From a virus: 64,000 nucleotides of DNA. The stretch's first letter is position 1. Every line of letters starts with the position of its first letter. Location of the stretch: IMG/VR virus record IMGVR_UViG_3300042305_002533, positions 62,001 through 126,000 of that record; one strand, given 5' to 3'. This document shows, piece after piece, positions 1-64,000 of the stretch. The notes under the pieces were generated by a model. That model made no database searches, was not told the DNA's origin, and worked only from the letters and a program-made list of their open reading frames with translations. The position numbers and the translations under genes were made by a program.

Positions 1-246
1 ACACACTGCTCGATTGATATTTGTGTAGATATAAAATGACGGCCGCCGGTCCTCGTGCCCCGGCGCCAAACAATTCATCAAGAGCGTGGTTGCACCCCGC
101 TGCTCAATCTTTTTGTTTGGATAAAGCTGCTCAAGGAGCAGCCTTAATTTTGAAACTTGAAGCCGGTCAAACAACGAGTCGCCAAACGAACTGCTGACCG
201 TGGCTTCAGCAGCGGGCGCAGCAGCGTTGTTTTTTGTGCGAGCCAT
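1..246 (-). CDS. DNA primase-like protein, N-terminal part (runs off window)
   Basis: Partial gene: the frame is open from the ATG at 244-246 to the window edge (82 codons seen). After a short Ala-rich N-terminus comes a segment with Cys, then His eight residues later region (CLAPGHEDRRPSF), an aromatic/basic stretch and a further Cys. This matches the CHC2 zinc finger at the start of DnaG-type primases and primase-helicases (Cys-x-x-x-x-His, then Arg-Pro-Ser-Phe). A purine-rich stretch lies just upstream. It follows the nuclease gene by 27 nt, which suggests a replication operon read leftwards. The catalytic TOPRIM part lies outside the window, so primase versus primase-helicase cannot be decided. 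Confidence 0.7.
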   Translation of the reverse strand, partial: MARTKNNAAAPAAEATVSSSFGDSLFDRLQVSKLRLLLEQLYPNKKIEQRGATTLLMNCLAPGHEDRRPSFYIYTNINRAVC

Positions 247-273
247 GCGGGAGCCCTTTCCGCCTTGTGAGGC

Positions 274-1113
274 TTACAGATTAGTACCTCCGCGCTTCTT
301 CTTCCGCTGCTCGACAACCTCTGCACCTACGCTGCAGGCATCAACGTAGCCACAGTAGTCACACTGCCACCCAGTTTCGGGCTCAGCTTTGTGCTCGTCG
401 ATCAGTTGAAGTTTCCGCGCTGACTTGTTTAAATAAGTAGCAAGCCATGGCCGCAAGCCCACTACGGCCTCTCGGGTCCAGGCCCCGGAGTCGCCGTTCT
501 CGCGCGGAAACCAATCTACGCTGTCCGTGCCGATATAGTTGATCCCGCACTGCACCGCGTGCACCGGGAAATTGGCCATGACCATGAGCATGTACGCGTA
601 AAACTGCGTCGAATGCTCCTGAATCCTTTTCTTTTTCCCGCTCTTATGATCGAGCACGATCATCACGTTGTCGCGCGTGATCATGGCGTGATCAAGCACG
701 CCGCGAAGTAAGCTCGTATTGTCGAAAAAAGAAGTGTGGGTGAAGTCAGCCTTCATCCCCAGCTGATGTTCGACAAACTCTTGCGTAACGCCGTTGGCTT
801 CTTTAAAGCGCCGAATACGAACGCCGAAATCGGCAATCGCGGGCAGCCTAGTCAAAACCTCTCGGTGCTCGTCAGTGGTCAGTTCGTCTTTTGTGGTGGC
901 TTCCGTCAGAAGCTTCGTAAGATCTTGCCCGTTCTGCTTGAGCTCAGCTTCAAGCAGCGCGTGCGCCACAACGCCCACTCGCGACGAAGAGCTCTTTCGC
1001 CCTTCTTTCTGCTTGCGGACGTATTTGTAATCAAACTGCACTCCGCAGAGATCGAGAAGGTTCGCCTTCGAGATAGACCACGGGCCGTGCTTGAGAACGC
1101 GCTCGTCGAACAT
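274..1113 (-). CDS. PD-(D/E)XK exonuclease, Cas4/RecB-like, with Fe-S cysteines
   Basis: A 279-residue protein with the layout of Cas4/AddB-like nucleases. One Cys sits near the N-terminus (C23, in LDLCG) and three lie near the C-terminus (CDYCGYVDAC), the usual four ligands of a 4Fe-4S cluster. Between them are RGVLDHA and VLDHKSGK, which fit the Asp and D/E-x-K metal-binding motifs of the PD-(D/E)XK fold. Role: DNA end processing in replication or recombination. The longer reading frame opens at 1173, but that codon lies in the T-tract of a terminator; the ATG at 1113 has AAGGGG seven nt upstream and is preferred. A dispersed palindrome lies just upstream of this start. Confidence 0.8.
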   Translation of the reverse strand: MFDERVLKHGPWSISKANLLDLCGVQFDYKYVRKQKEGRKSSSSRVGVVAHALLEAELKQNGQDLTKLLTEATTKDELTTDEHREVLTRLPAIADFGVRIRRFKEANGVTQEFVEHQLGMKADFTHTSFFDNTSLLRGVLDHAMITRDNVMIVLDHKSGKKKRIQEHSTQFYAYMLMVMANFPVHAVQCGINYIGTDSVDWFPRENGDSGAWTREAVVGLRPWLATYLNKSARKLQLIDEHKAEPETGWQCDYCGYVDACSVGAEVVEQRKKKRGGTNL

Positions 1114-1123
1114 AGTAAGCCCC

Positions 1124-1136
1124 TTCACGCCGTGAA
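1124..1136. repeat. Dispersed palindrome, TTCAC-GCC-GTGAA
   Basis: Perfect arms. Intergenic: between the 1178 terminator and the nuclease ATG at 1113, ten nt upstream of it. Confidence 0.9.
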
Positions 1137-1173
1137 TTACCAGCCGCTGGAATGTATCAAAAAGACAAGACAA

Positions 1174-1209
1174 GAAAAGCCCCGAGGCCGCCGTGGCGAC
1201 CTCGGGGCT
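1174..1209 (-). terminator. Rho-independent terminator of the 1227-2333 gene
   Basis: A 10-bp perfect stem (AGCCCCGAGG at 1178-1187 paired with 1200-1209) with a 12-nt loop. Read on the minus strand it is followed by TTTTCTTGTC. It lies directly after the stop of the Cys-cluster gene and before the nuclease gene, so the nuclease probably has its own promoter. Confidence 0.8.
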
Positions 1210-1226
1210 CCTCCCTACGCTACTGA

Positions 1227-2333
1227 CTACAGGTTGTTCTTGCTGTAGTCAGGAGCCATTCCAGCAGAGCTTGCAGCGGCCAGTAGCGCGTTCATGTCGG
1301 CCGGGGCATTGAGGACGGGAAGCGCCTTGGCGCCGCGCTCGTAGATGCCCCGAAGCTCGGGGGCATAGGCCTCGTGGAGAACGAGGCGGGCGAGCGTGCG
1401 CAGAACACCGCGCTCTGCCGCCGTGGTCGGTGCGCCTTGCGGCGCGTCATCCGTCACGTGAGGCGTCGCCGTAAGGGAAAACCAGCGCCCCTTGTCGTTG
1501 CGCTCTTCCGCGACACCGAGGTCAAACCACACGTCCCAGGGCTTACCCTTCTGACGGCGGATGGGCTCGACGGCCTTCTTGAGGCTTTGACCCTTCACGG
1601 TGATGGCATAGATGCCCTTGAAACCGTGAAGCACGAAGTAGATTCGCACTTCATCGGTGCAGCTATCTGCCGCCCACTTCCCGTTGGCGTACGGGCGATG
1701 CGGGCACGCGGCGCAGTTGCCATAACGGCTACCGCGCACGCGATCGAGCGAATAGCAGATCGGCGCCTTGCTATTCGGGTTCATGTCCGGAGGGACATTT
1801 GAGCGGTCATTGGCCGCTCGAAGTTGCCGCGTTTGAAGCACCTGCAGGATCGCCGCCTTGAAGGTCTTGCCGATCTTCAAAGAGCGGGCCTGCGCCTCGT
1901 TGAACGCCGCCAGCACAAGGCCGTCGGACGTATAGACCGAGCCGACGGGGGCCGTCGCCGGACGCGCCGGGTCGTCGCCGACGCCGTGATAGAGCTTGGC
2001 GAGAGGGATCTTGAAATCCGCCCGCGCCGAGACGAAGCCCTCGCGCACCGGGTTGAGGTTATCGATCATGCCGTTGAAGGCTTCCTGGTCTTGCTCCGGA
2101 AGCGACACGATCATCGCGTCCAGCTCGCCCTCTTCAGGCGCGGACATAACCTCGAACAACTGACGGATCGGCTTCGGCAGATCAGCCTGCCAATCGGGCG
2201 CGACATTCGCCGCTTCCGGCTCGGCGTCGATGACGGCTTCGACGACCGGGTCAATTGCTACCGGTGCGGTCTCCTGGGTAGTGGTCACGGGTGCCTCTTC
2301 GAGGGTGGTGGAGATGTTGTTTTTCTTAGCCAC
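1227..2333 (-). CDS. Conserved phage protein with Cys cluster, possibly ssDNA-binding
   Basis: A 368-residue protein. The N-terminal ~60 residues are acidic and Pro/Ala/Thr-rich. The core has a cysteine cluster (one Cys, then CAACPH, then a further Cys, about residues 190-225), followed by a beta-rich stretch (RIYFVLHGF, ITVKGQSL). The start is GTG with a strong AAGGAGG five nt upstream. It sits between the nuclease and the divergent sigma factor and ends in its own terminator. Phage proteins with a similar Cys cluster near primase genes are sometimes called ssDNA-binding proteins; I could not confirm this from sequence alone, so the function is a guess. Presence as a real gene is certain. 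Confidence 0.75.
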   Translation of the reverse strand: MAKKNNISTTLEEAPVTTTQETAPVAIDPVVEAVIDAEPEAANVAPDWQADLPKPIRQLFEVMSAPEEGELDAMIVSLPEQDQEAFNGMIDNLNPVREGFVSARADFKIPLAKLYHGVGDDPARPATAPVGSVYTSDGLVLAAFNEAQARSLKIGKTFKAAILQVLQTRQLRAANDRSNVPPDMNPNSKAPICYSLDRVRGSRYGNCAACPHRPYANGKWAADSCTDEVRIYFVLHGFKGIYAITVKGQSLKKAVEPIRRQKGKPWDVWFDLGVAEERNDKGRWFSLTATPHVTDDAPQGAPTTAAERGVLRTLARLVLHEAYAPELRGIYERGAKALPVLNAPADMNALLAAASSAGMAPDYSKNNL

Positions 2334-2387
2334 GATGGCCTCCTTGCCTAACCAACGCTAGGCGGGTAGAGAATAAGCTAAGTCGCC

Positions 2388-3209
2388 GTGCCTGTAAACA
2401 AGAAAGTTAAATCTGCACCTCTGAACGCTGACGCCCTGACTTCGAAGTATTTCAACGATGTCAGTCGGCACAAACTGCCTACGTTACAGGAGGAACGCCG
2501 ACTTTTCACGGCGTACAAAGACGCGCAGACGAAGGCTGAGATCGGAAGAACCGCAAGCGAGCGCACCCAAGGGGCGCGAGACCGCGCTGAGATCGGAAAA
2601 TCGATCGCGTGTGGCTATCTCCGATTTGTCATCCTACAAGCCCGCCGCAAAACTTCAGACCCGCAACTCCTGAAAGATTTAATCTCACAGGGCAACGTTG
2701 GCCTGATGCTCGGCATAAGCAAGTTCGATCTAGCGTACGGCGTACGGTTTTTGACGTACGCCGCCAGTTGGATCGACGTGTGTATGCAAGAGTATTTGCA
2801 TAAACTGGGAACGGTACACGTCCCCAGCCACACGCGAAAAGAAATGCGTAAGCGTAGAAAGAACGCCGCAGACCTGGAGGCGCAACAATACGAAGAGCCT
2901 CAAGTGACGTCGATCGCCAACGTTACGCTTATTTCCGATATCGAAACGGATCAGGCGCCGATTGAAAACGACCTGTTTCAATACATGATGCTGGCCGACC
3001 TGACCCGCGCCGAACAGCTCGTAGTTATTTACGCCCACGGGCTTAGAGGGAACGAGCTGTGTTCAGAGGACATCGCGCAGCTATTTTTTGAGCTCGATGG
3101 CTCAGTGTTTAGCCGCAACGAAATTGAACAAGCAAAGCAAGCGGGACTAAACAAGATCAAATCCCTCATGGCCGCGAAAGGCATCACGGCCATGAGGGAC
3201 TTTTTATGA
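2388..3209 (+). CDS. Sigma-70 family RNA polymerase sigma factor
   Basis: A 273-residue protein. Residues ~13-45 (DALTSKYFNDVSRHKLP) resemble sigma region 1.2. Residues ~75-150 resemble region 2: LISQGNVGLMLGISKFD, then a GVRFLTYAASWID segment like the FSTYAxWWIR motif that binds and melts the -10 element. LGTVHVPSHTRKE matches the start of region 3. The C-terminal part (LTRAEQLVVIYAHGL) is a weak region 4. The start is GTG with no Shine-Dalgarno sequence, preceded by TAAGCT eight nt upstream. With a phage RNA polymerase in the same window, it is the obvious candidate for directing that enzyme, though it could instead redirect host polymerase. A dispersed-palindrome remnant lies at 2505-2517. 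Confidence 0.85.
   Translation: MPVNKKVKSAPLNADALTSKYFNDVSRHKLPTLQEERRLFTAYKDAQTKAEIGRTASERTQGARDRAEIGKSIACGYLRFVILQARRKTSDPQLLKDLISQGNVGLMLGISKFDLAYGVRFLTYAASWIDVCMQEYLHKLGTVHVPSHTRKEMRKRRKNAADLEAQQYEEPQVTSIANVTLISDIETDQAPIENDLFQYMMLADLTRAEQLVVIYAHGLRGNELCSEDIAQLFFELDGSVFSRNEIEQAKQAGLNKIKSLMAAKGITAMRDFL
3162..3205 (+). terminator. Rho-independent terminator overlapping the sigma gene 3' end
   Basis: A 12-bp perfect stem (3162-3173 with 3188-3199) and a 14-nt loop, followed by CTTTTT. It lies inside the last codons of the sigma gene, whose stop is at 3207-3209. The ParB gene converges on it. Confidence 0.85.
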
Positions 3210-3213
3210 GCGA

Positions 3214-4272
3214 TCAGCCCTCGGCCTCTTCGTCAGCCACGATCGACTTCGGAAGCGCCTTGAGGCCCGACGCGAGCTTGAGGCCGTCGAGCTTGCCCCG
3301 CTCGTAAGCGAGCTTCGCCTCGTCGACCGAGTCCTTCGCGCGCATCCGAGTGATCTTGGCATCGATGCTGTTGAGCAGCGCGCGGAGCTCGGCAGCCTTG
3401 ACAACCGCGATGCTGTCGATCGCGTACTTCTCCTCAGCCTCGGCCTCAACCTCGGCCTCGGCCTCAGCCTCCTCGCCCTCACCCTTCTTCGCCTTCTTGG
3501 CAGCGGCCCGCTCCTTGGCCGCCTGCGCGGCCGCTTCGAGCTTGGCCTCCAGCCGCTTGGCCGCCTCGTCGATATCGTCGGCGGTCCAGCCCTTCTCGAT
3601 GGCCTTCACGGCGATCGCGTACTGCTGGTCCCCATCCTTGACGGCCTTGAGCGCACGGATCTTCGTGCCGGTGCCGGGCTCAAGCTGGCCCTTGCGGACC
3701 ATCTTTTGCACGCGGTCGTCGCAGTCGAAGACGGAGAGATACTGCGACACCTTCGAGTCGGCGACACCGAGCTTCTCCTTGATCTCGGTCTGCTTGAGGC
3801 CGTAGTCGTCACGGAGCATCCGCATGTAGTTCGCCTCGTCCCAGAAAGACAGGCTGCGGCGCTTGATGTTCTCGACACCGCACGCGATGATCGCCTCCAG
3901 AAGGGTCAGCGTCTTGATGTGAACCGGAATGACCCGGTTCTTGTCATTGCCCGCCGCGATCGCCGCGCGCACGCGCTGGCGGCCGGCGACGATGAGCAGC
4001 CCCGTCTTGCCCGTGTTGCGGTCACGAACGGGCGTGACGAGCGGCGGCTGCAGAATGCCGTTAACCTTGACGTCGTCCGCGAACGACGGCTCAAGCTTGA
4101 GGTTCTCCGAGTCCGCGCGCGAGTCGAAGTTCGGGAAGATCAGCGTGTTCGGATCGACGTTGTCAGCGGACTTGGTCGCCTCCAGCATCTCGAACGGGAA
4201 GGTGTCGACAGCGTCGACGGCGGGGGTTGCGGCCTTGCGGGCCTTCTTGGTGGTCGTCTCAGTGGTGGTCAT
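3214..4272 (-). CDS. ParB-family DNA-binding CTPase-like protein
   Basis: A 352-residue ParB/Spo0J/KorB-type protein. Residues ~90-110 hold VAGRQRVRAA, matching the GxxRxxA CTP-binding motif, and ~135 holds ENIKR, matching ENxxR. Both are the signature of ParB proteins that load on parS as CTP-dependent clamps. A helix-turn-helix follows (LKQTEIKEKLGVADSKVSQY, ~160-180). The C-terminal third has a long Ala/Glu/Lys helix with an acidic run and could dimerise. No ParA is visible in the window. Its likely targets are the parS-like palindromes spread through the genome. Overlap of 14 nt with the upstream gene shows it is part of a leftward operon; it converges on the sigma gene. Confidence 0.88.
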   Translation of the reverse strand: MTTTETTTKKARKAATPAVDAVDTFPFEMLEATKSADNVDPNTLIFPNFDSRADSENLKLEPSFADDVKVNGILQPPLVTPVRDRNTGKTGLLIVAGRQRVRAAIAAGNDKNRVIPVHIKTLTLLEAIIACGVENIKRRSLSFWDEANYMRMLRDDYGLKQTEIKEKLGVADSKVSQYLSVFDCDDRVQKMVRKGQLEPGTGTKIRALKAVKDGDQQYAIAVKAIEKGWTADDIDEAAKRLEAKLEAAAQAAKERAAAKKAKKGEGEEAEAEAEVEAEAEEKYAIDSIAVVKAAELRALLNSIDAKITRMRAKDSVDEAKLAYERGKLDGLKLASGLKALPKSIVADEEAEG

Positions 4273-4615
4273 TGTCTTCTTCTCCTAGAGAGATGGGGTC
4301 GCCGCGCAGAATTTTTCGTAGCTGCGCCACTACGTACTCTTTGTCCAGAAGAGCAAAAGGAAAATCGAGGATGGGCCGGCCCTCGATCAGATGACGGTAC
4401 GCCTTCCAGAATTCAGCCGAGACGTGTAATTCTGAAGCCGGAGCCGCCATGTAGCAAGTAAAAAGAAACGTCACGATTCTTTTGTGGAGGACGGGGTCGG
4501 AGAGCACGTGGGCGTAGTCACGCCTTATCGCTCGAAGGGCGCGGTTCCGCAATTCGGACACATACGCGAGGTCTGCGATGTCTCCTGATCGTACCCGTGG
4601 ACCGGACTTCCGCAT
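4259..4615 (-). CDS. Hypothetical protein upstream of ParB
   Basis: A 118-residue protein with no motif I recognise; it is helical, basic in the first half (ELRNRALRAIRRDY) and ends acidic. The ATG at 4615 is preferred over an upstream TTG because GGAGGG lies ten nt before it. Its end overlaps the ParB start by 14 nt, so the two are probably translationally coupled. Its first ~90 nt overlap the end of the zinc-ribbon gene in another frame, which is long for this genome; an internal start would remove the conflict but has no visible ribosome site. Confidence 0.6.
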   Translation of the reverse strand: MRKSGPRVRSGDIADLAYVSELRNRALRAIRRDYAHVLSDPVLHKRIVTFLFTCYMAAPASELHVSAEFWKAYRHLIEGRPILDFPFALLDKEYVVAQLRKILRGDPISLGEEDNDHH

Positions 4616-4743
4616 CGTGGACAATCCCTCCCCTCCCCTACAAAAAAGGCCTGCTTGCCCGGCTTTTGAGAGCCCGACGAAGGAAGCGCAGGCCCTTCTA
4701 CCACGTTCTCTTCAGAATTTGTAACGACGCCGAATTTCTGCAT
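4525..4743 (-). CDS. Small zinc-ribbon protein
   Basis: A 72-residue protein ending in two CPxCG knuckles (CPRCGSP and CPNCGTAP), a typical zinc ribbon, after a low-complexity N-terminus. Function unknown; such proteins often bind nucleic acid or regulate transcription. The ribosome site is weak and the 3' end overlaps the next gene by about 90 nt, so the start of one of the two is uncertain. Confidence 0.55.
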   Translation of the reverse strand: MQKFGVVTNSEENVVEGPALPSSGSQKPGKQAFFVGEGRDCPRCGSPVHGYDQETSQTSRMCPNCGTAPFER

Positions 4744-4777
4744 GTCGATGCTTTATCAGGCGCCGCTTTGAAGTCAA

Positions 4778-5257
4778 TCAAATTTCGTCCTTGAAGTCTT
4801 CGGGGTCTTTGCCGAACTCTTCGATCGACGGCGCCACTTGTACACGGGAAAAACGGTCGCGCGCCGGTTGATGCTGCACCCGCGCAGGATCTGGTATTTT
4901 GCGGATAAACTCTTGACTTTGCCCGATCATCGCCCGGATAGACTTTTCGTTTTGAAGCCGCTCGGGAAGAGTCTCTGCGGCATCAAGGACGCGGTCGGGC
5001 TCATTGCGAGCCTCACGTGGAGGCGCCGGGGGCGGGTCAAAGCGCCCGGCGCCTCTTGGCGTTTCTTCTTGCCGGGCGGGCAGCGAATTCACGGCGTGAA
5101 CTCGGATCCCGTCAACCTCTACGCTGACAGCCCCAAGCTCCTGATCGTAAAAGAGCCCGAACATCTCAGTGTCGGCCTCGGGCACGTGAAACCCCTGGCG
5201 CGTGAGATACTCGCGCACCGCAAGAAGCACGTCATCTTGCGTCAGTGTTATTTTCAT
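4778..5257 (-). CDS. Hypothetical protein downstream of helicase
   Basis: A 159-residue protein. The first ~60 residues look like a small alpha/beta domain (ITLTQDDVLLAVREYL), followed by a Pro/Arg-rich linker and a charged helical tail. No family recognised. The ATG has a strong AAGGAGGA upstream and overlaps the helicase stop by 26 nt, so it belongs to the same leftward transcript. A perfect dispersed palindrome (5088-5100) lies within the gene and encodes part of RVHAVNS. Confidence 0.7.
   Translation of the reverse strand: MKITLTQDDVLLAVREYLTRQGFHVPEADTEMFGLFYDQELGAVSVEVDGIRVHAVNSLPARQEETPRGAGRFDPPPAPPREARNEPDRVLDAAETLPERLQNEKSIRAMIGQSQEFIRKIPDPARVQHQPARDRFSRVQVAPSIEEFGKDPEDFKDEI
5088..5100. 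repeat. Dispersed palindrome, TTCAC-GGC-GTGAA
   Basis: Perfect arms, inside the 4778-5257 gene. Confidence 0.9.
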
Positions 5258-7205
5258 GGTCCTCCTTCAGTACGTTGAGATACGCGGTGTTTGCCACCGG
5301 CTTGGCTACTTCAGCACTGTACTTACAGCCTTTGCGGAAAGGCCGAATCTCGTCGCGGGCGCAGTCATTCATACGCTCACAAGACGCGCATGAAATCCGC
5401 TCCAGCATGGTGTACGCCACGTTATCCTTAAACGCGAGCGTTCTCGCCAAAAAGCCGTCCAGAGCCTGGGGGTGCGTGGACAGCAAGCGGTAAACAACCA
5501 TGTTGCGCGTCTGCCCTGGGCGGTTATTGCGCTCAAGCGACTGCTTGTAGTGCGTCAGGTTCCAGGTCAGCGCATAATAAATCATGTAATTTGCGGCCGT
5601 GAGCGTAACGCCAACGCCGGAGCTTACCTGTCCGATGTACACTCGGCAGATTGGGTCAGTTTGAAAGCGGCGGCTTAGCTCTTCAATCCGGCTGGTCGTT
5701 GATCCGTCTACGCGAACGTATTCATAACCTGCGTCTGAAACGGCCGTCTCGATGTCATTGAGCTCCTCAAGGTACGTCGCCCAGACGATGACCTTGTTCG
5801 CGTCGTCATCAGACAGCACATTGCCCAAGAGCTCTTTGAACGTCGCAAGCTTCGGGTTGGAAAGTCGTTTTATGGTCGTAGGAGGTTTTTCTTTGTAAAT
5901 GTGACACCGCTCCGTGTACGGGCGCACCCCAGTTTTAACGCAGCCCTGCACGTGCTCGCAGCCGTCACAGACGAGCGGGTCGGCGCCCTCAATGACGAAG
6001 CCTGAAACTAACTGCAAGAGCTTATTGACAAGGGCACCGCCGTGCGGGGTAGAAACCCCGCGCCCGCGTAAAGCGTTGGACTCCGCGTACGCAGCAAAAT
6101 CTTTGAGCCGCGCAATGCTGGCGTCATACTCCCGCGCTTGCGCCGAGGACAGGTCGAAGGGCACGTCAATGAACGTAACGGGCGGGAGGTCAATACACTC
6201 CTTCTTTTTCATGCGCGTCGCGATGCCTTCGACGCGCGCGTTCAGTTCATCCAGGTCGCGGTAGCCGTAGACCTGATGCTTATTGAACTTGGAATACACA
6301 AAGTGCTTTTGTTGATACGCGTACCAGGGCATGGGCATAAGCGCCGGCGAAAGAAAGCGCATCTGTGCATAGAGCTTGCCCGGATGATCAGCCGCTGTTC
6401 CCGAGAGCAAGTAGCGGCGGCACGCCTTGGCTGATAGCGTCAGCGCCGCCTGCGTTTGGGAGCTCTCATAGTTCCCGATGGAGTGAGACTCGTCAGAGAC
6501 AATCACCTGGTAGTCCAGGTCTTTCAGGCGCTTGGGGTGTTTATTTTTTGGGTCGAACTCAAGCCGCGCGCGGGCGTAGGAGAGCACAACGACGTCGGCG
6601 GTCTGGGCCGCCTCGTAGCTTTTGTCCGTACCGTCCCAGATAACTGCGCGCAAAGCGCCCTGTGTGCAGCGGCGGACTTCGTTAACCCACGTAGGCAGCA
6701 CTACCGGAGGCGCCATCACCAACATGCGCTTGAGCTCGGGATTTTCACGGCGTGAAAGCCGGAAGCCGTCGATCATCGTACGCGTTTTGCCGGTGCCCAT
6801 CTCCCAGAGAAAGAACGAACGCCACCACGCGGCGATGCGGCGGATGCCCAGTCTCTGGTGACGGTAAGGCTCAAACCCCTTGGGGAATTCAAAATCTTCG
6901 GGTAACTCGACCTCTTCGTTCTGGGCGTACGCCGACTTGGCGGCCCCCCAGACGTTGTCGGTCGCGCGCAAGTCATTTACGAAAGAAAGCGCAGAGGCCG
7001 TCCACTCGAGGTCAGGCGCTAAAACTTTCAGATCGTGCGCTACCGAAAGCCCGAAAGGATAGTATGCTGGAAAGAGCCAGTCGGCTCCTGACTGCACGGC
7101 GCCGGTTACACGCCGCCAGGGATCAGGAGACACGCTCGTCGGCGTGATGCGCCAAACGGGCGTAAGATTTAGATGAAGGCCACTAACTTTCACGCTGGGT
7201 GCCAT
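5232..7205 (-). CDS. SNF2-type superfamily 2 helicase/ATPase
   Basis: A 657-residue helicase. It has Walker A (EMGTGKTRTM), Walker B/motif II (SDESHS), motif III (LSGTAA) and a C-terminal RecA domain with VDGSTTSR and LERNNRPGQ, the arginine-finger motif VI of SNF2-like ATPases. Two Cys clusters are present: one inserted between the RecA domains (CDGCEH ... C), the other at the C-terminus (CASCERMNDC ... C), both probably zinc or Fe-S sites. Role: ATP-driven DNA remodelling or unwinding in replication. A GTG lies upstream at 7229, but the ATG at 7205 has GGAGGGAG eight nt upstream and is preferred. That ATG overlaps the start codon of the divergent portal gene. Confidence 0.88.
   Translation of the reverse strand: MAPSVKVSGLHLNLTPVWRITPTSVSPDPWRRVTGAVQSGADWLFPAYYPFGLSVAHDLKVLAPDLEWTASALSFVNDLRATDNVWGAAKSAYAQNEEVELPEDFEFPKGFEPYRHQRLGIRRIAAWWRSFFLWEMGTGKTRTMIDGFRLSRRENPELKRMLVMAPPVVLPTWVNEVRRCTQGALRAVIWDGTDKSYEAAQTADVVVLSYARARLEFDPKNKHPKRLKDLDYQVIVSDESHSIGNYESSQTQAALTLSAKACRRYLLSGTAADHPGKLYAQMRFLSPALMPMPWYAYQQKHFVYSKFNKHQVYGYRDLDELNARVEGIATRMKKKECIDLPPVTFIDVPFDLSSAQAREYDASIARLKDFAAYAESNALRGRGVSTPHGGALVNKLLQLVSGFVIEGADPLVCDGCEHVQGCVKTGVRPYTERCHIYKEKPPTTIKRLSNPKLATFKELLGNVLSDDDANKVIVWATYLEELNDIETAVSDAGYEYVRVDGSTTSRIEELSRRFQTDPICRVYIGQVSSGVGVTLTAANYMIYYALTWNLTHYKQSLERNNRPGQTRNMVVYRLLSTHPQALDGFLARTLAFKDNVAYTMLERISCASCERMNDCARDEIRPFRKGCKYSAEVAKPVANTAYLNVLKEDHENNTDAR
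6744..6756. repeat. Dispersed palindrome, TTCAC-GGC-GTGAA
   Basis: Perfect arms extended to TTTTCAC/GTGAAAG, inside the helicase. Confidence 0.9.
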
Positions 7206-8919
7206 GAGTTCTTCTCCCTCCGTTGACACGTCAAACCTCGCCGATCCAGTCGCACTGAACGGCGCAAACCACCCGAACCCGGCGTTTGATTACCTCACGG
7301 GGTTCGTACCAAGAAAGCTCAAGGACCTTTTCAAGTGGGCCGAATACCTCGCGTTCAACTCGGCGCACATCTACGGCGTCGTAAGAAAGTTCGGGGAGTA
7401 CCCGATTACGTCGTTCGTCTATGACACGACGTCGCCGGACGAAAAGCAGCGGCATCAAGACCTGTTTGAAAAAAAGACGCGGCTCAAGGGGTTTCTAACG
7501 CAGGTCTCGTTTGATAAGTGGATTTACGGCAACGCGTTCGTGAGCGTCTTTGAGCCTATCAAGCGCTGGCTCCGTTGCACCAAGTGCCGCACAAAAGAAG
7601 ACGTAAAAGTCGCGGATTACAAGTACGTCGACACTTCAACGGCGTTCAAACTGAAGTGCCGGAACTGCGGCTTTGAAGGCGTGGCCGAGGTCGAGGATGA
7701 GAAGCTGATCGACCCGTCGAAGATCAACCTGATCCGATGGGACCCGAAGCTCATCGACATTGACCACAACCCCGTAACCGGACAGAGCGTCTACTACTAC
7801 ACGATTCCGCGAACGCTCGTGCAGCAGGTCAAAGAGGGCAATAAGCATCTGATCGGCACCATGCCGATGGAGATGCTCAAAGCCATGAAGGCCAAGAAGA
7901 CCTTCAAATTTGCCGACGGTCAGATTTTTCACCTGAAAGTTCCAGGACCGGCGGGCGTGGAGTCGCAGTGGGGCTTCCCCCCGATCACCAGCGCCATCAA
8001 GCTCTTTTTGTTCGCCGCGATCCTTCGGCGCGCGAACGAGGCCATCGCGCTTGAGCACATCACGCCGTTTCGCGTAATTCACCCGCAAACCGCGTCAGGC
8101 AACGGCGATCCGCTTCTACAGCTCAATCTCGAAGAGTGGCGGCGAGAGCTGGAGAAAAATTACAAGCAATTCCGCAAAGACCCTCTGCGTATGCAGTTTT
8201 CACCCGTGCCCATCGGCGTCCAAAACGTCGGCGGAGACGGCCGCGCAATGCTGACGCTCGGCGAGCTACAGGAAGCGGAGAAGAACATTGTCCTGTCCAT
8301 GGGCGTGCCCATGGAGTTCCTGGCGGGCGGACTTGGGCAGATGCGCGGCGAGGTTACGCTGCGCATGTTGGAAAACCAGCTGCAAACGCACATCGAGGAC
8401 CTGAACGGGCTGATCCAGTGGGTCGAAGGAAAGTGCGCACGCTTCTTGGGCTGGGCTTCAATCCCGATGCGCCTCGCGGAGTTCAAGCTGCTTGACGACG
8501 TTGAGAACAAGCAGATTTACTTCCAGCTCTGGCAGCAGGGTAAGATCAGCGATACAAAGATCGGTGAACTCTTCGGCATCGACTGGGAGCACGAGCGCAA
8601 GCAGAAGATGGAAGATGTCTTGAGCGAAATGAAATCGCAGATGCAGCTTGAAGCTGCGCAGAAGAAGCTGCAGAACGCGCTCTCGCAACAGGCGGCAAAC
8701 AAAGCACAGATGTCTCAAAACCCGGCGCAGTACGACCAGCAGGCAATTATCGCGCAGGCCGATCAGATCGCCCAAGAGTTCGCCCAAATGGACATCGGCA
8801 CGCGCCGATCGCGCATGGACGCACTCAAGAACGAGGACCTCATCATGGCCTCGGTGGTGCGCGAGCGGCTTGAGCAGATGCAGCAAGACCAGGCAGCAGC
8901 ACAGCGGGCACAGGGATGA
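7204..8919 (+). CDS. Portal protein with inserted zinc ribbon
   Basis: A 571-residue protein with the features of tailed-phage portals: an N-terminal wing, a central ALxRANEAIALEH region, the GVPMEFLAGG and LRMLENQ stem/crown segments and a Gln-rich C-terminal coiled tail. It forms the dodecameric DNA channel at the capsid vertex and docks the terminase. An unusual insert carries CTKC (C125, C128) and CRNC (C152, C155), a four-Cys zinc ribbon in the wing region. It starts the plus-strand virion module. The start codon overlaps the divergent helicase start (CCATGA at 7202-7207) and has only a weak ribosome site. The large terminase is not in the window. Confidence 0.88.
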   Translation: MSSSPSVDTSNLADPVALNGANHPNPAFDYLTGFVPRKLKDLFKWAEYLAFNSAHIYGVVRKFGEYPITSFVYDTTSPDEKQRHQDLFEKKTRLKGFLTQVSFDKWIYGNAFVSVFEPIKRWLRCTKCRTKEDVKVADYKYVDTSTAFKLKCRNCGFEGVAEVEDEKLIDPSKINLIRWDPKLIDIDHNPVTGQSVYYYTIPRTLVQQVKEGNKHLIGTMPMEMLKAMKAKKTFKFADGQIFHLKVPGPAGVESQWGFPPITSAIKLFLFAAILRRANEAIALEHITPFRVIHPQTASGNGDPLLQLNLEEWRRELEKNYKQFRKDPLRMQFSPVPIGVQNVGGDGRAMLTLGELQEAEKNIVLSMGVPMEFLAGGLGQMRGEVTLRMLENQLQTHIEDLNGLIQWVEGKCARFLGWASIPMRLAEFKLLDDVENKQIYFQLWQQGKISDTKIGELFGIDWEHERKQKMEDVLSEMKSQMQLEAAQKKLQNALSQQAANKAQMSQNPAQYDQQAIIAQADQIAQEFAQMDIGTRRSRMDALKNEDLIMASVVRERLEQMQQDQAAAQRAQG

Positions 8920-9362
8920 GCGACGACTTCGGCAAATTTATCGATCAAGCGCAAACGGCAGACCGCGTCGAGAGCCGGTTTGCCGGGCTTGAATCTGAGC
9001 TAGAGGTTCACGCCGGGACCAAGAAGAAAGCCAAGTACACCTACGAGTGCCGGGTGTTCACGGTCTTTCGGCCTTGGCAGGAGTGTCATCGGTGCCAGAA
9101 AGCGTTTCGTCCAAAAAAGAACGCAGAAGGCCAGTGGGAAGACCCGGACCTGGAGATGCCGGAAGACGAAGACTACATCTGCCCCCATAACGAGATGGCG
9201 GAGTACTCACAGCTCGTCAACAAGATTTCACGGGGTGAGGCGCGTCTGATTCGCCGCTCTTTGGAAACGCTGAAGACCGGCGTCGTGCAAGCGCTACTTG
9301 AATGGGGCGAGCCGAACTTCACGGACAAAAAAGAAGAGCCAGAGCCGTTTCCACGGCTCTGA
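8916..9362 (+). CDS. Hypothetical Cys-containing protein after portal
   Basis: A 148-residue protein that overlaps the portal stop by ATGA. It has CHRC and, about 40 residues later, CPH, so a zinc site is likely. The C-terminal part is helical (QLVNKISRGEARLIRRSLE). No family recognised; the position suggests a head-assembly or packaging role. A one-mismatch copy of the dispersed palindrome lies at 9227-9239. The 3' end overlaps a hairpin that serves the convergent gene. Confidence 0.7.
   Translation: MSDDFGKFIDQAQTADRVESRFAGLESELEVHAGTKKKAKYTYECRVFTVFRPWQECHRCQKAFRPKKNAEGQWEDPDLEMPEDEDYICPHNEMAEYSQLVNKISRGEARLIRRSLETLKTGVVQALLEWGEPNFTDKKEEPEPFPRL
9227..9239. repeat. Dispersed palindrome, one mismatch
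   Basis: TTCACGGGGTGAG, inside the 8916-9362 gene; last A changed to G. Confidence 0.6.
9328..9361 (-). terminator. Rho-independent terminator of the 9373-9651 gene
   Basis: A 9-bp perfect stem (9340-9348 with 9353-9361) and a TTCC loop. On the minus strand it is followed by a GGCTCTTCTTTTTT tract. It lies under the 3' end of the plus-strand gene and supports a transcribed minus-strand gene here. Confidence 0.65.
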
Positions 9363-9372
9363 CTCTCCGGGC

Positions 9373-9651
9373 TCACTCGTTCGGGGTCACCCTACGAGCG
9401 AGCCGTCTCTGAATGGCGACGACACTCGCCTCCCAGGCGTTCTCCTGGGGGATGGCGTCGTCGGCGAAGAACTGAGACCAGTTCTTTTCCCTTCTCTCCT
9501 TCCGCCATTCCTGGCGGTTGGCGTTCTTGTACGTGGCCGCCATCAGAGGATGACCACCAACCAGAGGACCGACGTAATGCACATGAAAAACCTCGTTGTC
9601 CGTCACGGACACAATCGTCGCGTGACAATTTCTTTTACCAGCAACACCCAC
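9373..9651 (-). CDS. Small hypothetical protein, antisense island before RNA polymerase
   Basis: The 304-nt gap between the portal-associated gene and the RNA polymerase gene has no plus-strand gene. The minus strand holds a frame of at least 92 codons that looks like a real protein (HVHYVGPLVGGHPLM, then a basic/aromatic RQEWRKERREKNWSQFF). A terminator follows it. The frame stays open further upstream over the polymerase start, but that part is shadow sequence; a GTG at 9651 is the best start I can see and it has no Shine-Dalgarno sequence. No family recognised. Confidence 0.5.
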   Translation of the reverse strand: MGVAGKRNCHATIVSVTDNEVFHVHYVGPLVGGHPLMAATYKNANRQEWRKERREKNWSQFFADDAIPQENAWEASVVAIQRRLARRVTPNE

Positions 9652-9666
9652 TAAAATTTCGAAGCC

Positions 9667-12600
9667 ATGACTCAGCTGACGCCCGTACTCACCGACGCCG
9701 AAACGCTTCGCGGGAAGATTCACGAGAAGGTCACGGGCGCGCTTACCAACGTGTTCCCGATGGACCTCAAAGGGCGCACGCTTGAGGTGAAGGACATCAA
9801 AGTCCATCACCGGGACTACTCGTCCGACGAGCAGAAGAAAGCCCTGCTGAGCGGCGACTCCCTGCAGACGCCGGTGAAGGGGACGTTGGTGCTCAAGGGC
9901 GCCGATGGGCGTGTGATCGACGAGGCGAAAAACTTTACCCTCGTCCACATCCCGTACATGACGCCACGGCACACCGTGATCGCGGACGGCAACGAGTATC
10001 AGTTCGCAAATCAGATTCGCCGTAAGCCCGGCGTGTACACGCAGCGCGCCGAAAACGGAGAGCTCAAGACGATCTTCAACACGGGTCGGGGCGATAACTT
10101 CAATCTCAGCTTCAACGAAGCCAAGGGCACGTTCTCGCTACAGTACGGAACGAGCAACATTCCGCTCTACGCAACCTTACGGGGCTTGGGCGTAACGCAC
10201 GACGAGATCTCCAAGCATCTCGGAGAAGGCGTCGCCAAGGCCAATCAAGTCGCGCACGAAAAGCACATTGATACGGCGATCTCGAAGCTCTACCAGAAGC
10301 TCGAACACCCGGCCGTTTACGACCCGAAACTCCCGCACGTCGCCAAAGCCGAAGCGATCAAAAAGAAGTACAGCATCGCGTCGCTTGACCCGGACGTGAC
10401 CGAGCACACGCTGGGGCAAGCGCACGACCGCGTAACCCCGACCGCGCTTCTTCACGCCGCGAAAAAGATGCTCGCCGTGCACAACGGCAAAATCCCGGTC
10501 GACGATACCGACTCGCTGACCTTCAAGACCTTCCACGCCGTCGATGACTTCCTGGCCGAGCGCATTCGTCTGACGGCGCGCACCTGGACGCCCAAAGCCA
10601 AGATGGCGTTCAGCGGCAAGAACAACATTCGTGAGGCGCTACGCCCCGCGCCCTTCTCGGATTCGATCCGCAAGTTCGTGACGACGTCGTCTTTGACGGC
10701 CGTGCCCAGCGGAATCAACCCGCTGGAGCTCATGGATCACGCCGTGAAAGTCACGTCGCTCGGAGAGGGCGGGATCAGCTCTGACCGTGCGATTCCTCTT
10801 GACGCCCGCATGACGCACGCGACGCACTTCGGGGCGCTTGATCCAATACGCACGCCTGAGTGTTTAACCGGCGACGCCGAAGTCTTTACCGCAACGGGCT
10901 GGAAGCGCGCTGACGCCCTTACAGAATCGGACGCCCTCGCTTGCCGGATCGACGGTCGCCTTGAGTTTCATAAACCCGAACGGCTGATTGCCGCGCACTA
11001 TTCGGGCCCACTTCACGGCGTGAACACAGGGAAACTTGAGTACCTGGTCACTCCAAACCACCGCGTTTGGTGCGCTCCCGTAGACGCCGTGTACCCCCTT
11101 GATCAACCCCACGGAACTGGTTGGCGGTTTAGTCGCGCTGATGAAATTCACGCAAAACCTCGCGTATTTGATACTGGGCACGGCGCATTTATTGGAGCAG
11201 GGCCGGACACATTTCAACTGCCTGAAGTCGACGGCGCGCATAATGTGCGGAACGCCGGGCCTATCCCTATGCCGGATTGGGCAGCGTTCATGGGCTGGTA
11301 CCTTTCCGAGGGCTCGATTGGTCGGCACGAAGGGCGCCTGACGCACGTCCTTATTTCCCAAGACCGCACGGCTAATCCCGACTGTTGTGATGCTATCGAA
11401 GCCCTACTTTCTAGGCTGCCGTTTGGCTGGAGGTATGACGCCGCTAGCCGGGCGTTCGCCATTAGCGGAAAACAGCTTGCGAGTTACTTAGAGCCTTTTG
11501 GTTTTTCCCAGGATAAGTACATTCCCGAGTCCTTCTTCAATACCTCTATTGAAGCCCGGGAAAATTTGCTTGAAGCCTTACTGTTGGGCGACGGGCGAAT
11601 CAACAGCGTTCGGGCTACCGGCAAAAATTACAAACAGCAAGTGTTCTGCACTACGAGTGCCCGTCTTGCAGAAGGAGTTGAACGGTTAGCCATCTCTCTA
11701 GGAAAATCGCCTAGGACTCGTCGCTACTCAGATAAGCGAGAAGAGCGATATCTTGATACCTATGAAGTTCGCCTGCTCCGCGACCGGTATCGGCAAGCGG
11801 TTCCTAGAAAAGGCCACTACTACGTAAGGCTCCACGACGGGCTGGTGTATTGCGCCACCGTTCCGGGTGGGCTGATGTACATCCGCTATGGCGCTGGGAT
11901 TGGACACTGGTCCGGTAACTCAGGCCATGCCGGTGTAGACATCCGCGCAACCATCGCCGCGCACCGAGATGACCGGGGAAACTTCTACACGGCCATGAAG
12001 GACGTGAAGACCGGGAAACAGGTCTTCGTGCGAGCCGGCGACCTCGTCAAAAACGTCGTGGCGTTCCCCGGGCAAAACCTCAAGGGGGGCGTCAAAGCGT
12101 TCGTCAACGGGAAGATTGAAGAAGTGCCGGGCTCACGGGTGACGCACGAGATGCTGCACCTGTCGCACCAGTACTCACCGGCGACGAGCCTCATCCCGAT
12201 GATTCACAACATCCAGGGCAACCGCGCGATCATGGGTTCCAAGATGGGAACTCAGGCGCTACCCCTGCTTGATCGGGAGACGCCCTACGTCCAGGTAAAG
12301 AGCCATCTGCCGGGCGAGGTGTCGTTTGAAAAGGTCTACGGGCATCTGACCGTGCCGACATCGCCGGTGCACGGGACGGTGGAGAAGATCCAGGACGGGT
12401 ACATTTATATCCGGCCGCACGGGGAGAAGAAGGCCGAGGACCGCCCCGTCCTTGAGCAGCGGAAGCTCGGGCCGCACACGTTCAACCTGGAGATGATGCG
12501 CCACCAGTTTGAAGACGCCCCTGGCAGGCTCACGACCCGGTCGGGCAACTGGGACTACGGACATCTCCCCGGCTACACGGGGCCTGATGGCGACTCCCTC

Positions 12601-15600
12601 GACTTCTTCGTCGGCGACCACCCCGACGGGCACATCTTCTCGTTCGACAAGCAGCACAACGCCGACGGCAAGGGCTGGAAGACCACGGACACAAAGTTTG
12701 TGGTGGGCGTGACGCCCGAGCAGAAGGCGGAGTTCCGTCGCCGTCAGGCCGTGTACAACTCGGGGCCCGCACCCATGCGGCACGCGAACATCCGAGAGTT
12801 CAAGGACTGGAATCACCTTCAGCAGCACATCAACGAGCACTTCAAGAACGAGAAGGTCGCCGCTGCCAAGGACGACGGCCTCATCAAAGTCCCCTACGAA
12901 ACGAACTTTCCGTTCCCCTCGAAGACCTACCTGCATCACGACATTCAGGTAAAGCCGGGACAGACGGTTCAGCAGGGGCAGCGCCTTGGCGACTCGAACT
13001 TCACGCGCAACGGCACGCTCGCGCTCGGGAAGAACCTGCTCGTCGGATACATGGCCTATCACGGCTTGAACTCCAACGACGCCGTCGTCATCAGCGAAAG
13101 CTGCTCCAAAAAGCTCACCAGCGAGCACATGTACCGCGAGATCTACCCACTCTCGTCACAAATCGAGCTCTCGCGCGACAAGCACAAATCCTATTACGGC
13201 ACCAAGTTCACGCCGCAGCAGTACGCGAAGCTTGATGCTTCCGGCGTGATCAAGCCCGGTACGCGTGTTGACCCAAAAGACCCGCTCGTACTCGGGCTGA
13301 CGCGCGCTCAGATTCAAGGGCAAGACCTTCTCCTTGGGCGCATCTCGAAGTCGCTGACCAAGCCCTACAAAGACGTCGTGCTTCAATGGGAGCACGGCAC
13401 GCCCGGCGTGGTCGTTGAAGTCCTCCGAAGCTCGGGGCAGATCGCGATTCTGATCAAGACCCAGGAGCAGATGCAAGTCGGCGACAAGCTGGCCGGGCGT
13501 TACGGGAACAAGGGCGTCGTCGCGAAGATCGTCGCTGATCACGAAATGATTAAGGACGAGAAAGGCCGCCCGCTCGATCTCATCCTGACGTCCGCTGGCG
13601 TCGTAAGCCGCATCAATCCCGCACAGGTCATCGAAACCGCCGTCGGCAAAGTCGTCGAGAAGACGGGCAAGCCCATTCTCTACGACAACCAGGAGCACAA
13701 GGACGCCGTTCAGTGGGCCAAGGGGCTTTTGAAAGAGCACGGCATCAAAGACAAAGAGCACGTCTTTGACCCTGTGACCAAACGGACGATCGTCGGGCCT
13801 GACGGCAAGGGCGTACTCGTCGGGCGGCAGTTCATCTACAAGCTCTTCAAGAGTACGGACACAAACTTCTCAGGCCACGGCGTCGGCCCGTACGACGTAA
13901 ACGAACAGCCCCTGAAGACTGGCGGGGACGAGAGCGCCAAGGGCATCGGCAAGATGGAGTTCGACGCCATCGTGGCCCACAACGCCCGTAACTTTCTGCA
14001 GGAGGCCGCGTCAATCAAAAGCCAGAAGAACGATGAGTTCTGGCGTGCGATCCAGCTCGGGATGCCGCTGCCGACCCCAAAGCCTTCGTTCGCCTTCAAC
14101 AAGTTCACCGCCATGCTTGAAGGCGCGGGGATCAAAGTCGACAAGCGGGGGTCGAAGTTCAAGCTCTTGCCGCTGACCGACAAAGACATCACACAGCGCA
14201 GCAAAGGCGCGATCACCGAAAAGGAAACGCTGATCGCCAAGAACCTGAAGCCGATTAAGGACGGACTCTTTGACCCGCTGAAGACAGGCGGGCCTCAAGG
14301 CACGCTGTACTCTCACATCGACCTCCATGAGCCGATCCCGAACCCGGTATTCACCGAGCCGGTGCGGCGCCTTCTCGGGCTGTCCACAAAAGACTTCGAG
14401 CAGCGGCTACACGACCATGGCGGCGCGTGGTTTCACAAAGAGCTTCAAAAGATCGACGTTGACACGAAACTCAACGAGCTCACCAAGGCGATGAACAAAG
14501 CGGCGGGCCCTGAGCTCGACAACCTCGTCAAGCAGGTGAAGTACCTCCGCGCCCTGAAGAGCGAAAACCTGAAGCCCCACGAAGCTTACATCCTGTCCAA
14601 GGTGCCGGTGATTCCGCCGGTCTTTCGCCCGGTGCTGCCCGAAATGCGCGACCCGTCCAAGCTGATGGTTGCGGACGCCAACAAGCTTTACGGGCACCTT
14701 CTCGACACGAACAATACGCTCAAGACCACTGCCCTTGAGAGCGATCGCGGCAAGCACCGCGCCCTTGTCTTTAAGTCTGTCGGGGCGGTCTTCGGCATGA
14801 ATGACCCCGAGGACGAGAAGCTGCAGAAGCAGGAAGTGAAAGGCTTCCTACAGAATATTGCAGGCGTGGGCTCCCCGAAGGGCGGCTTCTTTCAGCGCAG
14901 GCTCATGCGCCGAACGCAAGACGTATCAGGACGTGGAACGGCCGTGCCGGACGGAAACCTCGGCATGGATGAAGTGGGCATTCCGGAGCAGATGCTCTGG
15001 CAGATGCTCGACAAACTCATCGTGGCGCGCCTGGTCCGGCAGGGATACTCAGCCCTGCAGGCGCGCGAACTTGTCGACAAAAAAGCGCCCGTCGCCCGCG
15101 AAGCTATGCTGGCTGAAAGTCGTGAGCGTCCCGTACTGATCAACCGCGCGCCGACGCTTCACCGCTGGTCGGTTGTGGCCGCGTATCCAAAGCCGGTGCA
15201 GGGCAAGACGATCCGCGTCAACCCCTTCGTCGAGAAGGGCATGAACCTCGACTACGACGGCGACACCCTTCAGGTGCACGCGCCCGTTCAACCGGGGGCC
15301 GTCGAAGACGCAAAGAAGATGACGCTCAGCCAGATGCTCCTGGCGGACCAACAGCGTAACAAGCTCATGGCCTTCCCACAGCACGAGGCCATCATCGGCT
15401 TTACGCTGGCGTCAAAGGCCACACCTACGGGACCGGCGCACCGATTCAAGACGCGCGACGAAGCCATGGCCGCGTGGCGTTCCGGCAAACTCAAGCTCAC
15501 GGATGGCGTCATCATCGAGCACGAAAAGAAAGCGGGAGCCGACGATTTTAGCGAGCCTTTAGACGGCACGCCGATGACGTCTGACGACGCGCTATGCTAT

Positions 15601-15645
15601 TACCCAGCGGAGAGTGTGACGGGCTATGAACCGCAAGCTAGCTGA
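9667..15645 (+). CDS. DNA-directed RNA polymerase, beta fused to N-terminal beta-prime, with intein and pyrophosphatase-like insert
   Basis: A 1992-residue precursor. Residues ~50-398 match the beta N-terminal lobes and end in DPIRTPE. An intein fills 399-751. Beta continues (IHNIQGNRAIMGSKMGTQA; then, after the insert at ~945-1060, GYMAYHGLNSNDAVVISES; active-site segment GDKLAGRYGNKG near 1272). The beta-prime part starts near 1530 (GLFDPLKTGG) and includes RRLMRRTQDVSGRG, LINRAPTLHRW and the catalytic loop NLDYDGD at 1860-1866, which keeps all three Mg-binding Asp of NADFDGD. It stops ~130 residues later; the rest of beta-prime is the 17901-19706 gene. The N-terminal zinc domain of beta-prime is missing. 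No alpha or omega gene is seen. Position among virion genes suggests the enzyme may be packaged. Confidence 0.93.
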   Translation: MTQLTPVLTDAETLRGKIHEKVTGALTNVFPMDLKGRTLEVKDIKVHHRDYSSDEQKKALLSGDSLQTPVKGTLVLKGADGRVIDEAKNFTLVHIPYMTPRHTVIADGNEYQFANQIRRKPGVYTQRAENGELKTIFNTGRGDNFNLSFNEAKGTFSLQYGTSNIPLYATLRGLGVTHDEISKHLGEGVAKANQVAHEKHIDTAISKLYQKLEHPAVYDPKLPHVAKAEAIKKKYSIASLDPDVTEHTLGQAHDRVTPTALLHAAKKMLAVHNGKIPVDDTDSLTFKTFHAVDDFLAERIRLTARTWTPKAKMAFSGKNNIREALRPAPFSDSIRKFVTTSSLTAVPSGINPLELMDHAVKVTSLGEGGISSDRAIPLDARMTHATHFGALDPIRTPECLTGDAEVFTATGWKRADALTESDALACRIDGRLEFHKPERLIAAHYSGPLHGVNTGKLEYLVTPNHRVWCAPVDAVYPLDQPHGTGWRFSRADEIHAKPRVFDTGHGAFIGAGPDTFQLPEVDGAHNVRNAGPIPMPDWAAFMGWYLSEGSIGRHEGRLTHVLISQDRTANPDCCDAIEALLSRLPFGWRYDAASRAFAISGKQLASYLEPFGFSQDKYIPESFFNTSIEARENLLEALLLGDGRINSVRATGKNYKQQVFCTTSARLAEGVERLAISLGKSPRTRRYSDKREERYLDTYEVRLLRDRYRQAVPRKGHYYVRLHDGLVYCATVPGGLMYIRYGAGIGHWSGNSGHAGVDIRATIAAHRDDRGNFYTAMKDVKTGKQVFVRAGDLVKNVVAFPGQNLKGGVKAFVNGKIEEVPGSRVTHEMLHLSHQYSPATSLIPMIHNIQGNRAIMGSKMGTQALPLLDRETPYVQVKSHLPGEVSFEKVYGHLTVPTSPVHGTVEKIQDGYIYIRPHGEKKAEDRPVLEQRKLGPHTFNLEMMRHQFEDAPGRLTTRSGNWDYGHLPGYTGPDGDSLDFFVGDHPDGHIFSFDKQHNADGKGWKTTDTKFVVGVTPEQKAEFRRRQAVYNSGPAPMRHANIREFKDWNHLQQHINEHFKNEKVAAAKDDGLIKVPYETNFPFPSKTYLHHDIQVKPGQTVQQGQRLGDSNFTRNGTLALGKNLLVGYMAYHGLNSNDAVVISESCSKKLTSEHMYREIYPLSSQIELSRDKHKSYYGTKFTPQQYAKLDASGVIKPGTRVDPKDPLVLGLTRAQIQGQDLLLGRISKSLTKPYKDVVLQWEHGTPGVVVEVLRSSGQIAILIKTQEQMQVGDKLAGRYGNKGVVAKIVADHEMIKDEKGRPLDLILTSAGVVSRINPAQVIETAVGKVVEKTGKPILYDNQEHKDAVQWAKGLLKEHGIKDKEHVFDPVTKRTIVGPDGKGVLVGRQFIYKLFKSTDTNFSGHGVGPYDVNEQPLKTGGDESAKGIGKMEFDAIVAHNARNFLQEAASIKSQKNDEFWRAIQLGMPLPTPKPSFAFNKFTAMLEGAGIKVDKRGSKFKLLPLTDKDITQRSKGAITEKETLIAKNLKPIKDGLFDPLKTGGPQGTLYSHIDLHEPIPNPVFTEPVRRLLGLSTKDFEQRLHDHGGAWFHKELQKIDVDTKLNELTKAMNKAAGPELDNLVKQVKYLRALKSENLKPHEAYILSKVPVIPPVFRPVLPEMRDPSKLMVADANKLYGHLLDTNNTLKTTALESDRGKHRALVFKSVGAVFGMNDPEDEKLQKQEVKGFLQNIAGVGSPKGGFFQRRLMRRTQDVSGRGTAVPDGNLGMDEVGIPEQMLWQMLDKLIVARLVRQGYSALQARELVDKKAPVAREAMLAESRERPVLINRAPTLHRWSVVAAYPKPVQGKTIRVNPFVEKGMNLDYDGDTLQVHAPVQPGAVEDAKKMTLSQMLLADQQRNKLMAFPQHEAIIGFTLASKATPTGPAHRFKTRDEAMAAWRSGKLKLTDGVIIEHEKKAGADDFSEPLDGTPMTSDDALCYYPAESVTGYEPQAS
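10736..10748. repeat. Dispersed palindrome, one mismatch
   Basis: ATCACGCCGTGAA, inside RNA polymerase beta, 113 bp before the intein. Confidence 0.65.
10861..11919 (+). other. Intein with LAGLIDADG endonuclease in RNA polymerase beta
   Basis: Residues 399-751 (353 aa). It starts with Cys (CLTGDAEVF), has the block B LVTPNHRVW, two LAGLIDADG-type helices (FMGWYLSEGS and LLEALLLGDGRI) and a C-terminal splice block ending GHWSGN, followed by extein Ser. Splicing would join TPE to SGHAGVDI, restoring the beta motif that reads TPEGQNIG in bacteria. A perfect dispersed palindrome lies inside (11012-11024). Boundaries are read directly from the splice motifs. Confidence 0.93.
11012..11024. repeat. 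Dispersed palindrome, TTCAC-GGC-GTGAA
   Basis: Perfect arms, inside the RNA polymerase intein; encodes LHGVNTG. Confidence 0.9.
12500..12855 (+). other. Family I pyrophosphatase-like domain inserted in RNA polymerase beta
   Basis: Residues ~945-1062 of the polymerase have no counterpart in bacterial beta. The segment has WDYGHLPG, then PDGDSLDFFVGD, then TTDTKFVVGV. These line up with the soluble pyrophosphatase motifs YGxxP, DGDPxD (three metal-binding Asp, all kept) and the later D-x-K. The flanks align with beta on either side (YIYIRPHG before; LIKVPYETNFP after). A homologous domain occurs in the 55949-57217 gene. Activity is inferred, not shown. Confidence 0.8.
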
Positions 15646-16237
15646 CATGTTGAGCGGGGGCCTGACTTCGACGTCGATCAAGCGCCCAGGCGAGCCAATG
15701 ATTCACGCCGTGAAAACGGAAGGCCCGCTCGGTAACCTGTTGAAGTCGATGGTCCCCGGGCCCTCGATGCACGTGATGCTCCGCGACATGGTGCCGTCGG
15801 CGATGAGCGGCGATGATTGCGGCTGCGACAACGTAGAAATCTTGAAGAAGCTGTCGTCCAAGAAGTACCAGCTGATCCTCGCGTACATTCATTACGGAGA
15901 TCAACTACGGGCGCTCTACCGGGACGGCATCTACGAGCACTTTCAGGAGCACCTGGAAGAGGAGCGCGCCCAGCTCTATCAGATCAACAAGAAGGTCACC
16001 GCCCTGGGGCATGACGCACCTTGTTGTCCGGGCGAAGTGCCGCCGGTGCCGCTCAACGACGCCAAGGCGATTTTTCGTGTCGCCCTGAAGATCGAAGAAG
16101 AATCGGTGCAACTCTGGTCCGATCTTTTCCGTCAAACCGACGACGACGTCGCCCTCAACGGCATGGCCCAGACGTATGCCCAGGAGTGCCAGGGGCACGC
16201 AGACGATCTGAAGCGCTATCTGCGGAGCTGTGAATGA
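15626..16237 (+). CDS. Ferritin-like four-helix protein
   Basis: A 203-residue protein that overlaps the end of the RNA polymerase gene by 20 nt (GGAG seven to ten nt before the ATG). After a ~65-residue N-terminal extension, including a CGC triplet region, the C-terminal ~130 residues resemble bacterioferritin/Dps-like helices: YIHYGDQLRALYRDGIYEHF, then EHLEEERAQLY and LKIEEESVQLWSDLF, with Glu and His at positions suited to a di-iron site. Two CC/PG residues separate the helix pairs. Role unknown in phage; ferritin-like folds can also be purely structural. The N-terminus carries a perfect dispersed palindrome (15702-15714) encoding IHAVKTEG. Confidence 0.65.
   Translation: MNRKLADMLSGGLTSTSIKRPGEPMIHAVKTEGPLGNLLKSMVPGPSMHVMLRDMVPSAMSGDDCGCDNVEILKKLSSKKYQLILAYIHYGDQLRALYRDGIYEHFQEHLEEERAQLYQINKKVTALGHDAPCCPGEVPPVPLNDAKAIFRVALKIEEESVQLWSDLFRQTDDDVALNGMAQTYAQECQGHADDLKRYLRSCE
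15702..15714. repeat. Dispersed palindrome, TTCAC-GCC-GTGAA
   Basis: Perfect arms, 76 nt into the ferritin-like gene. Confidence 0.9.
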
Positions 16238-16611
16238 GTCACGTTAGCGGCCACGAGACACCTCAAGTAAAACGAGAGCGCGGGTTCTACCGGGACCCCG
16301 ATCCCCGTTTCAAAGACTTCAAGGGGAAGTTTGAGGACGCATCTCGGAGCAATGGCGAACGGCAGATCAAAGAGGCGGCGATTCGACACGTGCTTGCCAA
16401 GTTCGCGCTACTCGACGAGGCCGGGAACCCCATCGACGGCCTCACCGAAATTATCCGGGGCGACGACTTCGGCTATACTAAGCGCCGCGCTGGACGGCCG
16501 GCCCGGATGAGTGATGAAAAACCTGTCTGGGGGCCGCCATCCGGACTCGGTGCAGGTTGGACGGCGGATCAACTAGGCTGGAACCAGGGCGTGTCGTACG
16601 GAGGTGTGTAA
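16234..16611 (+). CDS. Hypothetical protein between polymerase halves
   Basis: A 125-residue basic protein joined to its neighbours by ATGA at the start and TAATG at the end. It has RERGFYRDPDPRFKDF near the N-terminus and a Gly/Trp-rich tail (GLGAGWTADQLGWNQG). No family recognised. A TATACT hexamer at 16492-16497 lies inside it, about 115 nt before the next gene. Confidence 0.75.
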   Translation: MSHVSGHETPQVKRERGFYRDPDPRFKDFKGKFEDASRSNGERQIKEAAIRHVLAKFALLDEAGNPIDGLTEIIRGDDFGYTKRRAGRPARMSDEKPVWGPPSGLGAGWTADQLGWNQGVSYGGV

Positions 16612-17891
16612 TGTCTGATGGGACTAACGTGGCTGACGCCGCGAAGAAGATCGACTTTAAGAAAATCTACGAAGGCGCAAAAGACCTCGGGCTCAAGGGC
16701 TACGAAGGCGCAAAAGACCTCGGGCTCAAGGGCTACGAAGGAGCGCGAAAATATCTCCTTGATCCTGCTTACGAGGGCGCAAAAGGCTTCGTTACAAGCC
16801 CGACGGCGGCTGTTAGCCAGCTGGGCACAGATCTATCAACCCTCGCCCCAACGGCCGCCCGTGCGCTGGGGACTGTCGCCGTACCGATTGCCGGTTACGA
16901 AGTTGGCAAACGTATCGTTGGTGGACGAAAGCACGATCACGACGACCATCACGGAATGGTCGTCATGGCTTCCGAAAAAGTAGCTGAAATTCAGCAGGCG
17001 GCACAGTACGCCGTGCTGGCGCATTACAAACTGGCTTTCAGCCCTATCCAGGCCGGCGGCCAGGCCTTGAAGACCTTCGGCGGCGCAGTTCGCCAAGGGT
17101 TTGGGGCGTTGCGCGGTGAAGGCGGGTCTCTGGCAAACGCCGGGAAAGCTTTCATGCAGGCGGGCGGCGGGAATGCCGCTGCAAATATTGGGGCGGGGAG
17201 CGCCGCAGCCCTAGGCACCACCTATCTTGCCGGCCGGGGGCTAGGGGCGGGCTTGCGTAGCGGGCAGCAAAAGAACGGGTTTGCAATCACCCCCTCGGGG
17301 CATGCGCTCGACGCCGCCCGAGCACGGAACGCCATGCAGAGCCGCCAAGAGATGCAAGACATCGACAAGGCGTACGCCGAAAAAAACCCGATCATTGGGG
17401 CTATATCTTACAACCCTATTTCGCGCGCGTATGATGCCGCACGCCTGCGGATGCTGCAGGACACGGCGGGTAAGCATGAACGCGGAGAAAACGCGTACAA
17501 CCCGCTCGGGGGGCTGCTAACGCCCCTTGAAGCAACGCCAAAGACGGCGTTTGTGCTGCCCGCACTTGCCGCGCTTAAAGGGGCATACGTTGCTAAACAT
17601 TTGGGCCCCACGATCACCGATGCGGGCCATGAGTATGAGTCTGCGCTGGCTCGTAAAAACATGCGAGATCTGGAGCGCGAGGAGGCGGCCTTGTCTGCCT
17701 ATGACACCGCCAACCCAAAGGCGGGCCGCACTATACAAGAGCGCGAAGACGCAGGCCGCCTAATGGAACTGCGCGCCCGAGGTCTTTCGCACATAGCGAG
17801 GCAGCACGATCAGGGGCGGCTCGCCATAAATCCCTTCGGGGGACGTCTCACTCCGAGCGAACTAGCAGAAAAAGCTCTGCAACCACGCTAA
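16611..17891 (+). CDS. Virion-associated protein with YEGAKDLGLKG repeats
   Basis: A 426-residue Ala/Gly-rich protein. It opens with two exact copies of an 11-residue repeat (YEGAKDLGLKG; a 33-nt direct repeat at 16668 and 16701) and two diverged copies. A His/Asp cluster (KHDHDDHHG) may bind metal. The middle has Gly-rich hydrophobic segments that could insert in membrane. It carries the EKVA and HYKLA motifs shared by many proteins of this module. The ATG has GGAGGTG upstream; an upstream frame extension is rejected. Probably an internal head or ejected protein, by inference from neighbours. Confidence 0.7.
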   Translation: MSDGTNVADAAKKIDFKKIYEGAKDLGLKGYEGAKDLGLKGYEGARKYLLDPAYEGAKGFVTSPTAAVSQLGTDLSTLAPTAARALGTVAVPIAGYEVGKRIVGGRKHDHDDHHGMVVMASEKVAEIQQAAQYAVLAHYKLAFSPIQAGGQALKTFGGAVRQGFGALRGEGGSLANAGKAFMQAGGGNAAANIGAGSAAALGTTYLAGRGLGAGLRSGQQKNGFAITPSGHALDAARARNAMQSRQEMQDIDKAYAEKNPIIGAISYNPISRAYDAARLRMLQDTAGKHERGENAYNPLGGLLTPLEATPKTAFVLPALAALKGAYVAKHLGPTITDAGHEYESALARKNMRDLEREEAALSAYDTANPKAGRTIQEREDAGRLMELRARGLSHIARQHDQGRLAINPFGGRLTPSELAEKALQPR

Positions 17892-17894
17892 ACT
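17889..17894 (+). promoter_or_regulatory. -10-like TAAACT, 6 nt before beta-prime C-terminal gene
   Basis: Starts at the stop codon of the previous gene. No -35 box or Shine-Dalgarno seen; compatible with a near-leaderless transcript. Confidence 0.4.
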
Positions 17895-17900
17895 AGGCGC

Positions 17901-19706
17901 ATGCCTACGCCCATCTCCGTTGGTCACTTCTTGATCAACGACGTCTTGCCCGAGACCCACAAAATCACCGGGCCGGTCACGAACAAAAACGTGCACGATC
18001 ACGTCGTCGGTCTGGCCAAAGCTAACCCCGCCGAGTACGTGAACGTCATCACGGCGCTTAAGCGGCGAGGCGACGAAATTGCCACACTTGAAGGTGTGAG
18101 CGTCGGCCTTGACGACATCGCACCCGATTACAAAGCACGCGACGCGATCTTGAAACCCGCGATTGCGAAGATTGAAAAAGCCAAGACCGAGAGCGAGCGG
18201 GAAAAGCTCGTCATCGAGGCGCAGAACGCGCTACTGGAGTACACAAAAAAGCACCCCGGCTCGATGACGCATATGGCACTTTCCGGAGCGCGCGGAAACC
18301 CCGCACAGCTCATGAAGATCGTCGCGACGCCGCTGGCGGCGGTGCACCCGAAGCACGGTATCGAGCGGATACCCATCAAGCGGAGCTACTCCGAAGGGTT
18401 GACCGCCGCCGAGTACTGGTCGACCGTGCCTGAGGTTCGCGCCAATAACGTCGCTACCGTGGTGTCGGTCTCCGAGCCCGGAGAAGTCGCCAAAGTCCTC
18501 GTCAACAACATGATCGGGACGACTGTCACGCGGCCGGATTGCGGAACAAAAAACGGCGTGCACATGCGCCTCGACGACGGCCACATTCTGGACCGGTACG
18601 CACAAGCCAGTCACGGAGTAGCCCGCAACACCTTGATTACCCCCCGGCTCGTACAGGAGCTTAAAAGCAAAAACATCCAAGAGCTCCTCGTGCGCTCACC
18701 GATGACGTGCGCCGCTTCGCATGGCGTCTGCCAGCATTGCCAAGGGCACAGCGAAAAGGGGCAGCTTCACGGGATTGGCGCTCCGGTGGGCGTGCGTGCC
18801 GCACAGGCCCTGGCGGAGCCTTTGACACAGATGGCGCTCTCCTCGAAGCACGCCGTACTAACAATCAAAGAAAAAAAGTTGGAGCCTACGGGCCTCAAAG
18901 GTTTCCGCCAATACCTTGAAATTCCAAAAGCGTTCAAATACGAAGCGGTACTCGCCCCGCAAGCCGGGCTTGTAACAAAAATTGAGAAGGCGCCGCAAGG
19001 CGGGCACTATGTTGTCGTTGGTGCTGAAAAGCTTTACGTCCGCCCAGAACTCAGCGTTACCGCGCACGTCGGGATGCACGTAGAGCACGGAGACGCTTTG
19101 ACCAACGGTGTGCCTAATCCGCAAAAAATCGTCGCCGCAAAAGGCCTCGGGGCGGGCCGCGCATATTACGTCGGGGCCATTCACCGGGTCTACCAAGGCG
19201 AAGGCATAAACTTGGATAGGCGTCACCTGGAGCTCTTGGCCAAGAGCGAGATGAACCACGTCCGCCTTCTAGACGCCGACCCAGAACACCCCGAGTTTCT
19301 CAAAGGCGACGTCATTAACTACAACGCCTTCCGAGAAGCGTACTCCAAAGACGTCACACACATGCCGCTCTCCGAAGCTATAGGAAAGCGGCTGGGGCAA
19401 GAGATACTACACCACACGGTCGGAACCCCAATAACGCCGGCTCTTGTAAACGAGCTGAAAAGCAAAGGCGTTCGCGAGGTCCTTGTAAACAAGCGGCTCC
19501 CTCCGGTAGAATTTGTGATGAAACCATTCACCATGAACCCGCTACACGAAAGTGATTGGATGGCGCGGCTGGCGCACCGGTACCTCAAGGGGTCCATTCA
19601 GCAGGCGGCGCAATTTGGAGAAACGTCCGACATTCATGGCGCCCACCCAATTCCGGCTTACGCTTACGGAGCCGAACTTCGCCACGGCCCGTCGGGCGGA
19701 TACTGA
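17901..19706 (+). CDS. DNA-directed RNA polymerase beta-prime, C-terminal part
   Basis: A 601-residue protein covering the part of beta-prime after the catalytic loop. SGARGNPAQLMKIVATP matches the bridge-helix SGARG motif; the following PIKRSYSEGLTAAEYW matches the trigger-loop and PITxxFREGLxxxEYF region. A zinc site is formed by the DCGT Cys and the CAASHGVCQHC cluster. GAPVGVRAAQALAEPLTQM matches GExVGIIAAQSIGEPGTQL. The C-terminal ~100 residues resemble the end of beta-prime. It must pair with the 9667-15645 chain, from which it is separated by three genes. The start is ten nt after the previous stop, with TAAACT six nt before the ATG and no clear Shine-Dalgarno. Confidence 0.93.
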   Translation: MPTPISVGHFLINDVLPETHKITGPVTNKNVHDHVVGLAKANPAEYVNVITALKRRGDEIATLEGVSVGLDDIAPDYKARDAILKPAIAKIEKAKTESEREKLVIEAQNALLEYTKKHPGSMTHMALSGARGNPAQLMKIVATPLAAVHPKHGIERIPIKRSYSEGLTAAEYWSTVPEVRANNVATVVSVSEPGEVAKVLVNNMIGTTVTRPDCGTKNGVHMRLDDGHILDRYAQASHGVARNTLITPRLVQELKSKNIQELLVRSPMTCAASHGVCQHCQGHSEKGQLHGIGAPVGVRAAQALAEPLTQMALSSKHAVLTIKEKKLEPTGLKGFRQYLEIPKAFKYEAVLAPQAGLVTKIEKAPQGGHYVVVGAEKLYVRPELSVTAHVGMHVEHGDALTNGVPNPQKIVAAKGLGAGRAYYVGAIHRVYQGEGINLDRRHLELLAKSEMNHVRLLDADPEHPEFLKGDVINYNAFREAYSKDVTHMPLSEAIGKRLGQEILHHTVGTPITPALVNELKSKGVREVLVNKRLPPVEFVMKPFTMNPLHESDWMARLAHRYLKGSIQQAAQFGETSDIHGAHPIPAYAYGAELRHGPSGGY

Positions 19707-20611
19707 TGTACAACTTTCACGACGTGAAAATTGCAGCCGCTGAAGCGGCACTAAGCCGGTACGGGCTGGACAAGACAGCCACGATGGCTGACTTCCTCGC
19801 GGGGCTTAAACGCACCGGTCAAGGTGCGGGAGTCGGCGGAGCCGTTGGCGGAGTCCTGGGCGCGGCCAAGGGGTTATATGAAGGCCCGGCGCGCGAAGAC
19901 GGAGCCCCCGCAACCTTCTCCGAAAGATTGAGGGAGGCGGGGCGGCAGGGGCTTCGAACCGGCCTGCTGGGCGCGGCGGTAGGGGGCCTCCACGGCCTAT
20001 CTAAAAAAGGTCCTGAGATGGGTCGTGGCGGAACCGGCGCCGAACCCAATCTCTTGCGGCGTTTGTTTACCGCAAAGACCGGCCCGGGCGTGAGCCTCAT
20101 TAAAGAGCTTCCCCGCGAGGTTGTTTTTGGAAGCCCCTTGACGCTCGCGCGCCAACACAACATTTTAACGAGGTATCTCGCGGGGCCCGGGGCGCCAATT
20201 ACGGCCAAGCACCACCTTCAAGCCATCGGAAAAGGTTTCAAGAACTTTTACTGGAGCCCTAATATCGGCGCGAACACGCCTGGGGCGAAAGCGTGGCACT
20301 ACTCCACCCAGGCGCTTAATTTAGGGCTAAGCGGTCTAGACCTGTACAACGCCGCCAAAACTGACGATCCAAATGTTCGTCGTGGTGACATCGCAAGCGC
20401 GGTTGCAGGCCTGGCCACTGCTCCGATTGCTAGCCGCCTTGGAATTCCGGGAGCTATTTTGAGTGACGCTATCCGAACCGGGGCGCGAAAATTGGTTCAA
20501 AAAGACACTCCGCGATACACGCCAGAGTATGATCCTCAAGAACATCTTCTCTTGGCACTCAAAGGGCTGCGCGCTTACGACGACGTAAACACGCTGCCGC
20601 CCTCGACCTAA
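19706..20611 (+). CDS. Virion-associated protein with glycine-zipper segment
   Basis: A 301-residue protein starting at an ATG that overlaps the polymerase stop (TGATG). A perfect palindrome (19716-19728) lies ten nt inside and encodes FHDVK. Residues ~30-60 form a Gly/Ala zipper (GAGVGGAVGGVLGAAKG) suited to membrane insertion; a second small-residue segment follows at ~90. It has K-I-A and K-T-A motifs near the N-terminus, as do many neighbours. No family recognised; a DNA-ejection or internal virion role is inferred. Confidence 0.7.
   Translation: MYNFHDVKIAAAEAALSRYGLDKTATMADFLAGLKRTGQGAGVGGAVGGVLGAAKGLYEGPAREDGAPATFSERLREAGRQGLRTGLLGAAVGGLHGLSKKGPEMGRGGTGAEPNLLRRLFTAKTGPGVSLIKELPREVVFGSPLTLARQHNILTRYLAGPGAPITAKHHLQAIGKGFKNFYWSPNIGANTPGAKAWHYSTQALNLGLSGLDLYNAAKTDDPNVRRGDIASAVAGLATAPIASRLGIPGAILSDAIRTGARKLVQKDTPRYTPEYDPQEHLLLALKGLRAYDDVNTLPPST
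19716..19728. repeat. Dispersed palindrome, TTCAC-GAC-GTGAA
   Basis: Perfect arms (TTTCAC/GTGAAA), ten nt into the 19706 gene. Confidence 0.9.
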
Positions 20612-20638
20612 CATGTCAGCGATAAGGAGCTTCGCAAA

Positions 20639-22801
20639 ATGAGTCTGCTAAAGCATGCAATGGTGGCCGGCATCAATGACGCCCTCGTCGACAATGGTGT
20701 CGTGTCGTGGCCGAATGAGGCGGTCGGGTTCGAGGTGTGCTCGAAGATCGCGGCCGATCTAGACGGCCCCGACGTGCTGCCCGAGGGCGGCCTCTCGGGG
20801 GAGAGCGCGCTCCTCATCGGTAATCGGATCAAGGAGGCCTCGGAGCTTCTGATCGCCAATGGCTATGGCCAAGACCCGGAGTCGGCGCTGCGCACCAAGC
20901 AAGCAGCGGAGATGAACTTCGAGGACCGCGCTGCGATGGTAGCCGAGGCGTGTATGTCGAAGGCCGCCGCCGAGGCGTCGCTCACCGACGTTGGGCCGAA
21001 TACCGCAGAGTCGGCGGCGCAGACCGATCAGCATGCGGCGCTTGATCTCAAGAACCGCGCCATGAACAAGTACCTCACCGGCGTCGGCCGTACGATGTTC
21101 CCGAGCGGGGGCGTCATAGGCCAGCAGATGATGGCGCCCGAGCGCCAGTCGGGCCCTGCGATTTCTAACAGCCTGACGTCGTTGGATAAGCAGGCGAATG
21201 TATCGCGTCGAGAGATGGCGGAGTACCTGGCAGGTCTCGGCTTATCCCCCCAGCAAATTGCAGAGCAGCTGGGCCCGGAGCCGCGCATGGATAAGCTGCG
21301 GGAGGGCCTTGGCCGAGCGGGCGGGACTATCGCCGATTACCTCGGCCGCATCCCCACAAACCCCTTCGCGGGTGCGGGCGGGCAAGGCGTGCTCGGTGGG
21401 GCGAAGCACATCGGCGGAAACCTTCTACGGCACCCGGGCACCCATGCCGCCGCGCTCGCCACTGCTCTGTATGGTGGCAACAAGCTTATTAAAGGGCTAA
21501 CTGCGGACAAGGCAGACGCTGACGCTTTTATGCAAGCCGCCGCCGACGGCGGCAATGCAGAGATGGCCGACTATTTGGCCAGTAAGCAGGCCAACGAAGA
21601 CATGGCCGCTGCTGACCTCGCCGAGGCGTCGGACATGACTCCGGGGCCGACCCCGGGGGCCCTACAGCGCGCAATGATGTTCCTTAGCGGGCTGAAGAAC
21701 CGTATCCCGAGTTTCCGCCCGAGCCCGGAGGCTGTAGCGGCCGCCTCCGGCCTTGGGGAAGAGGGCGCTCCCGGGATGGAAGTCATGGCGCACCTCCTTG
21801 ATGGCGTGAAGACCGCCGAGGATGCCGAAGCCGCGCTGCAGCACGTATTCGAGTTGCAAGTTGCGAACGAGAAGACCGCGTCGGTCCAGCTGTATGAGGC
21901 GGTGCAGGAGAAGGTTGCTGACGAGGCTGCGGCCGCTGCGCAAGGCGCCAAGGAAGCCCCCGGGGCGCTCCGCCAAGCCGGAGCCGCAATAATGCGCAAC
22001 AAGCTTCGGACAGGCGCAGCGCTAGCAGGAACTGCCGCTGCCTTCTACGGCGGCAAGAAGTACCTCGACCACCGCAAGGCCAAGAGGGAAGAGGCGGCCA
22101 AGAAGGAAGAGGAGTCGAAGGCAGAAGAGAAGGCGGCGGCGCTTCTTGAGTACCTGAAGCAGGCTTCCGAGGGCGAGGCCGCTGCGAAAGCAGTTACGGA
22201 CGCCGGCAAGGAAGCCCCCGGGGCGTTCCGCCGAGCCGGAGAAGCAGTAATGCGCAACAAGCTTCGGACAGGCGCAGCGCTAGCAGGAACTGCCGCTGCC
22301 TTCTACGGCGGCAAGAAGTACCTCGACCACCGCAAGGCCAAGAAGGAAGAGGCGGCGCGCCAGCAAGAAATGTCGCCCAAGGCGGCCTCTCTACTGGAGT
22401 ACCTCAAGGCCGCTGCGGACGGTTCGCTTACGGACGTCGGGGAGAACACGCCCGAGTCGGCCGCGCTGACCGACTCCGTGGCTGAACTCGACATGCAGAA
22501 CCGCTCGCCCAATGAGTACCTCATGGGCGTCGGCAAGACCCGCATGTCGAACAAGGGCCAGGTCTACGCCGTGGAGGACGCGGGCCAGGACAATCCCGTG
22601 CAGACGCACAATCTGCCCACGGACGAGACCAAGAGCGCTGAGCTTGCGTACGTGAACAACTTCCGCAAGATCGCCGCCGATCTCGGGCCTTACCTTCCCG
22701 CGACCATGAGCCGCGACGAGAAGGTTGCGCACCTTCAGACCATGCTCGGCCTCCCGCCGTCCGAGCGCGTCCAGTACGTGCAGGCTCTTCGCGCCGGCTG
22801 A
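20639..22801 (+). CDS. Large virion-associated protein with internal duplications
   Basis: A 720-residue Ala/Glu-rich protein with a strong AAGGAG before the ATG. Two internal duplications are clear: a ~50-residue block (RNKLRTGAALAGTAAAF, then GGKKYLDHRKAK) repeated 86 residues apart, and a SLTDVGxNTxESAA...LxGVG block near residue 120 and again near 610. A single hydrophobic Gly/Ala stretch lies in each copy of the first block. Numerous K-[IVT]-A motifs are present (CSKIAADL, NEKTASV, QEKVADE, FRKIAADL, DEKVAHL). It ends at a strong terminator. Probably an internal or ejected virion protein; function not known. Confidence 0.75.
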   Translation: MSLLKHAMVAGINDALVDNGVVSWPNEAVGFEVCSKIAADLDGPDVLPEGGLSGESALLIGNRIKEASELLIANGYGQDPESALRTKQAAEMNFEDRAAMVAEACMSKAAAEASLTDVGPNTAESAAQTDQHAALDLKNRAMNKYLTGVGRTMFPSGGVIGQQMMAPERQSGPAISNSLTSLDKQANVSRREMAEYLAGLGLSPQQIAEQLGPEPRMDKLREGLGRAGGTIADYLGRIPTNPFAGAGGQGVLGGAKHIGGNLLRHPGTHAAALATALYGGNKLIKGLTADKADADAFMQAAADGGNAEMADYLASKQANEDMAAADLAEASDMTPGPTPGALQRAMMFLSGLKNRIPSFRPSPEAVAAASGLGEEGAPGMEVMAHLLDGVKTAEDAEAALQHVFELQVANEKTASVQLYEAVQEKVADEAAAAAQGAKEAPGALRQAGAAIMRNKLRTGAALAGTAAAFYGGKKYLDHRKAKREEAAKKEEESKAEEKAAALLEYLKQASEGEAAAKAVTDAGKEAPGAFRRAGEAVMRNKLRTGAALAGTAAAFYGGKKYLDHRKAKKEEAARQQEMSPKAASLLEYLKAAADGSLTDVGENTPESAALTDSVAELDMQNRSPNEYLMGVGKTRMSNKGQVYAVEDAGQDNPVQTHNLPTDETKSAELAYVNNFRKIAADLGPYLPATMSRDEKVAHLQTMLGLPPSERVQYVQALRAG
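21945..22358 (+). repeat. Direct repeat pair of about 150 bp, 258 bp apart
   Basis: 21945-22100 and 22203-22358 are near identical; from 21991/22249 about 95 bp match without a mismatch. The period is 258 bp (86 codons), so the reading frame is kept. Near identity including third positions points to a recent duplication. Confidence 0.85.
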
Positions 22802-22823
22802 AATCGCTTACAGCTAGCGCCTC

Positions 22824-22866
22824 CCAAACGCCTGCGGCTATACTAGCCGCAGGCGTTTGGCTTTTT
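22824..22866 (+). terminator. Strong terminator with a TATACT hexamer at its tip
   Basis: A 17-bp perfect stem (22824-22840 with 22844-22860), a 3-nt loop and CTTTTT. The tip reads CTATACTAG, so the strand also contains a good -10-like hexamer about 37 nt before the next start codon. It may end one transcript and start another. Confidence 0.9.
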
Positions 22867-22879
22867 GAGGAGCAGCACA

Positions 22880-25369
22880 ATGACGATGGAGTTCCCCCTT
22901 TCTCAGTCCCCGCGAACCCAAGGCTTCCAGATGCCCCAAGCGCCCGAGGACGAGAAAGACCTATTTACCCAGGGTTTCTCCGACCTGGCTTATCGCGCCT
23001 TCCAGAAGACGCAGCCGGAACTGGTCAGTAACGTCTTGACCTTTCGCGTGCTCGACGTTGATGCCGAGAGCGGTACGGGCATCGGCACGTTCATTCTGCA
23101 AAATGAGCAAGACATCGTCTTCGTGCCTTGTGTAGTGTCGGAAAACTCGGTCAAGCCGCTCGACCTGTTTTACTCAAGAAGCAACGACCGCTTCTACCCC
23201 TTTACAAGCGAGTGGCTCCGAGAATCGTCCAAAGACAACGTAAACCAGCTGGGCTCCGGAGTTCGCGCCCCGAAGAGCATGCCCACAGACGTGGACATTC
23301 GTAACCTCGTCGTGCCCCCAACGACTGGGCGTTATAGCTACGCGTCGGACATGGAAGACGTCGCATGGCTTCCGTTCCTCGTAGCCGTTCGAAAAGAAAA
23401 GACGGCGGAGTTTGCCGGCGAACCTCGGTTTCTGGACCTGATCGGCGCGACCTCTAACGGGTTTAAGACCGCGTTCGCCAAAGTTCTCCACCGGCGCCCC
23501 AAAATCGCCAAGCTCTTTGCCGAATTTTACGGAGCGGAGAAGGTCGCCAACGCGATTTCGCGGCGTGAAAAAACGGCGCAGGAGCATCGGAAGGAAGTTC
23601 CGATGACAAAGAGCGTGGCGATCATGACCAACGCCACGCCCGTTGCGCAAATCAAGCGGGAGCTGAAGCCCGGAGAAGCGGCTCTGGCTTTTAAGCAGAT
23701 CCGTCTCCACGGGTTTTATGTAAAAGACCCGCGCCCTGCGACCGACAGCATCTACTCGTTTGCCGAGTCAGACCTCTGCCTTCAACAGCCGACAGTTCCA
23801 GGAGTCTATAAGGTTTATTTGACGGCGGGCGGCGCCGAGCCCGCCATCATCATCCCCAAGCCGGTATCCGTGCATCGCCGACGAAGCGACGAAGCTCGCT
23901 TCCCGTATGGCTATTACCACGACGATCGCAACCGCGATTCGGGACTAAAACTTCGGCGCGGTTTCCTCGTGCTGTTTCAGGACGGGCGTTACGCGATCAT
24001 GGACGACATGGTCGCCGAGCCCATCACGAACGTCGCACACAAGGAAGTGCAAGACTTCCTCGAAACGATGACTAAGCCCGCGCCGGCCAACGGGGAGTAC
24101 GGCGTCCTTATTTCTGCCGACGACATGGACATCCGGGCGCTTGAGCCCATGGCGGCAGAGAACGTCGTAAGCACAAAAAACCGAACGACGTTCAATGGCG
24201 CGTACCATCACACGATCATCATGAACAAGAGCATGTCGGGTAACGGAATCGTTTACCCGCAGGACTCTGACACCCTGATGGTGGCGGGAAGCTTTCGCTG
24301 GTTCAAGTGCGGAAAGCAGCTTGCCAACTCTGAAATTCTCGCTACGCCGGGTGCAGTCTTTCGGCTGGTTGAGTACGGGCTTCTGAAGCAGGGAGCTCAG
24401 AAAATTCTGGTAAAGAAGGCGGGCCTTAACTTCGTCGTCAACGCCGACGGCGCCGCGCTGCCTTCGCTCAAAGCCGTGGAGAAGGTCGCCAACGTTTACA
24501 ACGTCAGCGTCAAAGAAGCCTCAGAGATTGTGACCCTGATCGGGGCGGGGCTTCCGATTTCAGCTTGGCGTGTAAAAACGGCCCAGGGCGAATCACTAGA
24601 TCCGAACGCACCGCCGGTTGACCCGAATGCGCAACAGGCCGCGCCACCTCCCCCACCGCCGCCCTCAGGCCTGGATCTCGCGACGCAAGAAAAGCTTCAG
24701 CAGATTCAATCTCAAATTGCTGCGCTGCAACAGATGCAGCAAATTTTGACGGAAGTTCAACAACGCGCGCAGATGATCGATCAGGGCGGCGGCGCCATGG
24801 CTGCTCCTGGCGCAGCGGCGGCCATGGCCGCAGGTCCGGGGATGATGGGCGGGCAGCCCGCCATGGCGCCTCCGGACATGGGCGGGCAGATGCCACAAGG
24901 TCAACCGGGAATGGAGCAGGGGCAACCGGGAATGGAGCAGGGGCAACCGGGAATGGAGCAGGGGCAACCGGGAATGGAGCAGGGGCAACCCCCGCCTCCA
25001 GTCATGCCCGAGGGCCCGGTCTCCGAGCAGAACCTCGAACAACAAATGAATCCCAACTTCCTTCAAGACGCGGCATCGCTACAAGATGCTAGGATCTTCG
25101 ACGCGGCCGCAATCGCCTCAATGGTCAAACAAAAAGGCATGCGGGACATCCTTCAGAACTACTTACCAAGCGTTGAAAAAGCCATGGATAACCTCGGGCG
25201 GATGCTTCTTCTTTTTTACATGAAAGAGGGAGAGATCAAGCAGCAAGTTGGCGCCGAGGTGTTTGAAGAGACCGAGAACAAGATCCGGGACGTCTTCAGG
25301 GGCATGGGCGACGCGTTGCTCGCCCTCAAGCAGTACTCTGAGCCGCGCCTACCCGCAATGGCGCGATAA
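22880..25369 (+). CDS. Large virion structural protein with GQPGMEQ repeats
   Basis: An 829-residue protein; ATG with GAGGAG eight nt upstream. Residues ~20-560 are a mixed, mostly beta-rich region with no family I recognise. It is followed by a Pro run, a Gln-rich coiled coil (LQQIQSQIAALQQMQQI), a Met/Gly/Pro linker containing four exact 7-residue repeats (GQPGMEQ) and a helical C-terminus. Several EKVA/EKTA motifs occur (for example AEKVANAISRREKTAQ). A one-mismatch palindrome at 23557-23569 encodes part of that segment. The layout suggests a structural or scaffolding protein of the head. Confidence 0.72.
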   Translation: MTMEFPLSQSPRTQGFQMPQAPEDEKDLFTQGFSDLAYRAFQKTQPELVSNVLTFRVLDVDAESGTGIGTFILQNEQDIVFVPCVVSENSVKPLDLFYSRSNDRFYPFTSEWLRESSKDNVNQLGSGVRAPKSMPTDVDIRNLVVPPTTGRYSYASDMEDVAWLPFLVAVRKEKTAEFAGEPRFLDLIGATSNGFKTAFAKVLHRRPKIAKLFAEFYGAEKVANAISRREKTAQEHRKEVPMTKSVAIMTNATPVAQIKRELKPGEAALAFKQIRLHGFYVKDPRPATDSIYSFAESDLCLQQPTVPGVYKVYLTAGGAEPAIIIPKPVSVHRRRSDEARFPYGYYHDDRNRDSGLKLRRGFLVLFQDGRYAIMDDMVAEPITNVAHKEVQDFLETMTKPAPANGEYGVLISADDMDIRALEPMAAENVVSTKNRTTFNGAYHHTIIMNKSMSGNGIVYPQDSDTLMVAGSFRWFKCGKQLANSEILATPGAVFRLVEYGLLKQGAQKILVKKAGLNFVVNADGAALPSLKAVEKVANVYNVSVKEASEIVTLIGAGLPISAWRVKTAQGESLDPNAPPVDPNAQQAAPPPPPPPSGLDLATQEKLQQIQSQIAALQQMQQILTEVQQRAQMIDQGGGAMAAPGAAAAMAAGPGMMGGQPAMAPPDMGGQMPQGQPGMEQGQPGMEQGQPGMEQGQPGMEQGQPPPPVMPEGPVSEQNLEQQMNPNFLQDAASLQDARIFDAAAIASMVKQKGMRDILQNYLPSVEKAMDNLGRMLLLFYMKEGEIKQQVGAEVFEETENKIRDVFRGMGDALLALKQYSEPRLPAMAR
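23557..23569. repeat. Dispersed palindrome, one mismatch
   Basis: TTCGCGGCGTGAA, inside the 22880 gene; fills a long gap between perfect sites. Confidence 0.65.
24902..24990 (+). repeat. Tandem 21-bp repeat, four copies
   Basis: Four exact copies of a 21-bp unit beginning CAACCGGGAATGG, plus a partial fifth, encoding GQPGMEQ repeats. Being in frame, copy-number change would only alter linker length. Confidence 0.92.
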
Positions 25370-25380
25370 CGTGAACGTTT

Positions 25381-26091
25381 ATGCCCCCACTCCCGCCCGA
25401 TCACCGTGCGCTCCGTATCATTGGCGAGGCGCGCCGGCAGGCTGAAACCCAGGCGCAAGACCCGCTAGAGCGAGAGCTTTTTCACTTCGTGAAAACCGGA
25501 GAGACCGCGTCGACGGAGCTCCGCGTTGCAGTAAATTTGTACGCCGACGCAGAGTTCCGACACATTCTTAACGCGTTGATTTTAACCAACGCGAATGAGG
25601 AGCTAGTCACCGGTACCCTGGGCCTTCAACCGGCCAGCCTTGAGATCTACCGCCACTTTTTCTTTGACAGCACGGTATTTGCCCACAATCTAGCTAAAAC
25701 CCGCCACGTAAAGGAGTTAACCTGCTCCCCGGAGCTCAGGTATCTATACGAGCTTGCAATTGAGCGCGGCCCGATAGAACTCCTGGACCGGTACCGAATC
25801 GGAACGCGCCCGCATATTGAGCCCGATGCGCTTATGAAAGACGCACTGGCCGACATGTGGGGCAAGTTCGTGACGCACCGGGGGTATAGTGTCACCTCAG
25901 ATACCGCAAAAGAAGCGTTGCGCTGGGGAGAAGCCGCGTTACGTACGGCCAAGGTGGTGCTTGAAACCGGTCGTGAAGAGCGCAAGGGCGCTAGCACGGT
26001 TGACGATTTGCGGATCGCCCTTGAAATCCGAAACCAAACCAAGAGCCTCGAAGACTTGGGCGTCACGGCTGACGACCTCGTCGTCGAGTAG
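25381..26091 (+). CDS. Hypothetical structural-module protein
   Basis: A 236-residue helical protein. Residues ~55-100 (NANEELVTGTLGLQPASLEI, then YRHFFFD) look like a small helix-turn-helix-like bundle; the rest is charged helix. A palindrome with perfect arms (25481-25493) encodes LFHFVKTG. The start codon is 11 nt after the previous stop with no clear ribosome site. No family recognised. Confidence 0.7.
   Translation: MPPLPPDHRALRIIGEARRQAETQAQDPLERELFHFVKTGETASTELRVAVNLYADAEFRHILNALILTNANEELVTGTLGLQPASLEIYRHFFFDSTVFAHNLAKTRHVKELTCSPELRYLYELAIERGPIELLDRYRIGTRPHIEPDALMKDALADMWGKFVTHRGYSVTSDTAKEALRWGEAALRTAKVVLETGREERKGASTVDDLRIALEIRNQTKSLEDLGVTADDLVVE
25481..25493. repeat. Dispersed palindrome, TTCAC-TTC-GTGAA
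   Basis: Arms perfect over TTTTCAC/GTGAAAA (25479-25495) with a different centre. Confidence 0.88.
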
Positions 26092-26111
26092 CCTAGAATT
26101 GGATTAACGCC

Positions 26112-26930
26112 ATGCCGCAATGGGACAGCAAAAAGTTCGAAGATAAAGCCACGTCGATCGCCCGAGAATTTAACGGGGGGCGCAGCGACCTTCACGGTCT
26201 GACCGTTAAGGCGGCGCAGGCGGAAGGCCTGAATGAAGAGCAGATCCGGCGATTGGGCCGCGCCGTCAACGTGAAGGCGTTCGAGCAAAAGTTTGCGAGC
26301 CTGAAAGGCGCCAGTGATCGGATCGTTGATTTTGACCCCGTAGACTCTGAGAAAGTGATCGGAGACTTATTCGCGAAGTCGCCCGCGTCTGAGAAAAAGG
26401 CTGCTGCGGTTTATCCAGATCTGTCGGACGAACTTCGCCCCGAGCGGGGCTGGTCTCCGGAGTACGAAAAAACCGCTAGTGTGAATATTCTCAACGAAAT
26501 GTACCAGGTTGTCCCTAAGGACCCGCCGCTCGAATCGCAGATCACGCACTGGCGAAAAGTGGCGGAGGAGCTACGCGTCAAGCGCGCAGGGGCTGAGATG
26601 CGTTGGGACGACGCCATGGAGGCGCTTTCCTCGCACTCAAAGCGGATCTATTGGGACCGCGACGAGTTTGAAAAAGACGCCCTGGCGCTCCACGGGGGCG
26701 CGGTGCTTTTTGAACTCAACGCCCTTCGTAAGACGGCCAAGCTTGCGCCGCTTCCGGCCACATTTGAAGACGCAGAAAAATTGGCAGCACAGCTGTTCGG
26801 GCAAGAGAGCGAAGACACGCGCCTACTGAAGACTGCGCAGGAAGCGCGAGCGGCCTACATGAAAAGCGAAAAAGCTTTGAAAGTGGCTAGCGAAAAAGTA
26901 GCAGCCTTGACTGCCGAGCTCTTGAAATGA
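26112..26930 (+). CDS. Virion-associated helical protein
   Basis: A 272-residue, highly charged, mostly helical protein. It has K-T-A/K-V-A motifs (YEKTASV, LLKTAQEA, ASEKVAALTAELL) and a C-terminal coiled coil. TAGAAT lies 12 nt before the ATG. It overlaps the next gene by ATGA. No family recognised. Confidence 0.7.
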   Translation: MPQWDSKKFEDKATSIAREFNGGRSDLHGLTVKAAQAEGLNEEQIRRLGRAVNVKAFEQKFASLKGASDRIVDFDPVDSEKVIGDLFAKSPASEKKAAAVYPDLSDELRPERGWSPEYEKTASVNILNEMYQVVPKDPPLESQITHWRKVAEELRVKRAGAEMRWDDAMEALSSHSKRIYWDRDEFEKDALALHGGAVLFELNALRKTAKLAPLPATFEDAEKLAAQLFGQESEDTRLLKTAQEARAAYMKSEKALKVASEKVAALTAELLK

Positions 26931-28504
26931 AACCCGAGACAGAATTCCTTCTTCAGTACATGCAGAAAGACGCCGGTGTCGCTGCGCAAACCGCGCAGGG
27001 ATTAAGCGGTGCTTTCCAGTCGGCAAGAAACATCTTACGCGGCCAAAAAAGCCTACGCGCAGAGCAAAAGGCAATACAAGACTATCAAAAACTTACCGGG
27101 GCGTTGCCCGAAGGCGTTAAGAACGTCGACCAAAGCACGCTAGGCCAGAGGCTACAGGGGCTTGCCGAGGCTGCGCGCGGCGGTTGGACTCAAGGGCGCG
27201 GCACGCAAATAAAGGCAGAGGCTGCAGCTGCGGAAGCCCGGCAGCTTGCTAAAGCCCAAAAGGCAGAAGCCGGACGTGCCGCCAAAATACAAAAAGCAGA
27301 GGCGCGGCTTCAAGAAGTAAGCCCACAGTACCAAAGAGTTAAACAAGAAAACCAAGAGATTGAAAATGCGCTTTCTGAGCTCAAGGCGCGACGCAATGTT
27401 CGGGCGGCTGCTGAGCCTGCAGCTCTGCCCCCACGTCTGCCAGCGCCCGCTTCTCAGTCTTCTGGGCCAGCAATAGGGCCGGCGCCTGCGCCTGCTACGC
27501 CTATTGCTGCGCAACGGCCAACGCAGGTAGTAGCAAGGCGCGAAGTCCCGCAAGCCATACAGCCTATTGCGGCTGCGCCTACTGCTACCCCTGTAACACC
27601 GGTAGCGCCGACGCCTGCTGCACCCGCGCCTACGCCTGCGCCTACGCCGACGCCTGCTGCACCCGCGCCTACGCCTGCGCCTACGCCGACGCCTGCTGCA
27701 CCCGCGCCTGCGCCTGCGCCGACGCCTGCTGCACTCGCGCCTGCGCCTACGCCGACGCCTGCTGCACCCGCGCCTGCGCCTACGCCTACGCCGGGTGCGC
27801 CGCGCCGTGTACGTCGCCGTGAACGCCGCCCCCACGCTGCTGCACCTGCTGCACCTGCTGAGATCGCTGAGACCGCTGAGACCGCTGAGACCGCGGCGCA
27901 GCCCAACCCGCCTGGAGAAATAACGGCACGCGGACTAGTGGCGGGGTCGGCGCTTACAGGCCTCGGATACATGGGCGTTCGCGGGCTTCAAAATTCCGGC
28001 GAACAGAAGGCGCGAGGGCAAGACTACATGAGAAACATGCAACACAACATGATGGCCCCGATGCCCTCAATGACGGTTACGGCGAGCTACGAAAAGTTCG
28101 CTAGCGAAAAGCTAGCGCTTGAGCCGCCGATCGTATACGGGACCAATGCCGCCGTCGCTAAATCACTAGCCGACGCGCTTGGTCGAAAGCTCATCGAAGC
28201 GCCTATCGACGCCCTTCACGAGTCCGTCAAGAAGCGGTATTACGACGAGCCGACGTGGCGAAAGAATTATAGCCAAGTCGTAAAAGAAGACCCGCTATTA
28301 AGTGAAACGCACAAGCAAAGCCCAGAGGTGCTTGCAAATGCGTTTGAAACAATCAAGCGTTTCAGCCCATCGTTGGCGAAAGACCGCCTTGCGACGCGAA
28401 GTCTTCTGCGCCACGTAACCATGACGGGCGGCGAAATGGATTTCGCCACCATGAAGATGTTGGCGGAAACTGAGAAATTCCATCGCGAAAGCAAGGGGCG
28501 ATAA
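26927..28504 (+). CDS. Virion-associated protein with long Ala-Pro-Thr linker
   Basis: A 525-residue protein. A charged helical N-terminal half (to ~150) is joined by a ~100-residue Ala/Pro/Thr linker and an ETAETAETA run to a C-terminal domain with one hydrophobic segment (GLVAGSALTGLGYMGV) and helices. The YEKFASEKLALEPP motif near residue 390 resembles motifs in neighbouring proteins. The linker would be extended and flexible. No family recognised. Confidence 0.7.
   Translation: MKPETEFLLQYMQKDAGVAAQTAQGLSGAFQSARNILRGQKSLRAEQKAIQDYQKLTGALPEGVKNVDQSTLGQRLQGLAEAARGGWTQGRGTQIKAEAAAAEARQLAKAQKAEAGRAAKIQKAEARLQEVSPQYQRVKQENQEIENALSELKARRNVRAAAEPAALPPRLPAPASQSSGPAIGPAPAPATPIAAQRPTQVVARREVPQAIQPIAAAPTATPVTPVAPTPAAPAPTPAPTPTPAAPAPTPAPTPTPAAPAPAPAPTPAALAPAPTPTPAAPAPAPTPTPGAPRRVRRRERRPHAAAPAAPAEIAETAETAETAAQPNPPGEITARGLVAGSALTGLGYMGVRGLQNSGEQKARGQDYMRNMQHNMMAPMPSMTVTASYEKFASEKLALEPPIVYGTNAAVAKSLADALGRKLIEAPIDALHESVKKRYYDEPTWRKNYSQVVKEDPLLSETHKQSPEVLANAFETIKRFSPSLAKDRLATRSLLRHVTMTGGEMDFATMKMLAETEKFHRESKGR
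27610..27795 (+). repeat. Imperfect tandem repeat (39/33 bp units) coding Ala-Pro-Thr linker
   Basis: Units begin GACGCCTGCTGCA at 27610, 27649, 27688, 27721 and 27754, giving periods of 39, 39, 33 and 33 bp. All keep frame. Confidence 0.88.
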
Positions 28505-28505
28505 G

Positions 28506-28721
28506 ATGCTTGTTTCAAAAAACCTACGAGACACCCTTCGCTACGACGGCTACGCAAAGCTGGCTGCGCAGATCATGCGCGATCAGAACGAGTACGTTGG
28601 CGATATCACCGACTTAATGGGCGGAATCAAATCTGTGTCGGTGAAAATTGCGGTCAACCGTATGAACGAGCAAACTATTTGGGACGGCCTTCACGCCTAC
28701 CAACAGCTAAAGGGCGGTTGA
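28506..28721 (+). CDS. Small hypothetical protein
   Basis: A 71-residue protein with AAGGGG seven nt before its ATG, which is 1 nt after the previous stop. It has YAKLAAQIM, another K-x-A motif, and an amphipathic helical C-terminus. No family recognised. Confidence 0.7.
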   Translation: MLVSKNLRDTLRYDGYAKLAAQIMRDQNEYVGDITDLMGGIKSVSVKIAVNRMNEQTIWDGLHAYQQLKGG

Positions 28722-28722
28722 A

Positions 28723-30468
28723 ATGAAGCTGGCTGAGCTATTTCACGGCGTGAAGAACGGCGCAGTTAAAGAAAAAGTCGCGTTCTGGGGCCTGTGCAAA
28801 CAAATCGCGGCGGGCCACCCGCGAGGTGTAAGCGTCGGGCTGTCCAAGATCGCCTACGAGATCTGGGCTGACGGTTACGAACGCGGGTATAGCTCGACGC
28901 GCTCTCGTGAAGAGCGCGAAGCTTTCGCTGGCTCGTTCGGATCGGCCGTGGCCGTGGAGGGCGGCCTCGCCAAAATGGCGCAAGAGGGGCGAATTACTGA
29001 CTACGACCAAATCAAAATGCTGGATTGGGTCGCCGAAAGTGCAGTAAACGACTTGGTTGAATTGACCAAGACCGCCGACGCGATGGCGGTCTTACGCCGG
29101 CCAGAAGTGATTGGCGGCGTCCTCGGAACCGCGACGGGGGCTGGGCTTGGCGCCTGGTCGGACCCTGAAGATCGAGTTCGCGGCGCCATCGCAGGGGCCG
29201 TGCCTGGCGGCTTGGCCGGAACAGCCCTTGGGTACGGTTACCGTACGCACCAAGAAGCTTTAAAGGCGTTGGCGGACATCGCCAAAGAAAAAGAAGTTCG
29301 CCTCGCGGAGCAAGCCGCTCAAAAAGCATTTCAAGAAAAGGAAAACTTGCTTCGCGCAGACAGGGTGGCCGACGCCTTCCATGAGGCCTTAGCGCGCGTA
29401 AAGGTAACAAACATCCCCCAACTTACGGGGTTGGCCCTCGCCGATCTGCAAGCGCACGCTGCGGCCGGACACTCAGGACTTCCCGCCTCTGTCCGACAAG
29501 CAATGGTGGCAGCGACCCCCAAAGAGCGCCTGGCAATTGAAAAGGCGTACCACCAGCTTCTGCATACGGGCATAAAGAAAAAGGCCAGCCGCCAAAAGTT
29601 GGCCGACATTCTTCAAGGCCTCGACGAAGGCGGCCAGCCCCCGATGAACGCCGACGCCCCCATGGGCTCCGCAGAAGAGATCGGCGAAGCTCAAGGCTCC
29701 GACCCCGAGATGGAGGGGCTAAACAAAGCCAACAAGGTCGTGGACAACATGATCTTCCTGGCCAACCAGGTGAACTTGCCGCAACTGGCCCAGCAAATGG
29801 ACCAGATGCGAGATCAGTTGGCTTCGCACTTCGCCGAAGGCCACGCTTATCTGCCTGCCGAGCTTCAACATCATTTTGCGCAGAGCGAGCACGCGGACGC
29901 CTTCATGAAGAAGTACAAGCAGCGTTTTGGCTCCCCCAACAGCGGTAGCAAAAAAGCTGCGAGCTTCATGGAACCCCTCTACCAGAAAGTAGACGAGCTT
30001 CGCGGGCGGGCTCCGGGCGGCATCGACATGGAAGAGGTGCGGAAACGCGTCCCCGACGCGCGGTACATTGGCCTCCACGCCGACCCCGACGGGACGCGGC
30101 GTCCGGCGTTTGCGTCGACTTCACTAGGGCGCGTGCGCACGTGGGACCCCGCCAAAGCCCGGGCAATACGGAACGCCGACCCAAAGGGTTTTTACTTAAC
30201 CCTTGCCGGGGAAAACGTTATTAGCCCTTCTTTATTCTCACAAATATCGCCGGAGTCGAAGACTGCCGAGTACGATGAAGACGCCGGCGACTACCCGGAA
30301 ATCCACCTTACCGCCGAACAGTTAGAAAACTTGACACCGGCGCACGCCCGGCATCTGCTGGGGTCTCCCATCAATTACAGTCCTGAATCGTTTGAGCGGC
30401 TGCACGAACTTTCTCAAAAGACGTCGTCGGCTCAAGACGCCTGGCTTTCCTGGCGCACACACCGCTAA
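28723..30468 (+). CDS. Virion-associated protein of the K-x-A group
   Basis: A 581-residue protein. The N-terminus reads MKLAELFHGVKNG, where FHGVK is encoded by a perfect palindrome (28742-28754). K-x-A motifs are frequent (KEKVAFWG, LSKIAYEI, LTKTADAM, RQKLADIL). Residues ~125-175 contain a Gly/Ala zipper (GTATGAGLGAW, GAVPGGLAGTALGYG). The C-terminal ~170 residues look like a separate folded domain (ARYIGLHADPDG). No family recognised. Confidence 0.7.
   Translation: MKLAELFHGVKNGAVKEKVAFWGLCKQIAAGHPRGVSVGLSKIAYEIWADGYERGYSSTRSREEREAFAGSFGSAVAVEGGLAKMAQEGRITDYDQIKMLDWVAESAVNDLVELTKTADAMAVLRRPEVIGGVLGTATGAGLGAWSDPEDRVRGAIAGAVPGGLAGTALGYGYRTHQEALKALADIAKEKEVRLAEQAAQKAFQEKENLLRADRVADAFHEALARVKVTNIPQLTGLALADLQAHAAAGHSGLPASVRQAMVAATPKERLAIEKAYHQLLHTGIKKKASRQKLADILQGLDEGGQPPMNADAPMGSAEEIGEAQGSDPEMEGLNKANKVVDNMIFLANQVNLPQLAQQMDQMRDQLASHFAEGHAYLPAELQHHFAQSEHADAFMKKYKQRFGSPNSGSKKAASFMEPLYQKVDELRGRAPGGIDMEEVRKRVPDARYIGLHADPDGTRRPAFASTSLGRVRTWDPAKARAIRNADPKGFYLTLAGENVISPSLFSQISPESKTAEYDEDAGDYPEIHLTAEQLENLTPAHARHLLGSPINYSPESFERLHELSQKTSSAQDAWLSWRTHR
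28742..28754. repeat. Dispersed palindrome, TTCAC-GGC-GTGAA
   Basis: Perfect arms, 19 nt into the 28723 gene. Confidence 0.9.
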
Positions 30469-30471
30469 ACT
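30466..30471 (+). promoter_or_regulatory. -10-like TAAACT, 9 nt before the protease-like gene
   Basis: Same CGCTAAACTA context as at 17889, which argues against chance. Confidence 0.45.
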
Positions 30472-30480
30472 AATCACACC

Positions 30481-33400
30481 ATGCGCAAGATCTTTGAGCT
30501 CGAAGACCGGTTTGCGACAGGCGAGCCGACGATTCAACTCGTCATGTTGCCTGACGGGCGTGGAGGGCGCGTTTTTGAAAAACGGGCGTTCGACTCTGCG
30601 GCCAACTCTCCGGCCTACGAGTATCTGAAGACCGTCACACCAAAAGACGGGCACTCCATTGTTCTCGTGAACGCCCTTGGGGCCTACGAGGCGTACGACG
30701 ACAATAGGAATGGCGACTCTTTTCCGGATCGCCCGATTAACATCGGCGCTCCCGTAAAGTGCGGGCACAAAAGCTGCCAGGCTGCGGCTTGGATTGCCGA
30801 AGACGAAGTGCTCTCCAAGCACTACAAGACCTTCGAGAAGTTTGGCGGAATCTACAAGCACCACGTCAACAAGGACCCGTCAAAATCCTTGGGCAAAGTG
30901 CTCAAAGCGGTCTGGAACCCCAAGATGCAGCGCGTTGAGCTGCTACTTGAAATCGTCAACGACCGCGACCAGGATTTGGCCAAAAAAATTGCCGACGGCG
31001 AATATCCCGCCGTATCGATGGGCTGCTTAAGCGCGGGCACGCCAATCACTATGGCTGACGGGCGGCGCGTCGCGGTCGAGAACATCGAAGTCGGACACCA
31101 GGTTCGGACGCACCTCGGAAATAATCACCGCGTATTCGAGCTGCACCGCCGAACGTATCAAGGCGTAATACACACCATCAAGCCCGAAGCCGCCCCCGCC
31201 CTGGTGGTGACGCACGAGCACCCTTTTCACGTCGTGAAGAAAATAGACGTGAAAAAGCGCGACGCCAAGGGCGCCTGGGTGTGGAACCCCGAGGCGGCGC
31301 CGCAAGGCGTCTGGAAGCTCGCCGAAGAGCTCGATCCTGAAGAACACTACCTGCTTCAGCCCATCAATCGGGAAGTCACGACCCCCTCGTATGTAACCTG
31401 GGCCTTTGCGCGGCTCCTCGGGTACTACTTGGCTGAAGGAAACGTACTGCACGATAAAAGCGAAAGGCTGTGCGGGGTAGAATTCACCTGCCACGAAAAA
31501 GATGAACTACTGCTCGAACTGCCCGACCTTTGTAAAGATCTGGGGCTCCCGGAGCCGTACATAACCCCCCGAAGCAACAGCGCGGTGGCCAGAAGCGCGC
31601 GAGTGTTTGACGCCGGCCTCGCCGAGAAATTAGCCTTACTCGCAGGCTGCGGAGCCAAAGCCAAGAGCCTTGACGCGTCGGTCATGACCTGGGCGACGAC
31701 GTATCAGCGTGCGCTATTCGGCGCGTACGCCAACGGCGACGGGTGCGGGAACAAAGACGGAAGCCTACAGGTGTCGACGGCATCGGCCGATCTTGCAACA
31801 CAGTGGCTCGACCTTTTGCCCCGTCTCGACGTCCTGGCGTCACACCAGGTCTTGAGCCACAAGCCGAACGCCCTGGTAAAAATCGCGACGACGGAACACG
31901 TCGTATTTATCGGCGCTCAGTGGGCGCAGGGGCTGCGCGATGTATGCGCGAAGGTAAAGCCCCATGAGCTAAAGGCCCGAAAAGAGGCGCGTAAGATCTT
32001 CGGAGACTACGTCGTAACGCCCATTCGCAGCGTAGAGCGCGCGGCGGGAATTATGCCGGTGTATAACTTTGAGGTCGAAGAAGATAACAGCTACGTCGCC
32101 GGGGGCGTCGCCGTTCACAACTGCCACGTCAAATGGGATGTTTGCTCCATCTGCGGCCATCGAGCTCCCACGCGGAAGGACTACTGCGAACACGCGCGAA
32201 ACAAGATGCGGCAGGTTCTCTCCAACGGGGAGAAGGTCTGCGTTCACAACCCGTCGCCAAAGTTTTTCGACATCAGCTTCGTTTTCCGGCCCGCAGACCC
32301 CACGGGGTTCATGCTCAAAAAAGTCGCCTCTGCTTACGAGCTCTGGGCGGGGCCGAGCGCCAAATTGGGCGAGATCGCAGACGCGTACGAGCAAAAAATT
32401 GCCGACGCTCGAAAGCTGGGGGACATTCGAAAGCAGCTGTTAGGGCAAGTGGCCGCTGTTCGACAGAGTCCAACTATTCAGAAGTATCAGGCAACGGCAA
32501 AAGAGAACGCAAAAAATCGACAGAAGACGCCTGACAAGGACATAGCAAAGCTCTCGGCCTATCCTTTTTCAGTTGTAGCTTCAACGTTTGCGGCAAAGAA
32601 CGCGGCCCTGTCTACCGGAGATGTAGCCCGCATATTTCTCAAGAAAGCGGGCGTCTCCTCCCCAGACTGGTTGATCGACCGGATCGTGGCCGTCGAACCT
32701 GTACTAGAAAGCGTGCTAGCCCGCGCGCCGGGGCTATACGAAAAATTAGGGCACCTCGTAGAGCTCTCCGACCGCCACATTGAGCCAGGCCTCTACCCCA
32801 TCGTTGACGCTTGGATTGAAAAGACAGCCGGGATGAGCGATTTCATTCGCGACAGCGTCCTCGGCCCTAGTGATAACGCTCTGCCAGTAGGCCCCGGCGC
32901 GCTTTATCGCGCCACCGCCCCAGCTGCCACGGACGTACTCACGATCACGGACCCCAGCACGGGGCACGTCTATCAAACGACGCGCGGCGCTGCACAAAAG
33001 CAGCATAACGCGGACATGAAGCACAAACTTTTTGGCAGCCTAGCCTTAAGTGCGCTTTACGCTACGGCCTTGCACCACGGGCTGAAGAAAAAGCTGCCAC
33101 CTGTGCTTACAGTTCCGGCGGGGATATTTCTCGGCGTGAAAACTTACGGGCTTGGGAAAAACCTATTGAGCCCGCTGAGGAACCCGGAATACATTACCGA
33201 CCAGGGAATTGCTGTGCCGGGAAACACTGAGTTCGTCAAAGCTTCGGCGTTGAGCGCCCCCGCGCTGCTCGACAAAATTGCGTTCGATATCATTGAGCGC
33301 GTCGGAGACACCCCCGACCCAATCGCGGCCCTCCACGCAAAGATCGCGGCGCACGCTCCAAGGAGTGCGATCGCCGCATTCTTAGGGCACCCGAGCGACG

Positions 33401-33519
33401 ATCAGGAAAAGGCGGCGGCGTTGATTGAAGGTTTGGAAAAATTCAGCGACACTGTCTCTGAGCCCGAGCTAGACTTTCACGCGTTTGGGACTCGCGTAGG
33501 GTCGCTACTGCTGTCTTGA
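30481..33519 (+). CDS. Prohead protease-like protein with intein and long C-terminal extension
   Basis: A 1012-residue precursor. Residues 1-181 and 548-~640 together resemble a phage head-maturation protease: IYKHHVNKDPSKSLGKV holds a candidate catalytic His and EYPAVSMG the candidate nucleophile Ser179. An intein fills 182-547, two residues after that Ser. The spliced protein continues CHVKWDVCSICGHRAPTR, a Cys-rich knuckle, and PADPTGFMLKKVA. The C-terminal ~370 residues are a K-x-A-rich extension with hydrophobic segments, possibly a scaffold or ejected part released by self-cleavage. The position just before the capsid genes fits. Protease assignment is by motif and context, not certain. 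TAAACT lies nine nt before the ATG. Confidence 0.72.
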   Translation: MRKIFELEDRFATGEPTIQLVMLPDGRGGRVFEKRAFDSAANSPAYEYLKTVTPKDGHSIVLVNALGAYEAYDDNRNGDSFPDRPINIGAPVKCGHKSCQAAAWIAEDEVLSKHYKTFEKFGGIYKHHVNKDPSKSLGKVLKAVWNPKMQRVELLLEIVNDRDQDLAKKIADGEYPAVSMGCLSAGTPITMADGRRVAVENIEVGHQVRTHLGNNHRVFELHRRTYQGVIHTIKPEAAPALVVTHEHPFHVVKKIDVKKRDAKGAWVWNPEAAPQGVWKLAEELDPEEHYLLQPINREVTTPSYVTWAFARLLGYYLAEGNVLHDKSERLCGVEFTCHEKDELLLELPDLCKDLGLPEPYITPRSNSAVARSARVFDAGLAEKLALLAGCGAKAKSLDASVMTWATTYQRALFGAYANGDGCGNKDGSLQVSTASADLATQWLDLLPRLDVLASHQVLSHKPNALVKIATTEHVVFIGAQWAQGLRDVCAKVKPHELKARKEARKIFGDYVVTPIRSVERAAGIMPVYNFEVEEDNSYVAGGVAVHNCHVKWDVCSICGHRAPTRKDYCEHARNKMRQVLSNGEKVCVHNPSPKFFDISFVFRPADPTGFMLKKVASAYELWAGPSAKLGEIADAYEQKIADARKLGDIRKQLLGQVAAVRQSPTIQKYQATAKENAKNRQKTPDKDIAKLSAYPFSVVASTFAAKNAALSTGDVARIFLKKAGVSSPDWLIDRIVAVEPVLESVLARAPGLYEKLGHLVELSDRHIEPGLYPIVDAWIEKTAGMSDFIRDSVLGPSDNALPVGPGALYRATAPAATDVLTITDPSTGHVYQTTRGAAQKQHNADMKHKLFGSLALSALYATALHHGLKKKLPPVLTVPAGIFLGVKTYGLGKNLLSPLRNPEYITDQGIAVPGNTEFVKASALSAPALLDKIAFDIIERVGDTPDPIAALHAKIAAHAPRSAIAAFLGHPSDDQEKAAALIEGLEKFSDTVSEPELDFHAFGTRVGSLLLS
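31024..32121 (+). other. Intein with LAGLIDADG endonuclease in protease-like protein
   Basis: Residues 182-547 (366 aa). It starts with Cys (CLSAGTPITMADG), has block B VVTHEHPFHV, two LAGLIDADG helices (LLGYYLAEGN and LFGAYANGDG) and a C-terminal EDNSYVAGGVAVHN, followed by extein Cys548. All splice residues of a class 1 intein are present (Cys1, TxxH, terminal His-Asn, Cys+1). A palindrome with perfect arms lies within (31226-31238). Confidence 0.94.
31226..31238. repeat. Dispersed palindrome, TTCAC-GTC-GTGAA
   Basis: Perfect arms, inside the intein of the protease-like gene. Confidence 0.9.
33128..33140. repeat. Dispersed palindrome, one mismatch
   Basis: TTCTCGGCGTGAA, inside the C-terminal extension of the protease-like gene. 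Confidence 0.6.
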
Positions 33520-33550
33520 AACGTCCTACCCTGTAGATGAGGATCGGCAC

Positions 33551-34096
33551 ATGAAGCTCAAGAGCCTAATCGAGAATATTGAACCGACGGGTCGCACCAA
33601 GACCGCTGCGGCTACGGGCGGCAATCCGTCAAACATCATGGCGGCGATCAACGAGACGCTCTCGCAGATCGAGAACACCAAAACGGCGTCGGCGACGCCC
33701 ACGGCGGATCTTGAGAAGATGGCTGCCGATGTCGCCGCCAGCCAGCGCGATGGCGAGGTCGGGCACGCTGAGAAGATCGGCGCAGCGATGGCCGACTCGT
33801 TCGTGCGGCAGATCGCTGCCTACGAGACGGCCTCTGAGAAAATCGCCATGGAGAAGGCGGCGGAGATGAACGTCACCGCCGATGAGCTCCAGCTTGTCCG
33901 TACCGCCCGCATGGACCCCCGGGGCTTCCTGGCGAAGGTGGCCGAAGAGGCTGACTACCAGGATTACCAGAACGAGAAGGTCGCGGCGGAGATCTGGGAG
34001 AACACCACCCAGGAGACCGTGCGGGCGATCCACAAGACCGCGATGGACCACTACGCGGTGGGCTACGCCACGATCATTGAGGCGCTTCAAGGCTGA
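33551..34096 (+). CDS. Helical head-assembly protein, K-x-A rich
   Basis: A 181-residue Ala/Glu-rich, almost fully helical protein with many K-x-A motifs (LEKMAADV, ASEKIAMEKAAEMN, LAKVAEEA, NEKVAAEI, HKTAMDH). GAGG lies upstream of the ATG. Composition and position before decoration and capsid genes suggest a scaffolding-type protein, which is inference. Confidence 0.7.
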   Translation: MKLKSLIENIEPTGRTKTAAATGGNPSNIMAAINETLSQIENTKTASATPTADLEKMAADVAASQRDGEVGHAEKIGAAMADSFVRQIAAYETASEKIAMEKAAEMNVTADELQLVRTARMDPRGFLAKVAEEADYQDYQNEKVAAEIWENTTQETVRAIHKTAMDHYAVGYATIIEALQG

Positions 34097-34098
34097 TC

Positions 34099-34287
34099 AT
34101 GGCGCACTCGGACGCCCAGCTTATGAGCGCGTTTCTTCAGCTGCGCAAAACGGCTTTCCAAAAGCTGGCTGCGCCGCTTAACGAGGCGGTTCTTCAGCCT
34201 TTCAATCAGGCTTCTCAGGGCGTCAAAACTGCGTCTGAAGTTGCGGCGATTGACAAGGCTCTTTTCCTTCACACGTCGGTGCCGTGA
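34099..34287 (+). CDS. Small helical protein
   Basis: A 62-residue protein starting two nt after the previous stop, with LRKTAFQKLAAPL and VKTASEVAA, the same short motif seen around it. It overlaps the next start by TGATG. No family recognised. Confidence 0.65.
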   Translation: MAHSDAQLMSAFLQLRKTAFQKLAAPLNEAVLQPFNQASQGVKTASEVAAIDKALFLHTSVP

Positions 34288-34694
34288 TGCCGCGTTTTGT
34301 ACCCTCCGTCAACGAAACAGTTGATCGGGTTCTAAGCGAGGTGGGTGCCGAGCTGCAGGTAAAAACTGCAGCTCGGCGCGAGCCCGCCAAAACCGAAAGC
34401 TTGCCGCCACTTAAAAAAATCGCGCAAGCTCTTCGCGCTGACTCCGAACCGGCGCTAACTTATGACGTTCTTCACGTCGTGAAATTGGCCATGATGGAGG
34501 ACGCGCTCGGCCCTTTGCCTCTTCCGGAATTATCTCCGGAAACTGGTGACTCTTACAGCCGGGGCCTTCGTAAAATTGCGAACGAGCTCAAGCTTGAAGA
34601 CCACCGCGCGCACGAGGCACTGCTCGTAAAAGGCGCACATGCGCTCAAGGCGAGCCGAGGTCTTATGCTTCTACGCGAACTGGTCAGGGAGTGA
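34287..34694 (+). CDS. Hypothetical helical protein
   Basis: A 135-residue protein; its ATG overlaps the stop of the previous gene (TGATG), favoured over the GTG one codon earlier. It has PLKKIAQALRAD and LRKIANELKLED. A palindrome with perfect arms (34471-34483) encodes VLHVVKLA. No family recognised. Confidence 0.68.
   Translation: MPRFVPSVNETVDRVLSEVGAELQVKTAARREPAKTESLPPLKKIAQALRADSEPALTYDVLHVVKLAMMEDALGPLPLPELSPETGDSYSRGLRKIANELKLEDHRAHEALLVKGAHALKASRGLMLLRELVRE
34471..34483. repeat. Dispersed palindrome, TTCAC-GTC-GTGAA
   Basis: Perfect arms, inside the 34287 gene. Confidence 0.9.
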
Positions 34695-34695
34695 C

Positions 34696-35061
34696 ATGAG
34701 CCTTAGAGAAAAAGTCGCCTCGCTTCTTGAAGCTCTGGCGGACCAACACGACGCAAATCCCTCCGGCCCCGTGATCGCGGAGCCCGAGGAAAACGCAGTC
34801 GAAAAATTTGCTGCGACTTACCGCAACATAACGGGTGAGGACTTGGCGCCTGAACTTCGTGACCGCCTCGAAGGCGACGACGTTCTGCGTGAGGCGATCT
34901 CGAAAGTCGCGAATCAAAATTCTCGTCGTCCTACTCCTTTAGGTGAGGCCGCAGACTCGGACAGCTCCCGTGAGGAGTCGCGCGGTAAAACAAAAGAGGC
35001 CGCAGAGCGCGAGGCCTACGAGAAGTTTGCGCAGGGCATCCTCGCAATCGGTCAACGGTGA
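34696..35061 (+). CDS. Hypothetical helical protein
   Basis: A 121-residue charged protein. The ATG at 34696 has GGGAG five nt upstream and begins MSLREKVASLLEALAD; an upstream extension overlapping the previous gene is rejected. Further motifs AVEKFAATY and AYEKFAQGIL. No family recognised. Confidence 0.68.
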   Translation: MSLREKVASLLEALADQHDANPSGPVIAEPEENAVEKFAATYRNITGEDLAPELRDRLEGDDVLREAISKVANQNSRRPTPLGEAADSDSSREESRGKTKEAAEREAYEKFAQGILAIGQR

Positions 35062-35065
35062 TCCC

Positions 35066-35071
35066 TAGAAT
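35066..35071 (+). promoter_or_regulatory. -10-like TAGAAT before decoration/capsid genes
   Basis: CCTAGAATT context shared with 26094; followed by a 21-nt leader with a ribosome site. Confidence 0.45.
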
Positions 35072-35092
35072 TACAGGCAGAGGTAGCAAGAC

Positions 35093-35632
35093 ATGAAGCT
35101 CTCGCAAAAGTTCAACCTGTCCGGTCGCGACCCGATCAACGGCGCGAAGGCCGGCATCTACGAGTCGTTCACACCCGTAGAGGTCCTCAACGCGTACGCA
35201 GCGGGCGTGGGTCCGGGCGTCCCCGACGACAACGGGACCCCGGTTCCGGGTACGATCGAGCCAGGCCACATCGTGGCAATGGCGGCGACCGGCGCCATTC
35301 AGCTTGCGACCTCGCCGGTGCTCTCGGGCGGTGGCGCTGCGCTCCCGATCATGATGTTCGTAGTGTTCTCGGGCGACGACGACTTCTCGGGCGCCGCCTC
35401 GGGCACGGTCAACGCCATTCACGGCGGCTGCCGCTTCGACACCGAGAAGTTCAACACGGCCGCGTCCTACACCCCGGGCGCCCCGCTGTTCGCCTCGAAC
35501 GCCACCCCCGGCATCCTCACCCCGAAGACGCTCGGTGACAACCGCCAGATTGTTGGATTCGTCGGCCCCCGTGGCGTGCTGAACGGTGTCCTTGACGTGT
35601 TCATGCCGCAGACAACTGGCTCCGGCAACTGA
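35093..35632 (+). CDS. Capsid decoration-like protein
   Basis: A 179-residue Gly/Ala/Pro-rich, beta-type protein placed directly before the major capsid gene. Codon choice here is more regular and GC-ending than in its neighbours, as usual for highly expressed structural genes. TAGAAT lies 21 nt before the ATG with an AGAGGT ribosome site between, so it has a proper leader, unlike several other genes here. Decoration or head-fibre identity is inferred from position and composition. Confidence 0.6.
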   Translation: MKLSQKFNLSGRDPINGAKAGIYESFTPVEVLNAYAAGVGPGVPDDNGTPVPGTIEPGHIVAMAATGAIQLATSPVLSGGGAALPIMMFVVFSGDDDFSGAASGTVNAIHGGCRFDTEKFNTAASYTPGAPLFASNATPGILTPKTLGDNRQIVGFVGPRGVLNGVLDVFMPQTTGSGN

Positions 35633-35668
35633 TTAACCAAAAAAAGGGCACAGGAGTAGACATTAGTC

Positions 35669-36589
35669 ATGGGTGCATACGCTACAGAGACACCGCAGGT
35701 CAGCGCTCGCTTCCTCAACCAGTCGTTCCTAAACGCCATCGAGGGCGGTCGGACGAAGGAGGCCGCTGACGAGGGTACCAACTTCATCCGCGAGATCGTA
35801 CGTCAGGCGTCCGCCGTGCGTGAGATTCTCCCGCCCGTCGGCCTCCAGGACGACGAGATCGACCGCGACGAGCGGACGGATGAGCCCAAGAAGATCGTCG
35901 AGAAGGAGCCCCAGTCGGTGGCGACCTTCGTCGAGTTCCAGGGCACGCCGTCGGCGTACTGGTTCCGGGGTCCGCGCTACGCGGTGTTCTTCGGCAAGAT
36001 TCTCTCGCCGAAGGCCACGAAGTCGAAGTTCCAGCTCATGACCTACCAGAACGATATCCGCAAGATTCTTGCGGATAACTTCGTGAAGGACATGGCGGAC
36101 CAGGAGGACAAGTACTGGCGCCGTCAGTGCCTCGTTCTCGTGAACAAGAACCCGGGCGCGCAGCGCACCAACGCCCCGGCGTTCACCTCGGCCGCCTTCA
36201 AGCGGGCGTTCCAGTCGCTCCTCGACCGCCGTCGTCCCATCGGCAAGATGCTGATGACGAAGTCGCTGTACATGGAGGCGATCGACCTCCCGGCGACCAC
36301 GGTCGGCAACGCGATTGCCGAGGCGCACTACCGCGAGGGTATTGAGAACGAGGAGAAGCTCTTCGGCGTGCCCGTGGTGACGACTGTCAAGTCGGACATC
36401 TACGACCCCCGTGAGGTGTGGGTGTTCTCGCCGCAGAACTTCCTCGGGAACTTCTTCCTCCTTCAGGACGCCACCCTGTTCATCAAGCAGGAGGCGGACA
36501 TGATCGAGTTCTTCACGTACGAGGCGCCCGGCATCGGTATCGGCAACCGCCTGTCGATGCAGCACATCGTCTTCCCGTCGGCCACCTGA
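35669..36589 (+). CDS. Major capsid protein (HK97-like)
   Basis: A 306-residue protein with the gene order and features of an HK97-fold capsid: N-terminal arm, an E-loop-like acidic/basic region (DDEIDRDERTDEPKK), the spine helix region (NDIRKILADNFVKDMADQED), and a beta-rich C-terminal P/A domain ending in YEAPGIGIGNRLSMQHIVFP. Strong GC-ending codon bias suggests very high expression. It follows the decoration-like gene and is followed by a strong terminator. No cleaved delta domain is evident, since the mature-like arm starts near the N-terminus. Confidence 0.88.
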   Translation: MGAYATETPQVSARFLNQSFLNAIEGGRTKEAADEGTNFIREIVRQASAVREILPPVGLQDDEIDRDERTDEPKKIVEKEPQSVATFVEFQGTPSAYWFRGPRYAVFFGKILSPKATKSKFQLMTYQNDIRKILADNFVKDMADQEDKYWRRQCLVLVNKNPGAQRTNAPAFTSAAFKRAFQSLLDRRRPIGKMLMTKSLYMEAIDLPATTVGNAIAEAHYREGIENEEKLFGVPVVTTVKSDIYDPREVWVFSPQNFLGNFFLLQDATLFIKQEADMIEFFTYEAPGIGIGNRLSMQHIVFPSAT

Positions 36590-36608
36590 TCTAAGCTGGC
36601 GACATGAG

Positions 36609-36645
36609 AACCCTCGTGGGCTACAATTGCCCACGAGGGTTTTTC
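36609..36645 (+). terminator. Terminator after capsid gene, with TACAAT in its loop
   Basis: A 13-bp perfect stem (36609-36621 with 36629-36641), a 7-nt loop TACAATT and a T-tract (36640-36644). TACAAT would make a good -10 element and lies 19 nt before the next start codon, as in the terminator at 22824. Confidence 0.92.
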
Positions 36646-36646
36646 A

Positions 36647-37039
36647 TTGCCGTACCAAAGCGCCGCTCAACGCCGATTCTTTCACTCTGAAGGCGCCCGA
36701 AAAGCCGGCATCACGCCGGCCATGGTCGAAGAGTGGGATCGTGAAACCAAGGGCAAGAAGCTCCCTGAGCGCGTTGAAAAAAGCGCTGAGCTTTTTTCAA
36801 TTCTATTGAAGGCAGCGGCTGCGACAACGAGCGCGGTGCGCATGGGGTCTACGCCGGTCCCGAAGCCGTTCAAACCGATGAAGCCCGGTGCGGCGCCTAA
36901 AGAGCAGGAAGAGGGGCCGACAGGATTCATGAACGGGCGCGGCTACCAGGACGCCTTCCGCGACAACGCCTCGACCAGCGCGGCAACCGGGGCGGACGCC
37001 AGGTTGCAACGCGGCGAGCAACTCACAATGCCCTCATGA
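36647..37039 (+). CDS. Small phage protein of the MPYxSxAQRRFF type
   Basis: A 130-residue protein. The N-terminus MPYQSAAQRRFFHSEGARK followed by TPAMVEEWD is a pattern seen in many small phage proteins of unknown role. The start appears to be TTG at 36647, right behind the capsid terminator; no other in-frame start gives this conserved N-terminus. A VEKSAELFSILLKAA helix follows, then a Gly/Pro-rich tail. It overlaps the next gene by ATGA. Confidence 0.7.
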   Translation: MPYQSAAQRRFFHSEGARKAGITPAMVEEWDRETKGKKLPERVEKSAELFSILLKAAAATTSAVRMGSTPVPKPFKPMKPGAAPKEQEEGPTGFMNGRGYQDAFRDNASTSAATGADARLQRGEQLTMPS

Positions 37040-37755
37040 AGCCGGAAACAAACGACAGACTTACGCGGCTGATCGAAGGCGCGGGTCCGGCAAACCCGTT
37101 CCGCCGTGCGGTCACGCCCTCTCGTCCAGAAGAGAGCGAGCTGGCCGCGATGACGTCATTTCACGACATCGAAGCCCCTGCTGGAGGCCTTCCCGGTCCT
37201 ATGATGGACGGCCCGCCGTACACAGTAAAAGACGGGGCGCTTCGATTATTTCACGCGGTGAAACAAGCCTTTCATGCTCACGACCGCATGGAAGAGCGTA
37301 CGCCGTTTCACAAGTCGTACGTCAATCAGCTTCAATTGGCCGTAGACACGCTCAATCTCAAGGGCAACCAGTACCATCTTCCGCTTCGCGCCAAAGACGG
37401 CACCGTCGCGGGCTTCGCGCAGTTTAAGCGTGTACCCAACCGAAAGACGCCAGTACTAGCAACGGTCCTGGGGCCCCAGATGACGCCCGGCGGACAGAAC
37501 ATCGAGTCCATGATGAAGATGGGCTCAGCGCCAGAGACAAACACCACGCCTCGGGCGTCCGGCAAGTTCGACACCGACCACATCGACCCCCGGCCGCCGG
37601 AGAGCACTTCTTGGAACCGCCGGCATCGGCACCTTTATGCTCCAGAGACGGGGCGGTACGCCATCGACAAAGCTTTTGATGGCGTGCTTACAAACCCGCG
37701 TCACGAAGTGATTGAAAACGGGGCGCTACCTTCAGACGTCACGGACATGCGATGA
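37036..37755 (+). CDS. Hypothetical neck-region protein
   Basis: A 239-residue protein rich in Pro and His (TPFHKSYVNQLQLAVD). A palindrome with perfect arms (37250-37262) encodes FHAVKQA, and a degenerate one (37160-37172) encodes FHDIEA, so the two lie 90 bp apart. ATGA overlaps on both sides. No family recognised; position suggests head completion. Confidence 0.68.
   Translation: MKPETNDRLTRLIEGAGPANPFRRAVTPSRPEESELAAMTSFHDIEAPAGGLPGPMMDGPPYTVKDGALRLFHAVKQAFHAHDRMEERTPFHKSYVNQLQLAVDTLNLKGNQYHLPLRAKDGTVAGFAQFKRVPNRKTPVLATVLGPQMTPGGQNIESMMKMGSAPETNTTPRASGKFDTDHIDPRPPESTSWNRRHRHLYAPETGRYAIDKAFDGVLTNPRHEVIENGALPSDVTDMR
37250..37262. repeat. Dispersed palindrome, TTCAC-GCG-GTGAA
   Basis: Arms perfect over TTTCAC/GTGAAA, inside the 37036 gene; a degenerate copy lies at 37160-37172. 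Confidence 0.9.
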
Positions 37756-38594
37756 GCTTGGAACTGACCGTAAACGGCGTAGCCCCGCTATTTCCCACCG
37801 GGTTCTTTGTCCAGTGGACCCTACGAGACGCTACGGAATCCGGCGTTTACAAATTTGACGTATATCGGGGCGGGTCTACAGCCGGGCCGTGGGAGCCCGT
37901 AGCCCTGGGCCTTGAAAACCAGTACGCCACGATTGATCGGTTCAGCGCGCCCTTCCCCAGCACCAATGAAAACAGGCTGCGACCCAATCAGCTCAACCTC
38001 TACCGGCTATTTGTCTACCGCGTTGTCGTGACCTCCCCCAGCGGTAAAACTGCCGAAGGCCAGTTAGACAACGCCCCGCTCGACGAAGGCGCCCTCAACG
38101 ACCGGCGAATGGTTCAATACGCCCGGAAGCTTATTCGGGATTTCCGTTTGAGTCTTAAATTCAACGGCACCCGGTGCGTCATTCTCAAGCGGCGGCACTG
38201 GGGTGTCCGGTGCGAGTGCGTGGACAAAAAAACAAAAGAGATTGTACGGGGCGCCTGCCGAAAGTGCTGGGGTACAGGAATCGTGGACGGCTATTGGACC
38301 CCGTTCGTGACGTACGCTCGGCGAGCGGCCGGCTCCAACGCGACGGCTGTTACCCCTGAAAACAAGAGCGATAGCTCTGACGCAAAACTGTGGCTACCGG
38401 ATTACCCAGCCCTCGAAACCGACGACATCGTTGTGTTCATGAAAGAAAACACACGCTGGCGCGTCGACCAGAGCACGAGCACGCAAATACGCCTTCAGGA
38501 CGTTCACCAAGTGGTATCGGCACAGGTCCTAGACCGGGGGCATATCCTTTACCGGTATCTGATGGACCCCCGTCAAATCGAGCCCCTCTACTGA
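37752..38594 (+). CDS. Neck/virion protein with Fn3-like N-terminus and zinc ribbon
   Basis: A 280-residue protein. Residues 1-~105 read like a fibronectin-type beta sandwich (FFVQWTLRDATESGVYKFDV, YRLFVYRVVVTS). A zinc site follows: CECVD and, after 12 residues, CRKCWGTG, like one DnaJ zinc repeat (CxxCxGxG). The C-terminal ~90 residues are beta-rich. Placed between capsid and sheath genes, it is probably a head-completion or connector protein. Confidence 0.7.
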   Translation: MSLELTVNGVAPLFPTGFFVQWTLRDATESGVYKFDVYRGGSTAGPWEPVALGLENQYATIDRFSAPFPSTNENRLRPNQLNLYRLFVYRVVVTSPSGKTAEGQLDNAPLDEGALNDRRMVQYARKLIRDFRLSLKFNGTRCVILKRRHWGVRCECVDKKTKEIVRGACRKCWGTGIVDGYWTPFVTYARRAAGSNATAVTPENKSDSSDAKLWLPDYPALETDDIVVFMKENTRWRVDQSTSTQIRLQDVHQVVSAQVLDRGHILYRYLMDPRQIEPLY

Positions 38595-38595
38595 A

Positions 38596-39312
38596 ATGGC
38601 AAAGCTCACCCCTTACTACGGAACGCCGCGCCTTGAAGGCCAGCACCCGGACGTTTTCCCCGGGTCTCCGCTAGCGCTGATCGCAATTTTCGTAGAGGTG
38701 ATCCGCCTGCGCTTCAGTCAGGATAACGCCTACAAGCTGCCGTACTACTGGAGCCCCGACCCGTCGCCAGAGCCCGACGAGGAGAACACCGACGACAGCC
38801 CTCGCAAGATTTTGATCGAAAGCCAATACCTGCAGCACCCGGACGCGCGGGACTACCGTCCTGCGATCTTTGTAGAGCGCGGAGATATGGCTTTCTCAAA
38901 AATTGTCGTGGGCAATCGCGGCGCGTACTCCGAAGCTCTGGACGCCAACGTTTATGTCATGCACGCGACAACCCCCATCAGCGTGCTCTGCGTCACCAAA
39001 GATCGTGGCGAATCGATGTCCATCGCCGAGATGGTGACGTTCTACCTTGCCTCGCTTTTGCCTGAGCTTCGCGAGACGTTTGGGTTTCAAGACGCGTCCC
39101 TCCCGGTGTTGGCCGGAACGCAGGTGTACCGCCGAAGCTCGAACGACATCGAAGAGTGGGTGACGCCCGTCAACCTACAAATAACGTGCAAGCACGTATG
39201 GCGCGAGGCGGTCATCGCTCCAAAACTACAAGAAATAAGGATGCAGCTAGGGCTGAACGCGCCGTCCGCGCCGCCTACGCTTGCAGGCATCGTAATCCAA
39301 AGACCCCGATAG
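38596..39312 (+). CDS. Neck or tail-terminator-like protein
   Basis: A 238-residue protein directly before the tail sheath. A compact alpha/beta layout (RPAIFVERGDMAFSKIVVGN, LPVLAGTQVYRRSSNDIEEW) is compatible with tail-terminator or neck proteins, which sit in this position in myoviruses. Assignment rests mainly on gene order. Confidence 0.6.
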   Translation: MAKLTPYYGTPRLEGQHPDVFPGSPLALIAIFVEVIRLRFSQDNAYKLPYYWSPDPSPEPDEENTDDSPRKILIESQYLQHPDARDYRPAIFVERGDMAFSKIVVGNRGAYSEALDANVYVMHATTPISVLCVTKDRGESMSIAEMVTFYLASLLPELRETFGFQDASLPVLAGTQVYRRSSNDIEEWVTPVNLQITCKHVWREAVIAPKLQEIRMQLGLNAPSAPPTLAGIVIQRPR

Positions 39313-39315
39313 GGC

Positions 39316-39328
39316 TTCACGCCGTGAA
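39316..39328. repeat. Dispersed palindrome, TTCAC-GCC-GTGAA
   Basis: Perfect arms, intergenic before the sheath gene and eight nt before TATCCT (39337). Confidence 0.92.
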
Positions 39329-39369
39329 ACGGCGCCTATCCTTGACGACGAACCTTCGGAGAACAGCAC

Positions 39370-42294
39370 ATGGCAAGGCCGCTCGTACTCGTATTTCAGG
39401 AGCTCGCTGCCCCCACAGCGACCCCGACCATTCCGGACCTCAACACAGTCATCGTCGGGCCTGCTTACGAACTGCTTGATTACCCCGATGACGCGGCCTC
39501 GATTCTTCTGACGAACACCTACGGGCAAGCCGATCAACCGGCGAGCACGTATGTGCCCCCGGCAGTTGGGGCCGATGCCGTCACAGTCGTCGGAGGTGGT
39601 TATCCGGCGCAGTCGGCAGGGTCTGTCGTTGATCACGACTCGGTAACTTTCATTCTTCGCTTCCCACGCGTAGTCCTGGCGTCCACCGTAGCGGCGGTCA
39701 CGCCGTATATCGGCACGCACGTAACGACGAGCGTGAGCGACCAGACGCTCATCACACTCGCCGGCGCGATCGGCGGTCAGAACTTCTCTACCGCCGGTAT
39801 TCGAGCGGGTGACCGGGTCATCCTGACGTCGGCCTCAAACCAGACAGTCACGCGTGTTGTCGCGTCCGTCGGCGAGCCGAACTCGGACGGCCTTGCCACC
39901 AACACGGCCGTTTTCCGCATAACACAGAACCTACCGCCCACAGGCACGGGCGTCGGGCAATGGAACTACGGCGGTAACAGCGAGCTGCGCATCGAGCGCG
40001 AGCTTCAGATTCAAGAGCTCGACGCCCCGGGATTCGTGGTGTTCCCTGACCCCGGAAGCGACACCGTCGTAATCCGTGGTGGTGTAACCCTTTCCATCTC
40101 CCTGACGGCGTATCCGACCATCGCGGCGCCAAACCCCGTCGCCGCGACAGTCAGTCGGACCCTGTCCTACTCGCAGCTCTACCTCGCGTACCGCGCGCTA
40201 CGGCAGGATCTTCAAGGCGTTGAGGTGTACGACTCCGCCAGCCTTCAGACGGTCAACAACATCCCGACCGTTGTTGGGCTGGGGAAGATCGATGCGCGGA
40301 ACCCCCTCGCGGTGGGCGTGAGCGTCGCGCTCGCCAACTCCGGAACCGCCCCCATCTACGCCTACGGCGTATCGAGCAACGACAGCGTAGGGCACGCGAA
40401 CGCCCGAGATTCGATGTCGATGCGCAGTGACCTCTACGCCTTCGTGCCCCTCACGCAAGACATCAACATTCACGCGAGCTACAAGACCGAGTTCGACGAT
40501 CTCGCGGACCCCACCACGGCGCTGGAAAACGGCGTGCCGCAGAAGTTCCGCGTCGTGATCGGATCGGTTCCGCTCCCCACGACAACGACCATCTATGACG
40601 GGGCCATCACCGGTGTCGCCCAGCAAAGCGGTGCGGCCAGCGGGCTGTACCGGACAGTAGACATCGACTCGGCGTCTACAGGCCTGGACCTCGCCGTCAA
40701 CTTCGTCCTACCCGGAGACACGGTCACCATCGGGCTCGTAGACCCGGCTGACGCCTCTTGGCAGAGCCGACGCGGCGTACACACGGTTGGACACGTCAAT
40801 GCGTCGTTCGACGCGGGTGTCACCAACTCCACGTTCGAGATTATCCCCGGCAGCAGCCGTTGGGATAGCACCGGCGCGCCGGCCGGAAGCTCTGACATTG
40901 AGATCGTAATCAAAGGCCCTGACGGCAGCGTCAAGATGTCGAACCTGGCCCAGGCGACAATTTCGACGGGCGCAGGCCCGACTTTGTCGACGATCCAGTA
41001 CGACATGAAAAACCCGACGGTTGTCGGCGGGCCCTACGAGATCGAATATGTCGCCGTCGGCGCCGCGCCGTCTGTAAGCATCGCGGTGGTCGGATTTGCA
41101 ATCACCGTGACAGTCAACGGCACGTCGCACACGGCCGACAATGTCGCGGCCGCCATTAACAGCAACAGCATCACAAGTGCGCTGATGACGGCTGTCGTAA
41201 CGGCTGGAAATTTGAACGTTGTTCTCGCCGCCGCGCCCACCCCCATTGAGCCGGTTGTTGGGTCGTGTGACACTACGATCACAGTCAACGACAACCTCTT
41301 CAATCGGCTAGAGGACAGCGCTGCGCTGTTCCTGACGGCAGGTGTTCGGACAGGCGACACCATCGAGATGCCGCTAGACCCCAACAACTACGGGCCCGAC
41401 GCATACAACACGCGCTTCCTGTCCTACACGGTGGCTGCGGTTCTCAACGAGAATCGAATCCTGATTCAGTGCCCCACCGATGACACGGGCTCTGTGGCAA
41501 ACGAATTGCCGCACTACTACCTGCGCGACGTTGCAAACCGTGAGCTCGACAACACGCTACCGAACGCGATCAACTACCGGATTCGTCGGCAGCTGACGAA
41601 AGACGAGCAGATTCTGAACCTAGTCACGATCGCCCAGAGCGTGCGCTCGAAGCGCTGCACGCTCACCTGGCCGGACGTCGTACAGGTTGCAGACCTTCGA
41701 AACGGAGCGCTGCCCCGTTCGACGGCAAGCATTCGCCCGCTCGCGGGTGACGTGCCGGGGTACTACGTCGGGTGCCAAGTCGGCGGCGCCTGCGCAGGCC
41801 TACCGGCGCAGCACGGCCTCACAAACCTCGGGCTCTCTGGCGTGAGCAGCCTGCGGCACTCTCAGGGGTACTTCACGGAGCGCCAGCTAAGCCGCCTCTC
41901 TGACGGCGGGTTCTTCGTGATGGTGCAGAACGTCCCTGGCGCCCTGCCGATCTGCATCCACCAGCTGACGACCGACCCCACGACACTGGAGACGGGCGAG
42001 CTTTCGGTTGTACGGAACGTCGACTTTATCTCGAAGTTCTTCCTTGACCTGCTGGCCCCTTTCATCGGCGTCTACAACGTCACGCAAGCCACACAGAACG
42101 CGATCTTCCGCGCCGTCAACGATGGGGCGCAGAATTTGATTGGGCGATCGCTGGACCGTATTGGCCCGCCGCTTATCAGCGGCACCGTGACCAGCATCAA
42201 AGTCTCAGACTACGATGCCTCCCGCATTGAGCTGTACTTCCGGGGTGTAATCCCGCGCCCCCTCAACACGATCGCCTTCCACCTCGTGGTGTGA
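39370..42294 (+). CDS. Contractile tail sheath protein
   Basis: A 974-residue protein whose C-terminal ~330 residues have the tail sheath signature: LTWPDVVQVADL, RSTASIRPLAGDVPGYYVGC, GGFFVMVQNVPGALPICIHQ, LTTDPTTLETGELSVVRNVDF and the closing beta hairpin before FHLVV. The N-terminal two thirds are large Ig-like and sheath insertion domains (the usual sheath is 400-700 residues), so the outer surface is heavily decorated. Ribosome site CGGAG. TATCCT at 39337 and a perfect palindrome at 39316-39328 lie in the gap upstream, making a likely regulated promoter. This is the best evidence that the phage is a myovirus. Confidence 0.92.
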   Translation: MARPLVLVFQELAAPTATPTIPDLNTVIVGPAYELLDYPDDAASILLTNTYGQADQPASTYVPPAVGADAVTVVGGGYPAQSAGSVVDHDSVTFILRFPRVVLASTVAAVTPYIGTHVTTSVSDQTLITLAGAIGGQNFSTAGIRAGDRVILTSASNQTVTRVVASVGEPNSDGLATNTAVFRITQNLPPTGTGVGQWNYGGNSELRIERELQIQELDAPGFVVFPDPGSDTVVIRGGVTLSISLTAYPTIAAPNPVAATVSRTLSYSQLYLAYRALRQDLQGVEVYDSASLQTVNNIPTVVGLGKIDARNPLAVGVSVALANSGTAPIYAYGVSSNDSVGHANARDSMSMRSDLYAFVPLTQDINIHASYKTEFDDLADPTTALENGVPQKFRVVIGSVPLPTTTTIYDGAITGVAQQSGAASGLYRTVDIDSASTGLDLAVNFVLPGDTVTIGLVDPADASWQSRRGVHTVGHVNASFDAGVTNSTFEIIPGSSRWDSTGAPAGSSDIEIVIKGPDGSVKMSNLAQATISTGAGPTLSTIQYDMKNPTVVGGPYEIEYVAVGAAPSVSIAVVGFAITVTVNGTSHTADNVAAAINSNSITSALMTAVVTAGNLNVVLAAAPTPIEPVVGSCDTTITVNDNLFNRLEDSAALFLTAGVRTGDTIEMPLDPNNYGPDAYNTRFLSYTVAAVLNENRILIQCPTDDTGSVANELPHYYLRDVANRELDNTLPNAINYRIRRQLTKDEQILNLVTIAQSVRSKRCTLTWPDVVQVADLRNGALPRSTASIRPLAGDVPGYYVGCQVGGACAGLPAQHGLTNLGLSGVSSLRHSQGYFTERQLSRLSDGGFFVMVQNVPGALPICIHQLTTDPTTLETGELSVVRNVDFISKFFLDLLAPFIGVYNVTQATQNAIFRAVNDGAQNLIGRSLDRIGPPLISGTVTSIKVSDYDASRIELYFRGVIPRPLNTIAFHLVV

Positions 42295-42298
42295 CCGA

Positions 42299-43018
42299 AT
42301 GAGCGACTACCGGTATGACTACCTATTGGAGAGCCACTTCAAAAAAGAGGCGCTCCTAGGGGCTGCAATGAATGCCGGCCGGGCAGCAATGGCTGCTGCC
42401 CCGGGAGCGCTCACGGCAGTCAAAAACGTCGGCAGCGCCGTCGGTAATGCAGCGGGGAGCGTAGGCCGAGGCATAAAGAGCGTCGGTAGCGTAGGCGGAA
42501 ACTTTTTGTCAGGCGCCTTTTTTGGAGGGCCCACCGCTAAAGCCACTACAACTGGGCGGTTGGCAAATTACGCCGGAAAAGCTACAGCCCTGGCGCCAAT
42601 CGCTTCAACGGCGCTCCCCAGCGTTCATGCCGGGGGCGCCGGTGGCCCCAGCGCAAACTTACCATTTGCGCAGTTGGGCGGAAAAACTGCTGCGGCTTCA
42701 CTCCGTGAAATGGCCTACGTGCACAACATGCAAAAGCATGCTGAGCACGGGGCGCTGGATAAAGCGTTGCATATCGCGCCGTACGCCGCATGGGCTATTG
42801 GCGCGGGGCTTGAAGACACGAGCATCGCCAAAAACTACCCAGTGCTCCCCAAACTCTTTAGTGGCGGGGCTTACGCCGGATACGCGCTGAACTCAATACG
42901 TAACGCGTACACAGACCCCAAAGAGCGCATCACCGGAGCCATAGACGCCTTCTCACTTATGGCAATGCTCGGCGCAGACGTTGCGCGGTGGCGCCGCCCA
43001 GAACCTGTAAGCCACTAA
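42299..43018 (+). CDS. Virion-associated protein between sheath and tube
   Basis: A 239-residue protein with N-terminal FKKEALLGAA, a Gly/Ala/Val-rich region (~30-90) and GGKTAAASLREMAYVHNMQ, where LHSV/SLRE region overlies a palindrome with perfect arms (42697-42709). C-terminal hydrophobic helices. It resembles the ejected or membrane-active proteins upstream rather than tail proteins. Function unknown. Confidence 0.68.
   Translation: MSDYRYDYLLESHFKKEALLGAAMNAGRAAMAAAPGALTAVKNVGSAVGNAAGSVGRGIKSVGSVGGNFLSGAFFGGPTAKATTTGRLANYAGKATALAPIASTALPSVHAGGAGGPSANLPFAQLGGKTAAASLREMAYVHNMQKHAEHGALDKALHIAPYAAWAIGAGLEDTSIAKNYPVLPKLFSGGAYAGYALNSIRNAYTDPKERITGAIDAFSLMAMLGADVARWRRPEPVSH
42697..42709. repeat. 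Dispersed palindrome, TTCAC-TCC-GTGAA
   Basis: Perfect arms, inside the 42299 gene. Confidence 0.88.
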
Positions 43019-43033
43019 CATTAGGAAAAAGCA

Positions 43034-43816
43034 ATGACAACCTATCCCATCGGTGTCACAAAAAGCCTCGGCACGTGGAACTTTCAGAAGCACCACGTCG
43101 AGCGCATGCTCGATAACGCGACCTACGACGCGGTCCATCCGGATGACACCCTCATCCTGGCTGGGCCGGCCCGGCGTGGCGTGGCGTTTCCTTCGACGCC
43201 GCGCACCCTCATGGCGCTGGGAATGTTTCAATCCTTCGGGATGCAAACTCAGGCGCCCGTCGCACCCGTCATGGGCATCGGCTCTGGCCGTAGCTTCTTT
43301 CTTCGCGGAAAGTCGCAGTCAAGCTGGAACCTTCAGCGCGTGATGATCAACGGCCGTAACCTCCTTCGGGCGCTGTACCACAACGCGACCGAAGTAGCCG
43401 GCCTGAGCCCCGACTTGTTTGATGACCCTGCGTCGCTCGCGCGTAACTCGCAGTTCTTCATCAACCTGGATTCGGAGCTCTACTACATCCCCTTCGGCCT
43501 AGCGGTGATCATGCGCACCAAGAGCCGCACGCTTGTCGCGGGCTGCTACCTTGAGCTCTGCATGATCAACAGCTACGGCTCGCAGATCCAGGCGGGCCAG
43601 AGCATGGTCGCTGAGATGGTGTCGGGCATGTGCGACCGCATCCTGCCGTTCCAGGCGAGCGACAGCATCTCGGGGATTGAAGGTAACGGCCGCGCCGCGA
43701 TGGACGCGGTTCTTGGCCTCGCCGGAAATACCTTCCCAGAAGCCAACGTCCGAGAGATCCAGACCTTTGCTGACGATGCGCTCAGCAACGGAGATGTCAA
43801 CATGGTCTCCGGCTGA
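43034..43816 (+). CDS. Tail tube protein, probable
   Basis: A 260-residue, mainly beta protein (WNLQRVMINGRNLLRALY, SELYYIPFGLAVIMRT, VAGCYLELCMINSYGSQIQ). It follows the sheath gene, where the tube gene usually lies, and has the size and even codon bias of a major structural protein. AGGA lies nine nt before the ATG. Identity is by position and fold impression. Confidence 0.65.
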   Translation: MTTYPIGVTKSLGTWNFQKHHVERMLDNATYDAVHPDDTLILAGPARRGVAFPSTPRTLMALGMFQSFGMQTQAPVAPVMGIGSGRSFFLRGKSQSSWNLQRVMINGRNLLRALYHNATEVAGLSPDLFDDPASLARNSQFFINLDSELYYIPFGLAVIMRTKSRTLVAGCYLELCMINSYGSQIQAGQSMVAEMVSGMCDRILPFQASDSISGIEGNGRAAMDAVLGLAGNTFPEANVREIQTFADDALSNGDVNMVSG

Positions 43817-43827
43817 TACTATGGGGC

Positions 43828-45366
43828 ATGGCCCCTCCTCGCCGACAGCGCCCTTCCGAACAGCTCCCCACCCGCCAAGACCCGCTGATTCCGAACCCCC
43901 AGAGCTTTGCTATGGGGGGTGCGGCCACGGCTGGCCCCGCGAACATCATCGAGCGGGGCGTGATCATGGCGGTAGACGCCCAACGCCAGATATACCGTGT
44001 TCGCCTCAACAGCGGGCGCACGCTGATGATGGCGCGAATCCGAAACCATCTTGGCGACGTAAATGTTCTCCCCGTGGGGGCCTTCGTCGCTGTTACCTTC
44101 GGGCTGGGGCTCCCATACATCATGGGGGTGCTGCCACCAGAATCGTCAAACACCCAAGAAGAAAACCCCATCACCGTGACGGACACGGAAGGCTATGGGG
44201 GAAACGACCCGCTTTTAGCAAGAAACATGGGCGCTAGCTCCCGTGGGCGAGATGAGCCCCGAGACATGGTCCCGGGGGACTTTGTAGGGCTCAGCCCCGA
44301 CGGCGCCTCCGTCGCGGCGCTTCACGGAAAAGTCGCACAGATCCGGGGCTCGGCACTCGCCAAGGTTCAGGCTTTTGGCGACCGCGATCTCGTACAGATC
44401 GTGGCCGGTACGATACGGACGCTGTCGTGGATGGGCGAGTCCCGGATTGAAAATAACGACGGAAAGACTTCGTTCATTTGGCGCGGCGGCTGCGACCAGC
44501 TCTCCCAGACCGGCCCGGACGAAGAGCGATACACCATCAAGCTCGACGTCGGCGACACCGGAAACATGATCAAGCTCGAAGTCTGCAATCGCGAAAATCA
44601 AGCAGTCTTCAGGTTTCACGTCGACCCTCAAGGGCAGTGTGAGCTTTTTGCGGCTGGCGGCTTTAACCAGCACTCAGGGGCGGACGCCAATCAAACGCAC
44701 CCGATCCGATACAACGGCACGACACAGACCGAAGTTACGGGAGGCGCTACGCGGACGGTGCAAGGGCCGGTGCAGGAAACTCATCAAGCCAGTCGCACCG
44801 AAGAAGTCACCGAGAACTACAACCTGACCGTCGGCCAGGACTTCGTAGTTCAAGCCGGTCGGGACCTACGGCTGACCGCCAGCGGTAACGGTTACGAATT
44901 CATTACCGGCGACAAAACCTCAACGAGTAGCGGAGACTACAAGATGGAGGTTGTAACGCCGGGTAAGGTTCACGCCGTGAAAACAACGGCTGGCGAGGCG
45001 TCCGTCGAAACCGCCACCGGCAATTTCCGCGTGACGACACAGGGCGGACAAGTACTATTGGATGCCGGATTAGGCCTTGCCCGAGTGGAAGCCACTCAGA
45101 TTGTTTTAGCCGCAGGGTCCGGCAGCATTGGGCTAAGCGCGCCCGCCGGCAGCATCACCATCGGTGACAACGCAAGTTCCGGCGCTACCAAGTGGGAGGA
45201 GCTGAACACGGCGATCCAGGCCATGGCGCAACAGATTTCTTCACTAAACGCTCTGGTCGCATCGCACGTTCATGGGGCTACCTCGACATCGGCGACGTTG
45301 GCCCCTCTCGCATCCCCTGTGAGCGTCAATCTCCAATCCGCGCGCAGTGGCGTCCGCCTAGGTTGA
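43828..45366 (+). CDS. Baseplate spike protein (gp5/gpV-like)
   Basis: A 512-residue protein. Residues ~38-105 form an OB-fold-like domain (RGVIMAVDAQRQIYRVRLNS, NVLPVGAFVAVTFGLGLPYI) as in tail spike hubs. Residues ~280-450 are repeating short beta strands of a triple-stranded beta-helix needle (VTGGATRTVQGPVQETHQAS, DLRLTASGNG). A short helical tail and HVHG follow. It would sit at the tail tip and pierce the host envelope. GATACT lies seven nt before the ATG, overlapping the previous stop. A perfect palindrome (44969-44981) encodes VHAVKTT. Confidence 0.78.
   Translation: MAPPRRQRPSEQLPTRQDPLIPNPQSFAMGGAATAGPANIIERGVIMAVDAQRQIYRVRLNSGRTLMMARIRNHLGDVNVLPVGAFVAVTFGLGLPYIMGVLPPESSNTQEENPITVTDTEGYGGNDPLLARNMGASSRGRDEPRDMVPGDFVGLSPDGASVAALHGKVAQIRGSALAKVQAFGDRDLVQIVAGTIRTLSWMGESRIENNDGKTSFIWRGGCDQLSQTGPDEERYTIKLDVGDTGNMIKLEVCNRENQAVFRFHVDPQGQCELFAAGGFNQHSGADANQTHPIRYNGTTQTEVTGGATRTVQGPVQETHQASRTEEVTENYNLTVGQDFVVQAGRDLRLTASGNGYEFITGDKTSTSSGDYKMEVVTPGKVHAVKTTAGEASVETATGNFRVTTQGGQVLLDAGLGLARVEATQIVLAAGSGSIGLSAPAGSITIGDNASSGATKWEELNTAIQAMAQQISSLNALVASHVHGATSTSATLAPLASPVSVNLQSARSGVRLG
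44969..44981. repeat. Dispersed palindrome, TTCAC-GCC-GTGAA
   Basis: Perfect arms, inside the spike gene. Confidence 0.9.
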
Positions 45367-45418
45367 CTTATACTTTCCGGCAGCGAGTCACCGCATGACG
45401 CGGGGCCGCTGGAGAGCT

Positions 45419-47110
45419 ATGAGCAACGCAATCATTACAGTCACGGCGTATGGCAACTCTGCGATGTCCGACCTTCTCGGCATCGAGGCCTACGCCAAGC
45501 CGGGCACCTGGGTAAGCCAGAACTTCAGCTTCGGCGTCACCGTTTCCTTCCAGGTCACGGGCGGCGTCTGGTCGCGTCTGCGCCCACAGCTCAACGCCAT
45601 GGCCAACCGCCGCATCCCGGCGATGGACAGCAACGGCGTTCTGTTGGGCACGGGCAAGACGCAGCCGGCCCTTTCCTACTCGATGGAGTGGGTCCCCGGC
45701 GATCGCCCGCGCGTGCACCGTGCACTGATCGGCGTAGCCGGCGGCACGGCGGCGGTTGCGGCGACTGGCCGGATTGAAACCGTTGAAGGCGCCGCGATCA
45801 GCGACGGCGAGACATTCATTCTCAACGACGGCGTGAACCTGGCAACGACCTTCGAGTACGACAGCGGGGGCGGCGTCACTCCGGGCAACATAGCGATTGC
45901 GTTTACCGCACTTGAGTCTGCGGCTACCGTGGCGACAAACACGGCCAACGCCATCAACGGCGTGGTCGCGGGCCTAGCTATCACGGCCGCCGCGTCGGGC
46001 ACGGTCGTCAACCTGACCAACGACGCCACGGGCCTCGCGGGTAACGTCAACATCATCAACAACACCGTCATGGACGTAGCGGGCATGTCGGGCGGGGCTT
46101 CGGCCGCGACGGCGACAAACCTCTCGATCGCCGCCCCAGGCGACATCACGCTGGCCGGCACCAACCTCCTCGCCGGAACACGCGCTGCGTCGGTACTTCA
46201 GACCTGGAGTGCGGCCTACAGCTACGGCAACCCGGGAACGCGGACGTTCACGCCGGCTGTCGACGCCCTTCGGCTAGAGGCGGTTCTAACGGGGCCGTTC
46301 GGTAACAAGGTCTGCTACACCATCGAAGCTGCGTCGGGCGCTGGCAGCGTAACGACGCGCCTCATCGAAAACGACGACGCCCACATCACTGTCGTCCCTG
46401 CGGCCGGCGCGTCGAACTCCACGGCCATCGCTGCACAGATTGCGGCAGACCCCCTCGCAGGAAACTTCATCTCGGCCACAGCCCTTGTGCCGAACTCGGC
46501 CATCAGCCCGACCAGCACCCGCCAGCTCCCGGGCGTAAGCCCCGGCGGCATTACGCCGTCGAGCGCGGGACAGGTCAACCGGGTTTACCTTGAGGGTGGC
46601 GACGGCGGCGGGCTCGCCATGCTCATGGTTCCCGTCGTGGCGGGCGACCCCACGAACATGCTCCTCCTGGTGAGCACGCGGGCGGGCAACGATCGGAACC
46701 TGATCACCCTCACCATCACGATCAACTCGGGCGTACCGATCGCGACGACGGTGAGCGGCAACAACATCACCGTAGCGCTTCAAGGCGCTACCGCCACGCT
46801 GGCGGCTATCGCAGGCAGCATCAACGGGACGGCAGCTGCTCGGGCGCTCGTTGAGGCCCAGGACCAAGGCGTCGGCAGCCTCGGCGCGCTTGCGAAGTCG
46901 TGGCTCTACGGCGGTGGCGGTGAGCCGGCGGTTGCAACCGTCGCTGGCGCTGCGGCAACCATTCGCTCGCAAAGCGACGGCCAGATGGTGCTCCGTACCA
47001 CCAACCCGGCGCTCGTGGCTGCCGGCGCAGTAGTAGGCGAGCTCGCGGCCGTACAGGTTCAGATGAACTACGGCCTGGTCGCGGCCGACATCGGCGCGCT
47101 CGTCGCCTGA
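45419..47110 (+). CDS. Tail/baseplate structural protein with Ig-like repeats
   Basis: A 563-residue Ala/Thr/Gly-rich beta protein with at least two long Ig-like segments resembling insertions in sheath and tube proteins (FILNDGVNLATTFEYDS; LITLTITINSGVPIATTV). The N- and C-termini (VSQNFSFGVTVSFQV, AAVQVQMNYGL) look like the halves of a tube-like domain, so it may be a second tube or baseplate-hub protein. The ATG at 45419 has GGAG six nt upstream and is preferred over an ATG at 45395. TATACT at 45369-45374 is a possible promoter. Confidence 0.65.
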   Translation: MSNAIITVTAYGNSAMSDLLGIEAYAKPGTWVSQNFSFGVTVSFQVTGGVWSRLRPQLNAMANRRIPAMDSNGVLLGTGKTQPALSYSMEWVPGDRPRVHRALIGVAGGTAAVAATGRIETVEGAAISDGETFILNDGVNLATTFEYDSGGGVTPGNIAIAFTALESAATVATNTANAINGVVAGLAITAAASGTVVNLTNDATGLAGNVNIINNTVMDVAGMSGGASAATATNLSIAAPGDITLAGTNLLAGTRAASVLQTWSAAYSYGNPGTRTFTPAVDALRLEAVLTGPFGNKVCYTIEAASGAGSVTTRLIENDDAHITVVPAAGASNSTAIAAQIAADPLAGNFISATALVPNSAISPTSTRQLPGVSPGGITPSSAGQVNRVYLEGGDGGGLAMLMVPVVAGDPTNMLLLVSTRAGNDRNLITLTITINSGVPIATTVSGNNITVALQGATATLAAIAGSINGTAAARALVEAQDQGVGSLGALAKSWLYGGGGEPAVATVAGAAATIRSQSDGQMVLRTTNPALVAAGAVVGELAAVQVQMNYGLVAADIGALVA

Positions 47111-47689
47111 TCAGCGCTTCCGCTTCGCGGGCTTGCGATCTGATCCGACACCCGGCAGCACAGGAACCTGCGTTGCCGGGTGCTCCGTCGGATCTTCCGA
47201 CGACCCGACTAGCTCTTCCCCTCCAAAAAGCTCTTCCTTGTCCCCGGTTGCCATCTGAATGGCGAGTTCGGTCGGCGTGATCGGCGTCGTCGCCTTCTCG
47301 GCCTCTGTCTGCACGTGATCGTGCTTTTCGACCGGCGGGGCTTCAGCAATGACAACTTCATCTATCGCTGTGGGCGCCTCCATGGCGGCGCCATCAACGT
47401 CAATCTTCCCGCCGGGACCGGGCGGGGCGACGCGCGGAGCGTAATCGAGAGACGCCATGGTGGCCACGTCCGGCGCTCGGAGCGTCAACTCAAGGTCAAG
47501 ATCGTCCCCGTGATCGGTATCGACCTTGGTCACCCGAAGGAACACTTCCAGGCGCTTGTCGCCAAGGAACACTTCAAGCGGAAGCTCGGTGAGCCTACGC
47601 GGAAACTGAAAGTGCAGGACCTCACCGGTCTGGATGCTGCGGATGTGGCCCGAGAGGCCGCCTGTCTCATGTTGAACCGAAAGCTTCAT
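47111..47689 (-). CDS. Hypothetical minus-strand protein in tail cluster
   Basis: A 192-residue protein. Residues 1-~75 form a beta domain (EVLHFQFPRRLTELPLEVFL) followed by a Pro/Glu/Thr-rich tail ending basic (KPAKRKR). The ATG has GAGGAC upstream. Its stop abuts the convergent plus-strand stop, and its start lies 14 nt from the divergent gene start. The N-terminal part resembles a compact virion domain; no family recognised. Confidence 0.68.
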   Translation of the reverse strand: MKLSVQHETGGLSGHIRSIQTGEVLHFQFPRRLTELPLEVFLGDKRLEVFLRVTKVDTDHGDDLDLELTLRAPDVATMASLDYAPRVAPPGPGGKIDVDGAAMEAPTAIDEVVIAEAPPVEKHDHVQTEAEKATTPITPTELAIQMATGDKEELFGGEELVGSSEDPTEHPATQVPVLPGVGSDRKPAKRKR

Positions 47690-47690
47690 G

Positions 47691-47696
47691 TATACT
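47691..47696 (+). promoter_or_regulatory. -10-like TATACT, 7 nt before the 47704 gene
   Basis: Preceded by TG (extended -10). Lies in the 14-nt space between divergent start codons. Confidence 0.45.
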
Positions 47697-47703
47697 GTCC
47701 TCT

Positions 47704-47889
47704 ATGAGTGACCCGGACACGCCTCACGGCGTGAAAATTCTCGCGGCTGCGGGCGAGATGATTTTGAGAGTACACCGGCTAGAGTTATTGTCCAAACTCG
47801 CTCGCGCCAAAGCCCAAATGGACGCCATGGCAAAAGCTACAAAGGAGACCCCTCGTGACGTGGACATCGGAAACCCCGAGCGCTCCTGA
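47704..47889 (+). CDS. Small hypothetical protein
   Basis: A 61-residue helical protein (ELLSKLARAKAQMDAMAKA). TATACT ends seven nt before the ATG and there is no Shine-Dalgarno; the region reads TCCTCT, the complement of the site used by the divergent gene, so translation is probably leaderless. A one-mismatch palindrome (47723-47735) lies 20 nt inside, encoding PHGVKIL. Confidence 0.62.
   Translation: MSDPDTPHGVKILAAAGEMILRVHRLELLSKLARAKAQMDAMAKATKETPRDVDIGNPERS
47723..47735. repeat. Dispersed palindrome, one mismatch
   Basis: CTCACGGCGTGAA, 20 nt into the 47704 gene. Confidence 0.65.
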
Positions 47890-49696
47890 GTCCCTGACGA
47901 CGATCGGCAATCAGATCGCCACCCAGTTAAACGTCGCCGCAACCACCTTGCAAACTGCAAGCGCTGCGGCGCGAGCAGCGTCGCTCTTTGCCTTGCAGCA
48001 AGAAGAGGCCACGGCAACCCTCGCCAACATTGCAATTCAAACAGCAATCAATACCGTCAACGGGCTTCTCGACACGTTACTTGACGCCACAGGCGTTTAC
48101 GTCCTGCCAATCCCGCTCCCGAAGATAGGCCTCGCCAAATACCTCCCGGTAGACACTCCGCCTCAATACAGTCAGGCGTTATTGGCCCGCCCCAGCGAAG
48201 AAGGTCAGCGCCTCATCACGGCGCCAACCAACACCGTGGCCGAACAACTACCGGGAACGGCCCGCGAGGACTTAGAGCAAAACCCTATCTGGCAGCAGTT
48301 CGTCAACCCCGCATCGGTGATGTTGGGCGGCAACCCGTACATTCTTAAAACAATATCAGAAGCCCTTTACGACCGCCGTGATGTCAACCGCCCTCGGCTC
48401 AATCAGACGGCATACTGGGGCTACATGCTCAGCATCGCCGGGGCGAGCGATGTTACGTCCATCATGAACACGGCGATATATTTTTCGCGCCTCATCCGAT
48501 CACTAGGGAACGCCAATACGGTTAGCCCCGACGGCGGATTGGCGGACATTATCCCAGAAAATGTAACAGCTACGCTGTCGGGGCGTGGCGGGTTCGCTGT
48601 AATCCAATGGGATCCGATCGCCGTAAGCCGGACGCTACGCAGCTACGATGGCTCAACGGTCACAATTACAAAGTACGCAGTAATCCGCGCCAAAGGCCTG
48701 CAAGCCCGTACCGCACGCGGAACTGAAGAGCTCTTTACGGGTAACGCTAAAGAGCTGACTGAAGAGCAACGCGGGCTCTTTGACGCCGTCGTCCTCAAAG
48801 TCGCTGACTACGACGGCGTTACGACTCGCTACGTCGACGAGAGTGCGCTTGAGGAGAACACCGCGTACTACTACTTCGTAGCTTTTGCCACAAAAATTGT
48901 TCCGGCGATTTCTCCGGTTTTGGACGTCAACAATGAGCCTCTACCGGACCAGGCGATTACTCAGGCCCTCGGGTTCAATCGATTGTCGAGTGCGGCGGAG
49001 TTCCGAAAGCCTTCACCGCGTGAAAATCCTCAGCTCTTGAACGTGAACCGCCTCGGCACGGCCCCCGATTGGATGAAGTGTGCAGGGGCAATCGGTATGG
49101 TCCCACCGCTCAATCGGTTCGTTGGCCAGCTGCAAGAGTTTCTCAACGGTCTTGCGGCAAGGGCGACCAACCTGTCTTCCGTCAACAGCCAATACATTGC
49201 GTTCTTGAATCGACAAGTTTCGCTTTATGAAAGTAAAGCCAACGAGATCTCACAAAAGATTCAAAACCTAACGCGCTATTTCGACCCCGGGCAGTTACAA
49301 GCGGGGCTTCACACAACGTTTCGAACGGGAAACGGGGCGGTACCGTCACTCGTAGCGGATGTCGCCATCGCCCTGGGCGAAAGCAACGACCCCAACTGGC
49401 CGCCATTTACTCAGGGCGACGAGTTCGTTGCGGGCTTCATGGCGCTGGCCGTCGCCCCCAACGCAGCGGCGATAGATCCCGTAATCGAACTTCTGAAGCT
49501 TCTCTTCGCGCCAACAGCGGGGGCTGACCCGGTGCTTCAGGGGATCGAGTCGGTCAATACTCAGTTGGCCACTGCCGAGGCCAACCTCATCGCCCAGATT
49601 ACGGGCGGTAGCGGGCTGCCGGCGGTGCCGGCAAACACGTTCAATCAGGATTTGACGGCGCGTGCCCCGGGGCAAGGAGACTCAACGTGCGATTGA
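47855..49696 (+). CDS. Baseplate/tail structural protein
   Basis: A 613-residue protein with a GTG start behind AAAGGAG, overlapping the previous gene by 35 nt. It has a helical N-terminus, a beta domain in the middle (GGFAVIQWDPIAV, TAYYYFVAFA; fibronectin-like) and a helical C-terminus (LEQLNGLAARATN-like helix near residue 430 and a coiled segment). A palindrome with perfect arms (49012-49024) lies within. No family recognised; context suggests a baseplate wedge or tail protein. Confidence 0.68.
   Translation: MTWTSETPSAPESLTTIGNQIATQLNVAATTLQTASAAARAASLFALQQEEATATLANIAIQTAINTVNGLLDTLLDATGVYVLPIPLPKIGLAKYLPVDTPPQYSQALLARPSEEGQRLITAPTNTVAEQLPGTAREDLEQNPIWQQFVNPASVMLGGNPYILKTISEALYDRRDVNRPRLNQTAYWGYMLSIAGASDVTSIMNTAIYFSRLIRSLGNANTVSPDGGLADIIPENVTATLSGRGGFAVIQWDPIAVSRTLRSYDGSTVTITKYAVIRAKGLQARTARGTEELFTGNAKELTEEQRGLFDAVVLKVADYDGVTTRYVDESALEENTAYYYFVAFATKIVPAISPVLDVNNEPLPDQAITQALGFNRLSSAAEFRKPSPRENPQLLNVNRLGTAPDWMKCAGAIGMVPPLNRFVGQLQEFLNGLAARATNLSSVNSQYIAFLNRQVSLYESKANEISQKIQNLTRYFDPGQLQAGLHTTFRTGNGAVPSLVADVAIALGESNDPNWPPFTQGDEFVAGFMALAVAPNAAAIDPVIELLKLLFAPTAGADPVLQGIESVNTQLATAEANLIAQITGGSGLPAVPANTFNQDLTARAPGQGDSTCD
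49012..49024. repeat. Dispersed palindrome, TTCAC-CGC-GTGAA
   Basis: Perfect arms, inside the 47855 gene. Confidence 0.9.
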
Positions 49697-49809
49697 GGTT
49701 GACTACACCCGTAGGCTTTTACGAAGCCAACACCCTCACCGGTTTGATCTGGGAAGTAATCCGCCATAGGTTCGAGCACCTTTTGGCCGGAGATGGATGG
49801 GTAGACTGA
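49687..49809 (+). CDS. Very small protein (40 aa) between baseplate and zinc-ribbon genes
   Basis: A 40-codon frame with GTG start and a strong AAGGAG seven nt upstream. It overlaps the previous stop by 10 nt and the next start by TGATG, so it fits the tight coupling of this module. The product is amphipathic with EANTLTGLIWEVIRHRFEHL. No family recognised. Confidence 0.7.
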   Translation: MRLRLTTPVGFYEANTLTGLIWEVIRHRFEHLLAGDGWVD

Positions 49810-50117
49810 TGCCGACGTATGACTACGCCTGCGAAAGCGGGCACCGACACGAACACTTTTGCAAGATTGCCGACCGCCCCACGCACCGCGAATGCCCTGA
49901 GTGCGGCGCTGAGGCGAAGTTTATCCTGTGCGCCCCCGCGATCGTGACCAATATCGTGGTCGACTACCCCGGCTCAAAGAAGTTCAAAGCGGGGTACATC
50001 CACTCGCACGGGGATCGTAAGGGAACAAAGATCCAGGTCGGCGCAGGCGGCAAGATCACGCCGTCGGACGAAGCGCCCTCGACAGACGGCGCGATCTGGA
50101 AGAACCCCCTAGGCTGA
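49809..50117 (+). CDS. FmdB-type zinc-ribbon protein
   Basis: A 102-residue protein. The N-terminus MPTYDYACESGHRHEHF followed by CPECGAEA is the FmdB/CxxC regulatory zinc-ribbon domain; the first CxxC is changed to C-x-S-G-H, so His may replace a Cys ligand. The ATG at 49809 gives the family's usual N-terminus. Function in phage unknown. Converges on the next gene with a 9-nt overlap. Confidence 0.82.
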   Translation: MPTYDYACESGHRHEHFCKIADRPTHRECPECGAEAKFILCAPAIVTNIVVDYPGSKKFKAGYIHSHGDRKGTKIQVGAGGKITPSDEAPSTDGAIWKNPLG

Positions 50118-50477
50118 CGGCATATCGCCGGGCAGGCGCGAGAGCTCGACGCTCATACGCATCAGGTTCAGCACCCGCTCCAGAAACTTCCGCAGATGCT
50201 CCTGCCCCTCCTCCGTAGTCTCTCGCCGGGCGAGATGACTGGTCAGTCCCAGCCAAAAGTTGAAAAGCGGCTCAAAGGACAGCTCGTTTCCCGTCGAGCC
50301 CTCGATGGCCGAAAAGGACATCGAGACCTGATCGGAATCGAGCAGAAGGCGCATGAGCACAAGGGCGTCGGCGGATACACCGTTACTAGCGGCCGCGTCT
50401 TCTTCTGAGACCCCGCCCTCTTCACGGCGATCGATGACGCGGATCTCTATCGGGCGGCGCTTCGTCATATCAAACAT
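50109..50477 (-). CDS. Hypothetical protein
   Basis: A 122-residue protein, charged at the N-terminus (TKRRPIEIRVIDRREEGG) and helical after that. The frame stays open upstream over the MYG1 gene, but that part is shadow and a terminator lies between. The ATG at 50477 (or at 50468) is the likely start; no strong ribosome site. No family recognised. Confidence 0.65.
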   Translation of the reverse strand: MFDMTKRRPIEIRVIDRREEGGVSEEDAAASNGVSADALVLMRLLLDSDQVSMSFSAIEGSTGNELSFEPLFNFWLGLTSHLARRETTEEGQEHLRKFLERVLNLMRMSVELSRLPGDMPSA

Positions 50478-50509
50478 GGCGGGACCATAACATGGGACGT
50501 GTTTGAGCC

Positions 50510-50555
50510 AAAAGAAAACCGCCCCTTGAGAGGTGCGCCGGACGGCGCGGGGCGG
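50510..50555 (-). terminator. Rho-independent terminator of the MYG1 gene
   Basis: A 7-bp GC stem (50519-50525 with 50549-50555) around a second small GC hairpin, followed on the minus strand by TTTTCTTTT. Confidence 0.75.
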
Positions 50556-50569
50556 CAACCCGGGACGGG

Positions 50570-51523
50570 TCAGAGGAGAGCGAGCTGCGCGAGGCGCAGC
50601 GCGGACGCCTTGGACTTGGCGCCGCAGATGAAGCGGCCGGGGTGGCAGAAGGCGCCGTCCGGGAGATCGACGGCGGCCGAGAAGGCTTCGTCCCGCAGCC
50701 CGGCCCAGGCCTCGGGGAGGAGGCGTCGGCTCTCGAAGGTGCCAGGCTTGGCGTTGATGGCCTGGACCATCCACGTGCCGGTCTCGCTCGGGAAGACGCA
50801 GAACAAGGCCGCAGGGGCCTCGTCGCGAACCTGGTCCCCCCAGGGGACGAACCGATCGAGGACCACGACCGGCCCGTTGTCCGAGGCGTCGATGGCCTTG
50901 GCCACGACGGCCTTGGCGAGGGCGTCGCCGAGTGCCGAGGCGACCGCGTTGCGCAGGATGGCCTGCGCGAAGTGGACGGCCTGCAGGAAGCAGGCCTCGA
51001 AATCCTTCTCGGCCATGTGCCAAGACGGGTTGAACCCGCTCAGCACGCTGGAGATCGAGACGGTCGAGACGCCCTCGAACGAGGGCCGCCCGCCCTCGTA
51101 GAGGTTCTGCCCGTTGTCGACCGCGTCGACGGGCTGGACGAGCTCCGTGTCGACCTGCAGGCCGACCGACGAGAAGTGCCCCTCGGGCACTCCGAGAGCG
51201 GTCATGACCCGGGAGGCGTAGTGCCTCCAGACGAGTCCGAAGCTAGAGAACAGGACACCGTTTTCACGGCTCCCCGCCCTCCCCTTCTGGTGGTGGTCGA
51301 AACGCCCCCGGTCGGGGTCGTACTCGCCGCCAACGTCGACCACGACGTTGGCGGCGGCCAGCTTCACCGGGTCGCGGGTGCGGACGACCGCGGCATCGGG
51401 GTATAGAACCCGCAGCGCCGCGACGGCCAGGACATCATCGGCGTGGAACACGCCGTCGTGCGTCGCGATGACGCACGAGTTGAGGGTGGAAACGATGGGC
51501 CCAGAAACAGACTGGAGAGTCAT
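50570..51523 (-). CDS. MYG1/UPF0160 family protein (DHH-like metal-dependent exonuclease family)
   Basis: A 317-residue protein that matches MYG1 along its length: IATHDGVFHADDVLAVAALR at the N-terminus (His and Asp metal ligands), VVDVGGEYDPDRGRFDHHQ, and the C-terminal LPEAWAGLRDEAFSAAV and GAFCHPGRFICGA. Eukaryotic MYG1 is a 3'-5' RNA exonuclease; bacterial members are mostly uncharacterised. A phage copy is unusual. It has its own terminator and a divergent promoter with TATAAG five nt before the ATG. Codon use is like its neighbours but the coding style (few K-x-A motifs, no palindrome) suggests acquisition from a cellular source. Confidence 0.9.
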   Translation of the reverse strand: MTLQSVSGPIVSTLNSCVIATHDGVFHADDVLAVAALRVLYPDAAVVRTRDPVKLAAANVVVDVGGEYDPDRGRFDHHQKGRAGSRENGVLFSSFGLVWRHYASRVMTALGVPEGHFSSVGLQVDTELVQPVDAVDNGQNLYEGGRPSFEGVSTVSISSVLSGFNPSWHMAEKDFEACFLQAVHFAQAILRNAVASALGDALAKAVVAKAIDASDNGPVVVLDRFVPWGDQVRDEAPAALFCVFPSETGTWMVQAINAKPGTFESRRLLPEAWAGLRDEAFSAAVDLPDGAFCHPGRFICGAKSKASALRLAQLALL

Positions 51524-51528
51524 ATGAA

Positions 51529-51534
51529 CTTATA
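51529..51534 (-). promoter_or_regulatory. -10-like TATAAG, 5 nt before the MYG1 gene
   Basis: Minus-strand half of a divergent promoter region (51524-51573) shared with the endolysin. Confidence 0.4.
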
Positions 51535-51561
51535 CCCGCGTGCCCCCCCCCATTTTTTTAC

Positions 51562-51567
51562 TACACT
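51562..51567 (+). promoter_or_regulatory. -10-like TACACT, 6 nt before the endolysin
   Basis: GACTACACT/CTACACT context is shared with 52393. The upstream side is a run of nine C and seven T. Confidence 0.45.
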
Positions 51568-51573
51568 TCCCTC

Positions 51574-52374
51574 ATGTCGATCGTCATCAACGGCAAGAAG
51601 ATCGAGACCCCCGGGCTGCAAACCATCTCGTGGCTCGACGATCCAAAGGTCCCGCAAGCCACGGATTTCAATCCACGCGCGATGTGGATTCGCGCCATCG
51701 TTCTTCACACGGTCCACGGAAAATCTGGCCGGCTTCTTCCGGGGCTCTCCAAGCCCTCGTCCCGCGCTAAGAGCTACGCGCGATACCAGGCCAACACAGC
51801 GCGCAAGGTTTCGTGGGACTACACCGTCGGCACCGATGGGACGATCATCGCATCCAACGACCCCGTCAAAACGTACACCTGGCACGCGGGGGACGTGAAC
51901 CCCTACACCGTTGGTATCGAGTTCGTCCAAGAAGACAACGGCGATCTCTACGAAGGCCAGATGGACGTCGTGGTTCGTTTTCTCGACGTCCTCACGCGAG
52001 AGCTAGCTGACGCCGGACACCCCATCCAGCGGCAAGTGCCCATGACCTCCAACGGCGAGCCGGTCAAAGGTGTCATCGCTCGCATCGAAAATAACGACAG
52101 CGCCAAGCAGGTTGTCGGCATCTACGGCCACCGCAACCAGACGGGGCAAAAACCTGTCGGCGACCCCGGAGACGCCATCTTTCACGCGCTCCTTCGCGCG
52201 GGCTACAAAGGCTTCAACCTCGACGCCAAAGACGACATCACTTTCTGGAAAGACGTGCAGGCCCGTCTTGGCCTATCCCCCGCCGACGGCATCCCTGGCC
52301 GAGCGACGCAGCAAGCGCTCCTCAATGCCGGGAACCCCCACGGGCTTTGGGTTGAGCGCCCGGGCGACCGCTGA
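51574..52374 (+). CDS. Endolysin: N-acetylmuramoyl-L-alanine amidase with C-terminal peptidoglycan-binding domain
   Basis: A 266-residue lysin. The amidase_2 fold is shown by IVLHTVHG, TYTWHAGDVNPYTVGIEFVQ and YGHRNQTGQKPVGDPGDAIF, which hold the zinc ligands and catalytic residues. The C-terminal ~55 residues (FWKDVQARLGLSPADGIPGR) are a peptidoglycan-binding helix bundle. It cleaves the amide between MurNAc and L-Ala at lysis. No signal peptide, so a holin should release it. TACACT lies six nt before the ATG, with no Shine-Dalgarno sequence. Confidence 0.93.
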   Translation: MSIVINGKKIETPGLQTISWLDDPKVPQATDFNPRAMWIRAIVLHTVHGKSGRLLPGLSKPSSRAKSYARYQANTARKVSWDYTVGTDGTIIASNDPVKTYTWHAGDVNPYTVGIEFVQEDNGDLYEGQMDVVVRFLDVLTRELADAGHPIQRQVPMTSNGEPVKGVIARIENNDSAKQVVGIYGHRNQTGQKPVGDPGDAIFHALLRAGYKGFNLDAKDDITFWKDVQARLGLSPADGIPGRATQQALLNAGNPHGLWVERPGDR

Positions 52375-52375
52375 T

Positions 52376-52388
52376 TTCACCCCGTGAA
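52376..52388. repeat. Dispersed palindrome, TTCAC-CCC-GTGAA
   Basis: Arms perfect over TTTCAC/GTGAAA; intergenic, ending four nt before TACACT of the 52408 gene, so an operator position. Confidence 0.92.
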
Positions 52389-52392
52389 AGAC

Positions 52393-52398
52393 TACACT
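52393..52398 (+). promoter_or_regulatory. -10-like TACACT with palindromic operator upstream
   Basis: Nine nt before the 52408 gene; the palindrome 52376-52388 occupies the spacer region. Confidence 0.5.
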
Positions 52399-52407
52399 TA
52401 AATCACC

Positions 52408-52791
52408 ATGGCCAAGATCACGCTGACCGGAAACCTCTTCATTCAGCTCGCGGGCGAGTCCAAGCCGGCGCCGCTGCCCTTGAACCTTGAGCTTGACTAC
52501 ACCGAGAAGTCGGTCGTCGATTACGTCTGGCCCTCGAACCAGACAAACCTCGCGCTAAGCCAGGGCACCGTCACCGCGCCGCGCTTTATCGTAGTGGAGG
52601 TCACCGAAGGCAACCTCCTGCTATCCACGAGCGCGGCGGGCACGGGCGCCATGCAGTTCAATGCGAACCCCACGCCCCAGGCTGGCGACTCTCCGGCACG
52701 CGGCATCATGTTCACGTACAACGCGAGCGCCGCGCAATACTACGCAACCACGTCGGGCCCGACGCGGGCAAAGATCTGGTTCTTTGAGTGA
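52408..52791 (+). CDS. Small beta-rich virion protein
   Basis: A 127-residue protein, mostly beta strands (RFIVVEVTEGNLLLSTSAAG), with GC-ending codons typical of structural genes. Its promoter region holds a palindrome with perfect arms (52376-52388) immediately before TACACT (52393). It converges on the thymidine kinase gene with abutting stops. Function unknown; a decoration or tail accessory protein is possible. Confidence 0.65.
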   Translation: MAKITLTGNLFIQLAGESKPAPLPLNLELDYTEKSVVDYVWPSNQTNLALSQGTVTAPRFIVVEVTEGNLLLSTSAAGTGAMQFNANPTPQAGDSPARGIMFTYNASAAQYYATTSGPTRAKIWFFE

Positions 52792-53349
52792 TCAGGTCGC
52801 CGCGTTGTAGCAGACGCGGCACATCGGCGCGTACATCTCCGCAGCCCCCAGAACCACCTGTTCCGTTTGCGGCGTACGTCGATGCGTCATGGTGGCGGTG
52901 TCGCTGCAGCAACCTGCGCAAACAGCCGTCAGCTTGATCACCGAATCGGCAATCGCCAAAAGCTGCGGCATCGGGCCAAAGGGCTGACCTCGGTAGTCCC
53001 GGTCAAGCCCGGACACGTAAATTTGCCGATTCTGCCGCAGAAGCGCCTGCACGTGGCCAACAACCTGCACGTCGAAGAACTGCGCTTCGTCTATGGCCAC
53101 CACACGTGTCGCGGCTCGAACACGGTCCAAAAGGCTGACCGGATCGCTGGAATCCACAGCCCAAGCCCCAATGCCCAACGACTCAAGGTCCAGGCCTCCG
53201 TGAGAACGCACCACGCCGATGCCATTGCGAGTGTCAGATGCTGGCACAAAGACTTGAGTAGGTAGGGCGGCATAGTGGGCTCGTTTGACCGCACGGATGA
53301 GGGACTCGGTTTTGCCCGAAAACATCGGGCCGGTGAAGACAGTGAGCAT
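52792..53349 (-). CDS. tdk: Thymidine kinase, type II
   Basis: A 185-residue enzyme with the P-loop GPMFSGKTESLI, the catalytic DEAQFF, the lasso region and four zinc ligands (CAGCCSD and CRVC). It makes dTMP from thymidine and ATP, supplying dTTP for phage replication. Length matches the family. TAGAAT lies six nt before the ATG. Confidence 0.95.
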   Translation of the reverse strand: MLTVFTGPMFSGKTESLIRAVKRAHYAALPTQVFVPASDTRNGIGVVRSHGGLDLESLGIGAWAVDSSDPVSLLDRVRAATRVVAIDEAQFFDVQVVGHVQALLRQNRQIYVSGLDRDYRGQPFGPMPQLLAIADSVIKLTAVCAGCCSDTATMTHRRTPQTEQVVLGAAEMYAPMCRVCYNAAT

Positions 53350-53355
53350 CGCGCA

Positions 53356-53361
53356 ATTCTA
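53356..53361 (-). promoter_or_regulatory. -10-like TAGAAT, 6 nt before thymidine kinase
   Basis: Same hexamer as at 26094 and 35066; spacer TGCGCG has no Shine-Dalgarno. Confidence 0.4.
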
Positions 53362-54120
53362 TCGGACTTTAGCCAACTGGGCTTTCAAGTACGCGCGAAT
53401 TTGCTCTACGCCTTCCGGGTCGTGGAAAGTGCCTTCACGCCATTGATCCGGAATGACTGTTTTTTCGGAGAGCCCCTTCAAGATGTGTTTGCCCTGATTG
53501 GTGAGCAAATCTATCTGCTCGTCTACCCAGGCATCTGTGGCACCTCGGGGGGCATTCAACAGCTGATGCGGGCCCGTGTAACGCCCAGCCTCATCGCGGA
53601 TGTCTCCATACGAGCTAACTCTGAACGCCCGGGGCCCCACTTGCTCTACCTTGTCGGGAAAGGGTTTGTTTTTGACAAATTTTGACGTAAACGTAGGTGC
53701 TTCGTTCAAAAAAGGTTTGTCAAAATTTTCGTATCGAGGTGTTCCCCAATTTTCGGCTGTAGCGGGTCTATCCCCGGTGCGGTCTGCTACCCAGTCTTTT
53801 CCCGTATTGTCTAACGCTTGGTGGTAAACTACAGAAAAATCTGGAACATTTTTATCCAACTTCCTTTGCGTTTTTGAGAACTGATACGCGCGGCGTCCGC
53901 CGTACAAAGTTCCGAGCCCCGCGCCGATGGCAGCTCCGGCACCAACACGCTTAGCCGTTTGCCCCCAATCGTGAGCGTCAGCGTCATGTTGCTTGTAGAC
54001 ATCGTACAGCCCGCCGGCCACAGCCCCAGGAATTGCGCCTCGAAGCAGCGGCGTTGTGACAAGTTCCGGCCTTGAGCGAAGCGCTTCGTAGAAATATTTG
54101 AAGGCCTCAGGGGTCGGCAC
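53359..54120 (-). CDS. Virion-associated protein
   Basis: A 253-residue protein. Residues ~25-75 form a Gly/Ala zipper (GAIPGAVAGGLYDVY, RVGAGAAIGAGLGTLYGG) like those in the putative ejected proteins at 16.6-30.5 kb; the rest is basic and soluble. It overlaps the next gene by 14 nt. No family recognised. Confidence 0.65.
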   Translation of the reverse strand: MPTPEAFKYFYEALRSRPELVTTPLLRGAIPGAVAGGLYDVYKQHDADAHDWGQTAKRVGAGAAIGAGLGTLYGGRRAYQFSKTQRKLDKNVPDFSVVYHQALDNTGKDWVADRTGDRPATAENWGTPRYENFDKPFLNEAPTFTSKFVKNKPFPDKVEQVGPRAFRVSSYGDIRDEAGRYTGPHQLLNAPRGATDAWVDEQIDLLTNQGKHILKGLSEKTVIPDQWREGTFHDPEGVEQIRAYLKAQLAKVR

Positions 54121-54337
54121 GGTGGATTACTCCAGGCTCCGGATTCGGATTCGTCGGGTCGATCTGCGCATTGTCCTCAAACGCCATGTTGACGCCCTGT
54201 GCGTCCCGTAGGCGCTGCATGGCGGGGTCAAGCGGCTTGAAGGGCGTACGGCCTCGGGCAACGATTCCCAGGTCCTCTCCGCTTAGTTTAAATAAACCGT
54301 AGGCGTCGAGAACGGCCCGAATGGCGTCAGGGTTCAT
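54107..54337 (-). CDS. Small hypothetical protein
   Basis: A 76-residue protein (MNPDAIRAVLDAYGLFKLSG, then a Pro-rich tail) overlapping both neighbours by 11-14 nt in a leftward operon. No family recognised. Confidence 0.65.
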   Translation of the reverse strand: MNPDAIRAVLDAYGLFKLSGEDLGIVARGRTPFKPLDPAMQRLRDAQGVNMAFEDNAQIDPTNPNPEPGVIHRADP

Positions 54338-54722
54338 CGCTCAGTTCCTTCCGGTCTACGGAAAGATAACGGATCAGCGCGGCAACCCGAACAAGGAACG
54401 CCCGGGCCGCTGTGTAGTCCTTGTTCAGAAGCGCGGCCTGCGCATTTCCGACATCAGCAGACAGCCCCAGCATCAAGTCGTTGAGCGGCGCCCGTTCCTC
54501 CTCGACCATGAAAAGGAGGTGGAGCGCGTGCATCGTGTGGTCAAACTCACGCCCGCGATCAACCGCCCGCGTAACATCCATCTCGTCGAGATCTCGCGTG
54601 CACTCACACTCCGGCATGGGCTCCCCGGTGGCATAACGCGGGTATTCAAGCGGGCTTCCACAACGCTCACACGTTCCAAAAACAATCGTACTCACTGTTT
54701 CACCGGGTGAAAAATCACGCAT
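54327..54722 (-). CDS. Zinc-ribbon hypothetical protein
   Basis: A 131-residue protein with CERCGSP and CEC about 20 residues apart near the N-terminus, then long helices. A palindrome with perfect arms (54699-54711) starts 11 nt inside the gene, encoding FSPGE. No family recognised. Confidence 0.68.
   Translation of the reverse strand: MRDFSPGETVSTIVFGTCERCGSPLEYPRYATGEPMPECECTRDLDEMDVTRAVDRGREFDHTMHALHLLFMVEEERAPLNDLMLGLSADVGNAQAALLNKDYTAARAFLVRVAALIRYLSVDRKELSDEP
54699..54711. repeat. Dispersed palindrome, TTCAC-CGG-GTGAA
   Basis: Arms perfect over TTTCAC/GTGAAA, at the start of the 54327-54722 gene. Confidence 0.9.
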
Positions 54723-55200
54723 GGTGCCGGCGGTGCCGGCGATGGTGATGCGTCGGGGTAGTCGTCATAGGCATGCCTCCGCCCATCATGGCCTGCTGCG
54801 CCATGTACATGGACGGCTGCGTAGCGGTCAGGGCAGGAAACATGTCGGCGCGCCGTGCGGCATCCATTGCGGCTTGTTGCGCCCGTGACGCGTCGTACGC
54901 ATCGACCGCCGCCGACAAGCTGGGAAACGCCGACGCAAAAAACTCTGAAGCCTTTTTCGTCTGTAGCACCTGAGCTGCGGCTTTGGCGATTTCAGGAAGC
55001 GCTAATCTTTGGCGGACCTCTGCGTCCAACCACGGTCGCTTCCGGCTATGTGGGTATACCGTTGAAATAACATCAACGGCAAGCGCTGGATCTACATCGT
55101 AAAGCCGACGAAGAACGGCAACCCGCTCCTCAATCCGGCTGCGGGGTTGCAGCTTGTCCAAGTACTTGAACTCGCCAGGATCAAACGAAAACAAACTCAT
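54715..55200 (-). CDS. Hypothetical protein with His-rich tail
   Basis: A 161-residue protein. A helical body is followed by a Met/Gly-rich segment and a tail of ten His among Arg residues (HHHRRHRRHHA), which could bind metal or nucleic acid. Overlaps both neighbours by 4-8 nt. No family recognised. Confidence 0.66.
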   Translation of the reverse strand: MSLFSFDPGEFKYLDKLQPRSRIEERVAVLRRLYDVDPALAVDVISTVYPHSRKRPWLDAEVRQRLALPEIAKAAAQVLQTKKASEFFASAFPSLSAAVDAYDASRAQQAAMDAARRADMFPALTATQPSMYMAQQAMMGGGMPMTTTPTHHHRRHRRHHA

Positions 55201-55439
55201 CCCGCAACTCCCTCGTCGTAAAACGTGCCGTGCGAAGACTCCTGCCCTGTGTGGGGGGGCTTCCGGTCGACACGCTTAAATACCTGCTGCTTATCGTACT
55301 CGATCTCGTTCTCGTTTGCGGCGTGATTGAATCGGTACGTGCCGACGTCTTTGTGAACGTTGGTTTGGGGTTCAGCCGATTTGAAAAAATAGAAGACGGC
55401 CGACGCAGTTTTCAAACGGTAACGGGCCCCTTCACGCAC
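55197..55439 (-). CDS. Small hypothetical protein
   Basis: An 80-residue protein. The frame extends upstream to 55613 but overlaps the next gene; the GTG at 55439, with GAGGA six nt upstream and an 8-nt overlap with the upstream stop, is the likely start. It contains RLKTASAVFYFFKSAEP. No family recognised. Confidence 0.6.
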   Translation of the reverse strand: MREGARYRLKTASAVFYFFKSAEPQTNVHKDVGTYRFNHAANENEIEYDKQQVFKRVDRKPPHTGQESSHGTFYDEGVAG

Positions 55440-55926
55440 TGTGATTCCTCGCCGTATTTGCGTACCCCGACGCAAGCCCGCCAAATGCCGCACGCATATT
55501 GAGCTGCACTTTAATCCTTTGCGCCAGCTCTTGAAAGCGCTGGCGGTGCCACTCGGACGCCGCTTGATAGAGCTGGTACTTGTCGTCGATACCGATGGGC
55601 TGAACGTCACCATCCTGCACCGTGGCCTGGTTTCGCAGCTGGCGAATGGCCTCAGAGTTCAGAAGGTGCGCCGTGACGCCATAGAGCAAGACCACAGGCG
55701 GGATCATCGACTCGGTGAAGACGCCGATGATGGGCGGGAGCGCCGTGTAAAAGTTCACGGTGAACTCGATAGCATCCTGAACGTCTGCGTCCGAGAACTC
55801 GACGTTGTCGAGCAGGATGTTGATAACGCCTGTGTCTTTTACCTGACCGGCGTAATCACGCATGAACCGGCGAATCTTATCGCGGCTCAGGATCTGTGTA
55901 GTGGTGGGGGTTCCGACGACAGGCAT
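55432..55926 (-). CDS. Virion structural protein, probable
   Basis: A 164-residue helical protein (SDADVQDAIEFTVNFYTALP, PPVVLLYGVTAHLL). It resembles small tail-completion or baseplate proteins but I cannot name a family. An uninterrupted short palindrome TTCAC-G-GTGAA lies at 55754-55764. TACCCT lies about seven nt before the ATG. Confidence 0.66.
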   Translation of the reverse strand: MPVVGTPTTTQILSRDKIRRFMRDYAGQVKDTGVINILLDNVEFSDADVQDAIEFTVNFYTALPPIIGVFTESMIPPVVLLYGVTAHLLNSEAIRQLRNQATVQDGDVQPIGIDDKYQLYQAASEWHRQRFQELAQRIKVQLNMRAAFGGLASGYANTARNHSA

Positions 55927-55948
55927 ACCCTGAAGGGTAGCCTAAAAA

Positions 55949-57217
55949 TCAGGCGGGCGAGATTGTCGATGCCGGCTCTGCTAGGTCTTTTTGTTTCTGC
56001 GTGGGGTTGAGCACTTCCTGCCCCGCCTGACCCGCCCGGTCGTAAAGATACTTCCCCGCGCGATACGCCCCGTAGGCGTAAGGCGTGTAGCCGATGGCTC
56101 GACCAAGGTGAGATGAAATTGGCTCCTTACTGAGGCCGGCTTGAAAGGCGGCTATGGGGTGCATGGCGGTGAGTGTTGCCATGTTTACGGCATCGGCCAG
56201 CGGCATGCTTATGTTTTCTAATCTAGACGCATGAAGCCGATCCCACAGCTGCCGTAACCGCCCGGGGCCTTCAGCTGATTTCTGGAAGCTGTAGTTAGCG
56301 ACCTTCATCGGCGCTCGATGCGCCGCTATGCTCTCCTGCAGCCGCGTAATAAACCCTGTTCGCGGTTGCTGCGCCAGATAGCCCTCAAGCTCGTTCCAGT
56401 CCTTGAAATCTTTTCGATCTACCAGCGCCGCTCCCGGAGAGTGCGTATACTCCGGGAACCGCTTCTGGTAATCGTCCATCTGCTCGGGCGTCAGGCCGAC
56501 GAAATACTTGTAGTCGGCCAACCCCTTCTGTCCTGGCAACGTCTTGGTGAACCGCGAAATACCCCCCTTGAGGTCATCGCCGACGTAGAAGTCTGCCGAA
56601 TCGCCATCGGGGCTCTTCACCCCAGGGAGATAACCGTAGTCGTATTTCGACTCAACACCGCCAACATTGAACCCCTTGGGGTACTCAATGTGGAACTCTT
56701 TGGGCCCAAACTGGCGGCGATATATCGTAGAGCGGTTCAGCGCCTGCTTCTCCTGGCCGTCCGGAGATTTCACGCCGTGAACCATTTTACCGAAACGGTC
56801 TTTGAGGTAGGGATAACTCGCCACGAGCGCAGCGGTAAGCGCCGCCCGGCCGAGCCCCTTCTTCAAAGGATCCCCAAGCTCGGACCTCAGAATCCCCATA
56901 TCCAGACTGGGTTCGGCCGAGAGTACCTTTGCCGCCCTGGCGAGGTCTGGCAGGGCCGTCGAAAATCCGGCAGTGCCCGCAAGGGCTACGTGCAGCGGGT
57001 TGATCGAGGGCGGCTCCTCGGGCACCTCATCGGCCGCAATTTTGAATCGATAGCCGCTCATCTTCGGCATCGGCGGACGCATCGAAGTCGCCGCTGACGA
57101 CGGGGTGGGTACAGGCGGCATCGGCGGAGGCACGTTAGCCCCCGGAGAAGGCCCACCCATCGTCGGCATTCCCATGGGCTGCGGCATCGAGCCGCCGTTG
57201 GTCGCGTGTTTTCTCAT
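55949..57217 (-). CDS. Virion-associated protein with pyrophosphatase-like domain
   Basis: A 422-residue protein. A Pro/Met-rich N-terminus (1-60) is followed by a hydrophobic region and, at ~175-285, a domain homologous to the insert in the RNA polymerase beta chain: YDYGYLPG, PDGDSADFYVGD, DYKYFVGLTPEQ. The three Asp of the DGDxxD motif and the later D-x-K of family I pyrophosphatases are kept. The flanks have the K-x-A type motifs (YRFKIAADE, APMKVANYSFQKSA) and the C-terminus is helical. A perfect palindrome (56769-56781) encodes VHGVKSP. Activity is inferred; a structural use of the fold is possible. Confidence 0.75.
   Translation of the reverse strand: MRKHATNGGSMPQPMGMPTMGGPSPGANVPPPMPPVPTPSSAATSMRPPMPKMSGYRFKIAADEVPEEPPSINPLHVALAGTAGFSTALPDLARAAKVLSAEPSLDMGILRSELGDPLKKGLGRAALTAALVASYPYLKDRFGKMVHGVKSPDGQEKQALNRSTIYRRQFGPKEFHIEYPKGFNVGGVESKYDYGYLPGVKSPDGDSADFYVGDDLKGGISRFTKTLPGQKGLADYKYFVGLTPEQMDDYQKRFPEYTHSPGAALVDRKDFKDWNELEGYLAQQPRTGFITRLQESIAAHRAPMKVANYSFQKSAEGPGRLRQLWDRLHASRLENISMPLADAVNMATLTAMHPIAAFQAGLSKEPISSHLGRAIGYTPYAYGAYRAGKYLYDRAGQAGQEVLNPTQKQKDLAEPASTISPA
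56769..56781. repeat. Dispersed palindrome, TTCAC-GCC-GTGAA
   Basis: Perfect arms, inside the pyrophosphatase-like domain gene. Confidence 0.9.
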
Positions 57218-57220
57218 GGC

Positions 57221-58030
57221 TCAGGGGTACGGGTAGCCCGCCGTCTTGCGAAGATCAAATCGGGCGACGCCTGTGAGGTTACTGGTGACAGAGACGAGCA
57301 GCGCCTGCTGGGGCTGAAGAATGATACCGACATCTGAAAACGAAATGTCAGGCCGTGAGGCCGTGAGGTTATTCCAGACGAACACCGGTATTGTTTCGCC
57401 GGCGATAACCTCGAGATTTGGATTCAGGTTCGCGCGACTCACGGTCACGGTCTCGGGCCCAACGCCGACACTGTTGAAAAGGCTCTCGAACTGGAACACC
57501 ATGATGGGCTCCTGGTTCTCGAAGTAAAAGAACCCGCCGGGCGTCGTAGCCGGAAGCGACCAAATAAACTGATTGGCGTTTGGGCCACGAAGCGACGCGT
57601 TAAATCCCTGGGCGAGGTTGCCAATGGAAAGCGCGCTCTGCGCTGCGACAACCCCGTTGCCGTTACCCTCGTACCAAGCTGCGATCGGGAGGTTGGCGGA
57701 ATTAATGGCCGTCGCAACCTCCGCTGCTGTCGCCTGAATTCCCCCGCCAGACGTTCGTCGGAGCGTGACGCGAACCTCGTTTCCAAGGAGTTGCACCGTC
57801 GTCGCCAACACGTTCGTGCCGGCGCCGTTGTCGAACATCGACAGCGTGTAGACGTTGCTGGCGACCCCGTAAAGCTTCGCGGAAACGCGGACGACGGTGT
57901 TTGCCCCCGGCGCGGCTCCAAATGGAAAACGCCCCTTGGCGCGGCCGTACTCAGCCCCAGAAAAAGTCCCTCCGACGCCAGAGACGGACTGCTGGACCAT
58001 GAACGACTGACCGGATTGGATCGGGTACAT
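57221..58030 (-). CDS. Tail or virion-surface protein
   Basis: A 269-residue beta-rich protein with an Ig-like segment similar in style to inserts of the sheath and tube-like proteins (NVYTLSMFDNGAGTNVLATT; AATAINSANLPIAAW-like helix). TAGTAT lies nine nt before the ATG. No family recognised; likely a structural protein. Confidence 0.65.
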   Translation of the reverse strand: MYPIQSGQSFMVQQSVSGVGGTFSGAEYGRAKGRFPFGAAPGANTVVRVSAKLYGVASNVYTLSMFDNGAGTNVLATTVQLLGNEVRVTLRRTSGGGIQATAAEVATAINSANLPIAAWYEGNGNGVVAAQSALSIGNLAQGFNASLRGPNANQFIWSLPATTPGGFFYFENQEPIMVFQFESLFNSVGVGPETVTVSRANLNPNLEVIAGETIPVFVWNNLTASRPDISFSDVGIILQPQQALLVSVTSNLTGVARFDLRKTAGYPYP

Positions 58031-58039
58031 CTCAACCCA

Positions 58040-58045
58040 ATACTA
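58040..58045 (-). promoter_or_regulatory. -10-like TAGTAT before the 57221-58030 gene
   Basis: Nine nt before the ATG, in the 12-nt gap after the next gene. Confidence 0.35.
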
Positions 58046-58621
58046 GCGTGGTTTAATACGCTCCGTCGTCGGCCGGATCGATTCCGGCGACGTGCTCATT
58101 ACCGCCGTCATCATCCCCTTGAGCTTGCCCATCTCCTGAAGTAGCTGCTGCTTGAGCAAGTTGTCGTCGCGCATCACTTGCTCCATTTGATCAAGCTTGG
58201 AGAGCAGCTTTGACTCCATGTCCGTCACCTGAGTTTTGATCTCGCGGTGGATGAGGCCGTCGGAGCGCTGAATCTCATTGTCAATGATGAGTTTTATACG
58301 CTTGGCCTCTTCCTCTACAACAGTCGGCATTCGAAGAAAGTGCTGAAGCACTTTCTCGCGCTCTTCAACGTGTTCACGACGATCGTGCCAGTCTCGAATC
58401 GAGGCCTGACGTTCTTTCGACCGGGCGTCGACCTGTGAAGGGTCCGAGTACCAGCGCGTGATCTGATCGCGGACCAGGGGCGCGATGTTTTTCTCCCAAT
58501 AGCCGCGTGCGATGAGCCCCACCACCACAATCGCTACGCCCGACCCGCTCAGTGCCGCGATGACAAGCCCGCCAACCCCAGACGAGGGCGCAGCGTCTGC
58601 CAAAAGGAGTATAGGATTCAT
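58043..58621 (-). CDS. Membrane-anchored coiled-coil protein
   Basis: A 192-residue protein. Residues ~17-40 (GGLVIAALSGSGVAIVVVGL) form one transmembrane helix; the rest is a charged coiled coil (REHVEEREKVLQHFL, LLSKLDQMEQVM). The topology (short N-out, long cytoplasmic or periplasmic coil) fits an inner-membrane spanin or holin-associated protein, but also phage exclusion or tape-related proteins. Near the lipoprotein genes, a lysis role is plausible. Confidence 0.6.
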   Translation of the reverse strand: MNPILLLADAAPSSGVGGLVIAALSGSGVAIVVVGLIARGYWEKNIAPLVRDQITRWYSDPSQVDARSKERQASIRDWHDRREHVEEREKVLQHFLRMPTVVEEEAKRIKLIIDNEIQRSDGLIHREIKTQVTDMESKLLSKLDQMEQVMRDDNLLKQQLLQEMGKLKGMMTAVMSTSPESIRPTTERIKPR

Positions 58622-58629
58622 ATCAGTGA

Positions 58630-58635
58630 TATATT
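58630..58635 (+). promoter_or_regulatory. -10-like TATATT, 6 nt before the 58642 gene
   Basis: Between divergent genes starting at 58621 and 58642; no Shine-Dalgarno on the plus side. Confidence 0.4.
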
Positions 58636-58641
58636 AGGCCT

Positions 58642-59028
58642 ATGACGCGCGACGAACTCATCACCCAGCTCGAAAGCTACGAAGACGAAATAACCCTGGC
58701 CGACGGCTTCGAAGCTGCGTTCATAGGTATCGGCGAACGTTGTGCGTCTGTGCCCGTAGCCATCTACGACTACCAAAAAGCGGTAGAGATCCTTTGCGTC
58801 CGTGACGGCATGGGCGAGGAAGAAGCCGACGAATTTATGCAGTTCAACGTGCTGGGCGCCTACGTAGGCGAAGCCACGCCGTGGTTTATCACGTGGAAAA
58901 TTTCACGGCGCGAAACCGCTGAACCGAGAGACCTCGGGGGCGACGTCTCGGACACACCGCTCCAGGTCCTCGGCACGCCCAGTCCGACGAGCGGCGTCCC
59001 AGGAGGCGAGCCCCCGGGAGTGCCGTGA
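58642..59028 (+). CDS. Conserved small phage protein (GAYVGE type)
   Basis: A 128-residue protein. Residues ~25-90 (GFEAAFIGIGERCASVPVAI, then AEEADEFMQFNVLGAYVGE) match a hypothetical protein family common in phages. TATATT lies six nt before the ATG. The C-terminal tail is Pro/Gly-rich and overlaps the convergent lipoprotein gene by 126 nt, unusual here. A one-mismatch palindrome (58902-58914) lies at the edge of this overlap, encoding ISRRE. Confidence 0.7.
   Translation: MTRDELITQLESYEDEITLADGFEAAFIGIGERCASVPVAIYDYQKAVEILCVRDGMGEEEADEFMQFNVLGAYVGEATPWFITWKISRRETAEPRDLGGDVSDTPLQVLGTPSPTSGVPGGEPPGVP
58902..58914. repeat. Dispersed palindrome, one mismatch
   Basis: TTCACGGCGCGAA, at the convergent overlap of the 58642 and 58903 genes. 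Confidence 0.6.
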
Positions 59029-59358
59029 GAGCAGATCGGCAGGATCGGCAACCAGCCGAAGGATCAACTCGCTCAAAAGCCCAAGAATCGCGCCCGACGC
59101 CGCCAAAGGCAGCGCCGAGTTTGGTGCGACGTCTTGAAACGCGAGCCCAGTACCCGTCAATATCGCGCCCGATCCCAAAAGAACCGGGCGGGCGACGCCG
59201 GAGACTTCAGCAGCGCGCACGTGGCGGTTGAGCCGCGCCGCACAACGAAAAGCGGGCTCGTGCAACGGCTGCTGAAACGTCGCGCGAATCTGCCCGTCGG
59301 TGATGAGCTCAGGGAGCGGAGCGCAGCCGAGGAAGAGAAGGAGGGGGAAAGCTCTCAT
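58903..59358 (-). CDS. Lipoprotein with hydrophobic helices
   Basis: A 151-residue protein. The N-terminus (MRAFPLLLFLGCAPLPE) is a lipoprotein signal with lipobox LFLGC, so the mature protein starts at Cys12 and is lipidated. Residues ~55-110 contain two hydrophobic helices (PVLLGSGAILTGTGLAF, LAASGAILGLLSELILRL). It overlaps the papain-like protease by ATGA. Could be an outer-membrane spanin or superinfection-exclusion protein. The frame extends upstream but that is shadow. Confidence 0.65.
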   Translation of the reverse strand: MRAFPLLLFLGCAPLPELITDGQIRATFQQPLHEPAFRCAARLNRHVRAAEVSGVARPVLLGSGAILTGTGLAFQDVAPNSALPLAASGAILGLLSELILRLVADPADLLSRHSRGLASWDAARRTGRAEDLERCVRDVAPEVSRFSGFAP

Positions 59359-60098
59359 GCCCGACGAACAACCCTCAACGCATGAAGCTCGCCGCACCGC
59401 TCGATGCCAAGCCACGCGGAGTCGATCCACACTTCCCCGCCGTTGCCCCACGCCGGCCCCCAGGAGTTGCGCACGCGGAACTGCAATCCGTTGTCGTCGC
59501 GTTGGTAGCCGACGAGGCACACGGCGTGGCCGCCGCGCACATCGCCTTCTGGCGCCGGGATAACCTCCTCGGGGCGGTTCCACTGATCGGTAATCCGAAG
59601 GCCAACCACTACAGGATGCCCACAGAGAATCTCCCAGACCACGGTTGTCAGGTCGTGCGCCACGGGCTCCGCGTTGATGAGGCGCGGAGCAGTTTCGCTC
59701 AAAGGTAGCGGCGGCATCGTGTACGTCGCGTCAAAGACGTCCGACGGCTCTCGGGTTTCGGTCTCCCAGCCTTTGCGCAGCGCCTCGATGCCGTCCGCGA
59801 TAATGCCGCCAGAGTCTTCGCCGACCGTTCCAATCGCTTGACGCACACGGCGATAGAGCGCCGTGCGATCAGGGCGATCCTGAGGAAGACTCTGCCGCTC
59901 CGAAAGGATTTCGATGGCGAAAGCGAGCGACTGGGCGACGCAGCTTCCGACCGCGCCCTGGTCATACACGGTCTGCGGAATGTGCAGGCGGACGTGCTTG
60001 GCAAAGCCATCAAGCTGCCGGCCCGAGCGCATGGTGTAGCCCTTGTGCGGGGCGCGGCCATAACGCTCCGGAGGGGACCAACCAAGCGGGCGGTTCAT
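59355..60098 (-). CDS. Papain-like (C1A) cysteine protease
   Basis: A 247-residue protein with all four papain-family residues: Gln and nucleophile Cys in YDQGAVGSCVAQSLAFA, catalytic His in GGHAVCLVGYQ, and Asn in VRNSWGPAWGNGGEVWID. The usual N-terminal pro-domain is absent, as is a signal peptide. It is flanked by two lipoprotein genes and overlaps both by ATGA, so the three form one unit. C1 proteases are uncommon in phages. Targets are unknown; tail-fibre maturation, host-cell entry or immunity to competitors are possible. Confidence 0.88.
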   Translation of the reverse strand: MNRPLGWSPPERYGRAPHKGYTMRSGRQLDGFAKHVRLHIPQTVYDQGAVGSCVAQSLAFAIEILSERQSLPQDRPDRTALYRRVRQAIGTVGEDSGGIIADGIEALRKGWETETREPSDVFDATYTMPPLPLSETAPRLINAEPVAHDLTTVVWEILCGHPVVVGLRITDQWNRPEEVIPAPEGDVRGGHAVCLVGYQRDDNGLQFRVRNSWGPAWGNGGEVWIDSAWLGIERCGELHALRVVRRA

Positions 60099-60667
60099 TG
60101 AACGCCACCGTCAGCGGGGTGGAGGTCGTTGAGAACCGGGGAAAGCGGGCGCCGCTCACCGAGCGTGCGAAGTTCGTCGTTGGCGTGCTGCCCGGCGCTT
60201 GACCAGCCGGCGTCCGACGGACAAGCAGGGACCAGAAGGTCGATCACGCTCCCGAGCGAGTCCACGACGCCGCCGAGCGTGTTGCCAATGGCGATGCCGT
60301 TGTCCGCGAGCACGCGCGCGAGCCCAAGAAGCGTGCGCTGCACACCCCCAGCAGCCGCATTGGCGAGACACTGCTCACCGCCACGCTGCTCGTAGACGTC
60401 GATGGCGGACTGAAGCTCTCGGGCCGCGTCCGTTACGGCGTTAAGGGCGCGAGCGACCTGCGTCTTGGCCGGATCCGAAAGAAGGCTATTGGTAATGAGC
60501 TTCGCCGCCGGCACCGCCCAACGGATCGTCTGAAGCGCTTGCCGCGCCGTGAAGGTCCAGCCTGAAGGCGTTACCGCCGGGCCGCCGTCAACGGGCGGGT
60601 GGGGACCCGGGCAACCAACGAAAAGGGCGCCGCCAAGGGCGAGCGCGAGAAGGCTTTTACGCAGCAT
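60095..60667 (-). CDS. Lipoprotein
   Basis: A 190-residue protein. The N-terminus (MLRKSLLALALGGALFVGCPG) is a lipoprotein signal with lipobox FVGC. The mature part is Ala/Leu-rich and helical, with one hydrophobic stretch, and ends Pro/Gly-rich. ATG with TAGGAG five nt upstream; an upstream frame extension is shadow. Pairs with the lipoprotein at 58903. The Asp/Gly/Pro-rich tail resembles lipoproteins of Myxococcota (impression only). Confidence 0.7.
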   Translation of the reverse strand: MLRKSLLALALGGALFVGCPGPHPPVDGGPAVTPSGWTFTARQALQTIRWAVPAAKLITNSLLSDPAKTQVARALNAVTDAARELQSAIDVYEQRGGEQCLANAAAGGVQRTLLGLARVLADNGIAIGNTLGGVVDSLGSVIDLLVPACPSDAGWSSAGQHANDELRTLGERRPLSPVLNDLHPADGGVQ

Positions 60668-60674
60668 AGGGCTC

Positions 60675-60896
60675 CTAGTTGGCGAGACGCACGCGCGTCT
60701 CCGGTTCGAGCAAAGATCCTGTCGCCTCCAGAGGCTCGTCGGCTTCCCGGATCTGCCCGAGGTCGCGCGCGACGATGGCAACGGAGACGGCGCAGGCTGC
60801 CGCAAGTTCGTCGACTCGACAACCCTTGGGGCTGGATTCGAGAATTCGCAGAAGCTTGACGACACGCGCGCCTGGGCGCGGAGAGGCAGATTTCAC
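60675..60896 (-). CDS. Small winged helix-turn-helix regulator
   Basis: A 73-residue protein. RVVKLLRILESSPKGCRVDE followed by LAAACAVSVAIVARDL is a winged helix-turn-helix of the HTH_11/DeoR type. The start is GTG, overlapping the previous stop as GTGA, and sits inside a one-mismatch dispersed palindrome (60892-60904). That makes it a second candidate, besides ParB, for recognising these sites or regulating itself. Confidence 0.62.
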   Translation of the reverse strand: MKSASPRPGARVVKLLRILESSPKGCRVDELAAACAVSVAIVARDLGQIREADEPLEATGSLLEPETRVRLAN

Positions 60897-60904
60897 GCCG
60901 TGAC
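60892..60904. repeat. Dispersed palindrome, one mismatch
   Basis: TTCACGCCGTGAC, overlapping the stop/start junction (GTGA) of the 60893 and 60675 genes. Confidence 0.65.
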
Positions 60905-61075
60905 AATCCTTTCTACCACCGCACCAGCCGGAATGCTTCCGATGCTCGTCGCGCTTCCGCGTGTGCCGTCTGTACGACGGAAGTAGTAGGTGGTGATGGC
61001 GCCGAGCGGAACGCTCACGGAAGAAACGATGGGGTACGAAAACTGAGGGATGATCGCTGAGGGAAAGACAGCCAT
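60893..61075 (-). CDS. Small hypothetical protein
   Basis: A 60-residue protein (VPLGAITTYYFRRTDGTRGS) with a strong GAGGT five nt before its ATG. Its stop overlaps the next start by GTGA. Beta-rich; possibly a small tail-fibre-associated protein. No family recognised. Confidence 0.62.
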   Translation of the reverse strand: MAVFPSAIIPQFSYPIVSSVSVPLGAITTYYFRRTDGTRGSATSIGSIPAGAVVERIVTA

Positions 61076-61083
61076 GATCTACC

Positions 61084-62052
61084 TCACGCGGTGAGCGGAG
61101 AGCCGTCATTGAGCACAGCCACGGTCCAGAACGCGGCGTGCGATAGCGCCGACCCCACGGTGAGGCCGACGATGGGCGTGCGCCCGGGCTGAATCAGCGA
61201 GAAGAGGGTCGAAGTTCCTATGAGCCCCGGGGCCCCGCTTTGATAGGCCCACCGAGGCGTGATAATCACGTCTTGGCCGCTCTGATCTACAGTTGTTGAC
61301 CCTGCCAGCCCCCCGGGATTCTCTAGCAACGCCGCCGTCCAAACGGCAGACGGAGTTCCTAAGCCCCTCCATGCGTTTGAGTACGAGCTTCCCACCATAT
61401 TGGCGTCCGATGAGTTACTCCCCGATCCGACAATTCCCAGCGCGATGGGGTCTGGGTTGGCGGGCCAGATTGGCGACGTGAGTTGATCAGAGAATATCGC
61501 GCAGTAAAACCCGAAGTTCCCTGATGGGAGCGGCGTCCTTCGCGTAATCAACGCAAACGACGCGGTGGCGTCGTCCACGAGAATGTGGCACTTCATCGCG
61601 TCGGGTACGAAGGTCGCCCCGGTGCCAGATCCCGGAGCGACTTGGCGCGGAAAGGCTACGGAGTTCCCAACGGACTGAGACCCGCTCGTCGAGGTAGTCG
61701 TCACTCGGTCTGGTGTGGTGCCGTCCCCCGTGGTCACGGACCCCGCTGCGGCGTACTCAAAACGCCAGCTAGAAAGGTCGGGGTTGGCGAAGGCTCCGCT
61801 TCTCCGAAGGCTCCAGACGCGCGTGCCGCGTCGCCACGCAACCCACGAGTCGGGAGCGTCGTCGAGCGCCTCCGCGAGCGCCGTTGCTGAAGCAGGAGTC
61901 CCCGGAAACGTTGTAGCTCGCGCTCCTCCCGTTCCGGTGCCGTAGGCGAGGAACGTGAAACCGTTAGAGAGTTGCGTCAGTCGAAAGACCAGTTGAGCAA
62001 CGGCTTGCGCCCCGTTTGCCGCCGCTATATCTCGATAGACTTGAATTGCCAT
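61084..62052 (-). CDS. Tail fibre/receptor-binding-like protein, copy 1
   Basis: A 322-residue protein. It starts MAIQVYRDIAAANGAQAVAQ and shares FTFLAYGTGTGGAR, KCHILV, LITRRTPxPxGN, and the C-terminal FWTVAVLNDGSPLT with the gene at 62063, so the two arose by duplication. Mostly beta, with TGTGGAR and SNxxDxxM loops as in virion surface proteins. The stop lies in a palindrome-like CTCACGCGGTGAG (61083-61095). Confidence 0.75.
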   Translation of the reverse strand: MAIQVYRDIAAANGAQAVAQLVFRLTQLSNGFTFLAYGTGTGGARATTFPGTPASATALAEALDDAPDSWVAWRRGTRVWSLRRSGAFANPDLSSWRFEYAAAGSVTTGDGTTPDRVTTTSTSGSQSVGNSVAFPRQVAPGSGTGATFVPDAMKCHILVDDATASFALITRRTPLPSGNFGFYCAIFSDQLTSPIWPANPDPIALGIVGSGSNSSDANMVGSSYSNAWRGLGTPSAVWTAALLENPGGLAGSTTVDQSGQDVIITPRWAYQSGAPGLIGTSTLFSLIQPGRTPIVGLTVGSALSHAAFWTVAVLNDGSPLTA

Positions 62053-62062
62053 GATCTACCTC

Positions 62063-62995
62063 TCACGTCGTCAGGGGGGAGCCGTCGTTGAGCACAGCCA
62101 CGGTCCAGAAAGCCGCGTGCGACCATGTGGCCCCCGCGTCAATTCCGCCGATGGGCGTGCGCCCGGGCTGAAGAAGAAAGAACAGAGACGAGACACCGCT
62201 AATCCCAGACGTGCCCGTATAGACCCACCTTGCGCTAAGCACCACGTCTTGTCCCCCGGGGTCGGCAGCAGTAGCCCCGCTAATAGCCCCCGGGTTTTCT
62301 AGAAGTGCTCCGGTCCAGCTCGCGTTTGATGTGCCGAGAAACCGCCATGTCGACATGTACCCGGAACTCCCCATCTGCGTATCTGATGTGTCCCCGCCCG
62401 CCCCTACAAAGGCCATCACGACCGGGTCAGGGTTCCCCGCCCACGAAGACGAAGTGACCTGATCGCAAATCACCGCTGCATAAAAGCCGTTATTCCCCGC
62501 TGGGAATGGGGTCCTGCGTGTGATCAGCGCAAACGACACGGACGAAGCCGAGTTCTCGATCAAGATGTGGCATTTCATCGCGCTCGACACTGCCGGGGCC
62601 AGCGGGCGCTGGGAATTGCTCACGACCTGATAGATTGTGCTGGTGGCCGTGGTGGAGGTCACCCGGTCGGGAACCGTTGCCGTTCCCACGGCGGGCGTGC
62701 CCGACGCGGAGTACTCAAACACCCACGTGCCATAGTCCGTTCCGCCGTTGAAGCGGCGGAGGCTCCATGTCCGCCCGTTCTTCTGCCACGCGACCCAGGA
62801 GTTCTGAGCGAGCTTGAGTTGCGTGGCGAGTAGCGCCGCAGACCCGGGGTAGCCCGCCGTGCGCGCTCCTCCTGTTCCGGTGCCGTAGGCGAGGAACGTG
62901 AAGCCGTTAGAGAGTTGCGTCAGGCGATGAACGAGCTCGGCCACGGCTTCCGCGCCGTCTGCCGCTGCCACGTCTCGATAGACTTGAACCGCCAT
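62063..62995 (-). CDS. Tail fibre/receptor-binding-like protein, copy 2
   Basis: A 310-residue paralogue of the preceding gene, about 11 nt away; conserved at both ends, diverged in the middle, which suggests selection for varied binding. Its end has the sequence CTCACGTCGTCAG at the same place where copy 1 keeps CTCACGCGGTGAG. Confidence 0.75.
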   Translation of the reverse strand: MAVQVYRDVAAADGAEAVAELVHRLTQLSNGFTFLAYGTGTGGARTAGYPGSAALLATQLKLAQNSWVAWQKNGRTWSLRRFNGGTDYGTWVFEYSASGTPAVGTATVPDRVTSTTATSTIYQVVSNSQRPLAPAVSSAMKCHILIENSASSVSFALITRRTPFPAGNNGFYAAVICDQVTSSSWAGNPDPVVMAFVGAGGDTSDTQMGSSGYMSTWRFLGTSNASWTGALLENPGAISGATAADPGGQDVVLSARWVYTGTSGISGVSSLFFLLQPGRTPIGGIDAGATWSHAAFWTVAVLNDGSPLTT

Positions 62996-62999
62996 CGCA

Positions 63000-64000
63000 T
63001 CAACTCCACGTCACTCGAAGATTTACGCCGTAGACGAGGGCGTAATCCGCTACCGCCCCGCCTGATTTCTTGAGACGAAGTTCAAACACTTTTGCGGCCG
63101 CCGGCGCGGCTACGGGTTCAGTGTCAAACGTTGCCGTTGTTGTCGTGAATGTCGCCGTTGCCGCATTTGCCGCATCCGTAACGTTATACAACGTTATCGT
63201 ACCGGTGACACCTGCAACAACTTGTCCGATGAACTCCAGCGAGAGCACCGTCGACTTGCCCGTGATTGCATAGCTGCTGGGGTCGAAATAAATCCCGCCA
63301 AGAACAACGTCGACTGTCGAGGTCGTGCTCGCAGCTGGCGCACAAACAGGCAACAGGACACTGTTGACGCACGCGGCGTTACCCAGACCAAGATTCGTAC
63401 GCGCCGTCGCAACGTCAGCCGACGCGAGAAAGGTCGAAACGTCAGCGGAGGTCGTCATGATGGCGGCAGCGCCGTCTGAAATGATGGCGGTGCCGAGCAC
63501 CTGGGCGCCGAGATTCGCGTCCAAGACGTCAGTGACGAGATCCGACGCCAACTTGGTCGTATACGACGTTCCAGCCCCTGTGCTGATCAGCACTTCGTCG
63601 GCGGCGCCGGCCGAAGGAAAAGCCGCTCCGGCGATGGCCCAAACAGACGTGGGGTCCTCGTATTCTCCATTGACGAGAACAAGCCCCTGTCCAGCCTGTA
63701 GCGGGGTTACCGCTTCGCCGAGAAAGGTCAGAGCTCCCCGATTGAAATTGGCCGAGCTGTTAGCGTCTGTTGCCCGTACTAAACCCCACGTGACGCTGTC
63801 GTAGGTCTGTAGTACGTAAATGCCCGTGGCTTCGTCCGCTGCCGGCGGGCCCGCCGCAATCGACGTCGAAACGACCATCACCGCCACTCGGTTCGTGAGC
63901 GCAAGGGGCACGCCACAGTTTTGTGGGCCCGCCACGGTCAAGTCGTATGAGGCGTTAACAACCTCAAGTACGTGTGGCGTGTTACCGTAGTCCCAGCCTA
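63000..64000 (-). CDS. Tail fibre-like protein (5' end outside window)
   Basis: The frame is open to the window edge, so the protein is longer than the 333 residues visible. It has a helical-repeat signature typical of tail fibres (VSTFLASADVATARTNLGLG) and a beta-rich C-terminal half (YAITGKSTVLSLEFIGQVVA) ending in a short beta segment. It precedes the two paralogous proteins in the leftward operon. Confidence 0.8.
   Translation of the reverse strand, partial: GWDYGNTPHVLEVVNASYDLTVAGPQNCGVPLALTNRVAVMVVSTSIAAGPPAADEATGIYVLQTYDSVTWGLVRATDANSSANFNRGALTFLGEAVTPLQAGQGLVLVNGEYEDPTSVWAIAGAAFPSAGAADEVLISTGAGTSYTTKLASDLVTDVLDANLGAQVLGTAIISDGAAAIMTTSADVSTFLASADVATARTNLGLGNAACVNSVLLPVCAPAASTTSTVDVVLGGIYFDPSSYAITGKSTVLSLEFIGQVVAGVTGTITLYNVTDAANAATATFTTTTATFDTEPVAAPAAAKVFELRLKKSGGAVADYALVYGVNLRVTWS

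Follow-up and report, generated by a model that had tools for sequence, protein, structure and literature searches.

The window analysed here, a stretch of 64,000 nucleotides taken from a 130,678-base IMG/VR virus record, encodes a phage RNA polymerase (RNAP) β subunit with a pyrophosphatase-like domain inserted in its barrel-sandwich domain (bD1). By profile matches and predicted fold the insert is identified as the PF18823 InPase, the hairpin-less family I pyrophosphatase of phage polyvalent and portal proteins. We give roughly even odds (about 0.5) to the reading that it is an accessory, polyvalent-type InPase in the bD1 loop of a virion-packaged RNAP, which would hydrolyse pyrophosphate (PPi) after injection. 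The presence of a pyrophosphatase-like domain inside β had been proposed in a first-pass annotation, and is confirmed by profile, PDB sequence and predicted-fold searches.

Polymerase architecture and identity of the insert

The features discussed below are located in the window as follows (coordinates, strand, description and basis).

7204–8919, +, portal protein gene adjoining the RNAP gene (synteny of related loci; named portal from the Arash counterpart)
9667–15645, +, phage RNAP β fused to the N-terminal half of β′, 1992 residues (open frame, Pfam)
10861–11919, +, intein-like insertion in β, residues 399–751, at RTPE/SGHAG (sequence, comparison with locus L005)
12364–12417, +, upstream strand pair of bD1 hosting the insert (alignment to bacterial β)
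12418–12462, +, N-terminal linker of the InPase insert, HGEKKAEDRPVLEQR (comparison with insert-less relatives)
12463–12849, +, InPase (family I pyrophosphatase-like) domain, residues 933–1061 (PF18823, alignments, AlphaFold2, Foldseek)
12556–12573, +, YGHLPG, residues 964–969 (motif position)
12586–12603, +, DGDSLD, residues 974–979 (motif position)
12685–12696, +, TDTK, residues 1007–1010 (motif position)
12850–12879, +, C-terminal linker of the insert (motif enrichment in the loop across relatives)
12850–12864, +, EKVAA motif in this C-terminal linker (motif enrichment in the loop)
12880–12942, +, downstream bD1 segment where conserved β resumes, LIKVPYETNFPFPSKTYLHHD (insert-less relatives, alignment to bacterial β)
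13480–13515, +, catalytic β motif (Lys), GDKLAGRYGNKG, intact (motif position)
15244–15264, +, β′ motif NLDYDGD, intact (motif position)
17901–19706, +, C-terminal half of β′ as a gene of its own, 601 residues (PF04998, E-value 2.9e-15)
30481–33519, +, probable prohead protease with an intein-like insert (position, sequence)
55949–57217, −, second InPase-bearing protein, 422 residues (synteny, InPase tree)

The product of 9667–15645 is, as judged from its sequence, β of an mReC-type phage RNAP together with the N-terminal half of β′. Its Pfam domains occur in the order RNAP β domains 2, 3 and 6, then β′ domains 1 and 2 (E-values of 1.8e-41 for Rpb2_6 and 2e-18 for Rpb1_2). The β and β′ sequences are homologous to those of cellular RNAP and belong to a tailed-phage genome, which also encodes a portal, a protease, a capsid protein and proteins of tail type. 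Cellular-type β and β′ likewise lie beside capsid, portal and tail genes in the multimeric RNAP-encoding Caudovirales, mReC (Weinheimer and Aylward 2020, PMC7481178). The parts of that account drawn on here mention no inserted enzyme domain, whereas the present β holds an InPase in its bD1 loop and is fused to the N-terminal half of β′. The gene order helicase–portal–RNAP–β′C is conserved, the RNAP gene adjoins the portal gene in 15 of 16 relatives checked, and the 13 records searched for RNAPs yielded one apiece.

Some further peculiarities of this locus and of related loci were observed. The intein-like insertion in β has the ends CLTGDAEV...HWSGN/S; β of L005 is continuous at the corresponding RTPE/SGHAG position. 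In Vibrio phage D181 (L036), the β gene is split at a point upstream of this region, and a homing endonuclease gene lies between the two parts. A ferritin-like gene (15626–16237, PF00210, 3e-11) lies between the two RNAP genes; it occurs in the loci of the InPase clade and in L005, and was not found in the tested loci of other clades.

Conserved β blocks at residues 900–917 and 1072–1092 are separated by approximately 154 residues, which are missing in close relatives. The first-pass annotation had described an insert of about 115 residues; that the segment is inserted holds true, but its actual extent, residues ∼918–1071 (12418–12879), is a little longer than claimed. Compared alone with PF18823, the segment scores 29.1 bits (E-value 1e-6; curated cut-off 26.8), while in a scan of the whole protein it scores 25.3 bits, slightly below the cut-off; inserts at the same site in L026, L009 and L008 reach 74, 112 and 117 bits. 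A database search with the 133-residue insert alone found no relatives, but alignment queries did find them. With a profile of the InPase inserts, the best match among PDB sequences is a phage portal protein, in its C-terminal domain (PDB entry 9b41, gp19; 1.1e-16), a different carrier protein, followed by family I pyrophosphatases from 4e-5. AlphaFold2 models of the domain have pLDDT values of 77.5 with flanks and 87.0 without, and predict an OB-type pyrophosphatase fold. In Foldseek only family I pyrophosphatases appear among the 50 PDB matches listed, with modest TM-scores of ∼0.4–0.5 and a best E-value of 2e-3, which bears out the resemblance to the pyrophosphatase fold; in the viral library the model matches InPase-bearing phage proteins.

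The motifs YGHLPG, DGDSLD and D-x-K, on which the annotation had relied, are indeed present, the last one within TDTK. In the alignments E942, Y964, D974, D976, D979, D1008 and K1010 fall on conserved family positions. Across 49 InPases including the insert, Y964, D974, D979 and K1010 do not vary at all and E942 hardly varies, and the position of D976 is occupied by D or E in most. The four metal-site acids D974, D976, D979 and D1008 are present together with Y964 and K1010, and the metal ligands have not been lost in relatives, the site acids, the tyrosine and the lysine being conserved in other polymerases with the same insert. D1008 stands where the family usually has E before x-K, and the preceding Asp of the D–E pair is replaced by Thr1007; in the 49-sequence alignment the N-terminal, substrate-binding part is diverged as well. 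Because of this threonine and the N-terminal divergence, activity of the window's InPase is less sure than that of the inserts in L006–L010.

Profile match, fold and motifs (YG..DG[DE]..D and [DE]-x-K) are the same as those of the polyvalent-protein InPase (PF18823, PMC5512222). The difference lies in the carrier, which here is a multi-subunit RNAP β instead of a polyvalent protein, a portal or a head protein. A chance motif is ruled out by the profile, the fold and the conservation in relatives, and an assembly chimera by the same junction in many independent metagenome contigs.

The bD1 loop and its occupants

A profile of the insert-less phage β sequences matches bacterial β at 2e-39, and this alignment places the insert in the bacterial barrel-sandwich domain, at a turn that joins two of its strands. 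We take this turn to be approximately residues 736–750 in E. coli, counted from E813 of the E. coli sequence. The barrel-sandwich domain corresponds to bD1, E. coli residues 715–790, which is not listed among the insertion sites of a survey of cellular RNAPs (uD2, uD3, uD4 and uD5; PMC11515920). The BEAN and HABAS insertions of bacterial RNAPs are likewise whole domains within β, but have other folds and occupy those four sites; with its pyrophosphatase fold and its position in bD1, the present insert is neither of them.

The β loci were gathered from three IMG/VR scans (best 80 loci each), the window and isolates, giving 192 loci with both anchors, which form 119 clusters at 95% identity. A large insert, defined as at least 200 nt at the bD1 site, is found in 18 of the 119 clusters (14 InPase, 2 GNAT, 1 cysteine-rich and 1 other), fractions that are biased by the sampling of the best 80 loci per scan. 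The last of the three scans, centred on insert-less RNAPs, revealed no additional large inserts. The GNAT acetyltransferase domains, in L050 and L090, match PF00583 with 35.7 bits (cut-off 20.7). The site is a permissive surface loop of bD1, which accepts different domains in different phages.

Several individual loops deserve description. In L004 (5547–7307) a single β loop holds three domains, an InPase, a P-loop kinase-like domain (AAA_18, 28.1 bits, slightly below cut-off) and, at the N-terminal end of the insert, one without significant Pfam match. The loop of L047 contains an InPase and an extra domain that is ParB-like by eye and has no significant Pfam match. In L011–L013 the loop carries a domain without significant Pfam match, and in L081 one that is cysteine-rich by eye, again with no significant Pfam match.

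L005, with 82% identity downstream of the site, has no insert. Insert-less RNAPs related to that of the window also occur in two isolates, Salmonella phage Arash and Vibrio phage D181. Since close relatives such as L005 lack it, the InPase is accessory and dispensable for the RNAP. When the β alignment was used to look for a cellular RNAP with a pyrophosphatase in the GTDB genome collection, only two weak matches came up.

Origin, selection and a flanking motif

In a tree of 77 phage β sequences plus the Arash row, calculated without the insert and containing phage rows only, all InPase inserts fall into a single supported clade. Of its 18 rows, 14 have the domain and 4 lack it; each of the four other inserts arose separately. 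The tree of InPases unites the inserts of the window, L004 and L048 with the second InPase protein of the window (100/99), which is also the closest relative of the RNAP insert outside RNAPs. The inserts of L006–L010, L027, L044, L045 and L047 form a separate group (100/98) adjoining free-standing InPases. This makes it likely that, in the lineage of the window, the domain was exchanged between a virion module and the RNAP. A single origin in RNAPs was considered; the RNAP tree permits one gain followed by losses, but the domain tree splits the groups, and separate captures or exchange appear likelier, with long branches in the tree.

The position of the second InPase protein is syntenic with stand-alone InPases of related phages. 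Stand-alone InPases occur in some insert-less mReC records, and in the two inspected they lie within a gene block of tail or virion type. In one of these two, L198 (2572–3954), where the block is of tail type, a metallopeptidase-like HEIGH segment is joined to the InPase. Elsewhere InPases belong to virion or polyvalent proteins, such as the portal protein 9b41 and, among isolates, minor head proteins and one that is DarB-like.

The InPase is under strong purifying selection in one clade (L006–L010/L027), where dN/dS is ∼0.02–0.12 wherever dS can be estimated, low like the RNAP flanks. Between the window and L004, dN/dS of the InPase is ∼0.19, with 58% identity versus 86% in the flanking RNAP.

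The loop is marked by a motif of the form [x]K[TAVSHILF]A[ASEGD]. It occurs in 45 of 77 loops against ∼5.5 expected from shuffles, a motif that was first noticed in the window and tested afterwards, and that Lys/Ala-rich linkers could mimic. By loop type it is present in 13 of 14 InPase loops, 3 of 4 with other inserts and 29 of 59 without insert, and is missing in the subclade L021, L022, L024, L025, L028, L029 and L032. Its remaining matches in the β open frame are mostly within conserved β motifs. A narrower form, used for the head-block genes, is enriched in several of them, most notably in a small gene that directly precedes the one for the capsid protein, as seen in the window, in six relatives and in Arash; in the L025 genome this capsid-preceding gene is enriched in the motif though the loop lacks it. 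The probable prohead protease gene has 6–7 copies (1.0–1.4 expected). At the capsid N-terminus a KEA is conserved, and its surroundings are likewise conserved. EK[TAV]A motifs were also seen in strong excess in proteins encoded between RNAP and capsid (20639–34096), and the intein-like segment of the protease gene reads CLSAGTPITMADGRRV...VAVHN/C.

In giant phages, propeptides contain several copies of the motif at which the prohead protease acts, and the enzyme also cleaves itself at its C-terminus (PMC5694885). The protease encoded at 30481–33519 is a candidate enzyme for the K-x-A motif, and the K-[TAV]-A in the loop is possibly a head-protease site.

Possible functions of the inserted domain

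The head of phage SPN3US contains a multi-subunit RNAP (PMC10052503), and the RNAP of the window is probably packaged in the virion too, to judge from the position of its gene beside the portal gene and from the candidate protease motif. In the favoured reading this polymerase, the only multi-subunit RNAP of the phage, would be packaged and injected, and helper enzymes would be attached to it at the bD1 loop, in the manner of polyvalent proteins. Once in the new host, the InPase would hydrolyse the PPi that early transcription and replication of the phage release, either while still joined to the RNAP or after the head protease has cut it loose at the K-[TAV]-A sites on its flanks. Polyvalent-protein InPases have been proposed to clear PPi in this way, aiding early transcription or replication, or to process nucleotides (Iyer et al. 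2017, PMC5512222). As in polyvalent proteins, phage polypeptides that combine at least two effector or enzyme domains, RNAP and InPase are joined here, and L004 has three inserted domains. The RNAP may double as a carrier of helper enzymes. The exchange of cargo in one loop fits a carrier, and a wider interpretation can be put forward tentatively, namely that mReC β is itself a polyvalent carrier, with a protease-bounded loop whose exchangeable enzyme cargo would be freed during head maturation.

The physical link between the InPase and the producer of PPi would fit a function in cis, in which the attached domain would remove PPi leaving the polymerase, pull transcription forward and limit pyrophosphorolysis. 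PPi clearance near polymerases has already been proposed for the InPases of polyvalent proteins and NURF (PMC5512222), the active-site residues are kept, and the domain is found in all members of the clade L006–L010/L026/L027/L044/L045/L047, under purifying selection where measured. However, most relatives, very close ones included, are without the InPase insert, and other phages fill the same loop with acetyltransferases and other domains that have no link to PPi. Hosts normally have a soluble pyrophosphatase of their own, which also counts against a device in cis. The accessory status, the unrelated domains of the loop and the flanking motif suit a carried domain at least equally well, and we regard action in cis as rather unlikely. 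Action on another phosphoanhydride, for example a defence or stress nucleotide, with the RNAP as mere transport, would fit the nucleotide substrates proposed for some InPases (PMC5512222), the additional domains inserted alongside the InPase in L004 and L047, and the GNAT domains in the same loop elsewhere; the metal site and lysine match canonical pyrophosphatases, however, and we regard such an effector as improbable. We consider it very improbable that in the window's β the domain has little or no catalytic activity and persists as a spacer because the loop tolerates it. The low InPase identity to L004 relative to the flanks, the threonine in the D–E pair, the diverged N-terminal half and L005, which lost an InPase or never had one, would all agree with such decay, but dN/dS is still low in that comparison and D974, D976, D979, D1008 and K1010 are retained.

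The InPase, the mReC RNAP and domain insertions in RNAPs are each known separately, as is the HD fusion in AR9-type virion RNAP (PMC7598289, PMC7824862). In the latter a phosphohydrolase domain is likewise fused to a phage RNAP β polypeptide, but it has an HD fold and is located on the C-terminal β part, whereas the present domain has a family I pyrophosphatase fold and is internal. Neither an InPase within RNAP β nor the use of the bD1 loop to hold enzyme cargo was found in the open-access papers searched, in agreement with the annotation, to which no described polymerase with such an insert was known.

PPi clearance by InPases has so far only been proposed, and here the InPase is lodged in a transcribing enzyme. 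Selection has kept it in one phage clade, while close relatives lack it, and these offer naturally matched pairs in which only one member has the domain. It is thus testable whether removal of pyrophosphate helps the polymerase or the infection. The bD1 loop, outside the list of the cellular survey (PMC11515920), tolerates whole enzymes, and this raises the question whether phage RNAPs bring cargo into cells. If β is a carrier, its cargo (pyrophosphatase, acetyltransferase, kinase-like and other domains) would enter the host with the injected RNAP.
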